Origin: Amyloporia xantha
Lineage: Eukaryota; Basidiomycota; Agaricomycetes; Polyporales; Adustoporiaceae
Assembly (NCBI GenBank): GCA_036971615.1
Contig: JAYKKR010000024.1
Location: forward strand, 558,001-622,000
Direction of reading: 5' to 3'
DNA length: 64,000 bases
Shown here: positions 1 to 64,000 of the stretch, one piece after another
Layout: each line of letters opens with the position of its first letter
Numbering within the stretch: position 1 is the stretch's first letter
The notes under the pieces: model-generated
Seen by the model: the letters and a program-made list of their open reading frames with translations, nothing else
Database searches by the model: none
What the model was told of the DNA's origin: nothing
Position numbers and translations under genes: made by a program

Positions 1-211
1 ATGTTTATTTATTTATTTTTCACTCTCCACTTCTTGTTTACAGGGTCGCACTCGTCTCCCAGGCATTTTGGAGGGGCCACCTGACATATGCTTAATAACA
101 TTAATGTTTCTGTTTTGACTATCTTACACACACCTCGCAGCTATAACCGTACGTACTGTCTACATAGGGTACTGCCCGCGCGGACAATAAATGGAGACAA
201 AAGAAAACACG

Positions 212-530
212 CTAGATCAGGACGGTATCCGAGTCGACTTCCTCCAATGGGCGAGGGAGTCTTGAATAGAAGAACAGAGCCGTATCCGAGATCCTCCTGA
301 ATACAGCACGGTCGAAACTCGGGAGCTCTTGTAGCCTTGGTAGACATGCAAACAATCTGCGCGTACCTATCATCCTGTGTAGTAAGTGCCCCAATAAAAT
401 CTGCGATCAAGACATACACTGAATGTCAACTTTGAACTTGTCCTTATTTCTCGAGATTACGTCGGCGATCCTCTGGAGAAAGGTTGTATCATAGAAATCA
501 CTGTGTTCAAGGCGTGCGATGAGATGGCGA
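212..530 (-). pseudogene. DUF6535-family fragment (copy 3)
   Basis: A C-terminal fragment of the same family as the two larger copies in this window. Reading leftward from about 530, the peptide has the conserved LIARLEHSDFYDTTFL block, then an intron (417-367, GTATGT...ATAG), then TRRLFACLPRL and a stop at 212-214. The intron sits exactly where copies 1 and 2 have theirs, which supports homology. Upstream of about 530 the similarity to the other copies stops, so the membrane domain and N-terminus are missing. It lies directly downstream of copy 1 on the same strand, so it is probably the remnant of a tandem duplication. No function is expected from this fragment. Confidence 0.6.
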
Positions 531-585
531 GGATCAGATAATCCCGCGGGTTCAGACCATTCATGCCGCCTTGCCCAAAGGTTCG

Positions 586-2703
586 TTAGTTAGTTATCAC
601 GAATGCAGGAGAAACGCACAGTTTGCATTTCATCAGTTCTTGCATGGAGTGCTTGATTTGAGACGATGAACCATCGGCCGGGGGGCATGACAAAACACAG
701 CTTTCCAAGGACTCGACGATCTCGTCCGAGAAAAGGGAGATGTTCAAGTTCGCAGCTTTCTCCACTGATTGTAGAAACCGTGCCAACGAGTGCCACTGAA
801 CATCCCGAGCTCGCCTGACAGCGGGTATTGACTGCAACGCAGCGTCCACCACTTCTTTGATCTCGATGATCTCGACTTGCTCTGTGCGACGAAGTTTTGA
901 AGAGAAGAGCAGAGCCGTACCCGAGAGCCTTATGAATGTGACTTTGTCAAAACCCACTAGCGTTCGCAGCCTCGGTAGACATGCCAACAGTCTGCGCGTG
1001 CCTATCGTCATATGTAGTAAGTGCCCCAATCAAGCGTGCCATAACCTGCGATCAAAGACATACACTCGATGTCAACCTGAAAGTTGTCCTCAGTGGTCGA
1101 AATTACGGTGGCGACGTTCTGAAGAAAGGCTGTATCATGAAGATCTCCATTCTCCAGGAGTGCGATGAGACGGCCATGAACAGGCAATTTTGTGTTGGAT
1201 ACAGCACGAAGAAGGTGGACAACAATATCGAAAACACGCGTCTGACTGTGCTGTTGCGTCTCCCTGTCCTTCATCAAGTCGTCGGCGATCCTGGACAATA
1301 GATCGAGTGACATAAGCGCCATCATCTCGAGGCCTCGATTTGTCTCTTCGGCAGGAAACCAGATAAGTGAGGGCGGATTTGATGAAGCATCTCGTCCATG
1401 GGCTCTGTGCTGAGCGATGGCGTAGAAGGCCTCGACTGCAGCACGAAGATGGCGTTCCATGATCATCGGCCGTACGAAGCACTCCAGGAATGAGTCGTCC
1501 ATCAAGACTTTGTCCATTTCCACGAGTATCGAGCAATACCTTTTGTCTGAAGAGTAACCGTTATCTTCCTCCCTGCTCTGTTGAACACGCATGGAGAGAT
1601 CATCGACATCCTTCCAATTCTGCACCTTGAGCCACTCTCTCTGCGACGTCTGCAATCGGTCTAGTATGCCGTGCACGGCCTGGACCCATCCGCCACCTGG
1701 GGGTTCAATCCGCGAATAGATTTTCCAAGTCAACGCCACAAACCTTTCTACGATCCAGTGAATTGGTTTCCTGCATTGTTGCACAGCGCGGATAAAGAAC
1801 CACGCTTGTGGCGACTTGTAAGGACAACCCGGTGCGAATGCTGGAATCAGTGCTGATAAAACGGATAGAGCCAGAAGGGCTAACGCCAGTGCTTCTACCA
1901 GCTTAGCACTGATGTGATTGTAGGTCCTTAGCAATTTCACTAATCCGAAGAGGAACAGAAAGAGAGACGCTTGCAAGAGGAGAGGAAGGATGCTGATGAT
2001 CGTCTTGACTCCCCACGGATCAAGCGCCTGACAACGGTAGACCCAAAGACAGATAGATTGGGCAGATGAGATTGATGTTTGGTCCATATAGCGGTGCAGC
2101 CATTGGCTGACGGATATCGCGATTGATCCAGCACTGAGACTGCAGACGAGTGCAGCGAACCAGAGGTCGGCTGTTGAGACCGTGACATCCGATGGTGGAG
2201 AGTCAGAGGATGAATAGACGTCGCTACAGTATGCCGGCTGCGTCAAGTTGTGGCCAGTATCTGCCGACATAAGGCTTAGCTGTGCGCAAACGACCATGAG
2301 AATCTGGGTGGCAGTATCGGGGGGCTGGGGCTGCAGATATGTGTAGAATGGCACAATGAAACTGGTTAGCACTGTCGAGAAAAGGCCGGCCTGTGACAGA
2401 AATGGCCAGTGAGCATCAATCACTGGCGTTGTGTGAAAGGCTCCATACACATGGATAAGAACCGGAGTCATGTGCGCTGCATGACACACGAATTCATGTG
2501 GATAGAAATATACGTATGAATAAAAGCATATAGTTTATATCTCCTTGCCATGCATCGACGAGAGCTTTTTCATTGTTCCATACATCCTCGACCCACTTAT
2601 CCAACGATTTTGGATGAACCGCTGGCTGGCTGCTAGGTCCGCCGCCATTCTGCCCTGCTGATGCAGGTGAGATGGACGCAGTCACTTTCGCAGTACCGAG
2701 CAT
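586..2703 (-). pseudogene. DUF6535-type multi-pass membrane protein (copy 1), splice-damaged
   Basis: Exons read as 2703-2518, 2390-1064 and 1001-586. The first carries the family's W..NE.LVD.W..DIN lead-in; the second begins AGLFSTVLT, the DUF6535 hallmark, and continues with hydrophobic segments (ALVCSLSAGSIAIS, TIISILPLLLQASLFLFLFGLVKLL, LVEALALALLALSVLSALIPAFA) and a long soluble region of unknown role. Introns at 1063-1002 and before 2390 match copy 2. The 5' splice site that is GTGCGT in copy 2 reads ATACGT here (around 2517), so the first intron probably cannot be removed normally; the next GT, four bases on, would shift the frame. I therefore call it a pseudogene, although the two downstream exons remain open. 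An additional N-terminal exon around 2950-3080 is possible. DUF6535 proteins are expanded in agaricomycetes and have no established function. Confidence 0.65.
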
Positions 2704-5700
2704 CTGCTCATGCAGCTGAGAACTAACTTCTTTAGTTGTGTCCGTCGTAGTCCCCTTATATCGACCGAGTTGTTAACATGCCACCCGCGAATCATCATGC
2801 CAATCTACACACCTGTATAGGGATAGACGTCTGCCGCGCCGCTCGTGGAGAAGTAGGGGAATTAGCATTGCCCGCCCTGGCACTACTGCTTGAGTTCTGT
2901 TTGTGCGAGCGTGAATATACGGGACGTCAACAGTGCGAATGCGCCTCAGCCTACAGCGAATTGCCCTGAAGGACTGACGGATGTGCCCTGAGCGACACCG
3001 ACCGATTCCAGTGGGATGTCATTGGCAACTGGTTTCTGTGGTTGACTTTTTGGCTTTCTTCTGCACATGGCTCGTAGGGAAGGGCTCGAAGAATGGGTGT
3101 GTCGGTGGGGCTTGGATGTATCGCGGGTCAGAGGTGGAGTCTCGATCAGGGAACGCTTGGGGAGGGGGGCAGTGAGGAGCGCTTGTGGAAGCCACAAAAA
3201 CTGACAAGTGTTGCTTTAATTGTATCTTGTACACAAAGCAGATAAAACGGTCCAATGCTCACTCCAACTGATCAAATGTCCTCCATCGCCGGATTGTATG
3301 GACGAGCGTCCCAGAGGGCCCCACGGTTAGAGGCGTGGAAGGACCGGCGACAGAGACGACCAAGTTGTGAAAGGCGTGTTTTCCCACTTCTCGAAGTTCG
3401 ATTCATACTGTCACAGCGTATGGTAGGGGACCACGTCAGACACAGGTGCCGAAACTGCGTCCCTGAGAGCTGCCCGTCCTTCGAGCCGTCATCTCGCCGT
3501 TAATCGTAGCAAACAATATGGATGTAGCGATACGGACCATGCCCCGTGGAAAATAAATAGACATGAACAGAATCCGGCTCAGAAGAGAAGAGAACTGCAG
3601 GCATTTGCAGAGCGACTTGTCGTGCACTCCGAGATGGTAATATAACATAAATGCATGCGGATGACATGTGAGCATCCCACACACGCTGGTCTGAACGTGC
3701 CCTGAGGCAGAAGTGCCAGTGGCAGATGATGGAAGGCCTCAGGGCGCGCAAAGGGCTTCCAGGCGAAACCAGATTATAGATCTCGATAAGCGCGATCGGT
3801 GAACACGTCTCTTGTCGGCGTCGCTGTCCCGGCCCAAAGTTGGTCCTGGGGGTCTCTGTGTTTCTTTCTCAGCAGCATTTCTGACTCATGTCTCGTGTTC
3901 AGCTTTCTTAGCCAGAGGATGTCTTCCAATGGAATACTGGGAGGACGATTGCACTGCACGAAATCCAAAATGACCCACGCTCGGAATTTGCCCGGAGTCT
4001 GCACATTCCGCCTAGATTCCATGTAGATTCTGTCCTCATGTCACATTTCTCGAAATGCTATGGTAGTCTACTCACTCTACCCTTATTCCGGCCAAATTAT
4101 GCCCTGGGGCCTTGTTCCTCGATGGCCGGTGCGTGCACCTCGACATACGGCTGGACTTATCCTAGATATCAAGAGATTTTCGAGTTAGTTAAGTTAAGCA
4201 GGTAGGCCGCACGTGACATTCATCGCGTCGCGTCGCGTCCAAGTTGATCGTCGGTATCACATTCAGTCTCCCCTCTCATCACAGACTCCTGCGCACCAGC
4301 TTGAACTGAACACTGAGGGGTTCTACGGCGAATTATCTGTTTTTTTCTGAGTACACTAGTAGCTCACTACATGCCCCCAAAGTCTCCGAACAACAGTAAC
4401 TTGAAGGTAGTGTTCTATGAAAATTAGCCGTGCAACAGCTCACATTTTTCGCTTCTAAGACACCTTGGTGACAAAAGGAGCATATATGCGTGTGATACAG
4501 ATTTTATCAGAGCGCGTTGGGCTACAGGGCGTCGAACAGCTCAAACCGCGGCGAGGCACAAGAGGAAGAACACTCAGCGCAATGCTGCACAACTGACAGC
4601 TCCGACTCAGCTTGAAGCCACGATTCACGCCGAAGCACAACAAGCAAGTCACCCTTCTAGTGACTTCATTTTCGAAGACCCGTCACATCCAAGATACACT
4701 GGTTTCATCAGGTAAGTTCAACATGACCACATGTAGTACTATCTGCTAAAACATCGAACAAACAGGAATTGAATCTGTGGAGAAGTGGATTGACGTTGCG
4801 CAGCAAGAATTAGAACATGATGTCGGCACCATGCCTTTCATTAACGTTTCCTTGCCAATTTGAATTGTCGCATCTTCGTCGACCTCGAGTCTCAGACTAA
4901 TTTACGGTATTTCATCTGTTCCACTGCCTCTCTGAGCTCATCCATTAACACTGCATTCTCTGCTCAGAGAACTTCAAGTCGGCTTTTTGTCATCACCTCG
5001 TGAGCACTCGTCTTGCCTCAACTGTAGCATTAAGACTAATGATGTTCACGTTGGTATTGCTGGGAGGTTTCGTGCCATTGAGGCCATCACTGAGTGGACA
5101 ACTTTGGTGCGCACAATGTTGGGGGGATTCTGGTGCTCTAGGATACTTCGGCAGGCTCTAGCTTATGTATACATTGTCTATCATCACTTTTTTTCAATGT
5201 CAATGCCAGGTAGCCTTTTTTTTCTAAATTGCGAGGGGATCTGCATGTCGCACTGGCAGAGCATCTACTGGCCGGCCAATATAGGTGATTTCATATACCA
5301 TTGCAATTACATAATTTGAATTACCACGGACTATGAGAAGGGTCATACCGAACTACCGGGCAAGAGGAATTCGGCTGGAATCTGGGGTGTAACCTCCCTG
5401 TAAGGTGCGAGTATTGCAGTCATTCGGGGTGAATTCCGGTTTGGGTGGAATTTGGCGGGAACCCACGCGGGATCTGGTCTGAATCTGTGGATTCTGACCA
5501 TATACCCGGCGTGGGTAATTTTGGATTTCGTGCAGTGTCAATTGACATCCGCGTCGAGCCAGTTTTGTTCGCTCTTTCTTTGCTTACTCGCATGACCCGC
5601 TCTTCAAGACCGCGCGTATGTATACACTGGCATATGCATACCGGTATCCTCTACCCTCCATCACATACTTCAATTCATGTCCGGCTGTGTTTTCTATACA

Positions 5701-6384
5701 GTTGACATGCAGTCAGCTCTCTGGATCATGCTTTCGCTCTTATCCTGCCCATCTTGTCGTCGGCGCTGCCTAGGATTCCTCGTAGAATTCCTGAAAACAC
5801 GAGCAGGGTCGGATGTTTTCCCTCGAGGGAATTTCTCGACCATCTACGGTCTGCTGACTCTGTTTGGACCTGTCAGTGTCACTTCCGCGCTTGTCGAGAT
5901 GCCAGGTTCTGGTCCACAGCCTCATTTTTTTTGCACATGAGGCAGTACTGTCAGTGGCGCTGATGGCTGGTTTACGTTTCTGGGATCCACATCCTCGTTG
6001 CGGCCCCCAGGCTTCTCACAATAATCACGAAATAGGTATCGCCCGGCGCGGTACAGCGCGGTACTTGCTGCACGTTTTCCTGGACGGGTAGCAAGAGCAA
6101 CGTAAATTGTAGGTAATTGTGCACCATTACATCTGTCACGTTGACTCAACAATGATTCCGTATATGCGCAAGGTTGGCACGCCATATCAAACCAAAGGGG
6201 CTTCTTTGTGCCGTGTGGATGTGCTGCTTGGATCGGGCACCTCACACGTTGCCGGTGCGGGACACTGTACAGCCATTAAACACAGACCAACGACACAGGT
6301 TGTTGACATTCCTTATTACATATTAGTCGGCAATTCCTGACACATTATATCCGTCTGTTCGTCTTTTCTGCATACCCTAGTGTC
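2704..6384. other. Stretch without a recognisable gene
   Basis: I see only short open frames that lack recognisable domains or consistent splice structure. A possible first exon for copy 1 (basic peptide starting MCRRKPKSQ, about 3080-2950, minus strand) is the only part that could belong to a gene. A segment at about 5345-5540 is built from imperfect GGAATT/GAATCTG blocks around a GCGTGGGT/ACCCACGC inverted pair and could be a degraded repeat. Confidence 0.4.
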
Positions 6385-8893
6385 ATGGCAAAGGGACGAA
6401 GACGAAGCCGATCTAGCAGATCAAGAACATCGTCAACCAACAGAACTCAGGATGTCGAAGCGCAGTATGCAATTGTCGACAATGTCTCTACCCCTGGAGT
6501 GGGACCGATGCGCCGTGGCGACATGGATTTGAGTCAGAATCGCGATGTAAGCATCGGAAGCCGTATCTGTCACTGACAGCAACACTGAGGCTGTATGTCG
6601 ATCACAAGGCAGCAGGCACTGACGAGGAAATTCCACTTCAACATATCAAAACAGTGAACCAAGAGTCAGATATCAATGAACAGGTATGTTTACGGGATAT
6701 TCTTTTGTAGCACTGACAGTGACACTATGTAACAAGCAGACAGGTGAGCCGGAGAGCGATGTTGAGGAGACCGTATTGCCACCAGATGGCACCATCGATC
6801 CTGGCCATACATCACTGGCGGACCCTCCTAATAATCGAGAATCTGCTCAAACGGGACAGAAGGACAACAAGCCGGTGGGCCACCCGAGGAATGTGCCAGC
6901 ATTGTGGGATAAATGTGGCGAGGACCTATGGGTGCATGAACAAGCTCTCGTCGATGCGTTGAAGGAAGATATAAATCACGCACTTTCATTTGTGCGTATA
7001 TTTTAAGCTTCCCTGAACTGGGTGTCGTACAGCCCATAATGACTGGAGTAGATATACATCTAAACCTTTTTTTGCAATTTTTCTCCTGTCGGGCATTCAT
7101 GGTCTCTGACAGACTGCATTACAGGCCGGTCTTTTCTCGGTGGTCCTCGCCATTTTTGTGGTACCGTGCTACACAAATCTGGTGCCCCAGTCCCCCGATA
7201 CTGCTACCCAGATTCTCATGGTCGCGTGCGCACAGTTGAGTCTCATGTCGGCGAATGCTGGCCACAACCTGACACAGCCTGCGCACTGTGTTACTGTCGA
7301 TTCCTCATCTGACTCGTCACCGTCGCATGTCCCGCTCTCAACAGCGGCACTGTGGCTCGCTGCACTTGTTTGCAGTCTCGGTGCGGGTTTGGTCGCAATA
7401 TCCGTCAGCCAATGGTTGCACCACTATATTGATAAAGAATCAATTTCATCGACCGAAACCATCCGTATTTGGGGCCTCCGTCATCGAGCTTTTGTAAGGT
7501 GGCGGATCGAGACGATCATCAACATTCTTCCTCTCCTCTTGCAAGCGTCTCTTTTTCTGTTCCTCGTCGGATTAGCGAAATTGTTATGGACCTACAACCA
7601 CATCGGTGCTACGCTGGTGGCAGCGCTGACGGTAGTCCTTCTGGCTCTATCCATTTTCATGACATTGATTCCAGCATTCGCACCTGGTTGTCCTTATAAG
7701 TCGCAACAAGCGTGGTTCTTTATCCAGGCAGTACGACTATTCAGAATAGGATTTTACTGGATCGCAAAAGAGGGTGTGGCGTTGACTTGGAACATCTATT
7801 TGCGGATTACAACCCCACGTGCATGAGTGTGGGTCCTGGCCGTGCACAACATGCTAGACCGATGGCAGACGTTGCAGATTGTATGGCTCAAGGTGCAGAA
7901 TTGGAAGGATATTGATGATCTCTCCATGCCTGTTCAGCAGAGCAGAGACGAAGATGCATCATATATTTCAGACAAAAAGTATTCCTTGACACTTGTGGAA
8001 GTGGATAAAGTCTTGATGGACGAAGAGTTCCTGGAGTTCTACATACAGCCAATGATGACGGAACGCAACCTCCTTGCTGCAGTCGAAGCCTTCTACGACA
8101 TCGCTCAGCACCGAGCCCACGGACGAGATGCTTCATCTGACCCGCCCACACTTTTCTGGTTTCCTGCGGAAGGGGGGAATCGAGGCGTCGAGACGATGGC
8201 CCTCATGTCACTCGATCTATTATCTAGGATAACCGACGACTCAATCAGCGACGGGAAGGCGCGAGAGTATCATCGGATGCGCATTTTCGATATTTTCGTC
8301 CACCTTCTTGTTGCTGTACCTAACACGTCATTCCCTCTTCATGGCCGCCTCATCGCGCTTCTTGAACGTAGATCTCTTTATGATACGACCTTTCTCCTGG
8401 AGGTAGCCAATGTGATTTCGACATATGAGGATAGCTTCGAAGTTGACATCCAGGGTACGTCTTTGATCGCAGGTCATGGCATGCTTGGATGGGCCACTTA
8501 CTTCATAGAACGATAGATACGCGCAAATTGTTGGCATGTCTACCAACGCTAGCGGATTTCGACAAAGTCACGTTCATGAAGATCTCGCGCACGGCTTTGC
8601 TCTTCTCTTCAAGACTTCCTCAACCACCAACAGAGTCAGACGCCGTCCAAATAGCGAAAATAATAGGCGCTGTAATAGAAGCAATATCCACATCCTCCCC
8701 GGCGCCATTCGCTGAGAGACCAATTGGAGGCATTGAGTGGTATTGGTTTCACCATTTTCTTGAGGCAGCTGTCGGCGCTGCGCACTTGAACCCCGGCCTT
8801 TGCACGGACACGATGGTCGAGTCATTGAAACGCTGTGCTTCATCATGCCCCCCGGACCATACCTGGTACTCTGGAATACAAGGGAAGATATCA
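6385..8893 (+). pseudogene. DUF6535-type multi-pass membrane protein (copy 2), internal stop
   Basis: Clear exons are 6740-6991 (lead-in W..CGEDLWVHEQALVDALKEDIN), 7125-8454 and 8517-8893. A basic first exon starting MAKGRRRSRS at 6385 is likely, but how it joins is uncertain. The main exon starts AGLFSVVLA and carries four hydrophobic stretches, the last ending IPAFAPGCPYKS, followed by a soluble region near-colinear with copy 1. An in-frame TGA at 7824-7826 interrupts the main exon at the point where copy 1 has a GGGW stretch. The same frame stays open for over 200 codons beyond it, so the nonsense change looks recent, unless it is read through or spliced around. The 62-nt intron 8455-8516 is shared with the other copies. 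Transcription continues toward the GTPase exons (see next entry) with compatible splice phase, so the two may form one protein. Confidence 0.65.
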
Positions 8894-8970
8894 GTGATAT
8901 CCAACTCGTTCGTCCCTCCTACATCCGTGATCGATGTGCGACTGAATAAGCTTATAGTGCTGTCTCTCAG

Positions 8971-9979
8971 CAACAGGAGTCTGTTCCCCGAGCAGATGTG
9001 TCTCAGCCACAGGAGCCTGTGCCCCGAGCAGACATGTCTCAGCATCGGGATCCGGAACCTGTGCCCCTCAGAGACGCGCCAGTGGTTGAGTCGTCTGCCG
9101 ACGATGGTATGCCTCAGATGCCCATGGCACACATCATGTACGTCGTCATATATGCGATTATCATGACATTAGAATTAATTCACTGTTCTGCAGAGTGATG
9201 GGATTAGCAGGAGCCGGGAAGAGCACTGTGAGGAATATGACAATGTCTGTGACGGGCTCAAGCTGATCGGGACTCAATTTATGTAGTTCGTTAACATGGC
9301 TAGCGCCTGCTCGTCGCTGTCTATTGGCCATGATTTACAATCATTCACCCGAAATATTACTCAGGTAAAACCATTCAGATTGGATAGCCGTTGGGTCGTG
9401 TTGCTCGATACACCTGGCTTGGACGACACCACATTGGGCTCCGCGGGTATCCTGCACAAATTCGCAGAGTACTTTAGGACTCAGTGAGTCAGTGTCCCTT
9501 ATCTTACATCGAGAATGGACTCATACCTTTGTAGTCCTCAGCAAAGGGAATTCAACGGTATGATCTACCTTCATGACTCGACCTCCCCCTTCGACGAAAC
9601 TGCGCGTCGTATGTTCCAATCATTTATGCAGCTGTGCGGCCTGGATGCGATGCCAAATACTGCCATCGTCATCTTTAAGGTTGATCCTGCGAGTGATGAA
9701 ATGCAGGATCAACGAAATGCAAGATTCGAGAAGATGTTTCGACCTGCGTTGGACCAGGGTGCCAAACTTCATTTTTGTTATAGTAGTGAAAGGTCTGCGC
9801 ATGAGATATTGCGCTCCCTCGTGGGACTGGACCCCAAGCCCTTACAGTTCCAGACGGAACTCAGAGAAGACAATCACGTTACTCGGACGTCTGCATATCT
9901 GGCGCTGGATGGAGGGGTGGAGGAGGAAGAGACGACCTGTATGCAGACTATACGCGAATGGTTTTGCTGCGAGCGGTAA
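8971..9979 (+). CDS. P-loop GTPase, AIG1/MMR_HSR1-like, fungal type
   Basis: Four exons: 8971-9137, 9194-9227, 9287-9483, 9535-9979, with introns of 56, 59 and 51 nt. All junction phases agree. The G1/P-loop is GLAGAGKST, split from its continuation FVNMAS by the 59-nt intron; G3 is LLDTPGLDDT. The stretch MIYLHDSTSPFDETARRMF and a following FKVD segment sit where this family carries switch and specificity regions. A short upstream repeat (SVPRADVSQ, PVPRADMSQ, EPVPL) precedes the G domain. Such single-domain GTPases are multi-copy in agaricomycetes; function is unknown and a nucleotide-dependent switch is inferred. The protein ends soon after the G domain with a WFCCER tail. The start is unclear: an intron 8894-8970 would join it in phase to the DUF6535 exons upstream, giving a membrane-anchored GTPase; otherwise an ATG inside 9021-9111 would start it alone. 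Confidence 0.75.
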
Positions 9980-10565
9980 TGGTCGTTATTACGGACCTGA
10001 AAGTTGGCAGTGAGTCGGACCGCTCCTATTACGTGCGTCGGGTATGAGATAAATAGTTCCAAATGTACTATAGCCCATAGACAGGAGACATATACGATAT
10101 ACGATGTGTACTGCGTTCTTCAAATTGAACTGCCCTGCTTGGGTCCAATGGCGTCCCCAAATCTTCACCCCCGCACAGCTACGGAAGCGCCGACTCTGTC
10201 AGCGGGTCCTCCGGCCAAGAGTTGTCGCTTGATGATGACTGGGAGAGGAGCGATCGCCGTGCCGATGCATGGCTCGAGTTCGAGCCACGGCTCATGGAGA
10301 TTTAGGTTTTTTCAGGTTGCGAGCTTGCATTGGCAAGTCAGTGGCAAGTCATAAGGAAAACGGCGCCTGGTTGTTGACGCATTTGGCAGGAGAAGGACCT
10401 AATGCGGCAAGGTCTCGGTCTTGGAGGCGCCGACGCTGCTTTTGACGCGTCTGCGATGACGTAACTCTGTGCATATTCCACTCCACTATACTCATTCTCG
10501 CTCCTGGAAGCAGCACAGGATTTCTGGTACATCGCCGGGTCTGTTTCTAAGTCTCCCCGTCAGCA
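9980..10565. other. Stretch without a recognisable gene
   Basis: No domain or splice structure was recognised. It contains a short perfect hairpin, GGCTCGA-GT-TCGAGCC, near 10269. Near 10547-10610 lies the phosphoketolase start region, which is repeated at 12120-12200. Confidence 0.4.
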
Positions 10566-11510
10566 ATGATTTTCCTCAAACGCAACGTCGTCCTTGACTG
10601 TGCAATATTACCCCAAGGGGCTCGCCGGGCCCCAAGGAGGTCCACAGTGAGTTCGCTGAGCGCTCGTTCGACGCTCATCAGGTGCCGCTGCCGAAGGCGA
10701 ATACGGACAAGGAGGAGCTGCAGGCGCTACAGGACTGGCTCGAGTCGTACAAACCGAAGGAGCTGTTCGATGCGGATGGCAAGCCGAATGAGAAGATCAT
10801 CTCGACCATACCCCGGAAGGCGGAGAAAAGGCTCGGGTAGAGGATGGAGGCGTACGCAGCGTATACACCGCTGGACATGCAAGATGTGGATATCAAAAGG
10901 AGTGAAGAAGGGCTCCGAGCAGAGCTGCATGAAGGTCGCGGGCGAGTTCCTGCTTCACGAACAGTGCGTGTCCGCCGGTCACCACCTTCGTGCTCGAATG
11001 CTGACGCCGCGTGCAGAAATCCACACGCGTTCCGGATCTTCTCACCCAACGAGTTGGTGTCGAACAATCTGGACGCGGTGCTTCGGCACAGCAGGCGCAA
11101 AATGCAGCAGGACGTCGCATCTCGGGCGAGCGGTGGGCGAGTGATTGAGATCTTGTCGGAGCACACCTGCCAGGGGATCTTGCAGAGCCACACGCTCACC
11201 AGGCAGACTGGACTTTTCCTGAGTTACGAGGGGCTCATGGGAATCGTGCACACAATGATGGTGTAGTATAGCAAGTTCGTGATAATGGCGTACGAGACGA
11301 CGTGGCGACACCGCTAAGCGGTGGGCTGAACTACGTCAAGACGAGCATGTGGGCGCACAGGGAGCACAATGGGTTCTCGCACCGGAACCCATCTTTGGTG
11401 CTCAATTGGCGCATTGTTTGAGGGCGAAGAATTATGTGAATTTGATGGGGGGGGGCAAACAGCCGACGCGGTCTGGCTTAGCCCAGAGAAGGCGGACAAG
11501 GTGGGTGTAC
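10566..11510 (+). pseudogene. Phosphoketolase pseudogene (copy A)
   Basis: Fragments in shifting frames match fungal xylulose/fructose-6-phosphate phosphoketolase, a thiamine-diphosphate enzyme that cleaves sugar phosphates to acetyl phosphate. The start MIFLKRNVVLDCA at 10566 jumps straight to the middle of the protein (KEELQALQDWLESYKP.ELFDADGKPNEKI), so the ThDP-binding N-terminal domain has been deleted. Then come AYAAYTPLDM, HAFRIFSPNELVSN, ASGGRVIEILSEHTCQG, SYEGLMGIVHTMMV and, after more breaks, AKNYVNLM and WLSPEKADK near 11430-11500. Stops occur in every frame and at least four frameshifts are needed. It sits next to a second broken copy (copy B), so the locus was probably duplicated before or during decay. 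No activity is expected. Confidence 0.8.
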
Positions 11511-12140
11511 TCATATATGTTTTTACTCAGTTATCTTACTATTTCATTCATATTCCTATACGCAGTAAGTGTCTGGGGCCATATTCGCGTGTGGGTGCTG
11601 GTAAGTTTACTGATGAACTGACATGTCGTTTCATGACAGGCTGAACATCTTCTACCTTATGCTCGAGAAGCTGCATGGGTTCGCGGAAGGCAAATACGAC
11701 ATCACAGTCAGCGTCGACGCACGTCCTCCTCGAAGGGAGACTGCAGTGTGCTGGGCAGGATGACTGCATGCGCTTTCTCGCGCTCCGTCGAATGCAAGCC
11801 GTGGGCCTTCGTGTCCTCTATCTCGTCGGCCTCGCTACACAAGGCATCAGACACTCATGCTGCCCACAGCGTGCTAGAGCAAAGCGCATCGCAGACGCCA
11901 GTCTCCTTGGCAGTGCACTCACTCATATCTGTTGAGGGCAACCGATGATGTCTCTGACCTCACGCGCAGCTTTCAAACCGGCAACCCCTTTCCTGACCCA
12001 CTTCTCGACTGTCGCGTGCAGGTCCACATTCGGATGGGGCGCCTTCCCAACACGGTCTCGAAGCTATTAATTTCTCAGGTTTCTGCGGCAGATTACATTG
12101 CTGCTAGTACAGCGGTCTGATTCTAAGTCTCCCCGTCAGC
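11511..12140. other. Stretch with no assigned gene
   Basis: Follows the last recognisable phosphoketolase block. Segments such as HLLPYAREAAW and intron-like GTAAGT...CAG (about 11600-11640) suggest decayed coding DNA, but I do not recognise a family. A 60-bp region at 12118-12200 repeats that at 10547-10610. Confidence 0.35.
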
Positions 12141-12228
12141 AATGATCGATAATCTTCCTCAAAGGCAATAATGTCCTCCTTGACTGTGCCACATTACTCC
12201 TGACGACATCACGCCGTGGCTGTGATAC
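12141..12228 (+). pseudogene. Phosphoketolase pseudogene (copy B), 5' piece
   Basis: Starts with an ATG context (TCAGCAATGAT) nearly identical to that of copy A and reads, with frameshifts, the start of a phosphoketolase including TPDDITPW. It is cut at 12228 by the insertion of retroelement E1; the rest resumes at 19951 after the GATAC duplication. Between TPDDITPW and DIDALCVIGPGHGAP several dozen residues of the normal enzyme are missing, so a deletion predates the insertion. Confidence 0.6.
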
Positions 12229-12579
12229 TGTTACGATTTCCTTGATTATTTCGTCTTACTGTTCATTTGCTTCGTTGTCATGCCTAACCATGACTCACTG
12301 TACTATACTTAGCGCGCAACCGCTATGACTCCTCCTCCATTCCACACTGCCTCGTCGTCATGCGCAACCATGACTCATCTCTTACTCAGCTACCACCTGA
12401 CTCCTACTTCGCATTACTCATGCTCAACCATGACTAGCTATATAAACCCCTACTTACTCGCTCTATCCCTTAGTCTTTCGCTCTTGTATAACTACTGTCT
12501 TACAGCACTACTTTGAATAACATCGCCCTCGCTCTACGTCGCACCGTAGGCTACCCTCGTCCCCACTGCGCTCCTAACA
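12229..12579 (+). repeat. E1 5' LTR
   Basis: TGTTACG...CTCCTAACA. U3 contains a four- to five-fold imperfect repeat of the type CAACCATGACTC, two instances of which are full TGACTCA bZIP sites (12291-12297 and 12371-12377). A TATA box is at 12439 and the inferred transcript start at 12472. Confidence 0.95.
12439..12482 (+). promoter_or_regulatory. E1 core promoter and transcript 5' end
   Basis: TATATAAA at 12439-12446 is followed 33 nt downstream by AGTCTTTCGCT (12472-12482). The latter is exactly complementary to the primer-binding site at 12582-12592, so it should be the first 11 nt of the RNA, as in self-priming Tf1/sushi elements. Start site inferred, not measured. Confidence 0.75.
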
Positions 12580-13364
12580 CTAGCGAAAGACTCTAGCCTA
12601 CCCTGCAAACCGTGGCTACTAGAAGCTACATCACTGCCCCTGCGGGTTGCTACCAACTCCTTCATTTCTTCGACCCCCGAGACAAACGAGACATCACCTC
12701 TATCGGTACTGGAACTTATCGCAGCTGTAACATACAACCTTGTCCTAACAGGAGGTTTTCCCACCCTGTAAAAACAACCAGCTCGCTCGAAGTCCCCAAC
12801 CAGTCCAACTACGTCATTGTCCGCAACCATTGTGCTACTCCAGACAACGCACAATACGGAGTAGTCCCCAACGACTTTGACCTTTTCGACGATATCTCTG
12901 CGTCGAGAAAGTGTTACACATCGCCTCATCGGTATCATACCAACTACGTTCAGGACCAGTACTTCGATCAAAAGCACAACTGCTGGCGAACTTGCCCTCG
13001 ACAACCTTGCGCATATCGATACAACCCGGATCCCCTTCCGGCCGACGACGATAACACCCTCACTAGGCCAGAGCAGCTCAGCGACATTGTCTCCAATTTT
13101 TCTTCAGAAGATCGACAACGCATTGTCCTCCACTCTTCTGTTGCCATTCCCACTTCAGAACGACCCACCTCTACCAGAGACGAAACAAAGCCCGCCTCTT
13201 CTTCTACTTCTCAAAGAGAAAGAACGAATCCTCCAGCAGAACCTAGCCCTAGCGGATTTGGTTTAGACGAAGAACATCAGGAAAGAGAACCTGACGAACC
13301 TCCACCTGATCCGGAAGATCCTGAAGACCCAGTTACTCTTACCGAACCAGACCCAGACGACGAC
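12472..13364 (+). other. E1 leader lacking any ATG
   Basis: From the inferred RNA start to the gag ATG at 13365 there is no ATG in any frame over about 890 nt. From 12612 to the ATG the gag frame is nonetheless open for about 250 codons and ends in an acidic, proline-rich stretch. Either scanning ribosomes pass the leader to reach the ATG at 13365, or an N-terminal extension is made from a non-ATG codon or after splicing. Confidence 0.7.
12582..12592 (+). promoter_or_regulatory. E1 self-complementary primer-binding site
   Basis: AGCGAAAGACT, two bases after the LTR end, is a perfect complement of AGTCTTTCGCT at the inferred RNA 5' end. In Tf1 and relatives the first 11 nt of the RNA fold back and, after cleavage, prime minus-strand DNA synthesis. 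The length of 11 matches Tf1. No TGG typical of a tRNA-primed site is present here. Confidence 0.8.
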
Positions 13365-14273
13365 ATGTCAAAACTCTTCAAAGAACCAGAAGTCTTCGAT
13401 GGAGATCGAGCTAAAACCACCGCCTTCCTTAGCGATCTAGCAATCCATCTCAGGGTCAACGCTGACAAAATCACCACTGACGAAGCCAGGATCCTTTGTG
13501 CACTCTCCTACATCAAAGGATCCAATGTGCAGTTTTATGTCAACAACTTTCTCAAAGATAAGGATGGTAATGCACCATCTTTGCCCTCCTGGGACGAGTT
13601 CCAGCAGCATTTCCTTCGTACCTTTGGAGTCCAAGACGCGTCGGCCTCATCCCTATCGATGCTCAAAGCAGTCCGGATGTCCGAGGGTCGTTCTGGAGAG
13701 ATTTTTGCATCCGAATTTCGATCCCTAGCAAGAACCTGCGGTCTCAACGACCTGGGTCAAATCGAGATATTGAAGAAGGCCATTCCACCCCGTATTAATC
13801 GCCTCATTCACGACCATGTCCCCTTGCCTTCGACCCTAGAAGAATGGCTCGAAAAGATTATTGCCCTCGACCGCAACTATCAGGACTTCCAGGCAGATGC
13901 ACGTCCTGAGCGGTCCAACAGAGGATCGAGAGGGAATAGATCCAACAAGTTTCGAGGCCAGAAGAATCGTGCCATACAGGAAGGCGACGATACTCAGAAC
14001 ATTAGCAAGATTGCACCGCTCACCCCCGCTGAACGCAAGCGCTGCCAGGACAATAACCTTTGCTTCCGTTGTCGCAAGCCTGGTCATACGGCCAACAACT
14101 GCAAAGGCACCACTCGCGTCCGCACTACCACTTCCAATGACACTCCTTCCACTTCTAAAATCGAAGAAGTAAAAGAGTTACCAAAGCCCGAGCAAGCAAT
14201 CAAACTCCTCGAACATATGTCAGAATCGGAGAAGAACAATTTCATTTCTACCCTTCGCTCCATGGATTTTTAA
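13365..14273 (+). CDS. gag: E1 Gag
   Basis: 302 residues from the first ATG of the transcript (MSKLFKEPEVFDGD, a classic Ty3 Gag capsid start). The retrotransposon Gag domain spans about residues 5-150 (FLSDLAIHLRVN, WDEFQQHFLRTFG, EWLEKIIALDRNYQDF), followed by a basic arginine/glycine-rich linker and one zinc knuckle CFRCRKPGHTANNC (Cx2Cx4Hx4C) near residue 245. It forms the capsid and binds genomic RNA. The frame is open back to 12612 without an ATG. The stop TAA follows GAT TTT; the protease frame lies at -1 relative to gag and is open across this point, so a slip on the T-run at 14267-14271 could give a Gag-Pol fusion. Confidence 0.9.
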   Translation: MSKLFKEPEVFDGDRAKTTAFLSDLAIHLRVNADKITTDEARILCALSYIKGSNVQFYVNNFLKDKDGNAPSLPSWDEFQQHFLRTFGVQDASASSLSMLKAVRMSEGRSGEIFASEFRSLARTCGLNDLGQIEILKKAIPPRINRLIHDHVPLPSTLEEWLEKIIALDRNYQDFQADARPERSNRGSRGNRSNKFRGQKNRAIQEGDDTQNISKIAPLTPAERKRCQDNNLCFRCRKPGHTANNCKGTTRVRTTTSNDTPSTSKIEEVKELPKPEQAIKLLEHMSESEKNNFISTLRSMDF

Positions 14274-15136
14274 TACCCTCGGTAGCCGTGACGTCTATAC
14301 GAGGGACTGCTGAGCCTCATGTAATTGTAGCTGGAGACAATCGATCCTCTTTGCGCTATGCTGTCTCGCTGCACCAGGCTGAATTAACCGTCACAACCAA
14401 TGCGCTCCTTGACTCAGGAGCCATGGAAACATACATAGACCTCGACTTTGTGAAAGCACACCACATCACATCCCTCGAACTCGCAAAACCAATCAGAGTC
14501 CTCAATGTTGATGGATCTGAAAACACTGCAGGACGCATCACCCACTTTGCCACATTAGAGATGCGATTTGGGACATTTACGGATCGCATCCATCCTTATG
14601 TCACTCGACTTGGCAAGGAGCATCTTATCCTCGGCCTTTCCTGGCTACATCGCTTGAATCCCACCATTGACTGGCAGAAGGGTACTCTATCTTTTCCCCG
14701 CCAGAAACTTAGCCAACAAATTGCCGCATTATTGACATCACCACGCATCTCCTCCGAACCACCCTCCCTCGTACTCGAACTACTGCAGAAGTTCGGGCCT
14801 GATCCCACAGACATCGAATCAGATCACATAGCGGAACCCTTGCAGACAACTCGAGAAGATGACGACTGCTTAGTGCGCTTTCTTGGCCTCAAGACCTCTG
14901 ACCACTATGTCCGTCGTCTTTCCCCTTCACAGAAGCTTGCCCACAAACACCTAGAGATTAACATCGATCCGATGGCTCACATCCCCGACGTCTACCGCGC
15001 TTTTGCGCAGGTATTTGACAAGAAGTCCTCCGAACGTCTTCCTAGTCATAAGGAGTATGACCACGCCATTGATCTTAAAGAAGGCTTCGTACTCGACGGG
15101 GAAGGTCTACCCCTTATCACCGAAACAGCAAGTTGA
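14273..15136 (+). CDS. pol: E1 Pol, protease segment
   Basis: Open in the -1 frame relative to gag from the gag stop onward. The aspartic protease motif is LLDSGAMETYID (about residue 45), with the second conserved block LGLSWLHRLNPTIDW around residue 120. It matures Gag and Pol. The segment continues toward RT (DPMAHIPDVYRAFAQVFDKK, LPSHKEYDHAI) and then departs from the RT frame at the GGGG run 15098-15101, after which it runs to a stop at 15136. With three Gs the protease and RT would be one frame, so an inserted G in this copy or a sequence error is the simplest explanation. Confidence 0.85.
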   Translation: MPSVAVTSIRGTAEPHVIVAGDNRSSLRYAVSLHQAELTVTTNALLDSGAMETYIDLDFVKAHHITSLELAKPIRVLNVDGSENTAGRITHFATLEMRFGTFTDRIHPYVTRLGKEHLILGLSWLHRLNPTIDWQKGTLSFPRQKLSQQIAALLTSPRISSEPPSLVLELLQKFGPDPTDIESDHIAEPLQTTREDDDCLVRFLGLKTSDHYVRRLSPSQKLAHKHLEINIDPMAHIPDVYRAFAQVFDKKSSERLPSHKEYDHAIDLKEGFVLDGEGLPLITETAS

Positions 15137-17921
15137 ACTTGACAAGTTCCTTGCTGATAACCTCGCATCAGGGTATATCCGGCCTTCCAAATCCCCACAA
15201 GCCTCCCCTTTCTTCTTCGTTGACAAAAAATCCGGCGATCTTCGTCCCTGCCAGGATTATCGTTATATCAACGAATGGACTGTGAAGAATCGATACCCTT
15301 TGCCCCTTGTCTCTGACCTGATTGACAAAATCCGCGATGCTGCTTTCTTTTCCAAAGCGGATGTCCGCAAAGGCTTCAATAACATGCGCATCAGGAAGGG
15401 AGACGAATGGAAAGCTGCTTTCATTACCAACCGCGGCCTTTTCGAACCCACTGTGATGTTCTTCGGGCTTTGCAACTCCCCAGCCTCCTTCCAAGCCATG
15501 ATGAACACTACCTTTGACGACATGATCAAAGAAGGCTGGCTTCTCATTTACATGGATGACTTCTTGTGGTTTTCCTCGGACTTAGCTACTCATCATGAGC
15601 GCACCCGTCGCATCCTGCAACGACTCATTGACAGTGATCTTTTTCTGAAACCTGACAAGTGTATTTTCAATGTCCAACAGATCGAATTCCTCGGCCTCAT
15701 CCTCGGTAATGGTTTTGTGAAGATGGACCCGGTCAAACTTGCTGGTATCGCTGATTGGCCCACCCCAGCAACAGTGAAACAAGTCCAATCCTTTTTAGGG
15801 TTTGCTAATTTCTATCGACGCTTCATCCGAGACTACTCCACCATTGCGCGACCATTGTTCGACCTCACACAGAAAACGCAGCCCTTTGTGTGGACTGAAT
15901 CTCAGCACCGAGCCTTCTTGGACTTGAAAGACCTCTTCACGAATGCCCCCCTGCTGCGTTTACCTGACCACACACTGCCTTACCGTGTCGAAACTGATGC
16001 TTCCAAGTTTGCAACTGGTGGTGTTCTGTCACAGCAACACTCGGACGGTCTCTGGCATCCTTGTTCTTATCTTTCTCAATCACTCAACCCTGCCGAGCAC
16101 AACTACGAGATCTATGACCGTGAACTCCTCGCTATTGTCCGTGCCCTGCGCGCCTGGAAACATTATCTCGAGGGTGCAGAACGACCCTTTGAGATCCTCA
16201 CCGACCACCAGAACTTGACCTACTTCCGCGAGCCTCAAAGGCTCACTCCACGCCAAGCACGATGGAGTCTTTTCCTGTCCATGTTTGAATTTACCCTACG
16301 TCACGTCCCCGGCTCCAGGATGGGCAAGTCCGATGCATTGTCTAGGCGTGTAGACCACGACCCTACTGGGGGGGAACCCTCTGACGAACGTCTTATTTTG
16401 TTACCTGACGATTTGTTCATTCGTGCTACCACTTTCGAATTCACCTACGACCCAGAGCTTCGATCAAAGATTCTGTCCTGCAATAGCAGAGATCCCGAAG
16501 CCGAATCCGCTCTAAAGACCTTACTCTCTGGACACAATCCAAAGCCTATTCGTGACCTAGCTGACTGGGAAATCAAAGACGACCTTTTGACCTACAAGGG
16601 TCGTGTCTATATTCCCAAAGACCCCGCACTACGTCGCGAAATCGTGAGTGCCTTCCATGACTCAGCTACTGCAGGTCATCCGGGCCGATGGAAAACACTG
16701 GAATTGCTCCAACGACATTACTGGTGGCCTGGCATCAGTGTATTCGTCAGAAACTACGTCACTGGATGCGCAGTCTGCCAGATGTCGAAGCCAGTGACTA
16801 ACCCTCCGAAGATCCCGGCCCAACCCATTGATCAGAAGTACTCCGAACCATTTCAAGTCGTATCCATGGACTTCATCACGGATCTTCCCGAATCAAAAGG
16901 ATTTGACTCGTGCCTTGTCATTTCTGATCATGATGGAACCAAAGCTGCGGTATTCATTCCCTGCAAGAAGACCTGCACAGCCGAAGAAACCGCTAGCTTG
17001 TATCGAGATCAAGTATTCCGACACTATGGACTTCCCCAGAAACTAATCTCGGATAGAGGCACACAGTTTGCATCAAAGATGTTTTCCGAACTTCTCAAGG
17101 CGCTCAAGGTTCAACAAGCGCTTTCTACTGCTTATCATCCTCAGACTGATGGAGGAACTGAACGTCTTAACCAAGAATTAGAACTCTATCTTCGAATCTT
17201 TTGCAATCATCGAGGAGAAGATTGGGCTGAACTCCTCCCTATCGCTGAATTTGCACACAATCACCGGTATCATAGCGCCATCCATTGTTCTCCATTCGAA
17301 GCTCTGATGGGCTATTCTCCCCGTTCCCATGTACCCGCGGTCACTCCGAGCCTCGCACCTTCCAATCAGAATAGGCTCGAGAAACTGGAGAAACTTCGCA
17401 CAGAAATCTCGGCCAGTCACAAGCTAGCTTCTCAGGTAATGGCCGACAGAACCTTCCAACGGAACTTCCTTCCTTTCGAGAAGGGCGACAAAGTCTGGCT
17501 CGATGGCAAGAATATCCATACCACACATCCATCAGCAAAATTAGCCCCTCGTCGCTATGGCCCTTTCGAAGTTGCAGAGGTTCTTTCCCCATTAGTCTAC
17601 CGGCTTGTCTTGCCTCCGACCTGGAAGATCCATCCGGTCTTCCATGCGCAGCTTCTTGCGCGCTATCATGAAACTCCAGAACACGGTCCTAACTTCGTCC
17701 GACCTCCACCGGATATTGTTGATGATCACGAAGAATTCGAAGTAGAAACCATCCTCGAATCCAAGAAAATCCGTGGGAAGGTCCACTATCTCGTACGATG
17801 GAAAGGATATTCTCCATCGGACGATACTTGGGAGCCAATGCGCAATTTGCAGAATGCACGAATGGAGTTAAAGCAATTCCACGTGGATCATCCCAGAGCG
17901 TTAAAAGCGCCCGGACTTTGA
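15003..17921 (+). CDS. pol: E1 Pol: RT, RNase H, integrase, chromodomain
   Basis: The useful reading begins at about 15100 (KVYPLSPKQQ); what precedes it in this frame overlaps the protease reading. RT has RPCQDYRYIN, MFFGLCNSPASFQ and the catalytic IYMDD. RNase H carries VETDASKFATGG, ELLAIVRAL and LTDHQNL. Integrase has the HHCC zinc fold (H..AGHPG...GCAVCQMSK), then the core with MDFITDLP, ISDRGTQF and ERLNQELE as the D,D-E residues, and the GKD-type region DKVWLDGKNIHTT. The C-terminus is a chromodomain (FEVETILESKK, LVRWKGYSPSDDTWEP), which in chromoviruses can steer integration to marked chromatin. All catalytic residues I can check are present. Confidence 0.95.
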   Translation: MRRYLTRSPPNVFLVIRSMTTPLILKKASYSTGKVYPLSPKQQVELDKFLADNLASGYIRPSKSPQASPFFFVDKKSGDLRPCQDYRYINEWTVKNRYPLPLVSDLIDKIRDAAFFSKADVRKGFNNMRIRKGDEWKAAFITNRGLFEPTVMFFGLCNSPASFQAMMNTTFDDMIKEGWLLIYMDDFLWFSSDLATHHERTRRILQRLIDSDLFLKPDKCIFNVQQIEFLGLILGNGFVKMDPVKLAGIADWPTPATVKQVQSFLGFANFYRRFIRDYSTIARPLFDLTQKTQPFVWTESQHRAFLDLKDLFTNAPLLRLPDHTLPYRVETDASKFATGGVLSQQHSDGLWHPCSYLSQSLNPAEHNYEIYDRELLAIVRALRAWKHYLEGAERPFEILTDHQNLTYFREPQRLTPRQARWSLFLSMFEFTLRHVPGSRMGKSDALSRRVDHDPTGGEPSDERLILLPDDLFIRATTFEFTYDPELRSKILSCNSRDPEAESALKTLLSGHNPKPIRDLADWEIKDDLLTYKGRVYIPKDPALRREIVSAFHDSATAGHPGRWKTLELLQRHYWWPGISVFVRNYVTGCAVCQMSKPVTNPPKIPAQPIDQKYSEPFQVVSMDFITDLPESKGFDSCLVISDHDGTKAAVFIPCKKTCTAEETASLYRDQVFRHYGLPQKLISDRGTQFASKMFSELLKALKVQQALSTAYHPQTDGGTERLNQELELYLRIFCNHRGEDWAELLPIAEFAHNHRYHSAIHCSPFEALMGYSPRSHVPAVTPSLAPSNQNRLEKLEKLRTEISASHKLASQVMADRTFQRNFLPFEKGDKVWLDGKNIHTTHPSAKLAPRRYGPFEVAEVLSPLVYRLVLPPTWKIHPVFHAQLLARYHETPEHGPNFVRPPPDIVDDHEEFEVETILESKKIRGKVHYLVRWKGYSPSDDTWEPMRNLQNARMELKQFHVDHPRALKAPGL

Positions 17922-17930
17922 TCTTCTGCC

Positions 17931-18107
17931 ATGTCTCTCATCATCATCGCCCTTGTCGCACTCTCCTCTGGCCTGTTTGGGTTCATCCTCGGCGCACTTA
18001 TCACTGCCATATTCCTCTCTTCATTCTCCATCACTCGTCGCACTTCCCTTGCCGCCCATCAGTCCAATTGGGGAACTCCGAGTAACACTGCCACTCCCTG
18101 GGACTAA
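17931..18107 (+). CDS. E1 accessory ORF-a: 58-aa membrane peptide
   Basis: Starts 10 nt after the pol stop. It consists of a long hydrophobic segment (residues about 3-31: IIIALVALSSGLFGFILGAL and on to IFLSS), then a basic turn ITRR and a polar tail ending TPWD. One transmembrane helix with a cytosol-facing basic tail is predicted from composition alone. Similarity to a known family is not evident. The close spacing to pol and the next two ORFs suggests a 3' accessory block, reminiscent in position of env in retroviruses but far smaller. How a downstream ORF is translated (splicing, reinitiation, internal start) is not visible. Confidence 0.55.
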   Translation: MSLIIIALVALSSGLFGFILGALITAIFLSSFSITRRTSLAAHQSNWGTPSNTATPWD

Positions 18108-18181
18108 CTTGTCATTTTTGGTATTTCCTATGCGATTTGTTCATTTATTTCACCCCGATTCTCACTATATTAACAAGCACC

Positions 18182-18475
18182 ATGGCCTACTCTCTCGACC
18201 CAACCGCCCTCCTCCTCATCTTCGGCATCCTCTCCTTCGGCCTCGTTCTCCTCGTCCTCATTGCCGCCTGCACCCTCGTCGCCGCCGCAGGCTGGTTTGT
18301 CGTTTACTCCTACCAAACCCAACAACAACTCGTCGACAATCAGCTCCGCGCTGCACACCAGCATTCCCTTGACATACTCGCAGAACGCCGTCTGCCTCCT
18401 TTGGTGCTGCAGGATAGAGAGGGGGTTGTTAGAGTCGAGCAGCTTAGCCCACCGAGACCTTCGGCAACATATTAG
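18182..18475 (+). CDS. E1 accessory ORF-b: 97-aa membrane protein
   Basis: The start is ACCATGG, a good eukaryotic context, preceded by a TATATTAA-like stretch about 15 nt upstream. MAYSLDPTALLL opens a hydrophobic segment of about 40 residues (LLIFGILSFGLVLLVLIAAC and on to WFVVYSY), enough for one long or two short helices. A polar, glutamine- and arginine-rich tail follows (QTQQQLVDNQLRAAHQH). The hydrophobic core resembles ORF-a in composition but not clearly in sequence. The frame is open upstream to 18137, but the ATG at 18182 is the better start. Role unknown; membrane localisation of the particle or an env-like function are guesses. Confidence 0.55.
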   Translation: MAYSLDPTALLLIFGILSFGLVLLVLIAACTLVAAAGWFVVYSYQTQQQLVDNQLRAAHQHSLDILAERRLPPLVLQDREGVVRVEQLSPPRPSATY

Positions 18476-18637
18476 TCTGTACATTGTACTCTTCGTCATT
18501 TCTACCAACTTCGCCTTTCCACCTTTGTACGCCCGTTTTGGGTATCAATACCCCACCGCTCATCTGTTACACTACACCATTCCTAGAGATTACTCGCCAT
18601 CTTCCTCGTTCGTCTTATCCATTTCCCTTTGCTCGCC

Positions 18638-19588
18638 ATGGATGCTCCATCCCAATCTGTCGTCCAGCGGATCCCTCCTCGTGCCGCCACCCCTGAGATT
18701 CGCATCACTATTCCTACTCCAGGTCTGGATGACGCGGGACGTCTTGGGTACTTGGCGAATTTGGAACCTGAGTATCGTCCGCCTAACCCCGGCCCTCCGT
18801 CCATCGATCCATCCCCTGCTCTCTCCAACAACTCTCTCCCTGGTCTGGACTACCTCGTACCACGACGACCTTTTGATCGCACTCCTCTTCCAGGAGTAGA
18901 GTCTAATGGACGCATGCACTACACTGTCGTCTATGACAGGGTGGACCTCGACCAAGTCGAACTGGATGTCCCCAGTGAGCTCGTTGCTCTGCCCATCATA
19001 AGTCATCCTTCCTTCCATCGAGTCACAGAATTCAACAACGGATTTCGCGACTTCATTGACGCACCTTCCGGACCTCAAGCAGAAGCCCTGTGGGCAACAG
19101 TGGAGGCTGATGGTGACCGCAACCTTCAGGCTGACATCATCCGCTATCGCTGGCTTTCCCTGCATCTCCTAGCATTCGACCGCATGCAAAAGGAACTCGA
19201 TGCCCAGATTGAAGGTCTCCTCATGGCTCGCACTCGCACCATTCGCCGCCTCCACTTTGCCAATGTCATTGAACGAATGATCCATTTCCGCCTCCGAGTC
19301 GCCGACCCCAATAATCCTCGCAGCAACCGTTCATGCTTCATGTGCCAGCGCCGTGGCCATTGGTCAAACGAATGTGCTCGCAACTCGTGTCGACACTGCC
19401 ACATTGTTCACGTCGACACTGCTTGCCCTTACAACGAAACAGAACTGGTGCCGCTGCCTATGGGCTCTCCGTCTTTTGTTCGCAGCGAAAATCCCAGTCT
19501 CAGCGACGCTATCAGCCAGGCCATAGATGAAGTTGCCTATGATGCTGACGATGAAGAAGGATCTGCACGTCGTGACGACGCCGCTTAA
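18638..19588 (+). CDS. E1 accessory ORF-c: 316-aa double zinc-knuckle protein
   Basis: Starts at GCCATGG; an ATG three codons upstream is the only other choice. The N-terminal 80 residues are proline-rich and low-complexity. The middle is helical and charged (FRDFIDAPSGPQAEALWATV, DRMQKELDAQIEGLL). Near residue 235 lie two adjacent CCHC knuckles, CFMCQRRGHWSNEC and CRHCHIVHVDTAC, both Cx2Cx4Hx4C. The C-terminus is acidic (DADDEEGSARRDDAA). Architecture of helical middle plus knuckles plus acidic tail recalls a second, divergent Gag-like nucleic-acid-binding protein. It ends just before the polypurine tract, so it is part of the element and not host flank. Length and intactness argue that it was maintained until recently. 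Confidence 0.75.
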   Translation: MDAPSQSVVQRIPPRAATPEIRITIPTPGLDDAGRLGYLANLEPEYRPPNPGPPSIDPSPALSNNSLPGLDYLVPRRPFDRTPLPGVESNGRMHYTVVYDRVDLDQVELDVPSELVALPIISHPSFHRVTEFNNGFRDFIDAPSGPQAEALWATVEADGDRNLQADIIRYRWLSLHLLAFDRMQKELDAQIEGLLMARTRTIRRLHFANVIERMIHFRLRVADPNNPRSNRSCFMCQRRGHWSNECARNSCRHCHIVHVDTACPYNETELVPLPMGSPSFVRSENPSLSDAISQAIDEVAYDADDEEGSARRDDAA

Positions 19589-19590
19589 AC

Positions 19591-19599
19591 AGGGGGTAG
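19591..19599 (+). other. E1 polypurine tract
   Basis: AGGGGGTAG immediately before the 3' LTR; primer for plus-strand DNA synthesis by position and composition. Confidence 0.8.
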
Positions 19600-19950
19600 T
19601 GTTACGATTTCCTTGATTATTTCGTCTTACTGTTCATTTGCTTCGTTGTCATGCCTAACCATGACTCACTGTACTATACTTAGCGCGCAACCGCTATGAC
19701 TCCTCCTCCATTCCACACTGCCTCGTCGTCATGCGCAACCATGACTCATCTCTTACTCAGCTACCACCTGACTCCTACTTCGCATTACTCATGCTCAACC
19801 ATGACTAGCTATATAAACCCCTACTTACTCGCTCTATCCCTTAGTCTTTCGCTCTTGTATAACTACTGTCTTACAGCACTACTTTGAATAACATCGCCCT
19901 CGCTCTACGTCGCACCGTAGGCTACCCTCGTCCCCACTGCGCTCCTAACA
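19600..19950 (+). repeat. E1 3' LTR
   Basis: 351 bp, no difference from the 5' LTR seen by eye. Followed by the GATAC target duplication. Confidence 0.95.
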
Positions 19951-20882
19951 GATACTGATATTGATGCGCTCTGCGTGATTGGCCCTGGACACGGTGCTCC
20001 CGGTATGCTTTCCTGTCTCTGGCTTGCCACATCCTGGCCCAACGATATTCGCAATAGGGCGGGATTACACACCCTCATCGATGGATTCAGTTTTCCGGGT
20101 GGCTTCCCAAGGTGCGCCGCTCCGATTCCTCTTCGCTCTGCATGTTTTCCTTGACCACCCTATGATCTTCCAGTCAACTTACTGTACTGCTGATACATCA
20201 GGCTCGATTCACGAGAGTGGTGAGCTCGGCTGTGTGCTCAGCGTCGCGTTTGGTGCGGTGATGGACAAGCCGAACTTCGTCTGCGTCTGCATGATCGGAG
20301 ACGGCGAGGTCGAGAGCGGGCCCGCAGCGACCACCTGGCACGACTACAAGTACATTGACCCCGCCGAGTCGGGGGCGGTCCTCCCAATCATGCACGTCGA
20401 CGGTTTCTTGGATCATGGATACAATGCGCTTCGTCGAGCATCCCTAGCACATCAATGATCACATGGCGGCGTCAACAGAATGGGCGCAGGCCTAGATTCA
20501 GAAGATACAAAAGGCGGCGCGGAGCGGGAACCCGATCGTGAAGCCGCAGTAGCCGGTGCTCAACCTGCGGACGCCAAAGGGCTGGTCGGAGAACCACGGT
20601 GGGTCCCTCGTGGGCTCGTTCAACGCTCATCAGGTGCCGCTGCGGAAAGCGACGAAGGACAGGAAGGAGCTGCAGGCACTACAGGGGTGGCTCGAGTCGT
20701 ACAAACCGCGGGAGCTGTTCGATGCAGATGGCAAGCCGAATGAGAAGATCCTCTCGATCATCCCCCAGAAAGCGGAGAAGAGGCTTGGGCAGAGGAAGAA
20801 GGCATATGCGGCATACACGCCGCTGGACGTGCCAGAGTGGACGTCGAATGGGTGGAGAAGAGTTCTGAGCAGAGCTGCATGA
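19951..20882 (+). pseudogene. Phosphoketolase pseudogene (copy B), main piece
   Basis: Resumes directly after the E1 target duplication with DTDIDALCVIGPGHGAPGML, the start of the phosphoketolase ThDP-binding region. Later blocks are GLHTLIDGFSFPGGFP, then GSIHESGELGCVLSVAFGAV, IGDGEVESGPAATTWHDYKY and IDPAESGAVLPIMHVDGF, then after a gap QKAARSGNPIVKP, VLNLRTPKGW, GSFNAHQVPL, WLESYKPRELFDADGKPNEKI and AAYTPLDVPEWTSN. The catalytic GDGE..SG motif is still readable, but frames change and stops intervene. The C-terminal half present in copy A is missing here. Together the two copies cover most of the enzyme, but neither is functional. Confidence 0.85.
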
Positions 20883-21213
20883 AGGTAATGGGCGAGTTCC
20901 CCTGCTTCGCGTCGTCGAAAAATGCGTGTCCACTGGTCTTCACCTTCGTGCTCAAGTGCTGACGCCGCGTGCGACTAAATATTTCGACAGGTATCCGCAA
21001 AGTGTCAGGGTATCTACTGAGGCTACGAGCTACATAATTGCGATAATGTCACATTCATGAGGATCTCGGTGTAAGGAATGGGTATGCGCTACCCTATGAA
21101 CGGACGGTAGGGCAGGACGAGACAGCGGAACGAAGGAGAGGTGATCACGCGGGACAAGGGAGCTTGACGGAAGCAAGCATGGCATTCGAACGGAACGACT
21201 ACAGGACGGAACG

Positions 21214-22013
21214 CTAATCTACGGTCGACAAGTCGATGGGAGCGTCGGGCCCTTCCCCGCCGACGTCAGAGAACGAGCGGTGGCGCGGGGGACGATAAAT
21301 AGTCTCCCGGTGGTAACGGAAATCCTCCTCCGCAGGGGTACGGGCCCGCGAGGGACCTCCCTCCCGACGTCCTCCCCTCCCTCCCAGAGCATGGGCGGCA
21401 ACACGGATCGAGTGCTCTAAGTCTTCGAACGCCCGCGGATAGGGACGCATACGGTCCAAAGTGTCCGAGAACTGGCGGGCGATAAGTTCGAGCCGTTCCA
21501 AAGCCTCATCGGTACGTTCCTCGGTGACGCGGGGAGGGGTCCAGAAGGCCTCTTCCGTGTACAACGGGAGGGGAGGCGGAGTGCCAGCTTCGTCCCGCTG
21601 CGCATTAGAGCGGACCTCGTCGGGGCTCCAGGCGATCCCAGGATAAGGGACTGCACCGCGATGGCTCAGGGAGGAGCGGAAGATCGAGTCGATGTAGTGG
21701 ACGAGCTCGCGGAGGGTGACGAAGGCAGTGAGCGGAGGGAGCGTGAGGTTCCCCGCGGCTATGGCTTGGGCTCGAGCCTCATAGGCAAGGCGCTGCGGGA
21801 CGGGACGTGAGGGGAAGGGAAGAGAAGTAAAAGAGAAGGCGGACAAACCAGCAGCCAGCGCACTCCGTGCGCCCAGGCAAGCCAAGCAGCTGGATCGGAA
21901 GGGCGGAATGAAGGCTCAACAACGCATTCAGCGCGAAGCACGTCTACGAGGAGGAGGTAGCGGCGGACGTGGAGGGAGCCGATGGGGTCGGTGGGTTCGG
22001 CAGGCTCAGACAT
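21214..22013 (-). CDS. E2 antisense U3 gene (in LTR1), 242 aa
   Basis: Two exons, 22013-21864 and 21792-21214, joined by a 71-nt intron (GTGCGC...CGCAG) in phase 0. Exon 1 encodes a short helical module (MSEPAEPTDPIG, then RRYLLLVDVLRAE, DPAAWLAWAHG). Exon 2 continues RLAYEARAQAIAAGNLTLPP, FVTLRELVHYIDSI and a long charged, proline-rich C-terminus ending PIDLSTVD. No domain is recognised. The exon 1 pattern (helix, then DPAAWLAWAHG at the splice junction) recurs in the other two antisense genes of this element, so they may be paralogues. It is intact here and in LTR2, and frameshifted only near its end in the LTR at 35554. It lies wholly in U3, so a solo LTR would still carry it. Confidence 0.6.
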
Positions 22014-22149
22014 GGCAAATGAGGCGAAGGGAGGGAAGAGCGCGCGGAAGGAGGATAAGTAAGTCAGGGGAAGAGTCGGAGGGGAGGCAGCGGGAGGTAG
22101 CGGGAGGAAGCGGGAGGGAGAGTGACGTGGCAGCGGACGCGGGACGAGG

Positions 22150-22157
22150 TATATATG
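22150..22157. promoter_or_regulatory. E2 LTR TATA element
   Basis: TATATATG in a GA-rich region, preserved in all three LTRs. It can serve the sense transcript to the right. As TATATA is palindromic and the antisense gene's ATG lies about 137 bp to the left, it may also serve that gene as a divergent promoter; this second role is inference. Confidence 0.5.
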
Positions 22158-23118
22158 AGGAAGGGGGACGAGGCGGAAGGGGCATCTACCATCTGGTACG
22201 AGCTGCGACTGGGACTTTGACTTTCACGCGACCGGGTTTTCTTGCTCAGCGGAGCTACACTGCGTTTTACTTCTACGAAGAGGGCGAGCAAGCGGCTTGA
22301 CCCATTTTACTGCGATTCGGGATATCTACTGCGTACTTAGGACTGCGACTGCGACTTGACTGGGATAGCACACATAGAGCGTCCCCCATATACCTACGAG
22401 TCTCTAGCTCAATCAATTCTTTTCTCTCTTGCTCATCCTCCGTGCCAGACGCTGCGAACGTCTTCACTCCCCTTCCCCTTCGACTCATTGATCTGTTCCT
22501 TCCAGGTGTGCTTATCGCACAGCGGGAGGGGCACCAAGCCTTACAAGTGGAGCCCACCGCGAGGGGGAATCTTATAGTTCGAAGACTTCGTTCGCGCACC
22601 ATCGCCGTGCCGGACCGTACTCTACAGCAAGAACTTCTCTTAGCCCAGAACAGTCCTATCTCCCCGACTAGATCTCGACCTTCCTCACTTTCCCCTCCGA
22701 CCGGCCGCGTTCGACGACTCGGACTCGGATAACCCTTTCGACGTCAGAATCCCTCCCTTCCGGTCACAAAGCAACACGCGCTCTGTATCCCTCGAACATC
22801 CTTCGCCTCCGCTCCATTCCCCAGTAAACCACGAGCCACCGGCGGAAGGAAGGAGTACCGAAGAAACATCCACAATCTCATCAGTCACCGAATCATCCGC
22901 GACCCCGTCAACCCGCTCATCTCCCGTTCCTCCCGAACGTCCACGCCGACGAACGATTTCGGCACCACCCTCAGTACGAGTCAAACGCGAGGTCGTCGAG
23001 CCTACCATCCTGTCGACATACATAGATCCCGCGAGCATACCACTCCCTCCATCACGAGCGAGCTCGCCCCGTCCCGCACCTACCCAATCGACGAGTGCTA
23101 CAGTACCCCCGCGTGCCA

Positions 23119-24415
23119 TGCCTACTTCATCCATGCCCGTGCGAGGGCGAAGACGGCGCCGACCTTCGACGGGGAACCGCGCAATCTACTGCGATATTTC
23201 GAGGATCTAGAGGACCTGTGCGCGGCAGCAGGGATTACAACGGAAGAAGAGAAGATACGGTACGCACTGAAGTACCTGACGGTGGAACAAGAGGAACTAT
23301 GGAAGACGGCGGATGGGGCTACTGGGCGGGTGTATCTGGTGTTTAAGCGAGGGGTGAAGGCCTTGTACCCGGGAGCGGACGGAGACAAGAGGTACACCGC
23401 GGCAGACCTCGATCGCATAGCACAGTCGGCGCGAGACAAGGGGGTGCGGACGAGGGGGGAGGAGGCCGCATATTATCGAGAGTATTCCCCGGTTGCAGCC
23501 TTCCTGATATCGAAGAGCAAGATAGTGGCGCGGCACAGGGACGAAGTGTACATGCGCGGGTTTGGGGAGGAAGAACTGCGGACGATTACCTGGAGGGCGG
23601 AGATCGCGGAACCCGACCACGACCCGGACGACCCATGGGGGATGGACGTAATGCACAAGGTAGCGCAGAAGTGCCTCCCGGGAGTAGGAGGAGGAGCCGT
23701 GGGAGGGGGCGGAAGAGACACAGCAGGGTCGAGCGGGACGACAGCGCCTCCAGCAGCGACCGCGGTGGTGAAGACAGAGGGCGTGGACTTGGCGCTCTTC
23801 AACCAGACGATACAGATGATGCAGGCGTTCTTGGCGGGACGCAGCGGGGGAGCGGGAGGGGCGCCGCGGACCGGGGGAGGGGTCGTGCAAGGAGCGGGAG
23901 GAGCGCCGGGCAACTTCCTGTGCAACTTCTGTGGGGACCCGGAGCACTTCATGCGGAACTGCGGGATTATCCTCCAGTATATCCTTGACCGGAAGATCTA
24001 CCGGGACGAGACTGGGAAAGTACGGCTCCCGAACAGCATGTTCGTTCCGCGCGGCCTGCCTGGAGAGTACATGAAGGATCGAGTGGACTCGTGGCACGCC
24101 CAGAACCCTGGGCAACTGGTGCGAGTCGCGGGGAACGAGCGACAGGCCCCTCCGCACTTGGCCGCAAACCTTTTCCAGATATACGAGGGTGTGAACATGG
24201 TGGAGACGAGGGACGAGGATTCGTCGGATGAGGAAGATCCGTCGGAAAGGGTCCGGGTTCTCCAAGCAGAGTTGGCGCGGGCGAAGAAGAAGGAAGTGCG
24301 GTTCGAAGAAGTGAAGAAGTCAGGGGCGAGGACGGGGCGGCGTTGCGGGGCCCAGGAGGAAACCGCCGGGGATACCTGCGGCCAACATACCACGGACGAG
24401 CGAGGAAAAGGCTAA
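23119..24415 (+). pseudogene. gag: E2 Gag, frameshifted near its N-terminus
   Basis: The N-terminal reading from the ATG at 23119 (MPTSSMPVRG) passes into another frame around 23140, where the capsid-like region resumes as APTFDGEPRNLLRYFEDLED and continues to 24415. The single zinc knuckle CNFCGDPEHFMRNC (Cx2Cx4Hx4C) is at about 23920-23961. A proline- and serine-rich lead upstream (22740-23118) is also open and may belong to Gag. The C-terminal part is acidic then lysine-rich. The indel lies in a GC-rich run, so a sequence error is possible, but several similar breaks occur through pol. Confidence 0.7.
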
Positions 24416-24729
24416 GGGAAGCGAAGGAAAGGGGGCGGGAGGAACTACGGGGCAATACAAGTACCAGACGGAGATCGAACAACGGTACTCGGTGGCGGAA
24501 GCGACGAAGAAGCTCTACGGGACGAAGGTGGAGATGACGGTGGGGGAGGTGCTGGCAATCTCGGCAGGGGTGCGGAAGGAAGTGAAGGGGGATGTGACGA
24601 CGTCGCGGGTAGCCACCGCCGGTCTGGTAGAAGTCGGACGACGAGGACCATTGGGAGGACGCGAAGGAAACCTTCCAGGTTACGGAAGGAGGGGCGAGTA
24701 TCGGGCACGACTCCCTGGCGCTGCGAGCG

Positions 24730-26616
24730 GTGGAACCAGTTATCGAAGGGAAGTTCACATGCGAGTGTGTGCTCGACGGCGGGGCGCAGATCGTGGCCAT
24801 GCGGAAGGACATCTGGGAGAAGACAGGGATCGTCCTGAAGCCGGACGAAGCCATTACGATGGAGACGGCCAACAGCGCACAAGTGAAAACGGTCGGGAAG
24901 GCGCAAAACGTACGTTTCCACGTTCGGGAGCGTTGACCTGTACCTCCAGCTGCAGGTGCTGGACGACGCGCCATTCGAAGTCCTCCTGGGACGGCCCTTC
25001 TTCGCTCTGACTGCTTGCGAAACGCGGGACTTCCCTCCGGCGAACAACAAATCACTCTTACGGACCCGGAGACAGGGGAACGGGTGATGGTGGCGACAAA
25101 ACCGCGGAACGGTCGACGGAAGCCATCCGCGGCGGGTTTTCAATAGTCGAGGATGCGGGCAACGCTCGCGGAGACGCACTCGTACGTTTATACTCTCTGT
25201 ATACCCCTTCCGACCCGATAGATAGAGCAGGCAAATCGGCGGAGAGGAGCACTGCGCGGGGGGAAGAAGAGAGGGGTAATCGCACCCGGGTGTCGTCGTC
25301 TCGTCTGGACAATTCGCACATATCATGTATCGGCAAGGATATTCAGTCTCAATGCATTTCTGTTTCCTCGTATGTGCCGCGCGAACCCAAGATGAACGAA
25401 CGACCACCGGTGGTGCGAGCAGGGAAGAAGAGGATACACTTAACACGGGAGGGAGGACTTGTAGTGCCGGAAGGGAGCGGAAGGAGCGGGAAGGAAGGAT
25501 TCTGGGTAGAAGAAGACGAGGTGGTACATGCGTACGCCTACAAGAAGGTAGCGAACAAGGTAAGGCCGGTGGCGACGAGCGCTACCTGAAGAATTTCGAA
25601 TCGTGCGAAGAGCGCCAGGGGACCCCCTGAGGAACCTACCGGAACTGCCTCGTCGGCCGCCCGAGTTCCACCCGCAGGGGCGTTATACGGACGAGCGGAG
25701 GAAGGCGTTGGACGTAGGGGGAGGGGGATTCCTGTGGCCGGAGGAAGTGAAGTTGGTGGACTTTTTAGTGGGACAGCACGAGCGGGTGTTCGCCTGGGAC
25801 GAGACGGAGAAGGGAAGGTTCTCGGACAAATACTTCGACCCAGTCATGATTCCGACGGTGGAACACGTTCCGTGGGTGCTGAAGAACATCCCTATCCCGC
25901 CGGGAATCTTTGATCAGGTCGTACAAATCATCAAGGACAAGATCGCCGGGGTGTACGAGCCCTCGAACTCGTCGTACCGGTCCAGGTGGTTCTGCGTGGT
26001 AAAGAAAGACGGGAAGTCCCTCCGGTTGGTGCACGATCTACAACCCCTAAACGGCGTAGCTATCAAGGACGCGGTGGTTCCCCCACTGGTAGAACATTTG
26101 GCGGAGTCCTTTGGGGGAAGGGGATGTTATGGGATCCTGGACCTATACGTAGCTTTCGACCAGCGGACCCTGGACGCCCGGTCGCGGGACATCACCTCGT
26201 TCCAGACGCCGCTGGGGGCATTTCGGCTGACCTCGATTCCGATGGGGTATACCAATTCTGCGCAAATTATGCATGGGGATGTGACCTTCATCCTGCAGGA
26301 CGAGATTCCGCATGTCACGGTCCCGTTCATCGACGACGTGCCAATTAAAGGGCCAAAGACCCGGTACGAGCTGGAAGGGGGGTATGAGACAATCGAGGGG
26401 AACCCAGGGATAAGGCGATTCGTGTGGGAACACCTACAGAACGTAAATCGGGTGTTGCAACGGATCGGGAACGTGGGAGGGACGTTCTCGGGGAAGAAGG
26501 CGTATTTGTGCGTTCCAGAGGTGGTGGTGGTAGGGCACCGATGCACGTACGAGGGAGGGTCCCGGAGGAGTCCCGAGTGCAGAAGATCAAGGATTGGCCG
26601 CGGTGCGAGACGGTAA
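24730..26616 (+). pseudogene. pol: E2 Pol: protease and RT, broken
   Basis: The protease region FTCECVLDGGAQIVAM has DGG in place of the usual D-S/T-G triad, a substitution expected to impair the enzyme. After a frame change near 24930 the protease C-terminus (FEVLLGRPFF) is readable. From about 25620 RT runs FFVG-type blocks: PSNSSYRSRWFCVVKKDGK, LRLVHDLQPLN, FRLTSIPMGYTNSAQIMHGD and the catalytic FIDD. The RT frame is lost near 26560 in a G-rich run. No continuous Pol can be made from this copy without several frame changes. Confidence 0.75.
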
Positions 26617-27521
26617 CAAACGTGCGAGGATTTTTGGGGACCTGCGGGCTGGTGCGGATGTTCGTAAAGGACTTCGGGAAAATGGCGCGCCCACTCAACG
26701 ACCTGCTTCGGAAGGGAGCCGACTTCGTATGGGAGGAGGCGCAGGAGGACGCTATGCGGAAGCTGAAGGACGCGGTAATCAACTCGCCCGCGCTCGTCCC
26801 GATTGACTATGGGTCCGAACGGGAGGTGATTCTGGCGGTGGATTCATCGTGGATCGGGGTGGGGTTCGTGATCTTACAGAAAGGGGAGGACGGGAAGAGA
26901 AGGCCAAACCGATTCGGGTCCATAACGTGGAATGAACGCGAATCCCGATACTCGCAAGCCAAGCTGGAGCTGTTTGGGCTGTTCCGGGCGCTGCGAGCGT
27001 GCCGGATCTACATTATCGGAGTGAAGAAGCTGGTCGTCGAAGTCGACGCCAAATATATTAAGGGGATGCTAAATAACCCAGACATCCAACCAAACGCCAC
27101 TATCAACAGATGGATCGCTGGGATCCTCCTATTCGACTTCAAGCTGGTACACGTGCCGGGGGAACGGCATGCGGGGGCGGATGGGCTTTCGCGGCGGGGA
27201 GCAGCAGAGGAAGACCCGGAAGAGGAAGATGACTTCGAAGAGTGGATTGACGAGGCCTACGCGTTCACCATGGAGGTCTTGAATACGCCGGGAGGGAAGA
27301 GGGACGAAGAGGGACTGATGGTGTGGTCGCTGGACGCAGGAGAGGGGGTAGAGATCCCAGAGGTCAGCAACGGAGGGGCGCGGGAGGAAAGGGTGCGGAA
27401 GGTAGACGATTTTTACGAGACCCGAGGCGGCCGGAAGGAATGGACGAGAGGCAGTTCACCTCGTTCGTCCGTTACGCCAGCAAGTTCTTTGTCAAAGGGG
27501 GAGGCTCTGGAAGAAAGATAA
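26560..27521 (+). pseudogene. pol: E2 Pol: RT end and RNase H segment
   Basis: Continues RT in a new frame (VPEESRVQKIKDWP, FLGTCGLVRMFVKDFGKMARPL) and then RNase H: LAVDSSWIGVGFVI, ITWNERESRYSQAKLELFGL, VVEVDAKYIKGMLNNPDIQP, and the closing HVPGERHAGADGLSRR. Catalytic acidic residues are in place. It ends in a frameshifted tail; the true linker to integrase (GMDERQFTSFVRYASKFF) is in another frame around 27440-27500. Confidence 0.8.
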
Positions 27522-27537
27522 AGGAGGGAAGCACAAG

Positions 27538-28815
27538 GTGGTGGTGGAGAAAGGGAAGCGGTACGGCCTGATGAAAGAGGCGCACGACTCCCTCGGGCAC
27601 AAAGGGATCTTCACGGTGCGCGCCCGGCTCCTCGAACGATTCTGGTGGGTTAGTCTCGATCACGACGTAAAATGGTATGTGGGAAGCTGCCATGAGTGTC
27701 AGCTCCGCAAGGCGCACAAGTACCACATCCCACCGACGGTACCTATGCCGGGGGGGCTGTTTTCGAAGGTGCACATGGACTCGATGCACATGCCAACAGC
27801 ATATGGGTACACGCATATCGTCCAAGCGCGTTGTTCCCTGTCATCTTACCCAGAATGGCGGATGCTGCGGAAGGAGACAGGAGTGACAATTGGAAACTTC
27901 ATCTACGAGGAGCTGCTGTGTCGGTGGGGAGCGGTGGAGGAGATTGTTACGGATAACGGGACACCGTTTGTCGCGGCATTGGAACACCTGCGGGAACGGT
28001 ACAAAATCAACCATATTCGAATCTCAGCGTACAACTCACAGGCGAACGGGATCGTGGAGCGGAGGCACCGAGACGTACGGGAAGCAGCTGTTAAGCTTTG
28101 CGGAGGGAACGAGAAGGGGTGGCCTAAGGTGATGCATGCTGTGTTCTGGGCGGAACGGGTGACGATTCAGAAATCGACGGGCACTTCGCCTTTCTTTATC
28201 GCGCACGGGATTGAACCAGTTTTCCCTTTCGACCTGGCGGAAGCTACTTACTTGGTGCCGCCCGACCGGAAGGAGATCAGCGAAGTGGACCTACTTGAAA
28301 TCCGGGGGCGCCAGCTGCTCAAACGGGCGGAGGATTTGCAGGACGTACGGCGGAGGGTGCTAGCGGCTCGATACGCATCGGTCAAGGATTTTGAGCGGCG
28401 GTTCGCACGGACGATCAAGGATTTTGTGTTCGCAGCGGGGGATCTGGTGCTGGTGCGGAACTCACAGATCGAGACGGAGCATAGCAGGAAGTCAAAACCC
28501 CGGTATTTCGGGCCTATGATTGTCATACGGCGTACAAAAGGAGGAGCCTACATACTCGCGGAACTAACAGGAGCGGTGTCAAGACTACGGTACGCAGCGT
28601 TCCGTGTGGTACCGTATAAGGCGCGAAAGGAGGTTGCACTAGACGTGCGCAAGATCGTCGAAGAAGCGGAAGAAGCGCAAAAGGGGGTATTAGACGAAAT
28701 GGAAGTAGGGGATGAAGAGGTGGGTCGGGAAAGCGAGCAAAAGAGTTATGGGGAGGAAGCGGAAGGGGAGGGATCGAGCGGGGAGGAAGGATCTGACGAT
28801 GGGGGGGAAGAGTAG
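27538..28815 (+). CDS. E2 integrase
   Basis: 425 residues, open throughout. The HHCC-type zinc fold is seen as HDSLGHKG...CHECQLRKAH. The catalytic core has HMDSMHMP, EEIVTDNGTPF and NGIVERRHRDV, giving the D,D-E set (D of HMDSM, D of TDNG, E of VERRH). The C-terminal part has the DNA-binding fold DLVLVRNSQIE and an acidic tail rich in E and G instead of a chromodomain. It joins element DNA into the genome. It is cut off from RT by upstream frameshifts, so it would need its own initiation or frameshifting to be made. Its 3' end overlaps the end of the antisense gene at 28746. Confidence 0.85.
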   Translation: MVVEKGKRYGLMKEAHDSLGHKGIFTVRARLLERFWWVSLDHDVKWYVGSCHECQLRKAHKYHIPPTVPMPGGLFSKVHMDSMHMPTAYGYTHIVQARCSLSSYPEWRMLRKETGVTIGNFIYEELLCRWGAVEEIVTDNGTPFVAALEHLRERYKINHIRISAYNSQANGIVERRHRDVREAAVKLCGGNEKGWPKVMHAVFWAERVTIQKSTGTSPFFIAHGIEPVFPFDLAEATYLVPPDRKEISEVDLLEIRGRQLLKRAEDLQDVRRRVLAARYASVKDFERRFARTIKDFVFAAGDLVLVRNSQIETEHSRKSKPRYFGPMIVIRRTKGGAYILAELTGAVSRLRYAAFRVVPYKARKEVALDVRKIVEEAEEAQKGVLDEMEVGDEEVGRESEQKSYGEEAEGEGSSGEEGSDDGGEE

Positions 28816-29693
28816 GGAACGGAAGGAGGGTCGGGGGAAGGGAAGCGGGCTTCCAGGGCGAGGACGCGGCGGAGAAGGGACTGGATGACGGTGTTGTGGG
28901 TAGAGAGGGAGAAGGCGGCTCGATCGAACCCGTGGGCGACCTGGTCTTGGAGGATACGCAAGGCAGACGAGGAATCGCGGGCGCGCGCGTGGACCTCGGC
29001 ACGAAGGAGGGACATGGACGTTCCCAGCGCGGAAGAAAGGGCCGTGTCTTGGAGAGACAAACGGTGATCTACTTCCGCGAGGATCTCGAGGGCGCGGGCA
29101 ATGACGTCAGAGCGCAGCGGGTCCATTTGCACTTGTAGGATCTGAGCGAGAGCGGGTTCGAGTTGGTCGATGCGCGCTTGGAGTTGGACGTTTTGGAGTT
29201 CTAAGGCAGTCAGGCGGATGGGGACTGGCGGCGGATGCGGGAGGTAACGCAGGCGGAAGGAGTCCACCACAGCGCGGCGGGCAAGGACGTCGATCCCGGG
29301 GACGGGCTCCGACGGGGACGAAGGGTCATAGTCCTCCGGAAGCGTGGAATGAAGGACGGCCTAGGCGGGGGTTTGAGGACAACGTATAGTGTGGGCGGAA
29401 GGGGGAGCACGTACCTCGGCGGTGTCTACGGCGTGGACCCACGCAATGCGCGCGGCCGGATCGGAGGGGATGGGGTTGTCACAGAGGACCTGCAGGTACC
29501 TTTCGCGGGCCTCCTCAGGAGAAAACACCGGGGCGTCGCGCTCATGAGACGGGGTACGAAGATAGAGGGGCGAGGGGAAGAAACTCAGGGAGATCGAGGA
29601 TGGGCGGCGGTAGTTATACCTAAGGGCGCAACACGCGCTTGCCGCGAGGGGGCTTCTACGAAGAACGCGATGGGACACGCGGCAGGGGCACAC
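28746..29693 (-). CDS. E2 antisense gene B, 297 aa, coiled-coil
   Basis: Exons 29693-29415 and 29360-28746, intron of 54 nt (GTACGTG...CCTAG), phase 0. Exon 1 ends with a module like that of the U3 gene: ARERYLQVLCDNPIPSDPAA then IAWVHAVDTAE at the splice junction. Exon 2 has a strongly heptad-patterned stretch (TALELQNVQLQARIDQLEPA, LAQILQVQMDPL, VIQSLLRRVLALEARF) predicting a coiled coil, and a serine/proline-rich C-terminus. No catalytic motif is seen. The stop at 28746 overlaps the last codons of integrase on the other strand. Dimerisation with the product of antisense gene A is a reasonable guess but not shown. Confidence 0.6.
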
Positions 29694-29871
29694 GGGGCGG
29701 AAGGGGGCTGCGGGACGAGTAAACTGACATGCATTGATTTTAGCCGATCAACGGCGGGGGGGAGGCGCGTACATACAAGATCGACGGCATACAACGGCGG
29801 ACGGACGACTACGTCAACTACGAGATAAAAGTACATTTCGTACACTACGCGAATCAAGGGGGAGGCCCGCG

Positions 29872-31670
29872 CTACGTTTCGCGCCCTTTCCCTTTGGACG
29901 CCCCGGTGAGGTCTAACATGTCCTCGTCGGTGGGCGACAGCGGCGGCAGCGTAGGGGAGTCGAGCTCGGCGGCCAGGAGCTCAGCCACGGCGTCGTCGCT
30001 GTCGGGAGCCGGATGAGGAGCGGGGCCGCTAGAGGACCCTTCGACGAAGTCGGGGGCGGGGCTGGCGGAGCGAGCGGGGTCGAGCGTGTTGTCGGGGTAG
30101 TCAGCGATCCCGAACTGCTCTGCGTACCCGAGGTCCCGCGCTCGATCGGCCATCTGGAACAGGAAGTCGGTGGTGGCCGCTAACCGAGCGACGAGCCACA
30201 TCTCGAGCTCGGTCTGCGGCTCGCACGGCGGCTCTGCGGCGACGTCCAGGAGGTCGAGGTTGCGAGGACGGCGAATGACGATGGGAGGGGGATGGAGCGG
30301 AAGGGGGGAAAAGGCGGGAAGGAGGCTTGAGGGCTCCCATGGAGGGGAGATCGGGCGGTCGGGGGTCCCGGGAAGGAACAACGGTTCCTCGGCGGACGGT
30401 AGGATCTCGGAGGGGGGTACGGATGGACGCGGAGGGGGAGTGACGGGCGTGGGTGCAGGGGAGGCGGCGGGGGCGCGGATGGTGGGGGCGCGCGGACGGG
30501 GCGGGATGACGACGACGGGGCGGGGGCGATTGATGAGGGGGAACTCGGGGGGGTAGGGCTCTTCGTCGTCGTCCTCATCGGATGGCAGGCCCACGAACTC
30601 GATGTGTTCTGTGAATGAGACAGGTGAAGGGGAGGTCTATGGGAGGACGGGCGGGAAGGGACTTACGACTCGCCGGCGGCTCGTCGCGGACGGAACATTT
30701 CTTCCGGGCGATCATGCACGGCTCGCAGACGTGGCGGCGGGTGCCGTCGCCAGCGCAGCGATACCCCTTGTAGGTGCAGAACGCGCAGGGCGGATGGTTG
30801 AGGTAGGCGATGGGGCCTCGCCGGTCGCGGTTCGGACGATCCGCGAGGTTCTTCTTGAGGTCGGAGGCGGCGGCGGTGCCAGTGCGACGGGGAGGAACCT
30901 TGATCGAAAGACGGGGCGCTTTTGGGGGCTTCGGGGCGGCCGTCTTGCCCTTCGTTTGCCGCTTCCTGCCGCCTACGGTGCGTGGTGGCGGCGGGGATGG
31001 CGGGGCGAGGTCGGACGACGGATCTGCCTCCTCCTCTCCCTCATCGTCCCCCAACTCCTCGGTCGTCGGGGTTAGCGGCACGCTTCCGCCTGGAGAGGCG
31101 GCGTGACTTACTTCGTCCGTTTCCGACGGGCTCGTATAGCGGGAGCCTGAGGCGGAGGTGTCGGCGTCGGTGGGAGGAAACGAGGCAGGGGGCCAGAGGC
31201 TGCGGAGGGTGCGAGCCCGGCGGTTCCAGGTGAAGTTCTGGGTGCCGGCGAGAAAGACGGCGTGATGGGAAGGGGAGAGGCGCTGCAGGAGAGTGTCATA
31301 ATATTGGTCAGCGACGGGGAAATCGTCGTGGTAGGCCATGAGCCGGCCGCGCGTCGCGGCGACCCAGACCTGCAGGTCCTTGGGGGGAGCGCTGCGCGGA
31401 GTCGTTTGGTGGCTGGCCACAGCGTGGGCCGCGGACAGGGCCACCTGGCGGGGGTCGCAAAGTTAGGAGGCGGCAGAGATGGGGAGGAGTGGTCCGGTTG
31501 CTTACCCAGGTCTGACCCAGCGCGTTCACCCAGCGGAGCCAGTTTTGCAGGTCCTGGGGCGAGGCGTCCTCATCGAGCGTGGGCTCCGCGCTGCGCAGCG
31601 TGTCGAGGCGCTGTTCGATGACTGGGAGGGAGCGGCGGGCGGCGGTAGGGGTGGTGAGGTCGACGGACAT
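29872..31670 (-). CDS. E2 antisense gene A: zinc-cluster-like protein, about 541-559 aa
   Basis: Exons 31670-31506, 31444-30667 and 30608-29872, with introns of 61 and 58 nt; a further in-frame 54-nt intron (31111-31058) is optional. All phases close to an exact open frame. Exon 1 again has the short module (PQDLQNWLRWVNALGQTW at the junction). Exon 2 carries an acidic linker, a basic region (GGRKRQTKGKTAAPK) and CAFCTYKGYRC...CEPCMIARKKC, spaced Cx2Cx6Cx9Cx2Cx6C. That fits the fungal Zn(II)2Cys6 pattern, which binds DNA, often CGG triplets. Exon 3 is proline-rich with an acidic C-terminal half. A DNA-binding regulator carried by the element is the best reading. It is intact while the sense gag-pol is broken. 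Confidence 0.7.
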
Positions 31671-31968
31671 GGTTGCGGAGGGAGCAGGTCGAGGTCGGGG
31701 AGGGAGATGGGGAGGTAAAGGGCGAGGACGGAGGGAAGGGGAGGACGTTGGGGATGAAGAAGCGGGTGCCGTTCCCCTCGTTTGGCAGCCTCTGGGGGAG
31801 CAGCGGGATGCGCGGCAGGGGCGCCTCGAGGTGGGCGCGTGCCCCAGCGCTATCGATCTTAACGCGATCGCGGCCCGATCGCGTGCATCTGCGATGATCG
31901 GACGCCTGAAGGCTCGGGGATTTGCTCGGGGATTAGGACGGCGGACCGACCGAGGACGGTCGGAATTT

Positions 31969-31982
31969 AAGTGGGTAGGGGG
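31969..31982 (+). other. E2 polypurine tract
   Basis: AAGTGGGTAGGGGG-type purine run directly before LTR2, between the start of antisense gene A (about 300 bp to the left) and the LTR. Confidence 0.7.
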
Positions 31983-33456
31983 TGTATGGAATGGGTATGC
32001 GCTACCCTATGAACGGACGGTAGGGCGGACGAGACAGCGGAACGGAGGAGATGCGATCACGCGGGACAAAGGAGCTCGGCGGAAGCAAGCATGGCATTCG
32101 AACGGAACGACTACAGGACGGAACACTAATCTACGGTCGACAAGTCGATGGGAGCGTCGGGCCCTTCCCCGCCGACGTCAGAGAACGAGCGGTGGCGCGG
32201 GGGACGATAAATAGTCTCCCGGTGGTAACGGAAATCCTCCTCCGCAGGGGTACGGGCCCGCGAGGGACCTCCCTCCCGACGTCCTCCCCTCCCTCCCAGA
32301 GCATGAGCGGCAACACGGATCGAGTGCTCTAGGTCTTCGAACGCCCGCGGATAGGGACGCATATGGTCCAAAGTGTCCGAGAACTGGCGGGCGACAAGTT
32401 CGAGCCGTTCTAAAGCTTCATCGGTATGTTCCTCGGCGATGCGGGGAGGGGTCCAGAAGGCCTCTTCCGTGTACAACGGGAGGGGAGGCGGAGTACCAGC
32501 TTCGTCCCGCTGCGCATTGGAACGAACCTCGTCGGGGCTCCAGGCGATCCCAGGATAGGGGACTGCACCGCGATGGCTCAGGGAGGAGCGGAAGATCGAG
32601 TCGATGTAGTGGACGAGCTCGCGGAGGGTGACGAAGGCAGTGAGCGGAGGGAGCGTGAGGTTCCCCGCGGCTATGGCTTGGGCTCGAGCTTCATAGGCAA
32701 GGCGCTGCGGGACGGGACGTGAGGGGAAGGAAAGAGAAGTAAAAGAGAAGGTGGACAAACCAGCAGCCAGCGCACTCCGTGCGCCCAGGCAAGCCAAGCA
32801 GCCGGATCGGAAGGGCGGAATGAAGGCTCAACAATGCACTCAGCGCGAAGCACGTCTACGAGGAGGAGGTAGCGGCGGACGTGGAGGGAACCGATGGGGT
32901 CGGTGGGTTCGGCAGGCTCAGACATGGCGAATGAGGCGAAGGGAGGGAAGAACGCGCGGAAGGAGGATAAGTAAGTCAGGGGAAGAGTCGGAGGGGAGGT
33001 AGCGGGAGGTAGCGGGAGGAAGCGGGAGGGAGAGTGACGTGGCAGCGCACGCGGGACGAGGTATATATGAGGAAGGGGGACGAGGCGGAAGGGGCATCTA
33101 CCATCTGGTACGAGCTGCGACTGGGACTTTGACTTTCACGCGACCGGGTTTTCTTGCTCAGCGGAGCTACACTGCGTTTTACTTCTACGAGAGGGCGAGC
33201 AAGCGGCTTGACCCATTTTACTGCGATTCGGGATATCTACTGCGTACTTAGGACTGCGACTGCGACTTGACTGGGATAGCACACATAGAGCGCCCCCCAT
33301 ATACCTACGAGTCTCTAGCTCAATCAATTCTTTTCTCTCTTGCTCATCCTCCGTGCCAGACGCTGCGAACATCTTCACTCCTCTTCCCCTTCGACTCTTT
33401 GATCTGTTCCTTCCAGGTGTGCTTATCGCACAGCGGGAGGAGCACCAAGCCTTACA
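31983..33456 (+). repeat. E2 3' LTR (LTR2)
   Basis: Starts TGTATGG (one change from TGTAAGG) and ends CTTACA. Closer to the LTR at 35554 than to LTR1. Followed at 33457 by Plavaka coding sequence. Confidence 0.85.
32126..32925 (-). CDS. E2 antisense U3 gene (in LTR2), 242 aa
   Basis: Same two-exon structure as in LTR1 (32925-32776 and 32704-32126, intron of 71 nt). Differences from the LTR1 copy are few and mostly conservative: A to T and P to S near the start of exon 2's open frame, VTEER to IAEEH, DRM to DHM, I to V. The frame is intact with no stop. That two copies differing at dozens of DNA positions both keep the frame is mild evidence of constraint. No known domain. Confidence 0.6.
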
Positions 33457-33532
33457 ACGGTGTGCTCGGCGCACACCATTGAATACATTTCCGTTCGAGA
33501 TGTAAAGAGGGTAGTAGTCTGTCTGCCCTGTG
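33457..33532 (-). pseudogene. Plavaka transposase, internal piece
   Basis: Reads, leftward, TGQTDYYPLYISNGNVFNG and VRRAH, the block that in Plavaka proteins follows GSDKTTVSVA. It is separated from that preceding block (now near 34320) by the inverted-repeat element 33533-34314, and cut on the other side by LTR2 of E2. The rest of the transposase C-terminal half is not in the window. Confidence 0.8.
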
Positions 33533-33639
33533 GCATCAGCACTTTTGCATATTCCTGACACCCTGACAGCCCTGACATAATTTCGTCAGGCTGTCAGAGC
33601 CGTCAGGCCACAGGGACATTAGTTTAAAACCAAATATAA

Positions 33640-33740
33640 TAAGGAAAATAAAATGCACTCATACAGAATTGAACCCCAAGACTTAGACAAACAAGAAGTA
33701 AACATTAAGTATGACCACTACACCACAAGACCATAAATAG
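33640..33740 (-). repeat. tRNA-like head, left arm
   Basis: Box A TGGTGTAGTGG at 33725-33715 and box B GGTTCAATTCT at 33675-33665 (minus strand), 39 nt apart, then GCATTTTATTTTC. The sequence does not fold as a convincing tRNA and lacks a clear anticodon arm, so it is read as a tRNA-derived SINE head. Confidence 0.6.
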
Positions 33741-34048
33741 ATTGAACTACTTAAACATTATGCTCTGAAGTTTCTCCAAGGGTTTCAATCTATTTGGACT
33801 TCAACAAATTTCGACTTTTTGACTTCTTTTATATTGAGTCAAATGAAGCCAGATTAGGGAAATACCAATTCAGATACAGACCTATGCAATGCTGATTATC
33901 TTCAAAACAATGTCAAATAGTATTGCATAGACTCCACCATTATAATATATCAGGTTGCATGTAATTCCAAGCCTTGTTAGAGTGCACATATTTGAAGACC
34001 CTTGGGGATTAATTATGATATATTAATTAAATAGTTAGCTTTAAAGAA

Positions 34049-34135
34049 GCTGTTATGGTGTAGTGGTTATGTTGCACTCATACTTATCATATATATTAAT
34101 GCATGAGTTCAATTCCTGTGAATGGCATTTTATTT
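34049..34135 (+). repeat. tRNA-like head, right arm
   Basis: Box A TGGTGTAGTGG at 34056-34066 and box B AGTTCAATTCC at 34106-34116, then GGCATTTTATTTTC, the same tail start as the left arm. It points away from the left head. Confidence 0.6.
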
Positions 34136-34314
34136 TCAGAGTTTTAGTTAGTTCTCTGACAAACACTGACAACCCTGAGCATCCTGACGGGTTTTCTCTG
34201 ATGGAGTATCTAACCCAAACTGACAGCTGGTGTCCTGACATCCCTGACAGGTCCTGAAAGGCCCTGACAAGCCGTTTGTCAGGGCTGTCAGGGCATTTGC
34301 AGAAGTTCTGATGC

Positions 34315-35322
34315 GGCAACCGAAACCGTGGTCTTGTCACTACCCAGAATGACTGGAACAAACATTGCGCCATGTGTCTCTGCATCTTCGGCGATCTTGT
34401 CCTGAGGATCACGGTCAATATATAGAAATCGTTGCTATGAGCGAAACATTGCATACAGCTTGGCGCCATGCCCAGTTGCCTGACATCAGGTTTGTATACT
34501 GATGTTTGCCTTCTGAATCGAATTCTCGATATGGCGCCGTATCAAACTCACCGTTGAAGTCAACATTACCTAACATGTTCAAGGTCATGGCACGAGGATC
34601 ACGAAACCAGATTTCGTGCTCGGCAGTCATCCAAGTTGGAATCTCACCGTCAGGACGAGGTCCAGTATATCGCACGGTGAACGACTGCCACGGAACACCA
34701 CCAAGAGGAGTAGAATCGATTACGGCATGCAAGTCCTTGAAATCCGCGAATGGAGGAGAGCGTGCATCTCGTAACACTGAGGCTGCCCAGAGATCCATAA
34801 GAGTGTTGATTTTGGTCTGTGGTATCTGAGTGATCTTGAACATGAACTCGGCCATCTCAAATTCAATTCGACTACGATAAGGAGTCCAGTCTTGCGGATC
34901 AGCCTCCGTCCGCGGCGGAGGCTGTGATCCCGGAGGTAGATACACGCCATCTGTAGTGCAAGGACGGCCTGTTTTCTTATTTTAGCTTTCTATCCTCAGG
35001 ACTACTGGTATGGCATTGAAGCATTGAACATACCATCTATTAGCGGGTGGATTCGCCGATGCAAGCTGTTCATTTTGTGTGCCTGAGACCGCGAGGGGTG
35101 AATATCTTCATTCTGGAGCAGGTGATCATCGGGCTGAGGTAGCACTGCATTCTGTGTCGAGGATATGACTGTCGCAGGGCCTGCTGGGTGCTGCAGGACA
35201 CAATGTGCTGAATTATAGTGCTGGGTGCGTCCAGAACTATTCCGGAAGGACCGGGGACAGGAGGGACACTGAAAACGGAGTGCGGCATGCTTCCGCCGTG
35301 TTTGGACGAGATTGATTGGCAT
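34315..35322 (-). pseudogene. Plavaka transposase, N-terminal part
   Basis: Exon 35322-35034 has a C2H2 finger (CPSCPRSFRNSSGRTQHYNS) at its start, the usual N-terminus of Plavaka proteins, then HPLID. An intron of 65 nt (35033-34969) joins in phase to GRPCTTDGVYLPPGSQPPP and the body: WTPYRSRIEFEMAEFMF, FADFKDLHAVID, LMSGNWAWRQA. A second intron of about 54 nt leads to DKIAEDAETHGAMFVPVILG and SDKTTVSVA, where the foldback element interrupts. Plavaka belongs to the CACTA/EnSpm superfamily of DNA transposons and is common in agaricomycetes. The transposase catalytic core lies beyond the break and is lost here. Whether the ATG at 35322 is the true start is unsure. Confidence 0.85.
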
Positions 35323-35553
35323 TGCGGTGTTGAGCTGGAGCTAAAGCAGTGTATGCCGAGAGTATATTCAATTCAAAGCAAGTGTCAAAGTATGATAATC
35401 ACAAATATTACACAGTAGAGGGGGCAGTGCTAGAAGAGAAATTTGACCAAGTCTGCACCTATGCGTGACAGCGAGGAACCATGCGCACGGGCCAGGTAGG
35501 GTGTGATCGGAAAATTGTTCAGTATCGCCATGTGGATACTTTACCAAGCTCGC

Positions 35554-37026
35554 TGTAAGGAATGAGTATGCGCTACCCTATGAACGGATGGTAGGGCGGA
35601 CGAGACAGCGGAACGGAGGAGATGCGATCACGCGGGACAAAGGAGCTCGGCGGAAGCAAGCATGGCATTCGAACGGAACGACTACAGGACGGAACACTAA
35701 TCTACGGTCGACAAGTCGATGGGAGCGTCGGGCCCTTCCCCGCCGACGTCAGAGAACGAGCGGTGGCGCGGGGACGATAAATAGTCTCCCGGTGGTAACG
35801 GAAATCCTCCTCCGCAGGGGTACGGGCCCGCGAGGGACCTCCCTCCCGACGTCCTCCCCTCCCTCCCAGAGCATGAGCGGCAACACGGATCGAGTGCTCT
35901 AGGTCTTCGAACGCCCGCGGATAGGGACGCATATGGTCCAAAGTGTCCGAGAACTGGCGGGCGACAAGTTCGAGCCGTTCTAAAGCTTCATCGGTATGTT
36001 CCTCGGCGATGCGGGGAGGGGTCCAGAAGGCCTCTTCCGTGTACAACGGGAGGGGAGGCGGAGTACCAGCTTCGTCCCGCTGCGCATTGGAACGAACCTC
36101 GTCGGGGCTCCAGGCGATCCCAGGATAGGGGACTGCACCGCAATGGCTCAGGGAGGAGCAGAAGATCGAGTCGATGTAGTGGACGAGCTCGCGGAGGGTG
36201 ACGAAGGCAGTGAGCGGAGGGAGCGTGAGGTTCCCCGCGGCTATGGCTTGGGCTCGAGCCTCATAGGCAAGGCGCTGCGGGACGGGACGTGAGGGGAAGG
36301 AAAGAGAAGTAAAAGAGAAGGTGGACAAACCAGCAGCCAGCGCACTCCGTGCGCCCAGGCAAGCCAAGCAGCCGGATCGGAAGGGCGGAACGAAGGCTCA
36401 ACAATGCACTCAGCGCGAAGCACGTCTACGAGGAGGAGGTAGCGGCGGACGTGGAGGGAACCGATGGGGTCGGTGGGTTCGGCAGGCTCAGACATGGCGA
36501 ATGAGGCGAAGGGAGGGGAGAGCGCGCGGAAGGAGGATAAGTAAGTCAGGGGAAGAGTCGGAGGGGAGGCAGCGGGAGGTAGCGGGAGGAAGCGGGAGGG
36601 AGAGTGACGTGGCAGCGCACGCGGGACGAGGTATATATGAGGAAGGGGGACGAGGCGGAGGGGGATCTACCATCTGGTACGAGCTGCGACTGGGATTTTG
36701 ACTTTCACGCGACCGGGTTTTTCTTGCTCAGCGGAGCTACACTGCGTTTTACTTCTACGAGAGGGCGAGCAAGCGGCTTGACCCATTTTACTGCGATCCG
36801 GGATATCTACTGCGTACTTAGGACTGCGACTGCGACTTGACTGGGATAGCACACATAGAGCATCCCCCATATACCTACGAGTCTCTAGCTCAATCAATTC
36901 TTTTCTCTCTTGCTCATCCTCCGTGCCAGACGCTGCGAACGTCTTCACTCCCCTTCCCCTTCGACTCATTGATCTGTTCCTTCCAGGTGTGCTTATCGCA
37001 CAGCGGGAGGAGCACCAAGCCTTACA
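35554..37026 (+). repeat. E2 LTR (LTR3) of a second, truncated copy
   Basis: 1473 bp, TGTAAGG...CTTACA, close to LTR2. Preceded by CTCGC. Followed by the same AGTGGAGCCCAC leader as LTR1, so it is the 5' LTR of another E2 copy. Confidence 0.85.
35696..36495 (-). pseudogene. E2 antisense U3 gene in LTR3, frameshifted near the end
   Basis: Same exons as in LTR1 and LTR2 (start 36495), but a single G missing from a G-run near 35772 shifts the frame in the last 25 or so codons, so the C-terminal PIDLSTVD is replaced. The remainder is conserved. Confidence 0.55.
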
Positions 37027-37326
37027 AGTGGAGCCCACTGCGAGGGGGAATCTTATAGTTCGAAGACTTCGTTCGCGCACCATCGCCGTGCCGGACCGTA
37101 CTCTACAGCAAGAACTTCTCTTAGCCCAGAACAGTCCTATCTCCCCCTGACTAGATCTCGACTTTCCTCACTTTCCCCTCCGACCGGCCGCGTTCGACGA
37201 CTCGGACTCGGATAACCCTTTCGACGTCAGAATCCCTCCCTTCCGGTCACAAAGCAACACGCGCTCCGTATCCCTCGAACATCCTTCGCCTCCGCTCCAT
37301 TCCCCAGTAAACCACGAGCCACCGGC
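37027..37326 (+). mobile_element. E2 internal 5' fragment
   Basis: 300 bp of leader colinear with 22546-22845, ending abruptly at ACCGGC where E3 begins. The rest of this E2 copy is not found on the far side of E3. Confidence 0.8.
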
Positions 37327-38385
37327 TGTTATGGATATCGTGATTAGTCTCCTTTTAAGACCGAGACCACTGGTGTGCAGCTCGGTCCCCAACTAACGGG
37401 TAGTCCTTCACTACCTGTCCAAGACCTAACGGAACGCCGGTATCAGCCAACCCTCTTGCTTCGCGTGTGAGACCGCGTCTCGTTTAGGAAAGTGACTCAG
37501 TAACCTATCCCGCTGGAACTCTCGAATTACTTTCCCTAGCGAAAGCGGATCTCAGGGACCCACAAACGCCTACAGAGAACGCAAGATACCGAATCCCGTG
37601 AAACCCACGAGGACCGGTACTTCGAGCCGAGTAAGGAGATACGGGCCGGTCTTGCATAAGGCTTGCTCGAGACCGAAGCAAGACCGAAGGATGACCGAGG
37701 GAGGCCACTCTAGGACGGCAGGTAATGGTGCGGTCTCACTTAGGATCCCATGCGGTGAAGTAAGAACAATAGGAGCATAGGTATAAGGCTGTGTACAATA
37801 GCTTGTAGGATACGGCGTGTTAAGGAACCTTCTAGCATATCTCACTTGTATTTAAGAAGACCAACGGTCTTCGGTTTCGAGCAATCCACTTTACCCTTAA
37901 AGCTCTTAGCACAACGAGACCTAGTCTCCTTCAATTACTATTGTAGATCTTACCATAGCTACGCGCTGGTAAAACGATCTATCCCAGACTTGACAAGCTA
38001 CTTATAGCTTCGCGCTAAGTAGTGGACTTCGGTATTGCCCTGCGCTACCTAAGTCCTTGGTCTGGCAACAATACTTGCGAAGGAATTGAGTTATCTTGTA
38101 ATAAGAAGTCTTTACTCTTTACCTCAAACTTATCACTGTGTGCGCTCCAAGCGGTATCGCCTTAAGACGGTCTTAAGCCTACGACCTTCGGTCTTAATCG
38201 ATACCAATCAAACTTACTGTCTTCAAGCTCTAAGACCTTTTGGTCTTACGTTACTTACTCGGTATATCGGTATTAAACCTCTGAAGACTACTTGAGTCTT
38301 CGCTTCAAACCCATAAGTATTTCCATCTCTATCTATTACTACTGATATACAAGCTTAGGTACTAGTATTACCCTAGTTCTTAACA
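37327..38385 (+). repeat. E3 5' LTR
   Basis: 1059 bp, TGTTATGG...CTTAACA. Contains nine CGGTCT/AGACCG hexamers. The sequence after it, TTGGTGGACATTCAG, includes the TGG of a tRNA-type primer-binding site; the tRNA was not identified. Confidence 0.9.
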
Positions 38386-38461
38386 TTGGTGGACATTCAG
38401 AGGAGACTTTTCCTTTGAATAAAGTTACTCACATTTCGTTCGCTTTAAGCTTCACTAACAG

Positions 38462-39793
38462 ATGTCTTTTGTCACTCTAGAGCACGAGGACGCCGCCTCT
38501 AGTAATCCCGGCCCTCAAGACCGCGATGAACCGGCAGATCACCCTCTTCCAGCTTCTCCCCCTAGGAGAACTAACTCAGAAGATGAGGAAGATTTCATTG
38601 ATCAATCGCTATTCGATACCGAGCTCGCTCCAGTGCAGGGAGGAAAACCAGTGGACTCGGTCTACTTCTCCAATGTCAGCTCGGTCACTCTGGAATTTCC
38701 AATCACTAATGCACTTCGCGACCTTGCTAACGTTGACGGTCCACTAGGAACCATCTTCGGTCGCAGATACGACGCAACCCTACTGGCACAAGAGTATCTG
38801 AAGCGCGCTCCCTATACTCTCCCCGAGGGCTACGACGGAACGCATCTATCCAGGACTGAAAGTCGGTATTGGCGTCGAGAAATCGATCTGCTCGATCAAA
38901 TCTTACAGAATCCCGTCCTTTACTCTGCAGAGGGCGGTATTGTCGGAGTATGCCCAGACCTTATCTTGTATAACAAACTTAACGGTTTGCTTGGAAAGCT
39001 CACTTATACTTACGGAAACCGTATTCAAGCCTGCGGTGTTCCTCCTCCTCCCTTTCCTAAATTCGACAAGGTTGGTCTATCTAAGGAAATTGTTTATTCG
39101 GTTAATGATTTCCAGATCTTGGGAGTCGCATACCGAGCAGAGGTCGAGACCTTCCTATTATTCTTAGCTAGGGTTTTAGGGATTCGTCAGAAAATCATTC
39201 CTGATGAGGATGAAGACGAGGCGCCCCCTCGAGTACCTAGTCGGCACAGTAACGCGTCCATCCCAAACGCTAGACCGACGACTCCAGTAACGGCTCCTGC
39301 GGTCTCATCTACCCTTCGAAGAACTCCTATCACCAACCGACCAAGACCGCCGCATATGGCAGGAAATACAAGACCGACTGCGACTGCTCCCACCGAAACT
39401 GATCAAGTTCCTCACGAAAACGAGGCTGAAGACCCGCCGCAAGACGAGGATCAAGACCCGACTACCAGGATTCCCGGAATGAGGGAGAAGGCTAAGAAGA
39501 AGAGAGCTGAACCCGCTCGTCACGGTCGCCGAATTACAGAGTTGTTCGGTAAGGGGGGGATTCCACGTATGAGAAGGTTCCCTGGTGATGATCCTAGCGA
39601 TCCTTCAGATTCTTCAGACGATGGAAAACCGACTGGACCTCCGAAGAAACCGGCAGGTCCTATTCCTCCAAAGCGAAACCGAAGAACCCGGATTCAGACA
39701 GCGAGGACGCGAAACCCGCTGAGGTACCTAGGTTTGACCTTAAACTTAAAATCGATGTCGTACCAACATGGGACGGAGACACTGAGACTCTAG
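38462..39793 (+). CDS. gag: E3 ORF1, Gag N-terminal part
   Basis: 443 residues from the first good ATG after the LTR. The N-terminus is acidic and proline-rich; the middle is helical (YWRREIDLLDQILQNPVLYS, YNKLNGLLGKLTYTYGNRIQ); the C-terminal third is lysine/arginine-rich and disordered-looking. It has no knuckle. The next ORF, at -1, carries the capsid-like and knuckle parts and is already open from about 39660, so the two overlap by over 130 nt. Either a -1 shift joins them or an indel near 39650 split a single Gag. It precedes the main Gag-Pol as in related elements where a long N-terminal extension is seen. Confidence 0.7.
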   Translation: MSFVTLEHEDAASSNPGPQDRDEPADHPLPASPPRRTNSEDEEDFIDQSLFDTELAPVQGGKPVDSVYFSNVSSVTLEFPITNALRDLANVDGPLGTIFGRRYDATLLAQEYLKRAPYTLPEGYDGTHLSRTESRYWRREIDLLDQILQNPVLYSAEGGIVGVCPDLILYNKLNGLLGKLTYTYGNRIQACGVPPPPFPKFDKVGLSKEIVYSVNDFQILGVAYRAEVETFLLFLARVLGIRQKIIPDEDEDEAPPRVPSRHSNASIPNARPTTPVTAPAVSSTLRRTPITNRPRPPHMAGNTRPTATAPTETDQVPHENEAEDPPQDEDQDPTTRIPGMREKAKKKRAEPARHGRRITELFGKGGIPRMRRFPGDDPSDPSDSSDDGKPTGPPKKPAGPIPPKRNRRTRIQTARTRNPLRYLGLTLNLKSMSYQHGTETLRL

Positions 39794-42700
39794 CTCGATG
39801 GATTATGAAGGTCAATCAAATAGCGGAAGGATCTTCTATGATAGCCAAACAGTTAGGGTCAGTCGTTCCCCGTCGACTTCGGTCTCACGCTGAGAATTGG
39901 TACTTTTCACTCCCGGGTTATGAACGAGAACGTATTCAGAAAGGATGGACTTCCCTGCGAAAGGCTATTGGGAAACACTACATGAACAAAGCCTGGTTAG
40001 ACCGACAAAAGTCTAAAGCCAATCGCGCTCGGTATCGCGACAGCGGTAACCACAGGGAATTACCTTCTGAATATTATATACGAAAGCTGGAGTTATTGGA
40101 GTTCGTATACGATTACACCGAAACCGAGCTGGTTGGTGAAATCCTGGATGGAGCCCCGGTCATGTGGAACACGGTTCTTTCTCCCCATCTGTATGCTAAG
40201 GTAGTCGATCTTCAGAACGCTATCAAGTATTACGAGGAAACCCTTGTTGGTCTTGGAACTGATTCTAAGGAACCATTAAAACCTTCCTTTGAAGACCGAC
40301 GAAACCGATTCAGGGATTCACGTTCCAATGCCGCTGATTCCTCCGCTCCTAGCCGGTCTCCACCCAAGTTCCCTCGAGACGATTCCAACCGGTCTAAACT
40401 TCGTAAGACTCCGCAGGAACTAGGCAAGCGACCTTGTCGTCACTGTGATAGTCCTTTCCATTGGGACAATGAGTGTAAACACGCTCGACAAGGCCAGCGG
40501 TTTGCTCGCACCAATTACATTCAGCTTTCCGAAGAGGAACTACGTGCGGAAGAGGAATATGAGATTGCTTACTTAGGATTGTCGGATGTAGAGTCTGAGA
40601 CCGAGCAGGATTTTCATGAATCCCTCCAGTCTACCGAACCCTCTGTATATCTTGCTCAGCCTAGCAAGACCGAAGCAGTAGGTAAGGCCCTGGAGGGAGA
40701 GACAGTCCCCTCGGCTACTCCGGAGTCCAAATCAGTCACGGTTTATAGTGCCCGCCCCGCTCCTCCTCCCCTTCGACGGAGTCGCAGGCTCGCTACTAAA
40801 AATCTTCGATCTCTCTTCCAAGGACCGGTCTCTCTAGACAATCAACCGGTCTTAGAGCTTCGCAAACACCTCGCTCGACCACCCGGATGCTCTTTTCTGG
40901 GATCTAAAGCTACCAAGGCCCGCGGATTCCTAGGGGATCGAGAGGTAGAAATGCAGGATATAATCATCGACTCGGGTTCAGATATCACTCTTATCTCTGC
41001 CAGATGTCTCGAAGAGATGGTCCACCCTCCTAAGATCAAAGCGGGACAGAAGATCAACTTAGTGCAGGTCACTGGCCGCGCTAAGATTTCTGGCTACGTT
41101 CCTATTGACTTGATCTTCAAGACCGAAGACCGATCCATTAAAATGAATGTCGAAGCTTATGTGGTCAAAGGAATGACTACTCCTTTCATTTTAGGCAACG
41201 ACTTCGCGGATCAGTATTCTCTATCGGTCTTAAGGCAGGACGGTAAGACCGCGATTCAGTTTGCGGACACAGGAATTTCCTTGGAAGTAGAGAATTCGAC
41301 TTCTTCACTTACCGATGATCATGGCCAAGCCTTCAAGGTATTCATAGGATCGCGAGACCGCACGGGGAGGACAAGACTACATAAGAGGAATCAACGGCGA
41401 AAGCGACAACAGCGCTCTCGGTCTCAAGATAATCTAGTCCGAGCTAAGCAGATGGTTATCATTCCGCCAGAATCCTCTAAGCTAGTACCAGTCTACGCGC
41501 CATTCGAAGACAACTTGAAGTCATTATTTGTAGAACGGTCTTTTCAAACGCATAAGAATATGGAGGATGTATTCGCTACCACGGACTCATTCATCTCCTC
41601 GGAAAGACCGGCTCTACACGTCGCCAACTTCAGTAAGCACCCTATGATCATTCCTGCTGGGCAACTTCTTGGAAAGGCTTTCGATCCCGATAAATGGCTA
41701 GACCGACCTGAGGGAATGGGCAAGACCGCCTTAGCCAAGGCGGCATCCCACGCTAGGTTTATACGTTTATTAATGGAAAGTAACGGATCCATAGATGTGC
41801 TTAGCCACTTGGCCCAAGGTCAAACGGTCTCAAGCACTGTCCAAGACCTGATCACTAGTCGAGGAAAGGATACTGTAGAAGACCCTTCCTCTACGGAACC
41901 ATTAGAGGGAGGACCCAAGACCGGGGAGCCCCCAGAGGAGATTATTGACGAGTCTCAACTCCTCAAGGAGGTCGACTTCAGTAGTCACGTATCGGATTCT
42001 CAGCGATCGGTTCTGGAACAGGTGGTTTTAAAGCATAAGTTAGCCTTCAGCCTGAATGGACGATTAGGGCATTACAACGCCAAGGTCGAGGTACCGTTAA
42101 AACCGAACTCTACTCCGGTCTCTCTCCCTCCCTTTCCTTCGTCCCCGGCTAAACGAGAAGTTATGGACAAACAGATGGATGCTTGGCTGGAATTAGGAGT
42201 GATCGAACCCTCCAAAAGTCCATGGGGTGCGCCTGCATTCATAGTATACCGGAACGGGAAACCTAGGATGGTTATTGATTTTCGAAAGCTCAATGACCAA
42301 GTAATACCGGATGAGTTCCCTCTGCCCAAGCAGGAGGATATCTTACAGGCTCTTACGGGTGCGCAATGGTTATCCACCCTCGACGCTCTCTCTGGTTTCA
42401 CTCAATTAGAAATGGCAGATAAGGATAAGGAGAAAACCGCTTTTCGCACTCATCGCGGTCTTCACCAATTCCGACGTATGCCTTTCGGTTTCAGAAACGG
42501 TCCTAGTGTTTTTCAAAGAGTAATGCAGAACATTTTGGCACCTTTCCTATGGATATTTGCGCTGGTATATATCGACGACATCGTGGTATATTCTACTTCA
42601 TTCGAGGACCACGTTAAGCACCTCAATTCGGTCTTCCTTGCTATAGAACAAGCCGGTATAACCCTCTCTCCAGGAAAATGTCATTTAGCCTATCAATCAT

Positions 42701-44475
42701 TACTTCTTCTAGGACAAAAGGTGTCCCGCCTCGGAATCTCTACCCACAAAGAGAAGGTGGATGCTATTGTCGGTCTCATGGAACCGCGAAATGTAAAGGA
42801 ATTACAAGTCTTCTTGGGAATGATGGTATACTTTTCTTCCTATATTCCTTTCTATGCTTGGATTGCAGCCCCATTGTTCGGTCTCCTCAAGAAGGAAGGT
42901 TTAGGTTGGGAATGGACCGAAGCGCATCAAGAGGCTTTCAACCTTTGCAAGCAGGTTCTGGTTAACGCTCCGGTTCGAGCATATGCTATGCCTGGAAGAC
43001 CATACCGATTGTATACCGACGCTTGTGACTACGGTCTCGCCGCTATTCTTCAACAAGTACAGCCCATGTTGATCAAGGATTTACGAGGCACTAAGGTCTA
43101 CGAGCGATTAAAGAGAGCCTTCGACAATAAGGAGCCAATACCGAACCTGGTAGTCGCAGTCTCCCCAACAGAAAGCGATGTGCCCGCTCCTGGTCAATGG
43201 GCTGACCGCTTTGAAGACACTACAGTCCATGTCGAAAGAGTGATTGCCTACTGGTCTCGCATTCTGAAAGCAGCGGAACGAAATTATTCTCCCACTGAAC
43301 GAGAAGCTCTCGCTCTCAAGGAAGGCTTAATCAAGTTCCAATCGTTCTTGGAAGGATCTTCGGTCTTGGCCATTACGGACCATGCCGCCCTAACCTGGAG
43401 TCGGACCTTTCAGAACGTAAATCGAAGACTACTGACCTGGGGAACAGTGTTCGCCGCATACCCCGGTCTCAAGATTATTCACAGAGCAGGACGAGTCCAT
43501 TCTAACGTCGATCCTATCTCGAGACTTCGACGAAGGATCCCTTACCAAGACGGCCCTTCCTCTGATCCTACTGATGCACTGCAACTTCACCAGGAAGTAG
43601 AGGATCCCCTCAGGAATATGTACGAGGAATTGGGACCGCGATTCGAGGAAAAGTTGATCAAGGTCGCGGCCCGGTTTTGTGAGATCTTAGACCGCGATGA
43701 GCAAGTCGAGGAGGTAACGGTCTTGTTCGCATCGCACGACTGTACGGAGTCCGAGATCCCTCAAAGTTCGGTCTACCAAACCTCGTCAACGCACTCGCTT
43801 CTAATCGGCATTACCCCTGAGGAGGTCCAAGCTTGGAAGGAAGCCTATCGAAAGGACGAGCATTTCAGTAAGGTCAAGAAGAGTCTTGAGACCGAAACCA
43901 ACTGGTCTAATCCCGAATTTCCTCAATACACTACCACCTCAGAAGGACTGATTCATTTTGAGGATCATCAAGGTAACAGTCGACTATGTGTACCGGATGC
44001 AATGCGGGTGCCGGTCATGAAGGAGGCTCATGATTTAATGACGGAAGGAGCTCACGCTGGTTATCATCGGTCTTACAATCGAATAGCATCCACTTACTAC
44101 TGGCCACGGATGTCTAGGGATATTAAGAGATATGTTTCCACTTGCGACGTTTGTCAGAAATCTAAGCCAAGACGACATGCTCCAATCGGTCTTCTTCAAC
44201 CTATACCGATTCCGACTCGACCCTTCGAAGTGATCACTATGGATTTTATTCCTGAACTTCCTAATTCCAGCGGTTTCGATAACATCTTGGTAATAGTGGA
44301 CAAGCTCACTAAGTACGGTCTATTTATTCCAACCACTACGAAGATCACGGAAAAGGAGACTGCTGCGCTCCTATTCAAGCATGTCTTCAGTGAATACGGT
44401 CTGCCCAAACAAATCATCTCAGACCGAGACGTGCGCTGGAGGGAGATTTCTGGAAGGAGGTCTGTAGACTCATGA
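39661..44475 (+). CDS. pol: E3 Gag-Pol main frame
   Basis: The useful open frame starts at about 39661, before the first ATG at 39805. It has a capsid-like region (VVPTWDGDTETLARW; KVNQIAEGS), knuckle CRHCDSPFHWDNEC, protease IIDSGSDITLIS, RT with VIDFRKLND, MPFGFRNGPSVFQ and catalytic YIDD, RNase H with LYTDACDYGLAAIL and ITDHAALTWS, and integrase with H...HAGYHRSYNR...CDVCQKSK followed by MDFIPELPNSSGFD and ISDRD. The frame ends at 44475 because of an indel near 44446, just after the second catalytic Asp of integrase; the third catalytic residue is in the next ORF. All other catalytic motifs are intact over more than 1500 residues. Confidence 0.9.
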   Translation, partial: YSSKAKPKNPDSDSEDAKPAEVPRFDLKLKIDVVPTWDGDTETLARWIMKVNQIAEGSSMIAKQLGSVVPRRLRSHAENWYFSLPGYERERIQKGWTSLRKAIGKHYMNKAWLDRQKSKANRARYRDSGNHRELPSEYYIRKLELLEFVYDYTETELVGEILDGAPVMWNTVLSPHLYAKVVDLQNAIKYYEETLVGLGTDSKEPLKPSFEDRRNRFRDSRSNAADSSAPSRSPPKFPRDDSNRSKLRKTPQELGKRPCRHCDSPFHWDNECKHARQGQRFARTNYIQLSEEELRAEEEYEIAYLGLSDVESETEQDFHESLQSTEPSVYLAQPSKTEAVGKALEGETVPSATPESKSVTVYSARPAPPPLRRSRRLATKNLRSLFQGPVSLDNQPVLELRKHLARPPGCSFLGSKATKARGFLGDREVEMQDIIIDSGSDITLISARCLEEMVHPPKIKAGQKINLVQVTGRAKISGYVPIDLIFKTEDRSIKMNVEAYVVKGMTTPFILGNDFADQYSLSVLRQDGKTAIQFADTGISLEVENSTSSLTDDHGQAFKVFIGSRDRTGRTRLHKRNQRRKRQQRSRSQDNLVRAKQMVIIPPESSKLVPVYAPFEDNLKSLFVERSFQTHKNMEDVFATTDSFISSERPALHVANFSKHPMIIPAGQLLGKAFDPDKWLDRPEGMGKTALAKAASHARFIRLLMESNGSIDVLSHLAQGQTVSSTVQDLITSRGKDTVEDPSSTEPLEGGPKTGEPPEEIIDESQLLKEVDFSSHVSDSQRSVLEQVVLKHKLAFSLNGRLGHYNAKVEVPLKPNSTPVSLPPFPSSPAKREVMDKQMDAWLELGVIEPSKSPWGAPAFIVYRNGKPRMVIDFRKLNDQVIPDEFPLPKQEDILQALTGAQWLSTLDALSGFTQLEMADKDKEKTAFRTHRGLHQFRRMPFGFRNGPSVFQRVMQNILAPFLWIFALVYIDDIVVYSTSFEDHVKHLNSVFLAIEQAGITLSPGKCHLAYQSLLLLGQKVSRLGISTHKEKVDAIVGLMEPRNVKELQVFLGMMVYFSSYIPFYAWIAAPLFGLLKKEGLGWEWTEAHQEAFNLCKQVLVNAPVRAYAMPGRPYRLYTDACDYGLAAILQQVQPMLIKDLRGTKVYERLKRAFDNKEPIPNLVVAVSPTESDVPAPGQWADRFEDTTVHVERVIAYWSRILKAAERNYSPTEREALALKEGLIKFQSFLEGSSVLAITDHAALTWSRTFQNVNRRLLTWGTVFAAYPGLKIIHRAGRVHSNVDPISRLRRRIPYQDGPSSDPTDALQLHQEVEDPLRNMYEELGPRFEEKLIKVAARFCEILDRDEQVEEVTVLFASHDCTESEIPQSSVYQTSSTHSLLIGITPEEVQAWKEAYRKDEHFSKVKKSLETETNWSNPEFPQYTTTSEGLIHFEDHQGNSRLCVPDAMRVPVMKEAHDLMTEGAHAGYHRSYNRIASTYYWPRMSRDIKRYVSTCDVCQKSKPRRHAPIGLLQPIPIPTRPFEVITMDFIPELPNSSGFDNILVIVDKLTKYGLFIPTTTKITEKETAALLFKHVFSEYGLPKQIISDRDVRWREISGRRSVDS

Positions 44476-44960
44476 AGATCGATCGGTCTCTGACGACGTC
44501 ATATCACCCTCAAGCGGATGGTCAGACCGAGATCCTGAATCAGACCTTGGAAATCGCAATGCGAGCCTACATCGGTCCGTCTAGGGATGATTGGTCTGAC
44601 CACTTGGACGGTCTTCGATTATCCTACAATACAAGCCCGCACTCTGCCACTGGATATTCGCCCGCTTACTTGCTCCGCGGATATCACCCGGTCACGGGGG
44701 GCACGGTAATGAATCCCGGACCCGCGATCCCGCGATCGGTCTCAGATACAAGCCACCCCGAGGCAGGAGATATGGTAGATGGATTCATGGCTGATCGGCA
44801 CGACGCTCAAGAAGCTCTGTACTTGGGTCAGATACACCAAAAGAGGGCTTACAATAACGGGCGGCTCATGACTGAATTCGAGGTCGGGGACAAAGTAGTG
44901 CTAAATGTGGACTCCTTAGAGCTACTTCGGTCTCAATCAGGTCGGGGCGGAAGCTGCTAA
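44472..44960 (+). pseudogene. E3 integrase core, continuation
   Basis: Continues integrase in a new frame: FWKEVCRLMK, TSYHPQADGQTEILNQ (catalytic Glu in QTE), YNTSPHSATGYSPAYLL and VGDKVVLNVDSL. It breaks again near 44950 by another indel. The starting ATG at 44472 is only an internal methionine. Confidence 0.8.
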
Positions 44961-45373
44961 TGAAGTACGACGGGCCTTTTGAGATCATCCGTAAAATCAG
45001 TGCAGTGGCATATCAGGTTCGCCTACCTGCCTCCTATGGAATACACCCTGTAATCAACATAGCGCATCTCGAACGGTACCACGAGTCCCCTGCGGAATTC
45101 GGAGAGAGACCGATCAAGGATCTCTCTCGCCAAGACTTTAATGAGTTGCCAGAATTCGAGGTAGAATCCATTATAGCGGAGCGGTCTCGACGAGGGCGTA
45201 ATGGCCGTAGGATCCCTCTATTCAAGACTCGATTTGTGGGATACGGTCCTGAATACGATGAATGGCTGACTCGGTCTCAGCTCCGCAACGCGCCCGATGT
45301 GCTCAAGGATTGGCAAGACCAGAAGAATCGAGCCGCAGTAACTAGTAAGCTGGGTCTGACTACTGTCGCATAA
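44960..45373 (+). pseudogene. E3 integrase C-terminus with chromodomain-like region
   Basis: MKYDGPFEIIRKI, VRLPASYGIHPVINIAHLE are the usual integrase tail; FEVESIIAERSRRGR, LFKTRFVGYGPEYDEWL is a chromodomain-like segment in which the aromatic cage is altered. In its original frame this would end Pol. Separated from the core by the indel near 44950. Confidence 0.75.
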
Positions 45374-45632
45374 AGCAAGCATAACCGGTCTCGGGTACAC
45401 TAAACTAGGCAGGAAGCCACCTTCCTCCTTTTCCCGGTAAGTTATTTCTCTACGATTCTGCTATGCCACTCTGAACAATAAGTTAATTTCCCGCTGTCTC
45501 GGTCTCTCAAGAGTAGGGCCCACTCTAAGAAGGATTCATATTTAAGGGATCACCTCTCATCACAGTCTTGCATCAAATCCGTCTTCTTTCCAACAAACTC
45601 CCAAGCTCAACTACCTCTTATACTTTTGACTC

Positions 45633-46430
45633 ATGTCGGCTATATTTGACGAAGACCGCTCCATGACCGCTCTTACTTCAGCTACCAGGGAACTCGCTCT
45701 CATTCCTACGACTCCCCTGGCTCAAGTTGCCGACCCTTACTTTCCCTCGACTATGTTCGTAGGAAATTTCTTCACTTGGACTCCCCTTTCCCCATCTGTA
45801 TCACCAGAGTCGGTCTTCCAGACCGAACCACCATCCATACCGGTTTCGCCGCCGCCTTGTGGCTCGCTCTCGAGACCGTCCACACGCAGTTCACTATAAC
45901 CCCTCAGATCAAGCTCGCCTGCCGCCAGCTCGGTATACGGTCTCCCCGTCTTCCTCACTGCCCCTTTCTATGGCGAATTCAACGAGTTAAATCGACTCTT
46001 CCCCTCTGAAGAGGAGGCTATGACCGCGGTTGCGGACGCTCAGCGTGATGGCATTGATGCTATCTCATGGGTCGGTGAATTCGTGCATGCCTGCTTGGCT
46101 CTTCCTAACGGTCTTACCGGTATCGAGACCGTGGATCGTCAGCTGGTATCCTACTACAAGTCTATAGGATGGCCCGGTTTCACGGAGGGCGAGTCCGCAA
46201 ACGAGTGTCGAGAGCTTATCCTCCACCCCACCCGCTCCATCCGACGTGCAGAAGAATATGACCCGGTCTCGCCATACTTCGACAGGGTGATGGACGAGAC
46301 CGATGACTCTTCCATGGACGAGGAAGGTACGGACTCGGATGAGGACTTCATTTTGGTGGGGGGGGATAGATGTGGGAATCATCCTTCTCATGATTACCAG
46401 GGTTGTAATGGTCAGGTTTCTGGTGCTTAG
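45633..46430 (+). pseudogene. E3 sense accessory ORF, frameshifted
   Basis: Coding-like sequence in two alternating frames between pol and the antisense gene: MSAIFDEDRSMTALTSATRE at 45633, then after a shift TGFAAALWLALETVHTQFTI, then after another PVFLTAPFYGEFNELNRLFP and SEEEAMTAVADAQRDGIDAI, ending in an acidic tail (DSSMDEEGTDSDEDFILV). The helical middle resembles a Gag-like capsid half in texture but no family is recognised. At least two indels near 45840 and 45930 break it. No hydrophobic helix of the kind in E1 is seen. The first ATG lies about 260 nt after the end of pol. Confidence 0.5.
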
Positions 46431-46603
46431 AAATAATTGAGAACCGAAAGGGAACTGCATGCTTCACTAGTCAAATATCATTTCTCTTATTTATCTGTCA
46501 CTCGGTCTTGATCTCTACAAGAAAAGGATTTATTTTACAAAAAACCGACCATTTACGAATAAGACACGACTACGATAATGAAGTCCTTGGTACACGAGTC
46601 CGT

Positions 46604-47925
46604 TTACTCCTCCTCGGTCTCGTCCTCGTCATCTTCGTCACGGTCAACACCCTTCCCCTTCTCGGTCTCCGCAGCCTTTCGCGCTTTTCTTCTTTCCCGC
46701 TGACGACGTCTCTTAGCAGCACCCTTGGACCGTTGCTTACCAGTCACTTCCTGCAGTTGACGTTGCAGTTCGGCTATCTGCGCTTCAAAGCGCGCGCGTT
46801 CCTGCTGGGCAAGGGTGGCTGGCCCAGGACCAGCCTCCGCCGGTCTTGGTTCGTCTGCCACTACAACCGATTCCTCATCCAAAGGAGTGACGGGAGGAGT
46901 ATACGCCTCCGCCGGTCTCGGTTCATTCTCCGCTACAATTGACTCCTCATTCAAGGGAGTGACAGGAGGGGTAGACGTCCTTTGAGAGGACTGAGTGGTA
47001 TGACGAGACCGCTTAGACCGCGTAGAACGATCCGAAGAGGCCGCTACAAACCGACGGAAAGGTTAGAACTCAGGCAGGAAACAGAGAAGGAGCGGTCTCA
47101 CCGGAACGCTTGGTGGAAGACCGGAAGGACCGCGCTCCTGAGTCGACTACAGGTACCCCTACCGTCTCACTCGCCAAACGTCGGTATCGACCGCGCCCCC
47201 CACTAATGGAGCACCGCTGTTTCTTGCCGCTGCAGAAAGTGCAAGCGCCACCGGGGCGCAGAGTTTCGCAGACTTCCTGCTCAGCTGCCTTGCAGCGTGC
47301 ACACCGGTTTGGCCCTCGAAACTAAGCATCAGAAGATAAAGATATTAGTAAACCCTATCTATCGGTCTTACAAGCGGAATAACTTACTCGTCGAATCAGT
47401 CCGACTTCTTCCTCCATCGCCTCCAAGTCAATGTCATCGTCTTCGCCTTCAACTAGGAGCCTGAGGTCAGCCGCTCGGTCTCAATCAAACCGAGGAATTG
47501 AAACTTACCTAACCAGAACTCGGGCGCATCATCGATTACATCGCGAGACGCTAGAAAGGCGGGATAAGTAGCAGGAAGATCATGTCGGTCTTCCCGCCAC
47601 ACGGTCAGCGCCAGCATCAAAGGAGGGAGGTCGAGGTCTGGTTGCTCCTCCAGAGAGTCCAGAATCTCGTCATTCTTTTTTAAAGAAAGCTCGGTTTCAA
47701 CAGGTATTCCAGGCGAGTAATGAACTAAAACCGCAGACTCACCATGTGGGCGCGATGAATCGCGTCGATCAGCTCCCAGTCGTAGAGCTCGGAATTCATG
47801 GATTCCCAAAGACGAATTTCGAACTCGCGTAGGAGCTCGGGAGTCCAGAGGGGAGGAGCCGAAGGAATTTCGAAAGTTTCTGCGAGTATCGACGCAGGCA
47901 TATCTTCGAGAGAAAGAGGGGCCAT
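46604..47925 (-). CDS. E3 antisense gene: zinc-cluster-like protein, 362 aa
   Basis: Five exons: 47925-47743, 47689-47509, 47452-47388, 47321-47102, 47043-46604; introns of 53, 56, 66 and 58 nt. Exon sizes sum to 1089 nt, exactly 363 codons, and all phases agree. Exon 1 is a helical module (LREFEIRLWESM, LYDWELIDAIHRAHM). Exons 2-3 are acidic. Exon 4 has RCARCKAAEQEVC...CTFCSGKKQRC (Cx2Cx7Cx8Cx2Cx6C), a variant of the fungal zinc cluster. Exon 5 has a basic SKRSRHTTQ stretch, a 23-residue unit repeated twice (TPPVTPLNEESIV / TPPVTPLDEESVV, ending PRPAEA), a short coiled coil (ARFEAQIAELQRQLQEV), an RRRQRERRKARKA nuclear-localisation-like run and an acidic end. It is intact although gag-pol around it has several frameshifts. 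Candidate reader of the CGGTCT motif. Confidence 0.75.
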
Positions 47926-47960
47926 GATTGCAAGCAGCGGTCTTAGACGGTAATGCAGGA

Positions 47961-47972
47961 CTGGGGGGGCTA
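47961..47972 (+). other. E3 polypurine tract
   Basis: CTGGGGGGGCTA directly before the 3' LTR. Confidence 0.7.
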
Positions 47973-49031
47973 TGTTATGGATATCGTGGTTAGTCTCCTT
48001 TTAAGACCGAGACCACTGGTGTGCAGCTCGGTCCCCAACTAACGGGTAGTCCTTCACTACCTGTCCAAGACCTAACGGAACGCCGGTATCAGCCAACCCT
48101 CTTGCTTCGCGTGTGAGACCGCGTCTCGTTTAGGAAAGTGACTCCGTAACCTATCCCGCTGGAACTCTCGAATTACTTTCCCTAGCGAAAGCGGATCTCA
48201 GGGACCCACAAACGCCTACAGAGAACGCAAGATACCGAATCCCGTGAAACCCACGAGGACCGGGACTTCGAGCCGAGTAAGGAGATACGGGCCGGTCTTG
48301 CATAGGGCTTGTTCGAGACCGAAGCAAGACCGAAGGATGACCGAGGGACGCCACTCTAGGACGGCAGGTAATGGTGCGGTCTCACTTAGGATCCCATGCG
48401 GTGAAGTAAGAACAATAGGAGCATAGGCATAAGGCTGTGTACAATAGCTTGTAGGATACGGCGTGTTAAGGAACCTTCTAGCATATCTCACTTGTATTTA
48501 AGAAGACCAACGGTCTTCGGTTTCGAGCAATCCATTTTACCCTTAAAGCTCTTAGCACAACGAGACCTAGTCTCCTTCAATTACTATTGTAGATCTTACC
48601 ATAGCTACGCGCTGGTAAAACGATCTATCCCAGACTTGACAAGCTACTTATAGCTTCGCGCTAAGTAGTGGACTTCGGTATTGCCCTGCGCTACCTAAGT
48701 CCTTGGTCTGGCAACAATACTTGCGAAGGAATTGAGTTATCTTGTAATAGGAAGTCTTTACTCTTTACCTCAAACTTATAACTGTGTGCGCTCCAAGCGG
48801 TATCGCTTTAAGACGGTCTTAAGCCTACGACCTTCGGTCTTCATCGATACCAATTAAACCTACTATCTTCAAGCTCTAAGACCTTTTGGTCTTACAATAC
48901 TTACTCGGTATATCGGTATTAAAACTCTGAAGACTACCTGAGTCTTCGCTTCAAGCTCATAAGTATTCCCATCTCTATCTATTACTACTGATATACAAGC
49001 TTAGGTACTAGTATTACCCTAGTTCTTAACA
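47973..49031 (+). repeat. E3 3' LTR
   Basis: 1059 bp, about 20 substitutions from the 5' LTR, no length change. All nine CGGTCT/AGACCG hexamers are shared. Confidence 0.9.
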
Positions 49032-52000
49032 GCTAGCCACCATGCTGCCTTCCACTCGTAAAACGCGAGCACTCGTCTCATCTCCTCTAAGATCAGCTCA
49101 CACTCCTCAGCCAACCGGTGTGCTCGGGCTCGTGCCTTACACCATTCGACGCGCAGAGCTGCATAGGCAATGAGCGAACACAATTCTCCGAAGGTACTCT
49201 TTGGGACTTACATTCCTGGACCCGCTCATCCTGGGGTCCATCCTCACTGCCAACGCCTGGTGCCAGCCATATCCACGACAGCGTCCGACGGCCCTCACTC
49301 TGCCCTTCCTCCCCAACCGTCATTGCGCGAACGTCCGTCGTGGCGAGGGGTCGTATGATGCCTTCCCAGCCCGTTTTGCCTAAAATCGCGGCTAGAGCCG
49401 CCAGCGCGTCGCGAGTCTTCCGGTAGCGTACTACATCCGCCTCGATCTTGTCTTGCACACTGTTGATAATAGAGCGCGCGCGTGTGTTGGGGCGTTGACC
49501 ACGTACAAATGTGTCTTTGAAGTGGTAGAGATGTGTTCGAAGGCGAAGGTGACGCCGCAAGTCATCGAGGATGTCGTGCGCCTGAGCATAGCGCAGTCTC
49601 CACTCAATGTCGTATAACCTTGGATCGCACGGCAGGTCCGAACCTATATCAGATGGTAAAAGTAAAGGAAGATTGGGAGCATCGGAGCCACGTTCTTGAT
49701 CCGCCGTGCGCATTGACCGCAGTTTTGCAATGCCGGGGATGTAGGCCTGTTGAATATCGAACCATGCGTCCAATTTGCGTAAGAGGGTGTTACGCCTCTC
49801 AATGACTTTGGCGCGCTGAAGATCAGTGGAGTGCGGGCCAAGCGACGCGATTTCGATGCACAGACGACGCCTGTAAGTCAAGTTGGTCAGTGCAATTTCA
49901 TTGACATAGACACCGTCACTTACTGTTGGTCCTCTAGGTCCAGTCCGGCTGTTACCATGACACCGGCGGACATCTCTTCATGCAGTGCCAGGCATTGACC
50001 TTGTTTTAGCTGGGCAGCCTCCTCTTCGGCCAGCTGGAGCCGGACAGCAGCCTGGGTCACATCTATAGAGCATATATCAGTGTTTGTATCACAAGCTACT
50101 GTAGTCGACATACTCGGCGTAGTAATTTCGAACGGATTGAGCTGCTTAGAGTCTTCCTCCCAGGCCTCAATCATCTTCGTCCATTCCGCTACCCGCGCCG
50201 CAGACATGGCGGCACTAAGCTGATCGAATGCAAGGGCGTGTTCATTACGCATTGGTAAAGCATTCTTGATTTTCGTCAGAAGGGTAGGACCTATGGTGAA
50301 GTTAATACATGGCCAGCAGTGTGTGATCCCACCTGACTTACCCATTTGGCAAACCTTGCGCCAGTTGTAATCACTGAACACGTCATCTAGGAGGTCGCGT
50401 CGAGAGCCGGGTCCCATCTCTTTTGTGCTGGAGGCGAATGGGTTCACTGCAGCCCAACCACGCTCGACCGCCTCGCCGTCGGTACGACCAACGCCTCGCG
50501 TGAGGTTGAAAGAGTATCGAGTTTGACACGAAGACTGGTGGGCGGATATATGGAACTTCGGGATGAGAAAGGTGATCTTCCGTGTCACGGGGTCCCATGT
50601 CCAGTCGTAGATTGTCCATCGGTTCCACAAATTTCGCGACCATTGACAAGCTATATCGTACGAGACGACAACCTCCAGGGTGTCGCCTGACGCCCCTCAT
50701 GTGTTTGCCAGACTAGAAAAGAAAAGGTAGTCCATGTTGACATAACTATGGCTCCATTCAGCGTCATCCCAGCAGCTATTAGACATGATAGCTTACCGTT
50801 CACCGTATTGCAAGTCACCCACGGCGCATGGGCGTTTCATATCATGGCGGGTACATTCCACGGTCCCCACGCCGCTAGCGGCAGTACCAATGGACTTCTT
50901 GATATTCGCGAGCTTGACTGCATCATGGTTGTGACATGTGCTCGGCTCTTCCGGGACCTTCTTATCATTCTTGGCCAGGAACGTCTTGTACATGGTTTCT
51001 TCGACAAAATATGCAGCCCCCCGATTCAAACCAGGATCGGCGACATCTGAGGAGACCTGCTTGCGCTTGAGACGGAAGTTCGCATCAAGGCCCATGAACA
51101 ACCTGTATAGCCATCTGAGACCGATGAGCTTATGTATTGTATCATATCACAGGTGAAGGAAATACTTACTTGCGTGATGGGGGGGCTTCTTGGTAGTCGG
51201 ACGGCAAGTTGATCCCGGGCTGTGGACAGGCTGGACAAACGACTGCGCATGACCCAGGAGGAGTCGCCGCAACTCCGCCTGGCTCATGTCCTCGCCCGCC
51301 GCGCTTGAGCATTTTCAGATGACGCCACTGGCGGACCATCCTCATGAATGATGGATATCGATCCTGGCATAGGTTAGTCAGTAGGAACATTGATGTCAGT
51401 TATTATCTAGGTCAAATACCTTTGGGGGCGCGACACCTGTGTTGTCCGTCCGCCGGGCTAGTGCTTGATAAAATTCATAACCCGAGATCTTGGACTGTGT
51501 TGAGAGCAGATGGAAATGTTCGAGTAGGCGAAATGTAGCCGCGGTCTTGGGATCTTTCGAAGTAGCGGGAAACAGGCGCATACGCACAAGTTGAGTCGCT
51601 CGGGCGAGAGCGTGTTCGCAATCGCAGTAGTCGACGCCCACGGAGTGGATACCGGTAATGTCGAGCACGATGAAATCGTCATCAAAGGCAGGCTTCGGGT
51701 TCATGCAGCGCTGGCCGGGTGAGTGGCCTAGCTGAATCCGCATGCCAAGGTGCTTGAGGGTAGCCCGGGTGAAATGAGTCTTCACCCAGTTCTGCCAAGA
51801 AAATGTGAGCTCTAGCATGACAGGATCGAGTAGGTCACTTACCAGAAGCCGGTGAAATGGATGCCGCCGATGAGACTCGACAGTACAAGCCGCGCAGTAG
51901 AGGCGTACATCACTGCAATCGCAGCAGCGATAGGTCGCTCCTGCGGTCTCGCACGAAGCGCATATGCCAGCCATGTGATCTCCCCGCCCCTCCAGCCGCA

Positions 52001-52433
52001 TGATTTCTAACAGCCACGCCTCAATGTCGGTCACCCATTCTCGTAAGGGCTGGTCCTACAGTCAAATAAAGTCAGTGCGAGAGACAATGCTCACGCAATC
52101 AAGACTTACACCTGGTGGGTGGCTGCGTTTCGGCCCCTCAGCAGCATCCAGGAAATATTCTTCTTCAAGGCCGGCAAAACGATCTTCCTCCGCGTCCGTA
52201 GCTGCTTCAGCGTCGGCAAGGAGATCAGGAGTACAAGATATAGATGACCCATCTGGATCACGGCCAGGTGAGCCTGGAGTCTCATAGTAGCATGTCTCTA
52301 CAGATACTCCTGTAGCCCGAGGCACGAAGTCGACATGACGGGTAAGAACCTCGGGAGGGGGAGCAGAAGCGGAGACAGGTGGGGCGTCAGGTAGGTCATG
52401 GTACTCCCAGGCTCGCTTGCGTCGTTTTCCCAT
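49032..52433 (-). pseudogene. KDZ-type transposase with CxC2 domain, 3' end cut by E3
   Basis: Multi-exon gene starting MGKRRKRAWEYHD at 52433. The CxC2 cysteine cluster follows: ICASCETAGATYRCCDCSDV, YCAACTVESHRRHPFH, then GHSPGQRCMNP, FIVLDITGIHSVGVDYCDC. The KDZ core begins RYPSFMRMVRQWRHLKMLKR, VVCPACPQPGINLP, and continues LDANFRLKRKQVSSDVADPG, STCHNHDAVKLAN, GVGTVECTRHDMKRP, VVSYDIACQWSRNLWNRW, LIPKFHISAHQSSCQTRYSF and NLTRGVGRTDGEAVERGWA. Introns such as GTAAGTGACC...TTGGCAG are in phase. KDZ (Kyakuja-Dileera-Zisupton) are DNA transposases abundant in basidiomycetes. The last exon, after a 5' splice site near 49205, reads LRVEWCKARARAHRLAEECE then MRRVLAFYEWKAAWW and stops at the LTR, so only the C-terminal end is missing. 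The core looks otherwise intact. Confidence 0.85.
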
Positions 52434-53800
52434 TGTGCGAGCGAGTGAGGTCCAGAACACCTTGACGTGTTTCAGGTGCATCGTCGCACCGGGGGAGTCA
52501 GGATGAACGGGGATTTATGGTAGTGTGGTGGGAACGGCGATTAATCAACGCCGCGGATGGCCCACACTTCCCTGCCAGACACAACATGACTCAGTAAATG
52601 GCAGAATGAATGCGAACATATCATACATCTCCTGTGGTGCATTAGCTGTCAAGCCGCTGTTCCAAACCGGCACGGAGGTCCAATTTGAGGCTGAACACTG
52701 CGTGATCCGCTGGCATGTTGCAGACTTAGGGGATGATCACTCAGTCGAAGGGTACCCATGTCCTAGAAAGGTATCAGTATGCCCCAATTGGGCCATGTCG
52801 CGTCTCCTTGGCGCACAGCGGAAACTAACTGGGACCGGGACCACCGTACGCACATGCACCATTCTCACGGGCACGAGGTGTGCTGCCACACGGAGCTGGG
52901 TGCTGGTTTGACATACAGCTCGCTTCGCCAGGAGGACCACGGGCTGTCAACGCGCAAGTTCAGGCAACCGGCTTGGCTCGGCATTTTCACCCCAAAATTA
53001 AACGTACCTTCCTGAGCTGCGCTGGAGAGGAAATGCGCGGCCCATGCTGGGCTTCGGGGGGCCAGCGCAAGCGCTAAGTGGACGTAGACAATGGACCGAC
53101 GGGACGCAAGAGTTGTGCGACAGGAGAGATAGCGCGAAGGGAGAGGTAGCGCGAGCGATAGAGTAACACCATCGCGCGGGGGGCTGATGGCCAGAGATAT
53201 CGGCCTGCTGCGAACGCGAGAACGGCTAGTAATACGTGTGATAGAAATGAGAGGATTGAGCAACGTACTTCTGAGATACCAAAGCAATGGGACCACTCAC
53301 CGTTCTGCTGGGAACCAGTTCGGGTCCGCAGATATGTAAGGTCTGCCCCACCCGACACATTTGTCCGCTTGTGCTGCATAAGGTAGGACGCGTGAGACAG
53401 ACACGTTGGGACGGGCCATAACGCTCAACAGAACACGTCGCGGCACCCACGTGACTCGTCGCGATCGAACCAATCATGGTTTGAATAACCGTCTACGCTA
53501 CGAGTCTTGTAAGAGTCAAAGGCCCTTGCACATCCTATCATTGTTGCAGGGACGCTGTGCGAGGGCTTCAGCATGCAGATAGACACCTCAGCTTTGCCCG
53601 CGCCTACAATTTAGGATTTCAACATGTTATGTGCACGTTACACCGGCCTTACAGCAACCGGGACATGTAGACGCGCCTTGTAGCCTCTGCGCACACTTAT
53701 TTCGTCTCAAGCGCCAACCGTGCATCTCTGACCGCTAAGCTCGCTCACGCTCATACTGCACAATTGAAGACCATGTTCAATTCGATTTCCGCATCTACAT
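52434..53800. other. Stretch without a recognisable gene
   Basis: Upstream of the KDZ start. Short open frames only; no domain recognised. It could hold the KDZ promoter and terminal inverted repeat, but I could not identify the partner repeat because the other end of the transposon is missing. Confidence 0.4.
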
Positions 53801-54558
53801 TCATGTGGCAAGCTCATATGTACGTGAGTTCATGCATTGCCAAGGGAGCTGCCCCTTGGCCGACACTTGCTCATACACAGCTAACCCTTGCTCTTGCAGA
53901 TCCAAGTCTTTCGCCAAGCAGCATATGAACCTGGCCGCCCAGTCCAAGCCTGTCTCATATCCCCAACCGGTCTCCTCATGTCCCTCGCCCAACTTCATCC
54001 TCCGCCAACTGTCCAAGCGGGTGTCCAATTCTCTCCTCGCCTCTGCCAGACCCTCCTCGCTGCTTGCAGGATCACTGAGCCTCTCGTACCGTGCATACCC
54101 TTCACCGAGTAAGTGTAAATCCATAGTCGTGTTGATCGTGCACCGGCGCCGAGCCTGATCCGAGATAGCTAGCGTCTGCTCTTCCGCGCGGCTGCTGGGC
54201 ACACTTTTGGGAAGGGTGAGAATGAAGGGGTTGGCCCACAGGCCGAGGTGCAACGCCGGGCTCACAGCACCCTTCTCGATCCAGTACGGCTGTTTGGCTC
54301 GCGCGACGACCTCTGAAGGAATACCTGTAGGGTGCCATCCAATGAAAGGGGTGCGGAATTGATTCGTACGCGCATGATAGGCGAGAGCGTTTTGCCTCGC
54401 ACACGCATTGCGACCCCTGCGTAGTGACGTCAGGCAGTTGGTAACTACACCATGATGCGAAAATGTACTTACTTCTCGGATTGCATATATTTGCGCTGTT
54501 GGTCCCGCTTTGCCGCCCGCCTCGCAGCCTGTGTGAGATATTTCGGAGGGCGTCCCAT
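53801..54558 (-). CDS. Conserved-looking hypothetical protein, 233 aa
   Basis: Exons 54558-54473 and 54416-53801 with a 54-nt intron (GTAAGT...ACGCAG); total 702 nt, exact frame. The start MGRPPKYLTQAARRAAKRDQ is an AT-hook-like and basic N-terminus, continued across the junction as KGRNACARQNALAYHARTNQ. The body has IGWHPTGIPSEVVARAKQPY and ISDQARRRCTINTTMDLHLL, then a helical charged region and a C-terminus with two cysteines (RFICCLAKDL). I do not recognise a named family, but the phrasing is typical of multicopy proteins in agaricomycete genomes found near transposons. An alternative start at 54568 in another frame gives a poor N-terminus and is rejected. Same strand as KDZ. Confidence 0.6.
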
Positions 54559-54844
54559 GATTGAGCACATGTGGAGCCTGACTTGTACCCTTAAGACTTG
54601 CAGATGCACGCCAAGCATTTTTTTACATTGATTTTATTTGGGTATATTACACTACTGCAATTCAAGAAGTAATATCGAACCCAAACCCGGCGCAATAATA
54701 CACGAGCAGACATACAAATTACACGAGCACGAGGGCAACACGACAAGAAAGGATACACGCCCTCTTCGACAGCACGGGTGATGGGAATGGTAATCAGAAA
54801 GAGATTAGTGTCCAACTGCACAAGACGGGGTGACAGCCACTTCC

Positions 54845-55751
54845 TCACAGGATCTGCTGCACATGGTGGTCAGCCTCAGCAGCGCGAAACGCGGCCAGAG
54901 CGCGACCGTGAGAGCTGTAGCCCTTGTAACACGCATGGGGCACACCCGACACGTACGCCTGCGCCTCGGCCCTAAGTTCGCGTGAGACAACAACCCATGG
55001 CAAGCACACTGTTGAACTTACCAGTCCCGAATGACACCGACGCGCGTGCCTCTCGTCACCATGTAAAACCGCTCTCCCGGGACATTGGGGTCGGTAATGG
55101 GTACGTATGCGGGAGGCGGAGGCGGGGCAGGAGGCAGGGCAGGGGGCACCTGCTGTTGGGCAGTAGGGGTGGCGGGCGTGGCATCTTGAGCTCCAGAGGC
55201 CTGGGGAGCAGCCGGGGGAGGAACGGTGTCAGCGGGAGGAACGGCCGGACTAACTGGAACAGTGCGCCCGGTGGTGGGCACAGGAGGGACAGGAGCAAGA
55301 GGAGGTGCGGGCGCAGGAATAGGAACGGTGCCAAGAATAGCAGCCGCCTGATTGATCGTGGACACTGACTCCAGCGCGGTGGCAATGACAGAGACCGTCG
55401 CGGACGCCGATGTAGTTGCAGGAGTTGTGGCGACGAGACTGGAGGCAGTGGGGGCCAGCGCAGACGGCGCCGCCGCCGAAGTGAGAGCTGCAGGAGTGGT
55501 GCTGGAACCACCGTTGCTCCGGGCTGGAGAAGGGTGTTAGTGAAATCCAGAGGCTGGGGACCAGGGAAATACATACCAAGAGCCAGGGCACGGAGGGCGA
55601 GAACGACCTCGTCGACCGTGTAGGACAACGAGGGAGACGGCGCCGGAGATGGTGCGGTGCCCTCTTCCTCGTTCTTACTGGCGGAGAGGTGCATGGATGA
55701 ATGTGGGAACAAGTACCGATGAGCTGGGTGCCGGGATGTTGACCGTGGCAT
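54845..55751 (-). CDS. Protein with C-terminal RNase H1 N-domain (viroplasmin-like), 267 aa
   Basis: Exons 55751-55577, 55523-55022 and 54971-54845, introns of 53 and 50 nt; 804 nt, exact frame. The N-terminal 200 residues are low-complexity, rich in Pro, Ala, Thr and Ser. The C-terminal 65 residues read RFYMVTRGTRVGVIRDW, intron, AEAQAYVSGVPHACYKGYSS and RALAAFRAAEADHHVQQIL. This matches the small RNA/DNA-hybrid binding domain at the N-terminus of eukaryotic RNase H1 and in caulimovirus viroplasmin (YxVxxGRxxGVxxxW...V.G...yKgf.....A..a). No RNase H catalytic domain follows, so it is a binding module on a disordered arm. An extra in-frame 39-nt intron in exon 1 is possible. It starts about 300 bp from the next gene, facing away. 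Confidence 0.7.
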
Positions 55752-56050
55752 TATATGTTCTTCCAGACGCCCACCCGACGCGCTGGAGCGCGATCGTATT
55801 GGCTCACGCCTCGTGGGCGCAATGTATCTTGGAACGGCAACGCTTCTGCCAGCGATTCACCATCCACTTTGCCTCTCCATGATGTATACATCCACGGGGC
55901 AGAGACCTTCGAACGCTCGAACAAAATGGGCTATACAGAGATCTTGGGGCTTCGAGATCCCCCGTTTTACGAGCTGCAGCTACGGTGAGGGTGAGTACCC
56001 TCGCGCACAACTTCGCATTTTCACTGAGCCAACCTGTAATGTATGAAGCC

Positions 56051-58324
56051 ATGGCACCGAAGCCGTGGGGCACCCCTGACCAAATCAAATGGTTTGAAGT
56101 CAGGCGCCCTGCTTTTCTGGCTTCCCAGAAGGCCAGGACAACTAGCAAATTCTGGGCGACCATTGAACACGAATGGTTTTTGGACTATCCTGAACGTGAT
56201 GAGCTTTTCGGTACCGACATTGCGGAGCTGACGCCTGAGCAGGAAACGTTGCTCGGCGCAGCAATTCAGAAGCGCAAAGAGGTAAGTGCCGCGTTCTCAT
56301 GACTGATCTCGCTCATACATTGACCGCACCTGTTCCACCAGAAAATCAAACAGAAGTTCTACAATGCTTCGCAGAAGGGTCGGGGCGTGGCTTCATCACG
56401 TCATCCGACTTTGACTCTCAGTGATCTGGCGGCACACAAGATTGGGCGCGCTCCCCAGGTAGTGGAAGTGTATTCGAAACACCATTACAAAGACAAAATT
56501 AAGCCCCTCGTGGACGCGGAGATCGAGGCGCGGAATGCTACGCGTACCGAAACACTAGAGATCATCAGGCGACATACTCGGGAGGCATTTCAGGCTGAAC
56601 CCGAGGCCGTGCAAGAAGCAGTACGCGCCTCAGCCAAGGCGGCCAGGGCGCAACTCGAATTGAAAGCAGCCGGTGCCGATAAGGAGACTCAGCCGTCTCC
56701 TGAGGAGTATCAAAGGTGGGTGCGCCCTCAGTATATTGCACGGGTGGTTCTAAGACGCGTGATAGGGTGATCAATGACGTGCCCTCGTTCCTTTGCGATG
56801 TGCTCGAAGCTCTGGCGATGCGATGCGGATGGTCGTTCAGCCTCATTGGCGGAGGGCCATGCCCTGAGGAGGGTGGTAATATTCGCACCATGTCGTAAGT
56901 ATGTTCTATTGCTGGCGGAATACTGACCGAATATGGCTCCCACAGCATTCACATTGGCAAGACTCCCGCGGGACATTCGTTCAAACAAGTACACGCCGAT
57001 TTCGAGAACCTGTGGCTGAAGCCGTACGGCGTGTTCTTGAAGGCGGTGTACCGTGAGTGTTCACAGATATATTTCCTCTATCCTACTCTTACATTCGTTA
57101 CAGCCGCGGACGTGAGGGAGCGTCGTGCGCTCGGGAATAGCGAGGCTGCAGAGGACGACCAAGCGGATAGCCCCGTCGCACTGTCCGTGCCATTGCCGGC
57201 GGCATGTGATAGCCCTCACGGCGTCGACACTCCCGAGTGTGCCGATGACGTCCAAGTTGGGGTTGTTAATCGACACGCGGAGATTCCAGATCACGATATC
57301 GATATGCAATTCCCGACCGAGGTGGGCTTACCAGCACCTCGGGCCGCAGATCAGGGTCTCGAAGATCGCCTTCCGAGGTCCCCGAGGCCAGACGATATCA
57401 CAGCGGGCATACCTTCCTCTTCGGGCGACAGGCTCGACCCCGGGCTTGAGCCCATGCGGTTCGCGGTGGGACCGCAACCTGATTGGGCAGACTTCGACAT
57501 GGACAAGTTCATCGCCATGGAGCACAGTCAGGGCTCGGCGATTCTGGGCCCTGGCGATCACGATCTCAGCAATCTCAGCCCTGTGCTCCCGCAGAATGCC
57601 AATCTCGACTCACTTTCTCTCCTCGCACTACTGAGCGCAGGGATGCCACCCTTACCAGGACCACTGCCAACAGGCGACGTGGCGCCTACCCCTTCGTTGC
57701 AGCAACAACACCAGCTGGTGTGGCCGAACGAATTGTTCGTTGCAGCTCCTACACCCGGTGACATTTCTCTGGCGCCGGTCCTGCTTCCCGAGCGCTCTGT
57801 CTTGTCTGCTGTCACACCCCCATCTTTTTGAGTCAGATCTAGCCCCTCCCGAGCATGTCGTCACGTCTGCCATCTCACACGCCACCGGGGCTTCCCCTCC
57901 GCATCAAGAACGTGCGCCTCCTCTGGCATCAACCGACAATTCAATACATGACGCGCCCATAGAGAAGACGTCAGCATCCCAACAACCGGCGACCAAGACG
58001 AAGAACTCTCGCGGGCGTGCTGGCGGTCGTGGCAGACAATCTCAGGCTGCACAGAGCGACACCGGTATGAGGAACAAGCAAGCCGTCGTGACAGACCGAG
58101 CGCCTCTGACTGCGATGCTTGGAGAGCCAGATCAAGGAGCCTCTGCGCCGCCGCTGGGCTCAGATGCGAGGCCGAAGCGCGTCCGAGTGCCACCGAAAGC
58201 TGCAGACGCAAATTGGGTGCCTGCAGCGCGCGGGGGCGATAAGGAGAACGGTGGCGGTGCTAAGCGGAAGGCTACCGGCGAGGGAAGAGCGGGGGGAAGA
58301 ACGAAGAGGAAGGCTGCGTCTTGA
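56051..58324 (+). CDS. Hypothetical nuclear protein of agaricomycete multicopy type (gene X)
   Basis: Five exons, 56051-56281, 56342-56715, 56766-56894, 56946-57052 and 57104 onward, phases all consistent; GCCATGG start. The first five give 445 residues to a stop at 57831. The N-terminus (PWGTPDQIKWFEVRRPAFLA, TTSKFWATIEHEWFLDYPER) is a helical module seen often, as I recall, in repeated agaricomycete proteins. The middle (DVPSFLCDVLEALAMRCGWS, HADFENLWLKPYGVFLKAVY) is folded-looking, then a long acidic, proline-rich tail. A second frame at 57850-58324 carries a basic tail (PKRVRVPPKAAD, RTKRKAAS at the end) of the sort that normally closes these proteins, so an unrecognised intron or indel near 57820 probably links it. 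Function unknown. Confidence 0.6.
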
Positions 58325-59155
58325 ATGGTGAAGGCGCGGGGCGGAAAGAAGCTTGTGTTAGTATATCTTGATCACCGTTCTGTTCTTGCTCTCTCGCTCT
58401 GTGTTTGTGCATATAATCCTGTCATGTTCTTGTTTCGACGGACTGAGTATCCAGTGATTTCCCATGTTGCAGAATTATGTTTGTTTTCTAGCTACTTTTC
58501 TTGGTATCTTGAGCCTGTAATAGCAGATGTCATTGTAAAAAAGGGACTGTAACAATAGAAATATATTGTTGCTGTCTCTACATGTGTGACTTAGGTGAAA
58601 ACATAGCGCGATGAGTATCTATGCCGTTAAATAGCACTGGCAGGCTATGACTGCCGGACTTGGCTTACTATCATGTACGGACAATATTACATAAGCGAGG
58701 AAGGCGACAAAAGAACCGGGCGGGGGCCGACGCGAAGCTTCAAAGATTGCCCCTGCCAGATATGGAAAGCCGGAGCGGGATGCTTCTGGTCACGCGGCGA
58801 GGGACGGCATGCTGCCTAATCGGGCTGCATCAAGAGTGCTGGCGGACGGCCCAAGGATGACCGGGCAGCAAACGGGCGCCAAGCAATGGACACGTGACGA
58901 AATGCTGCTAGATATAGGCAGCAGCGGTAATGTATGACGAGCTGTGGCATTTATGTATAAACAGCACGGCTGTAATTACAGTGAGTTATACATCACCATT
59001 CTGCGCTTGCTACAGGCTATTTATGTATGAATATGGCACATACGCCTGAGGAGGCCAAAGTTCAGTCTGCACTAGACATCATCCCCTCGTTATATTTGCG
59101 TTGACAGTCACTCGTTTTTTTTGTCATCCGAAACTCACCTTCAAATCAAATCACT
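58325..59155. other. Stretch without a recognisable gene
   Basis: Intergenic between gene X and gene Y; AT-rich, with TATA-like motifs (for example TTTATGTATAAA near 58951) that could serve gene Y. No domain recognised. Confidence 0.4.
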
Positions 59156-61190
59156 ATGGCCTATGGTACGCGTTCCACAAACCCGGCTAATCATGATGTG
59201 CAGCGGAATTACCGTGTGCTTGCGGGTGTCGAAGAGGAAGGACGCAAGCCGCGTCGTACACCTGCACAAGTAGATGCCGATCGTGAGCGAGAGAGAGTGC
59301 GCGAGGAAGACGTCGCGGCAACACAATCCGCACTTGCCAAACGCATTGCGGAGCTGGAGGCTGAACTTCACCAGAAGGACATTGAAGAGGTATGTACAGT
59401 ACTTCACTTGGCTGCTAGATGATCTTCGTTGACGGTGACTGCAGGCTTCCGTGGCGGTTGTTGACAACCCCAGCGACTTTGAAGAAAGCGAGGATGAAGA
59501 AGACAATGTTGACGAGCCTGAAGTCAAGAAACGCGGCCGTCGTCCTAAGACGAAAAAGCTGTCGCGCGCTGACATCGTTGCTGCACGTAGCAAGATCAGT
59601 GAGGCGCCGACGCCCGACACTGTGCCCAGAAAGGCAGACGTGCGCTCACGTGTGCGCGCCAATCCGAGTGCACCTTTGCCCAGCGACACTCAGTCTGTCG
59701 GTACTAGCGGCAAAGGTACCAAGCGCAAAGTGCCAACGGTTGACAGCGCGAGCATGGAGGTATCCACGAGCTCACGGTATGTGCCAACCCTTTCTGACAA
59801 TTGATGTTCCATACTTATGATTCTCTTTAGTTCCAAAAAGGCGAAGTCAGTGCCCGAACCCGCCCGCTCTTCTGGTCTGCGCAAGGGTTGGATAGCTCCG
59901 CCACTTAGGACCAGGCCCACTTTTCCCCAGCCCTCTGTTCAAACTCCCGGCGCAGAAGTTGTCGCGGACGTGAACCCAGTCCAGCAGACTGATGAGTCAT
60001 CAAGTCAGACAAATCAGATCACAGAGGGTCAAGCGGATGTGCGGCACACGGCACAGGTTAGTTGCATCTCATTATCCGAGAGATTTCTTCACCGAACTGT
60101 GAGGCAACAGGGCGTCGTTCAGATCGTCAAGAGCACACCCACCCAAGGAGCAGCCGATGAACCGGAGAGCCCTCCGGGAGGCGATAATAGTACCGCGGGC
60201 GCAGGGGGCCGGCGCCCATGTCACCGATTCACGAATGCAGACTTGCCTATTCCGCGTGAGTTAATTGGCCGCTGGCGGTTCAGATATATCCCTCGTGTCT
60301 TGAAATTCCTCGGCGATCTTACACACCACCTGTGGTCCCTTTACGGCATCAATCTCCTTGGCCTGATGCGCAAATCTTTCAAAGAAGTCTTCCCCGAGCT
60401 TGACGTCGTCATTGAACCGCGCGAGGCGATACACGAGCTGGTAAGTCAATTGGGATATCTCTCCCCTGATACTCATCCCTACCTTACCCTTCGCAGACTC
60501 TTCAAAAGATATATGAATGGCGAGCTGGCTTCGGCAAAGCAGCAATTGATGCGGTTTCGTCATTCCTGGATGATGATGAGGTGTTCCGTGACTCACAGCG
60601 AAAGGCCGAGTGGGTCGAATACCACTTGGGGCCCGGGCTTCCTTTTCGGTATGCTGGGGCCAAGCAGACCAAGAACGGTTCGGTACATAGTATTAATTGC
60701 TGTCGTGAATTCCACTGATCACATTGAATACAGTCCAAGCATATTGGTGTCTTTCAAGCAGACTACATTACTCGCACACTCGGATACCACTTCGCGGTGA
60801 CCGCATCGCTCAGCCCATGAGAACGACTACCCATATGCCGCACTGGCATTCTCCCTCGCAGCGGTAAGTAGTTATCAGAATAAGCTCGTCATACTCTCCT
60901 TACATTTCACTCTATACGCAGGTTGAACGAGCAATCAGGATGTATTCAACGGGCAAATTCAAGAAAGGTGATGACAGGTTCTCGCAGGACAACTACGGGG
61001 ATGCTGCCAACCGCTACCTCAACTCGACGCTGGATCTGAAGGAGGCAAAGTGGACCAAGATCCTCGAAACCGCGGAATGGTACGCTGACTCACAGAGCCA
61101 GCTTGCCCCCGGGAAGTTGGTGACGGAGAAGCTGCTGAGGACGATAGGGAGTTCATTGAGGACTCAGACGACGCTGAAGCCTAAAAGGTA
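59156..61190 (+). CDS. Hypothetical nuclear protein of agaricomycete multicopy type (gene Y), possible frameshift
   Basis: Exons 59156-59389, 59445-59776, 59831-60056, 60111-60440, 60497 onward; introns of 50-60 nt with good sites, phases agree. The N-terminus has a coiled coil (RERERVREEDVAATQSALAK, RIAELEAELHQKD) and basic acidic stretches (KKRGRRPKTKK). The folded core has NADLPIPRELIGRWRFRYIP, VLKFLGDLTHHLWSLYGINL, TLQKIYEWRAGFGKAAIDAV and, after one more intron, GVFQADYITRTLGYHFAV, then YAALAFSLAAVERAIRMYST. This layout matches a widespread agaricomycete hypothetical family I recall from such genomes; no function is assigned. Near 60818 the frame slips by one base (SLSP then stop versus HENDYPYAALAF), so this copy may be inactive. 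The C-terminus after 61140 is uncertain. Confidence 0.6.
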
Positions 61191-62500
61191 TTTTCATATC
61201 AGTTGTTGCGCTCTTCCGTGCTCACTGGATCAGGCTCCAACGTCGCCAGTGCTCTCGACAACTCGAACATCCCATCGCGTCGCCTTTGCTACTGCTTCAA
61301 GTTCCGGTGTCACCCGCACGCAATATACCATCGTTCGTCCTGTTCGGTTTCTGGTGGATCTCGTTGGCATCATATGCGTGTCTTATTACCGATAGTGGTG
61401 TAATACGACTTTAATGTATATAATATTCTTACAGACTGAGCTCTATACTACATTCTTTTATACCCTTATCTGCACCTGAAGCATGTCTGCGAGTGATCTT
61501 AATCCCGCCTGTGTGGGCCTGTCCACTGTCTTATTTCGCCTTTATACAGCCTGACAGCATCTGAAATAAGTACCCGAAATCTTATATCAGCAGGTCCCAT
61601 CTAGGTAAGACGAGCCATACTTATGCCTGTGTGTCTGAAACGGTCTGACCCAGACGTCTCAGACCGTTCAGACGACTCGACGTTTTGCTGATGTATCACA
61701 GACTACATGACATGCTTCATCCGCAACGGTTGCGGCATGCTTTAAGGCTGGTCTCAAGTCTACGGGCGGTATACCCGAGGTGGGAGAGATATGCAGAGCA
61801 AACACATGAAACCGTCTGTGAGGATTTAGACATTATGCAAATAATTCGCTGCACTTTGGGCAAGTAATTCAGCACAGGTTCATTTAACCTGATTCGAAAG
61901 CTAACATGAGGTGTACATGTGGTCTCACGGCGCCGATCGCTGACAGTCGAGTCGTGCATAAATGTGCTTGCCCTGCAAATATTTGCCCAGTGTACTAGAG
62001 TGAACCTTGCCCTCCGTCACCCCTGTTTCTCTAGATCAGCACATTTTCGGGTTGGTGATCGTCCCCTGGTCCTACAGCTCGAGAGGAAGGGACGGCACAG
62101 TGACATGGGCAGCAATCGGTTTCGTTTGCGCTGACGACAAGCCCGAATCCTCCTTGTGTCTGCTCGACTCGTCACGCAGCTCATCTTGGCAGTGCTCGAG
62201 AGAGCACAAGCTAGGCAGGACGGGCAACTCTCCGTTGTAATTGTCAGCAGAATAGAAGGAAGATGAGATCTGAGAGAGCCCAGAGATGAGAAGCGAGAGA
62301 TCACGAGAGGGCACAGACACCGACACCGACACCTAAGGCTCACAAGAAGTTGCGGAAGCAAGCGATGTATACGAAGGAGGCCGTCGCAGATCGCGCTGGC
62401 CGTGTATGTACATGTTTGTACTACGGTGCTTAGCGCGCGAGCGTCTACTCTAACACTCCCACTACGTGAGCACACTAAAAGCTCCCACTGAACCAAATAA
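61191..62500. other. Stretch without a recognisable gene
   Basis: Contains a 15-bp imperfect inverted repeat around 61633-61673 and, toward 62440-62470, two GGGAGTGTTA/GAGCTTTTAG-like purine-rich spots (minus strand) that may mark the 3' end of the copia remnant to the right. No gene recognised. Confidence 0.4.
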
Positions 62501-62542
62501 GTAAAGTATCAAATCAGTTGGACAAAATCAATGGGACTGATA

Positions 62543-63566
62543 TCATAAGCATCGGGGGAAGATGTGCGAGATCGAGAATGTGGAAGACGAGAAGCCTTTA
62601 GGATAACGTGGAGAAGCAGGAGGTGAGTCCAAAGATTCAACAACAACATGATGAGCAGAAGCAGAAGCATACGTAACACTGGGATCCAGACCGTCCTGTG
62701 CCAACCGAGCACGCTCACCAGAATTCCAACCCATCGCCCAATCCTTCACGTGTTGAGGCATGTCATACATGCAGCGAGCAGCGATATGACCAGGTCAACC
62801 ACAGCGATGACATGTACCATCATTGTTTGTGTCGCACCAATGATAGCCTTTTTCATCAACCGGAAAGTTTGAGGAACTCCGCTGACCTGATCCACTTCTC
62901 CCCCTTGTTCCACGGAACCCCCTTCCACCATCTCGAGCAGCAAGAGCAGTGTCGAAATCGGACTCGGACTTGATATGCATGCCAACGTCATGGCTGACAG
63001 CGATCGCAGATCCAGCGAGGACAGACTTGATCGTAGCGAGATCGGGTTCAGTAGACTGAGAGAGGAGAGTCGCACGAATGACATGGTAGGAAGGATGAAG
63101 GTTCATCAAAATGATGTCCTTGATCTCGGTGTCCTCGACGGTGTGGCCGATAGCTTTGAGCTGTGCCGCAGCGATCATGACAGCCTGGATGTAGACATCC
63201 ATGGGCTTGCTGGGATCATGGACAGCACCGTAAAGTGCCTTCCGCAACTCCACACGACGAGCCATAGTGGAGCTCTCGAACTTCTTCTTTAGCGCCGCAA
63301 ACGCAGTCGAACCCGAATTCTCCCTCAACAAGATGCTGCAAATCCTTGCTCACCAAGGCCCAGATTATAGGCAGAGCTCCTTCATTCTTCTTCACCCACT
63401 CCTCATCCTTAGACGCAGGCCTCGACTCTGTCCCATCAACAATCCCATGACTCCCACTCACTCGAAAGACCATCATGATCTGGCTTCTCCATTGATGCCA
63501 GTTCTTGTCGGTCAGAGGATCGACCTTAGCCATGAGGAGGCTAATAGTGCCAGATGAAGTCGACAT
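62543..63566 (-). pseudogene. gag: Ty1/copia Gag, broken
   Basis: Starts MSTSSGTISLLMAKVDPLTD at 63566, then NWHQWRSQIMMVFRVSG, the UBN2-like Gag start of copia elements. A one-base insertion near 63334 shifts the frame; it resumes as ENSGSTAFAALKKKFESSTM, ELRKALYGAVHDPSKPMDVY, LKAIGHTVEDTEIKDIILMN and LHPSYHVIRATLLSQ. The zinc knuckle CHRCG-stop-PGHIAARC is broken by a TGA within it (about 62795), after which the same frame stays open to 62543. No protease, integrase or RT follows; the sequence ends in unassigned DNA. A deletion derivative of a copia element in minus orientation. Confidence 0.75.
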
Positions 63567-63628
63567 GGTGGATGGATGGGTTGTTGATCGCAGTAGATAG
63601 AAATGGAAAAGATTGTCTCAGATCAGAG

Positions 63629-63932
63629 TGTTGAGCGCAGACTATAGAGGAGAGGAGGCTAATCCGTCTTGTATTCTAGTGGGCTGTAAGGCCCGGCTTA
63701 TATACATGCATGAAAGGCTCCTTAGTAATCGTATCTAGAAACCTATAGAATATCTGAGTAAGATATGAAGTCATAATGAAATCATAGTGGAGATTTCTTA
63801 GTAAGAAAGTGGAGCCTATGAAGTAAGACAAGAGCATACTATGGAACGTCATAGAACATCATAGAAATGAGTAAGTACTGACTACCAAGTATGGAAGTGC
63901 GACTACTATAGTTGGTAACTGATCGTTCAACA
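63629..63932 (-). repeat. Copia-type LTR
   Basis: 304 bp, TGTTGA...TCAACA ends, 5' to the Gag on the minus strand, with TATATAAG (minus strand, about 63705-63698) as promoter. On the minus strand it is preceded by AGTGGGAG (63940-63933), the usual copia polypurine tract, which means the sequence from 63933 to the window edge is the 3' end of an element: PPT, LTR, leader and gag are then joined in one direction, as in tandem or recombined elements. Confidence 0.7.
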
Positions 63933-64000
63933 CTCCCACTCAACTAGATAGTCGCTAACTATTCTAGTCCAAGACTATGTACAAATTTCTCATGAATAGA
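63933..64000 (-). mobile_element. 3' end of a copia element, running off the window
   Basis: AGTGGGAG purine tract next to the LTR plus 60 bp of AT-rich sequence. Continues beyond the window. Confidence 0.45.

What the first reader, a model, noticed from the sequence alone, without database searches (positions are those of the whole stretch)
37327..49031. Gypsy element E3 is saturated with one hexamer, CGGTCT/AGACCG, and encodes its own zinc-cluster protein
Hand count: 24 copies of CGGTCT or AGACCG in 45374-47972 (2.6 kb), nine in each 1059-bp LTR, and a similar density through pol. About one per 2 kb is expected by chance. In E1 (7.7 kb) I find about three and in 49-64 kb about seven, as chance predicts. 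The motif occurs in both orientations, in all three reading frames, in antisense exons, introns and LTRs, so coding does not explain it. The same element carries an intact antisense gene with a Cx2Cx7Cx8Cx2Cx6C cluster, a nuclear-localisation-like run and a coiled coil. Fungal zinc clusters often read CGG triplets, and CGGTCT contains one. Established parallel: VANC proteins of Arabidopsis VANDAL elements counter silencing by binding short motifs accumulated in their own element. A similar self-recognition system in a fungal retrotransposon would be new to my knowledge. The link between protein and motif is inference.
Basis: partly seen in the sequence, partly recalled or inferred. Interest (0 to 1): 0.88.

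Follow-up and report, generated by a model that had tools for sequence, protein, structure and literature searches.

The report
Retrotransposon saturated with self-recognition tags
A fungal retrotransposon family carries one six-letter DNA word about every 125 bases along its whole length, with two variants filling the gaps, conserved far better than its surroundings; it is likely the mark by which a predicted DNA-binding protein, encoded backwards in the same element, would find and shield only its own copies from silencing.

Summary
CGGTCT (both strands) occurs 85 times in 10.6 kb of E3 against 6.9 in dinucleotide shuffles; pol has 38 against 6.4 in codon-preserving shuffles. All 15 family loci examined (of 16 found in this genome) carry it at 5.4-9.1/kb, against 0.42/kb outside. 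Two sampled elements of the next-nearest Gypsy group, in which no zinc-cluster gene was found, do not. Between E3 and C21 (15-25% different in most regions) 71% of sites are conserved versus 27% of all hexamers, and 22 and 23 sites are private: density is kept while positions turn over. CGGTTT and CGGTAT are also enriched, sit in gaps between CGGTCT sites, and make coverage more even than random. This points to a DNA-reading protein. Best candidate: the element's own antisense zinc-cluster protein, whose second cysteine half resembles the first half of Pfam Zn_clus (just under cut-off). Binding and an anti-silencing role are inferred. It works like Arabidopsis VANC/VANDAL but differs in element class, protein, and dispersed, coding-inclusive sites. 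No relatives' DNA outside this genome could be tested.

The parts
37327..38385 (+). 5' LTR, 1059 bp, nine CGGTCT sites
   Evidence: the repeat finder; positions; differs from the 3' LTR at 22 of 1059 bases
38462..39793 (+). gag-like ORF, 443 aa, six motif sites
   Evidence: counts; no significant Pfam hit, named gag by position only
39805..44475 (+). pol ORF 1556 aa: protease-like, RT, RNase H, integrase H2C2 and part of the core; 38 motif sites
44472..45373 (+). rest of integrase with SH3_Tf2-1 and chromodomain, split into two ORFs in this copy (44472-44960, 44960-45373)
45633..46364 (+). accessory sense gene (homologous proteins about 245-265 aa, function unknown); reading frame broken in this copy, open in C3, C21, C24, C25, C32, C48, C6, C14 and C34:2258k
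   Evidence: dN/dS 0.07 between the C32 and C21 copies
46604..47925 (-). antisense zinc-cluster gene, five exons 47925-47743, 47674-47509, 47452-47388, 47321-47102, 47043-46604; 357 aa, basic run, predicted coiled coil, acidic tail; convergent with the accessory gene, its ATG 47 bp from the 3' LTR
   Evidence: gene model (splice sites chosen by eye); homologues in 14 loci of the genome
47102..47321 (-). exon 4 with the six-cysteine cluster; the homologous exon in C21 and C3 matches Pfam Zn_clus profile 2-15 at E 0.0017 and 0.0014 (about 19 bits, cut-off 21); the E3 exon itself does not
47973..49031 (+). 3' LTR, 1059 bp, nine CGGTCT sites
37327..49031 (.). dispersed CGGTCT/AGACCG sites, 94 in all (8.0/kb), both orientations; with CGGTTT and CGGTAT 130 sites in 37327-47972, largest gap 273 bp

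Best explanation
The hexamer CGGTCT, with its variants CGGTTT and CGGTAT, is conserved beyond coding need along every part of this Ty3/Gypsy family, and it is likely a self-recognition mark read by the zinc-cluster protein predicted from the element's own antisense gene, which would coat the element and keep it out of silent chromatin. Shown: the enrichment, its fall to background outside the elements, its presence in all 15 family loci examined, conservation of sites beyond a codon model, turnover at constant density, a tolerance essentially limited to one position, gap-filling by the tolerated variants, and purifying selection on two exons of the zinc-cluster gene. The acidic tail and the position of the gene against the LTR would fit an activator that also acts on its own promoter region.
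For: Enrichment 85 v 6.9; codon shuffles 38 v 6.4 in pol. 15 of 15 family loci enriched, 1099 sites in 135,576 bp against 60 in 141,924 bp outside. E3 v C21: 61 of 86 sites conserved (0.71) against 0.27 of all hexamers; in pol 27 of 38 against 13.8 (sd 2.9) expected from codon replacement, with 605 of 1555 codons synonymously changed; 22 E3 sites lost in C21, 23 C21 sites absent in E3. Single-mismatch scan: CGGTTT and CGGTAT are enriched about 3-6 fold in E3, C21, C25 and C3, with shared flanks T at -1 and Y at +6. The T and A forms lie further from CGGTCT sites than random (E3 P 0.002; two C21 stretches P 0.07 and 0.005) and the largest gap is 273, 208 and 199 bp; class spacing is under-dispersed. 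Zinc-cluster gene found in 14 loci, all of this family; dN/dS about 0.12 in exon 5 and 0.10 in exon 2; Zn_clus match of the second cysteine half in C21 and C3. Zn2Cys6 proteins typically read pairs of CGG triplets, and Pho7 reads a site beginning TCG(G/C) (PMC5559640, passages).
Against: No binding, expression or methylation data. The E3 exon itself gives no Zn_clus hit and the C21 and C3 hits are under the cut-off; the first loop has seven, not six, residues. By exon the zinc-cluster protein is only 54-71% identical between E3 and C21 although the motif is the same, and dN/dS could not be estimated for exon 4 with the cysteines or for exon 1 because dS is saturated. AlphaFold models were useless (pLDDT 37 accessory, 44 zinc exon). 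Zn2Cys6 proteins mostly bind paired CGGs, and no preferred pair spacing was seen. CpG observed/expected is near 1 in E3 and in the other elements measured (0.95-1.14; 0.74 in the truncated C48 copy), so no trace of differential methylation was seen. CGCTCT is also about two-fold up in C21, C25 and C3. Evenness P values are uncorrected; CGGTCT alone in E3 is not significantly even in 150-bp bins (P 0.24), and the class in E3 not in 500-bp bins (P 0.10); C21, C25, C3 and C24 are not independent.
Confidence: 0.55

Rival explanations
1. A host CGG-reading regulator or chromatin factor reads the motif; the element has filled itself with host sites to stay open, transcribed or replicated, and the zinc-cluster protein does something else.
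For: The selection shown is for recognition, not for a given reader. Host zinc-cluster regulators are abundant in fungi (recalled).
Against: Two sampled group-B Gypsy elements in the same genome, under the same host factors, show no enrichment. The motif is not dense genome-wide (0.465/kb) and the zinc-cluster gene was found only in this family.
Confidence: 0.2
2. An element protein reads the motif, but for another purpose: target immunity (keeping new copies from inserting into old ones), tethering of DNA to chromosomes or centromeric chromatin, or cDNA handling.
For: Coverage of the whole length without long gaps suits coating for immunity or tethering as well as anti-silencing; the integrase carries a chromodomain; the C32 copy lies in a tandem-repeat array.
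Against: The zinc-cluster gene is an antisense unit of its own with a likely coiled coil and an acidic tail, closer to a regulator than to an integration factor (inference). C24 carries an apparent nested insertion, which bears only weakly on immunity.
Confidence: 0.18
3. The motif is a by-product: codon use, base composition, amplification of a short repeat, or an RNA-level packaging signal.
For: Short words can be inflated by copying; plus-strand sites are somewhat commoner (52 v 33).
Against: Codon-preserving and dinucleotide shuffles; sites are dispersed with free flanks, not tandem; both orientations in coding DNA and LTR, and present in three of four introns; conservation and turnover at constant density; a pattern of tolerated variants that CpG decay does not predict.
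Confidence: 0.04

Closest known systems
VANC/VANDAL anti-silencing system of Arabidopsis (Mutator-like DNA transposons; PMC5735166, PMC10398659, passages read)
   Same: A transposon family enriched in one short motif that is rare elsewhere, carrying its own accessory gene; high motif density as the mark of self; an accessory protein with strongly diverged parts (here the zinc-cluster protein is far more diverged than RT).
   Different: Fungal LTR retrotransposon, not a plant DNA transposon; zinc-cluster-like protein (no sequence comparison with VANC was run); motif dispersed through coding and noncoding DNA in both orientations, whereas VANC motifs are mainly noncoding, same-orientation and often in tandem repeats. 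Binding and demethylation are shown for VANC, not here.
Fungal Zn2Cys6 regulators (Gal4, Pho7; PMC5559640, PMC5412356, passages read)
   Same: Six cysteines in two Cx2C...C halves, CGG in the putative target, likely coiled coil.
   Different: Cx2Cx7C first half instead of Cx2Cx6C; only the second half of the C21 and C3 domains matches the Zn_clus profile (its positions 2-15), as if the halves were exchanged; carried by a retrotransposon; putative target fills the carrier.
TET/JBP genes in fungal DNA transposons (PMC12730594, passages read)
   Same: Transposon-carried gene proposed to counter epigenetic silencing in fungi.
   Different: An enzyme, in DNA transposons and some Helitrons; [quoted passage not shown]
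DNA uptake sequences and Chi-type words of bacteria (recalled, not searched)
   Same: One short word over-represented, coding regions included, marking self DNA.
   Different: Mark whole bacterial genomes for uptake or repair, not one mobile element.

Membership tests
VANC/VANDAL-type sequence-specific anti-silencing | short motif strongly enriched in the element and rare elsewhere | tested here: met
   8.1/kb inside against 0.42/kb outside, 15 of 15 loci examined
VANC/VANDAL-type sequence-specific anti-silencing | element encodes an accessory protein that binds the motif | not testable with these tools
   gene found in 14 loci; binding not tested
VANC/VANDAL-type sequence-specific anti-silencing | motifs mainly noncoding, same orientation, in tandem repeats | tested here: not met
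   38 sites in pol, both orientations, dispersed
VANC/VANDAL-type sequence-specific anti-silencing | carried by a VANDAL/Mutator-like DNA transposon | tested here: not met
   LTRs, RT, RNase H, integrase, chromodomain
VANC/VANDAL-type sequence-specific anti-silencing | loss of silent marks on the element | not testable with these tools
   no methylation data
Zn2Cys6 binuclear cluster proteins | Cx2Cx6Cx5-12Cx2Cx6-8C (as given in PMC5412356) | tested here: not met
   Cx2Cx7Cx8Cx2Cx6C in E3 and C21: first spacer one residue too long
Zn2Cys6 binuclear cluster proteins | Pfam Zn_clus (PF00172) above its cut-off | tested here: inconclusive
   18.8 and 19.2 bits against a cut-off of 21 for the C21 and C3 exons, no hit for the E3 exon or the whole protein
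Ty3/Gypsy LTR retrotransposon with chromodomain (chromovirus-like) | LTRs, RT-RNaseH-integrase order, chromodomain, 5-bp target duplication | tested here: met
   5-bp duplications at C60, C32, C14, C21, C25, not at the window copy (5 of 6 looked at)

The most novel reading that the evidence does not exclude
A retrotransposon has rewritten its whole sequence, genes included, into a continuous protein landing strip: about two CGGT[C/T/A]T sites per nucleosome length, kept evenly spaced by selection, read by its own zinc-cluster protein with exchanged cysteine halves, so that every copy is recognised as self and held out of silent chromatin. It would be a self-marking anti-silencing system in a fungal LTR retrotransposon, convergent with plant VANC; the paper searches showed me no earlier one.
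Probability: 0.4. Interest if true: 0.93.

Novelty: new variant of a known kind. Interest (0 to 1): 0.86.

Why it matters
How mobile elements escape silencing without unlocking the whole genome is an open question; the one worked sequence-addressed example that I know of is in plants. Here the sequence itself yields a testable motif, its tolerated variants and a candidate reader, in a genome with related elements that seem to lack both. If true, selection on a whole element can shape coding DNA into a chromatin code, and the protein would be a small sequence-addressed chromatin opener.

Tried and rejected
Compositional, codon and tandem-copy explanations were rejected by shuffles, tolerated variants and dispersal. 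A helical or fixed pair spacing was looked for and not found. Homologues of the zinc-cluster protein: none at E 0.001 among the 7,996 candidates scored in the large protein collection. Homologues of the accessory protein: two, 92% and 61% identical to the C48 query, protein only, no DNA or taxon. Pol and accessory searches of viral contigs and pol in genome contigs confirmed no relative. AlphaFold models of the accessory protein and the zinc exon were too poor for a fold search; a profile search of solved structures gave nothing convincing (best E 0.46). A close-triplet pattern scan of the genome gave nine places, fewer than its backward control (21), and none in the elements, since their sites are spaced apart. 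Papers: searches returned none; some searches returned listings (15 of 18, 1, 6 of 7 and 10 of 13 shown) in which I saw no such fungal element; the library holds open-licence papers only. Polarising gains against losses was not possible: group B is too distant.

Limits of sampling. One of 16 known family loci (C34:2310622-2311203) was not fetched. Group B was sampled at 2 of the 14 loci at 55-66% identity, and neither fetch was shown to reach both LTRs, so its lack of the accessory genes rests, which are lower-bound searches. Evenness tests used E3 without its 3' LTR and single fetched stretches of C21, C25, C3 and C24, not whole elements.
Full report
What was checked. E3 is a Ty3/Gypsy element with 1059-bp LTRs, RT, RNase H, integrase and chromodomain. 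CGGTCT on either strand occurs 94 times in 37327-49031, 85 times without the 3' LTR. Dinucleotide shuffles give 6.9; codon-preserving shuffles of pol give 6.4 against 38; LTR 9 against 0.6; accessory region 12 against 0.8; zinc-gene region 12 against 1.1. In E1, E2 and the outer parts of the window the best hexamer reaches z 9.4 at most (a CCTCCC-type word in GC-rich E2), against 21.8 here.

The family. The window lies in a 46.8-Mb genome. Named proteins among the nearest pol relatives are from agaricomycetes such as Hypsizygus, Mycena and Trametes; the best match of any kind is 53% identical. Near-identical copies of E3 stand on three other contigs. More distant members such as C21, C25, C3 and C24 share about 75-85% of DNA in gag, pol and LTR, while the RT-RNase H stretches are 92-99% identical in protein. 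I fetched 15 of the 16 loci found. All 15 carry the word at 5.4-9.1/kb inside the part homologous to E3 (gaps under 1.5 kb counted as inside), 1099 sites in 135,576 bp, against 60 in 141,924 bp outside; in 1-kb bins density falls to background outside the element ends. Genome-wide it is 0.465/kb. Group B (RT about 62% identical), in which neither accessory gene was found, has 6 sites in 10 kb and 5 in 6 kb; E1 has 3 in 8.4 kb and E2 3 in 16.2 kb.

Selection on the word. Comparing E3 with C21, 61 of 86 alignable sites are conserved against 27% of all hexamers; C25 gives 60 of 85, C3 58 of 86, C24 57 of 86, C6 38 of 56, C18 37 of 57, C34 (2255k) 26 of 41 and C48 19 of 31, with 22-26% of all hexamers. 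In pol, a codon replacement model expects 13.8 conserved sites of 38; 27 are (C25 28 v 13.4, C3 25 v 13.0, C24 25 v 13.9). By region the C21 comparison gives LTR and leader 6 of 8, gag 3 of 6, pol 27 of 38, integrase tail 7 of 8, accessory 10 of 12, zinc gene 2 of 5. Sites come and go: outside the 3' LTR, 22 E3 sites are not words in C21 and 23 C21 words are not in E3, while whole-element totals are 94 and 98. These changes are not polarised.

Of the 18 single-base variants, CGGTTT and CGGTAT stand out in E3 (23 against 5.5 and 22 against 6.9); CGGTGT does not (3 against 3.4). C21, C25 and C3 repeat this, with CGCTCT also about two-fold up there (18 against 7.8, 18 against 7.8, 14 against 6.9), and share the flank preference T at -1 (about half the sites) and pyrimidine at +6 (85-88%). 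CpG decay would have enriched TGGTCT and CAGTCT, which are near expectation.

Even coverage. Sites of the class CGGT[C/T/A]T number 130 in 10.6 kb of E3. Variance over mean in 150-bp bins is 0.63 in E3 and 0.40-0.45 in stretches of C21, C25, C3 and C24, against 0.84-0.87 for random non-overlapping placement (P 0.03 for E3, 0.001-0.01 for the others; uncorrected, and those four are related). All 215 control hexamer sets in E3 are less even at 150 bp (mean 1.0, lowest 0.69), but not at 500 bp (lowest 0.32 against 0.52). CGGTCT alone is not significantly even in E3 at 150 bp (0.80, P 0.24), while it is in C21, C3 and C24 (P 0.005-0.02). With CGGTCT sites held fixed, the T and A variants lie further from them than random (E3 84 against 59 bp, P 0.002; C21 60 against 50, P 0.07, and 136 against 83, P 0.005) and the largest gap is 273, 208 and 199 bp (P 0.006, 0.018, 0.005). 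Other single-mismatch words lie at 55, 46 and 88 bp, close to the random values. I take this as the best sign that the variants are functional and that coverage itself is selected. A pure promoter function would concentrate sites in the LTR; they are not concentrated there.

The candidate reader. The antisense gene model has five exons and 357 residues in the window copy. The gene was found in 14 loci, all of this family; exon 5 has dN/dS about 0.12 and exon 2 about 0.10; exons 1 and 4 could not be estimated because dS is saturated. The six cysteines and the GRGRYRR stretch after them are invariant in the four aligned exons. Pfam Zn_clus matches C21 and C3 just under its cut-off, and it is profile positions 2-15, the first half, that match the second cysteine half here; that the first half makes the CGG contact in Gal4-type proteins is recalled. 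Zn2Cys6 proteins typically read pairs of CGG triplets and Pho7 reads TCG(G/C)(A/T)xxTTxAA (PMC5559640, passages), so CGG in the word fits. A second, sense-strand accessory gene of unknown fold was also found only in the family and is under purifying selection (dN/dS 0.07); it is an alternative reader or partner.

Mechanism. The simplest account is a self-mark read by an element protein. Because silencing in fungi works on chromatin and cytosine methylation (recalled), and this genome has DNA_methylase matches over the cut-off, I favour anti-silencing, as in VANC; target immunity or tethering remain open. Shown and inferred steps are separated in the statement of the best explanation.

State of the window copy. 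Its integrase and accessory frames are broken, its LTRs differ at 22 of 1059 bases and it has no 5-bp target duplication; its 5' flank is E2-type sequence and its 3' flank has no match to E2. It is probably a product of recombination between copies. LTR pairs of six other copies with full pairs are 99.7-100% identical, so the family has been active recently.

Noticed in passing
window 45633-46364 and homologues (L036 5070-5801, L028 5091-5825): A second accessory gene on the sense strand, found only in this family in the genome, with no Pfam match and two outside protein homologues (92% and 61% identity to the C48 copy).
   Followed up: partly
window 37327-49031: The copy lacks a 5-bp target duplication, has 22 LTR differences and flanks of different origin, so it is likely a recombinant between two insertions.
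   Followed up: partly
window 49920-52034 (- strand): KDZ transposase fragment and CxC2 cysteine cluster next to E3 (Pfam KDZ E 2e-27, CxC2 E 1e-45).
   Followed up: no
L036/L037 (C32:148852-149405 and 161105-162307): The C32 copy sits inside an array of about 129-bp tandem repeats; 86-bp repeats lie close to the C34 (2255k) and C6 members. Possible target preference or centromeric location.
   Followed up: no
window 21115-37326: GC-rich repeat-bearing element E2 with RT- and integrase-like ORFs (read by eye) and three copies of a long repeat; E3's 5' end lies within one of them.
   Followed up: no
L040 about 2001-6200: C48 carries a truncated family member with lower CpG (o/e 0.74) and lower motif density (5.4/kb), an apparently older, decaying copy.
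   Followed up: partly
C21, C25, C3 (L028, L022, L032): CGCTCT is also about two-fold over expectation in these members but not in E3, a possible small shift in the tolerated word.
   Followed up: no
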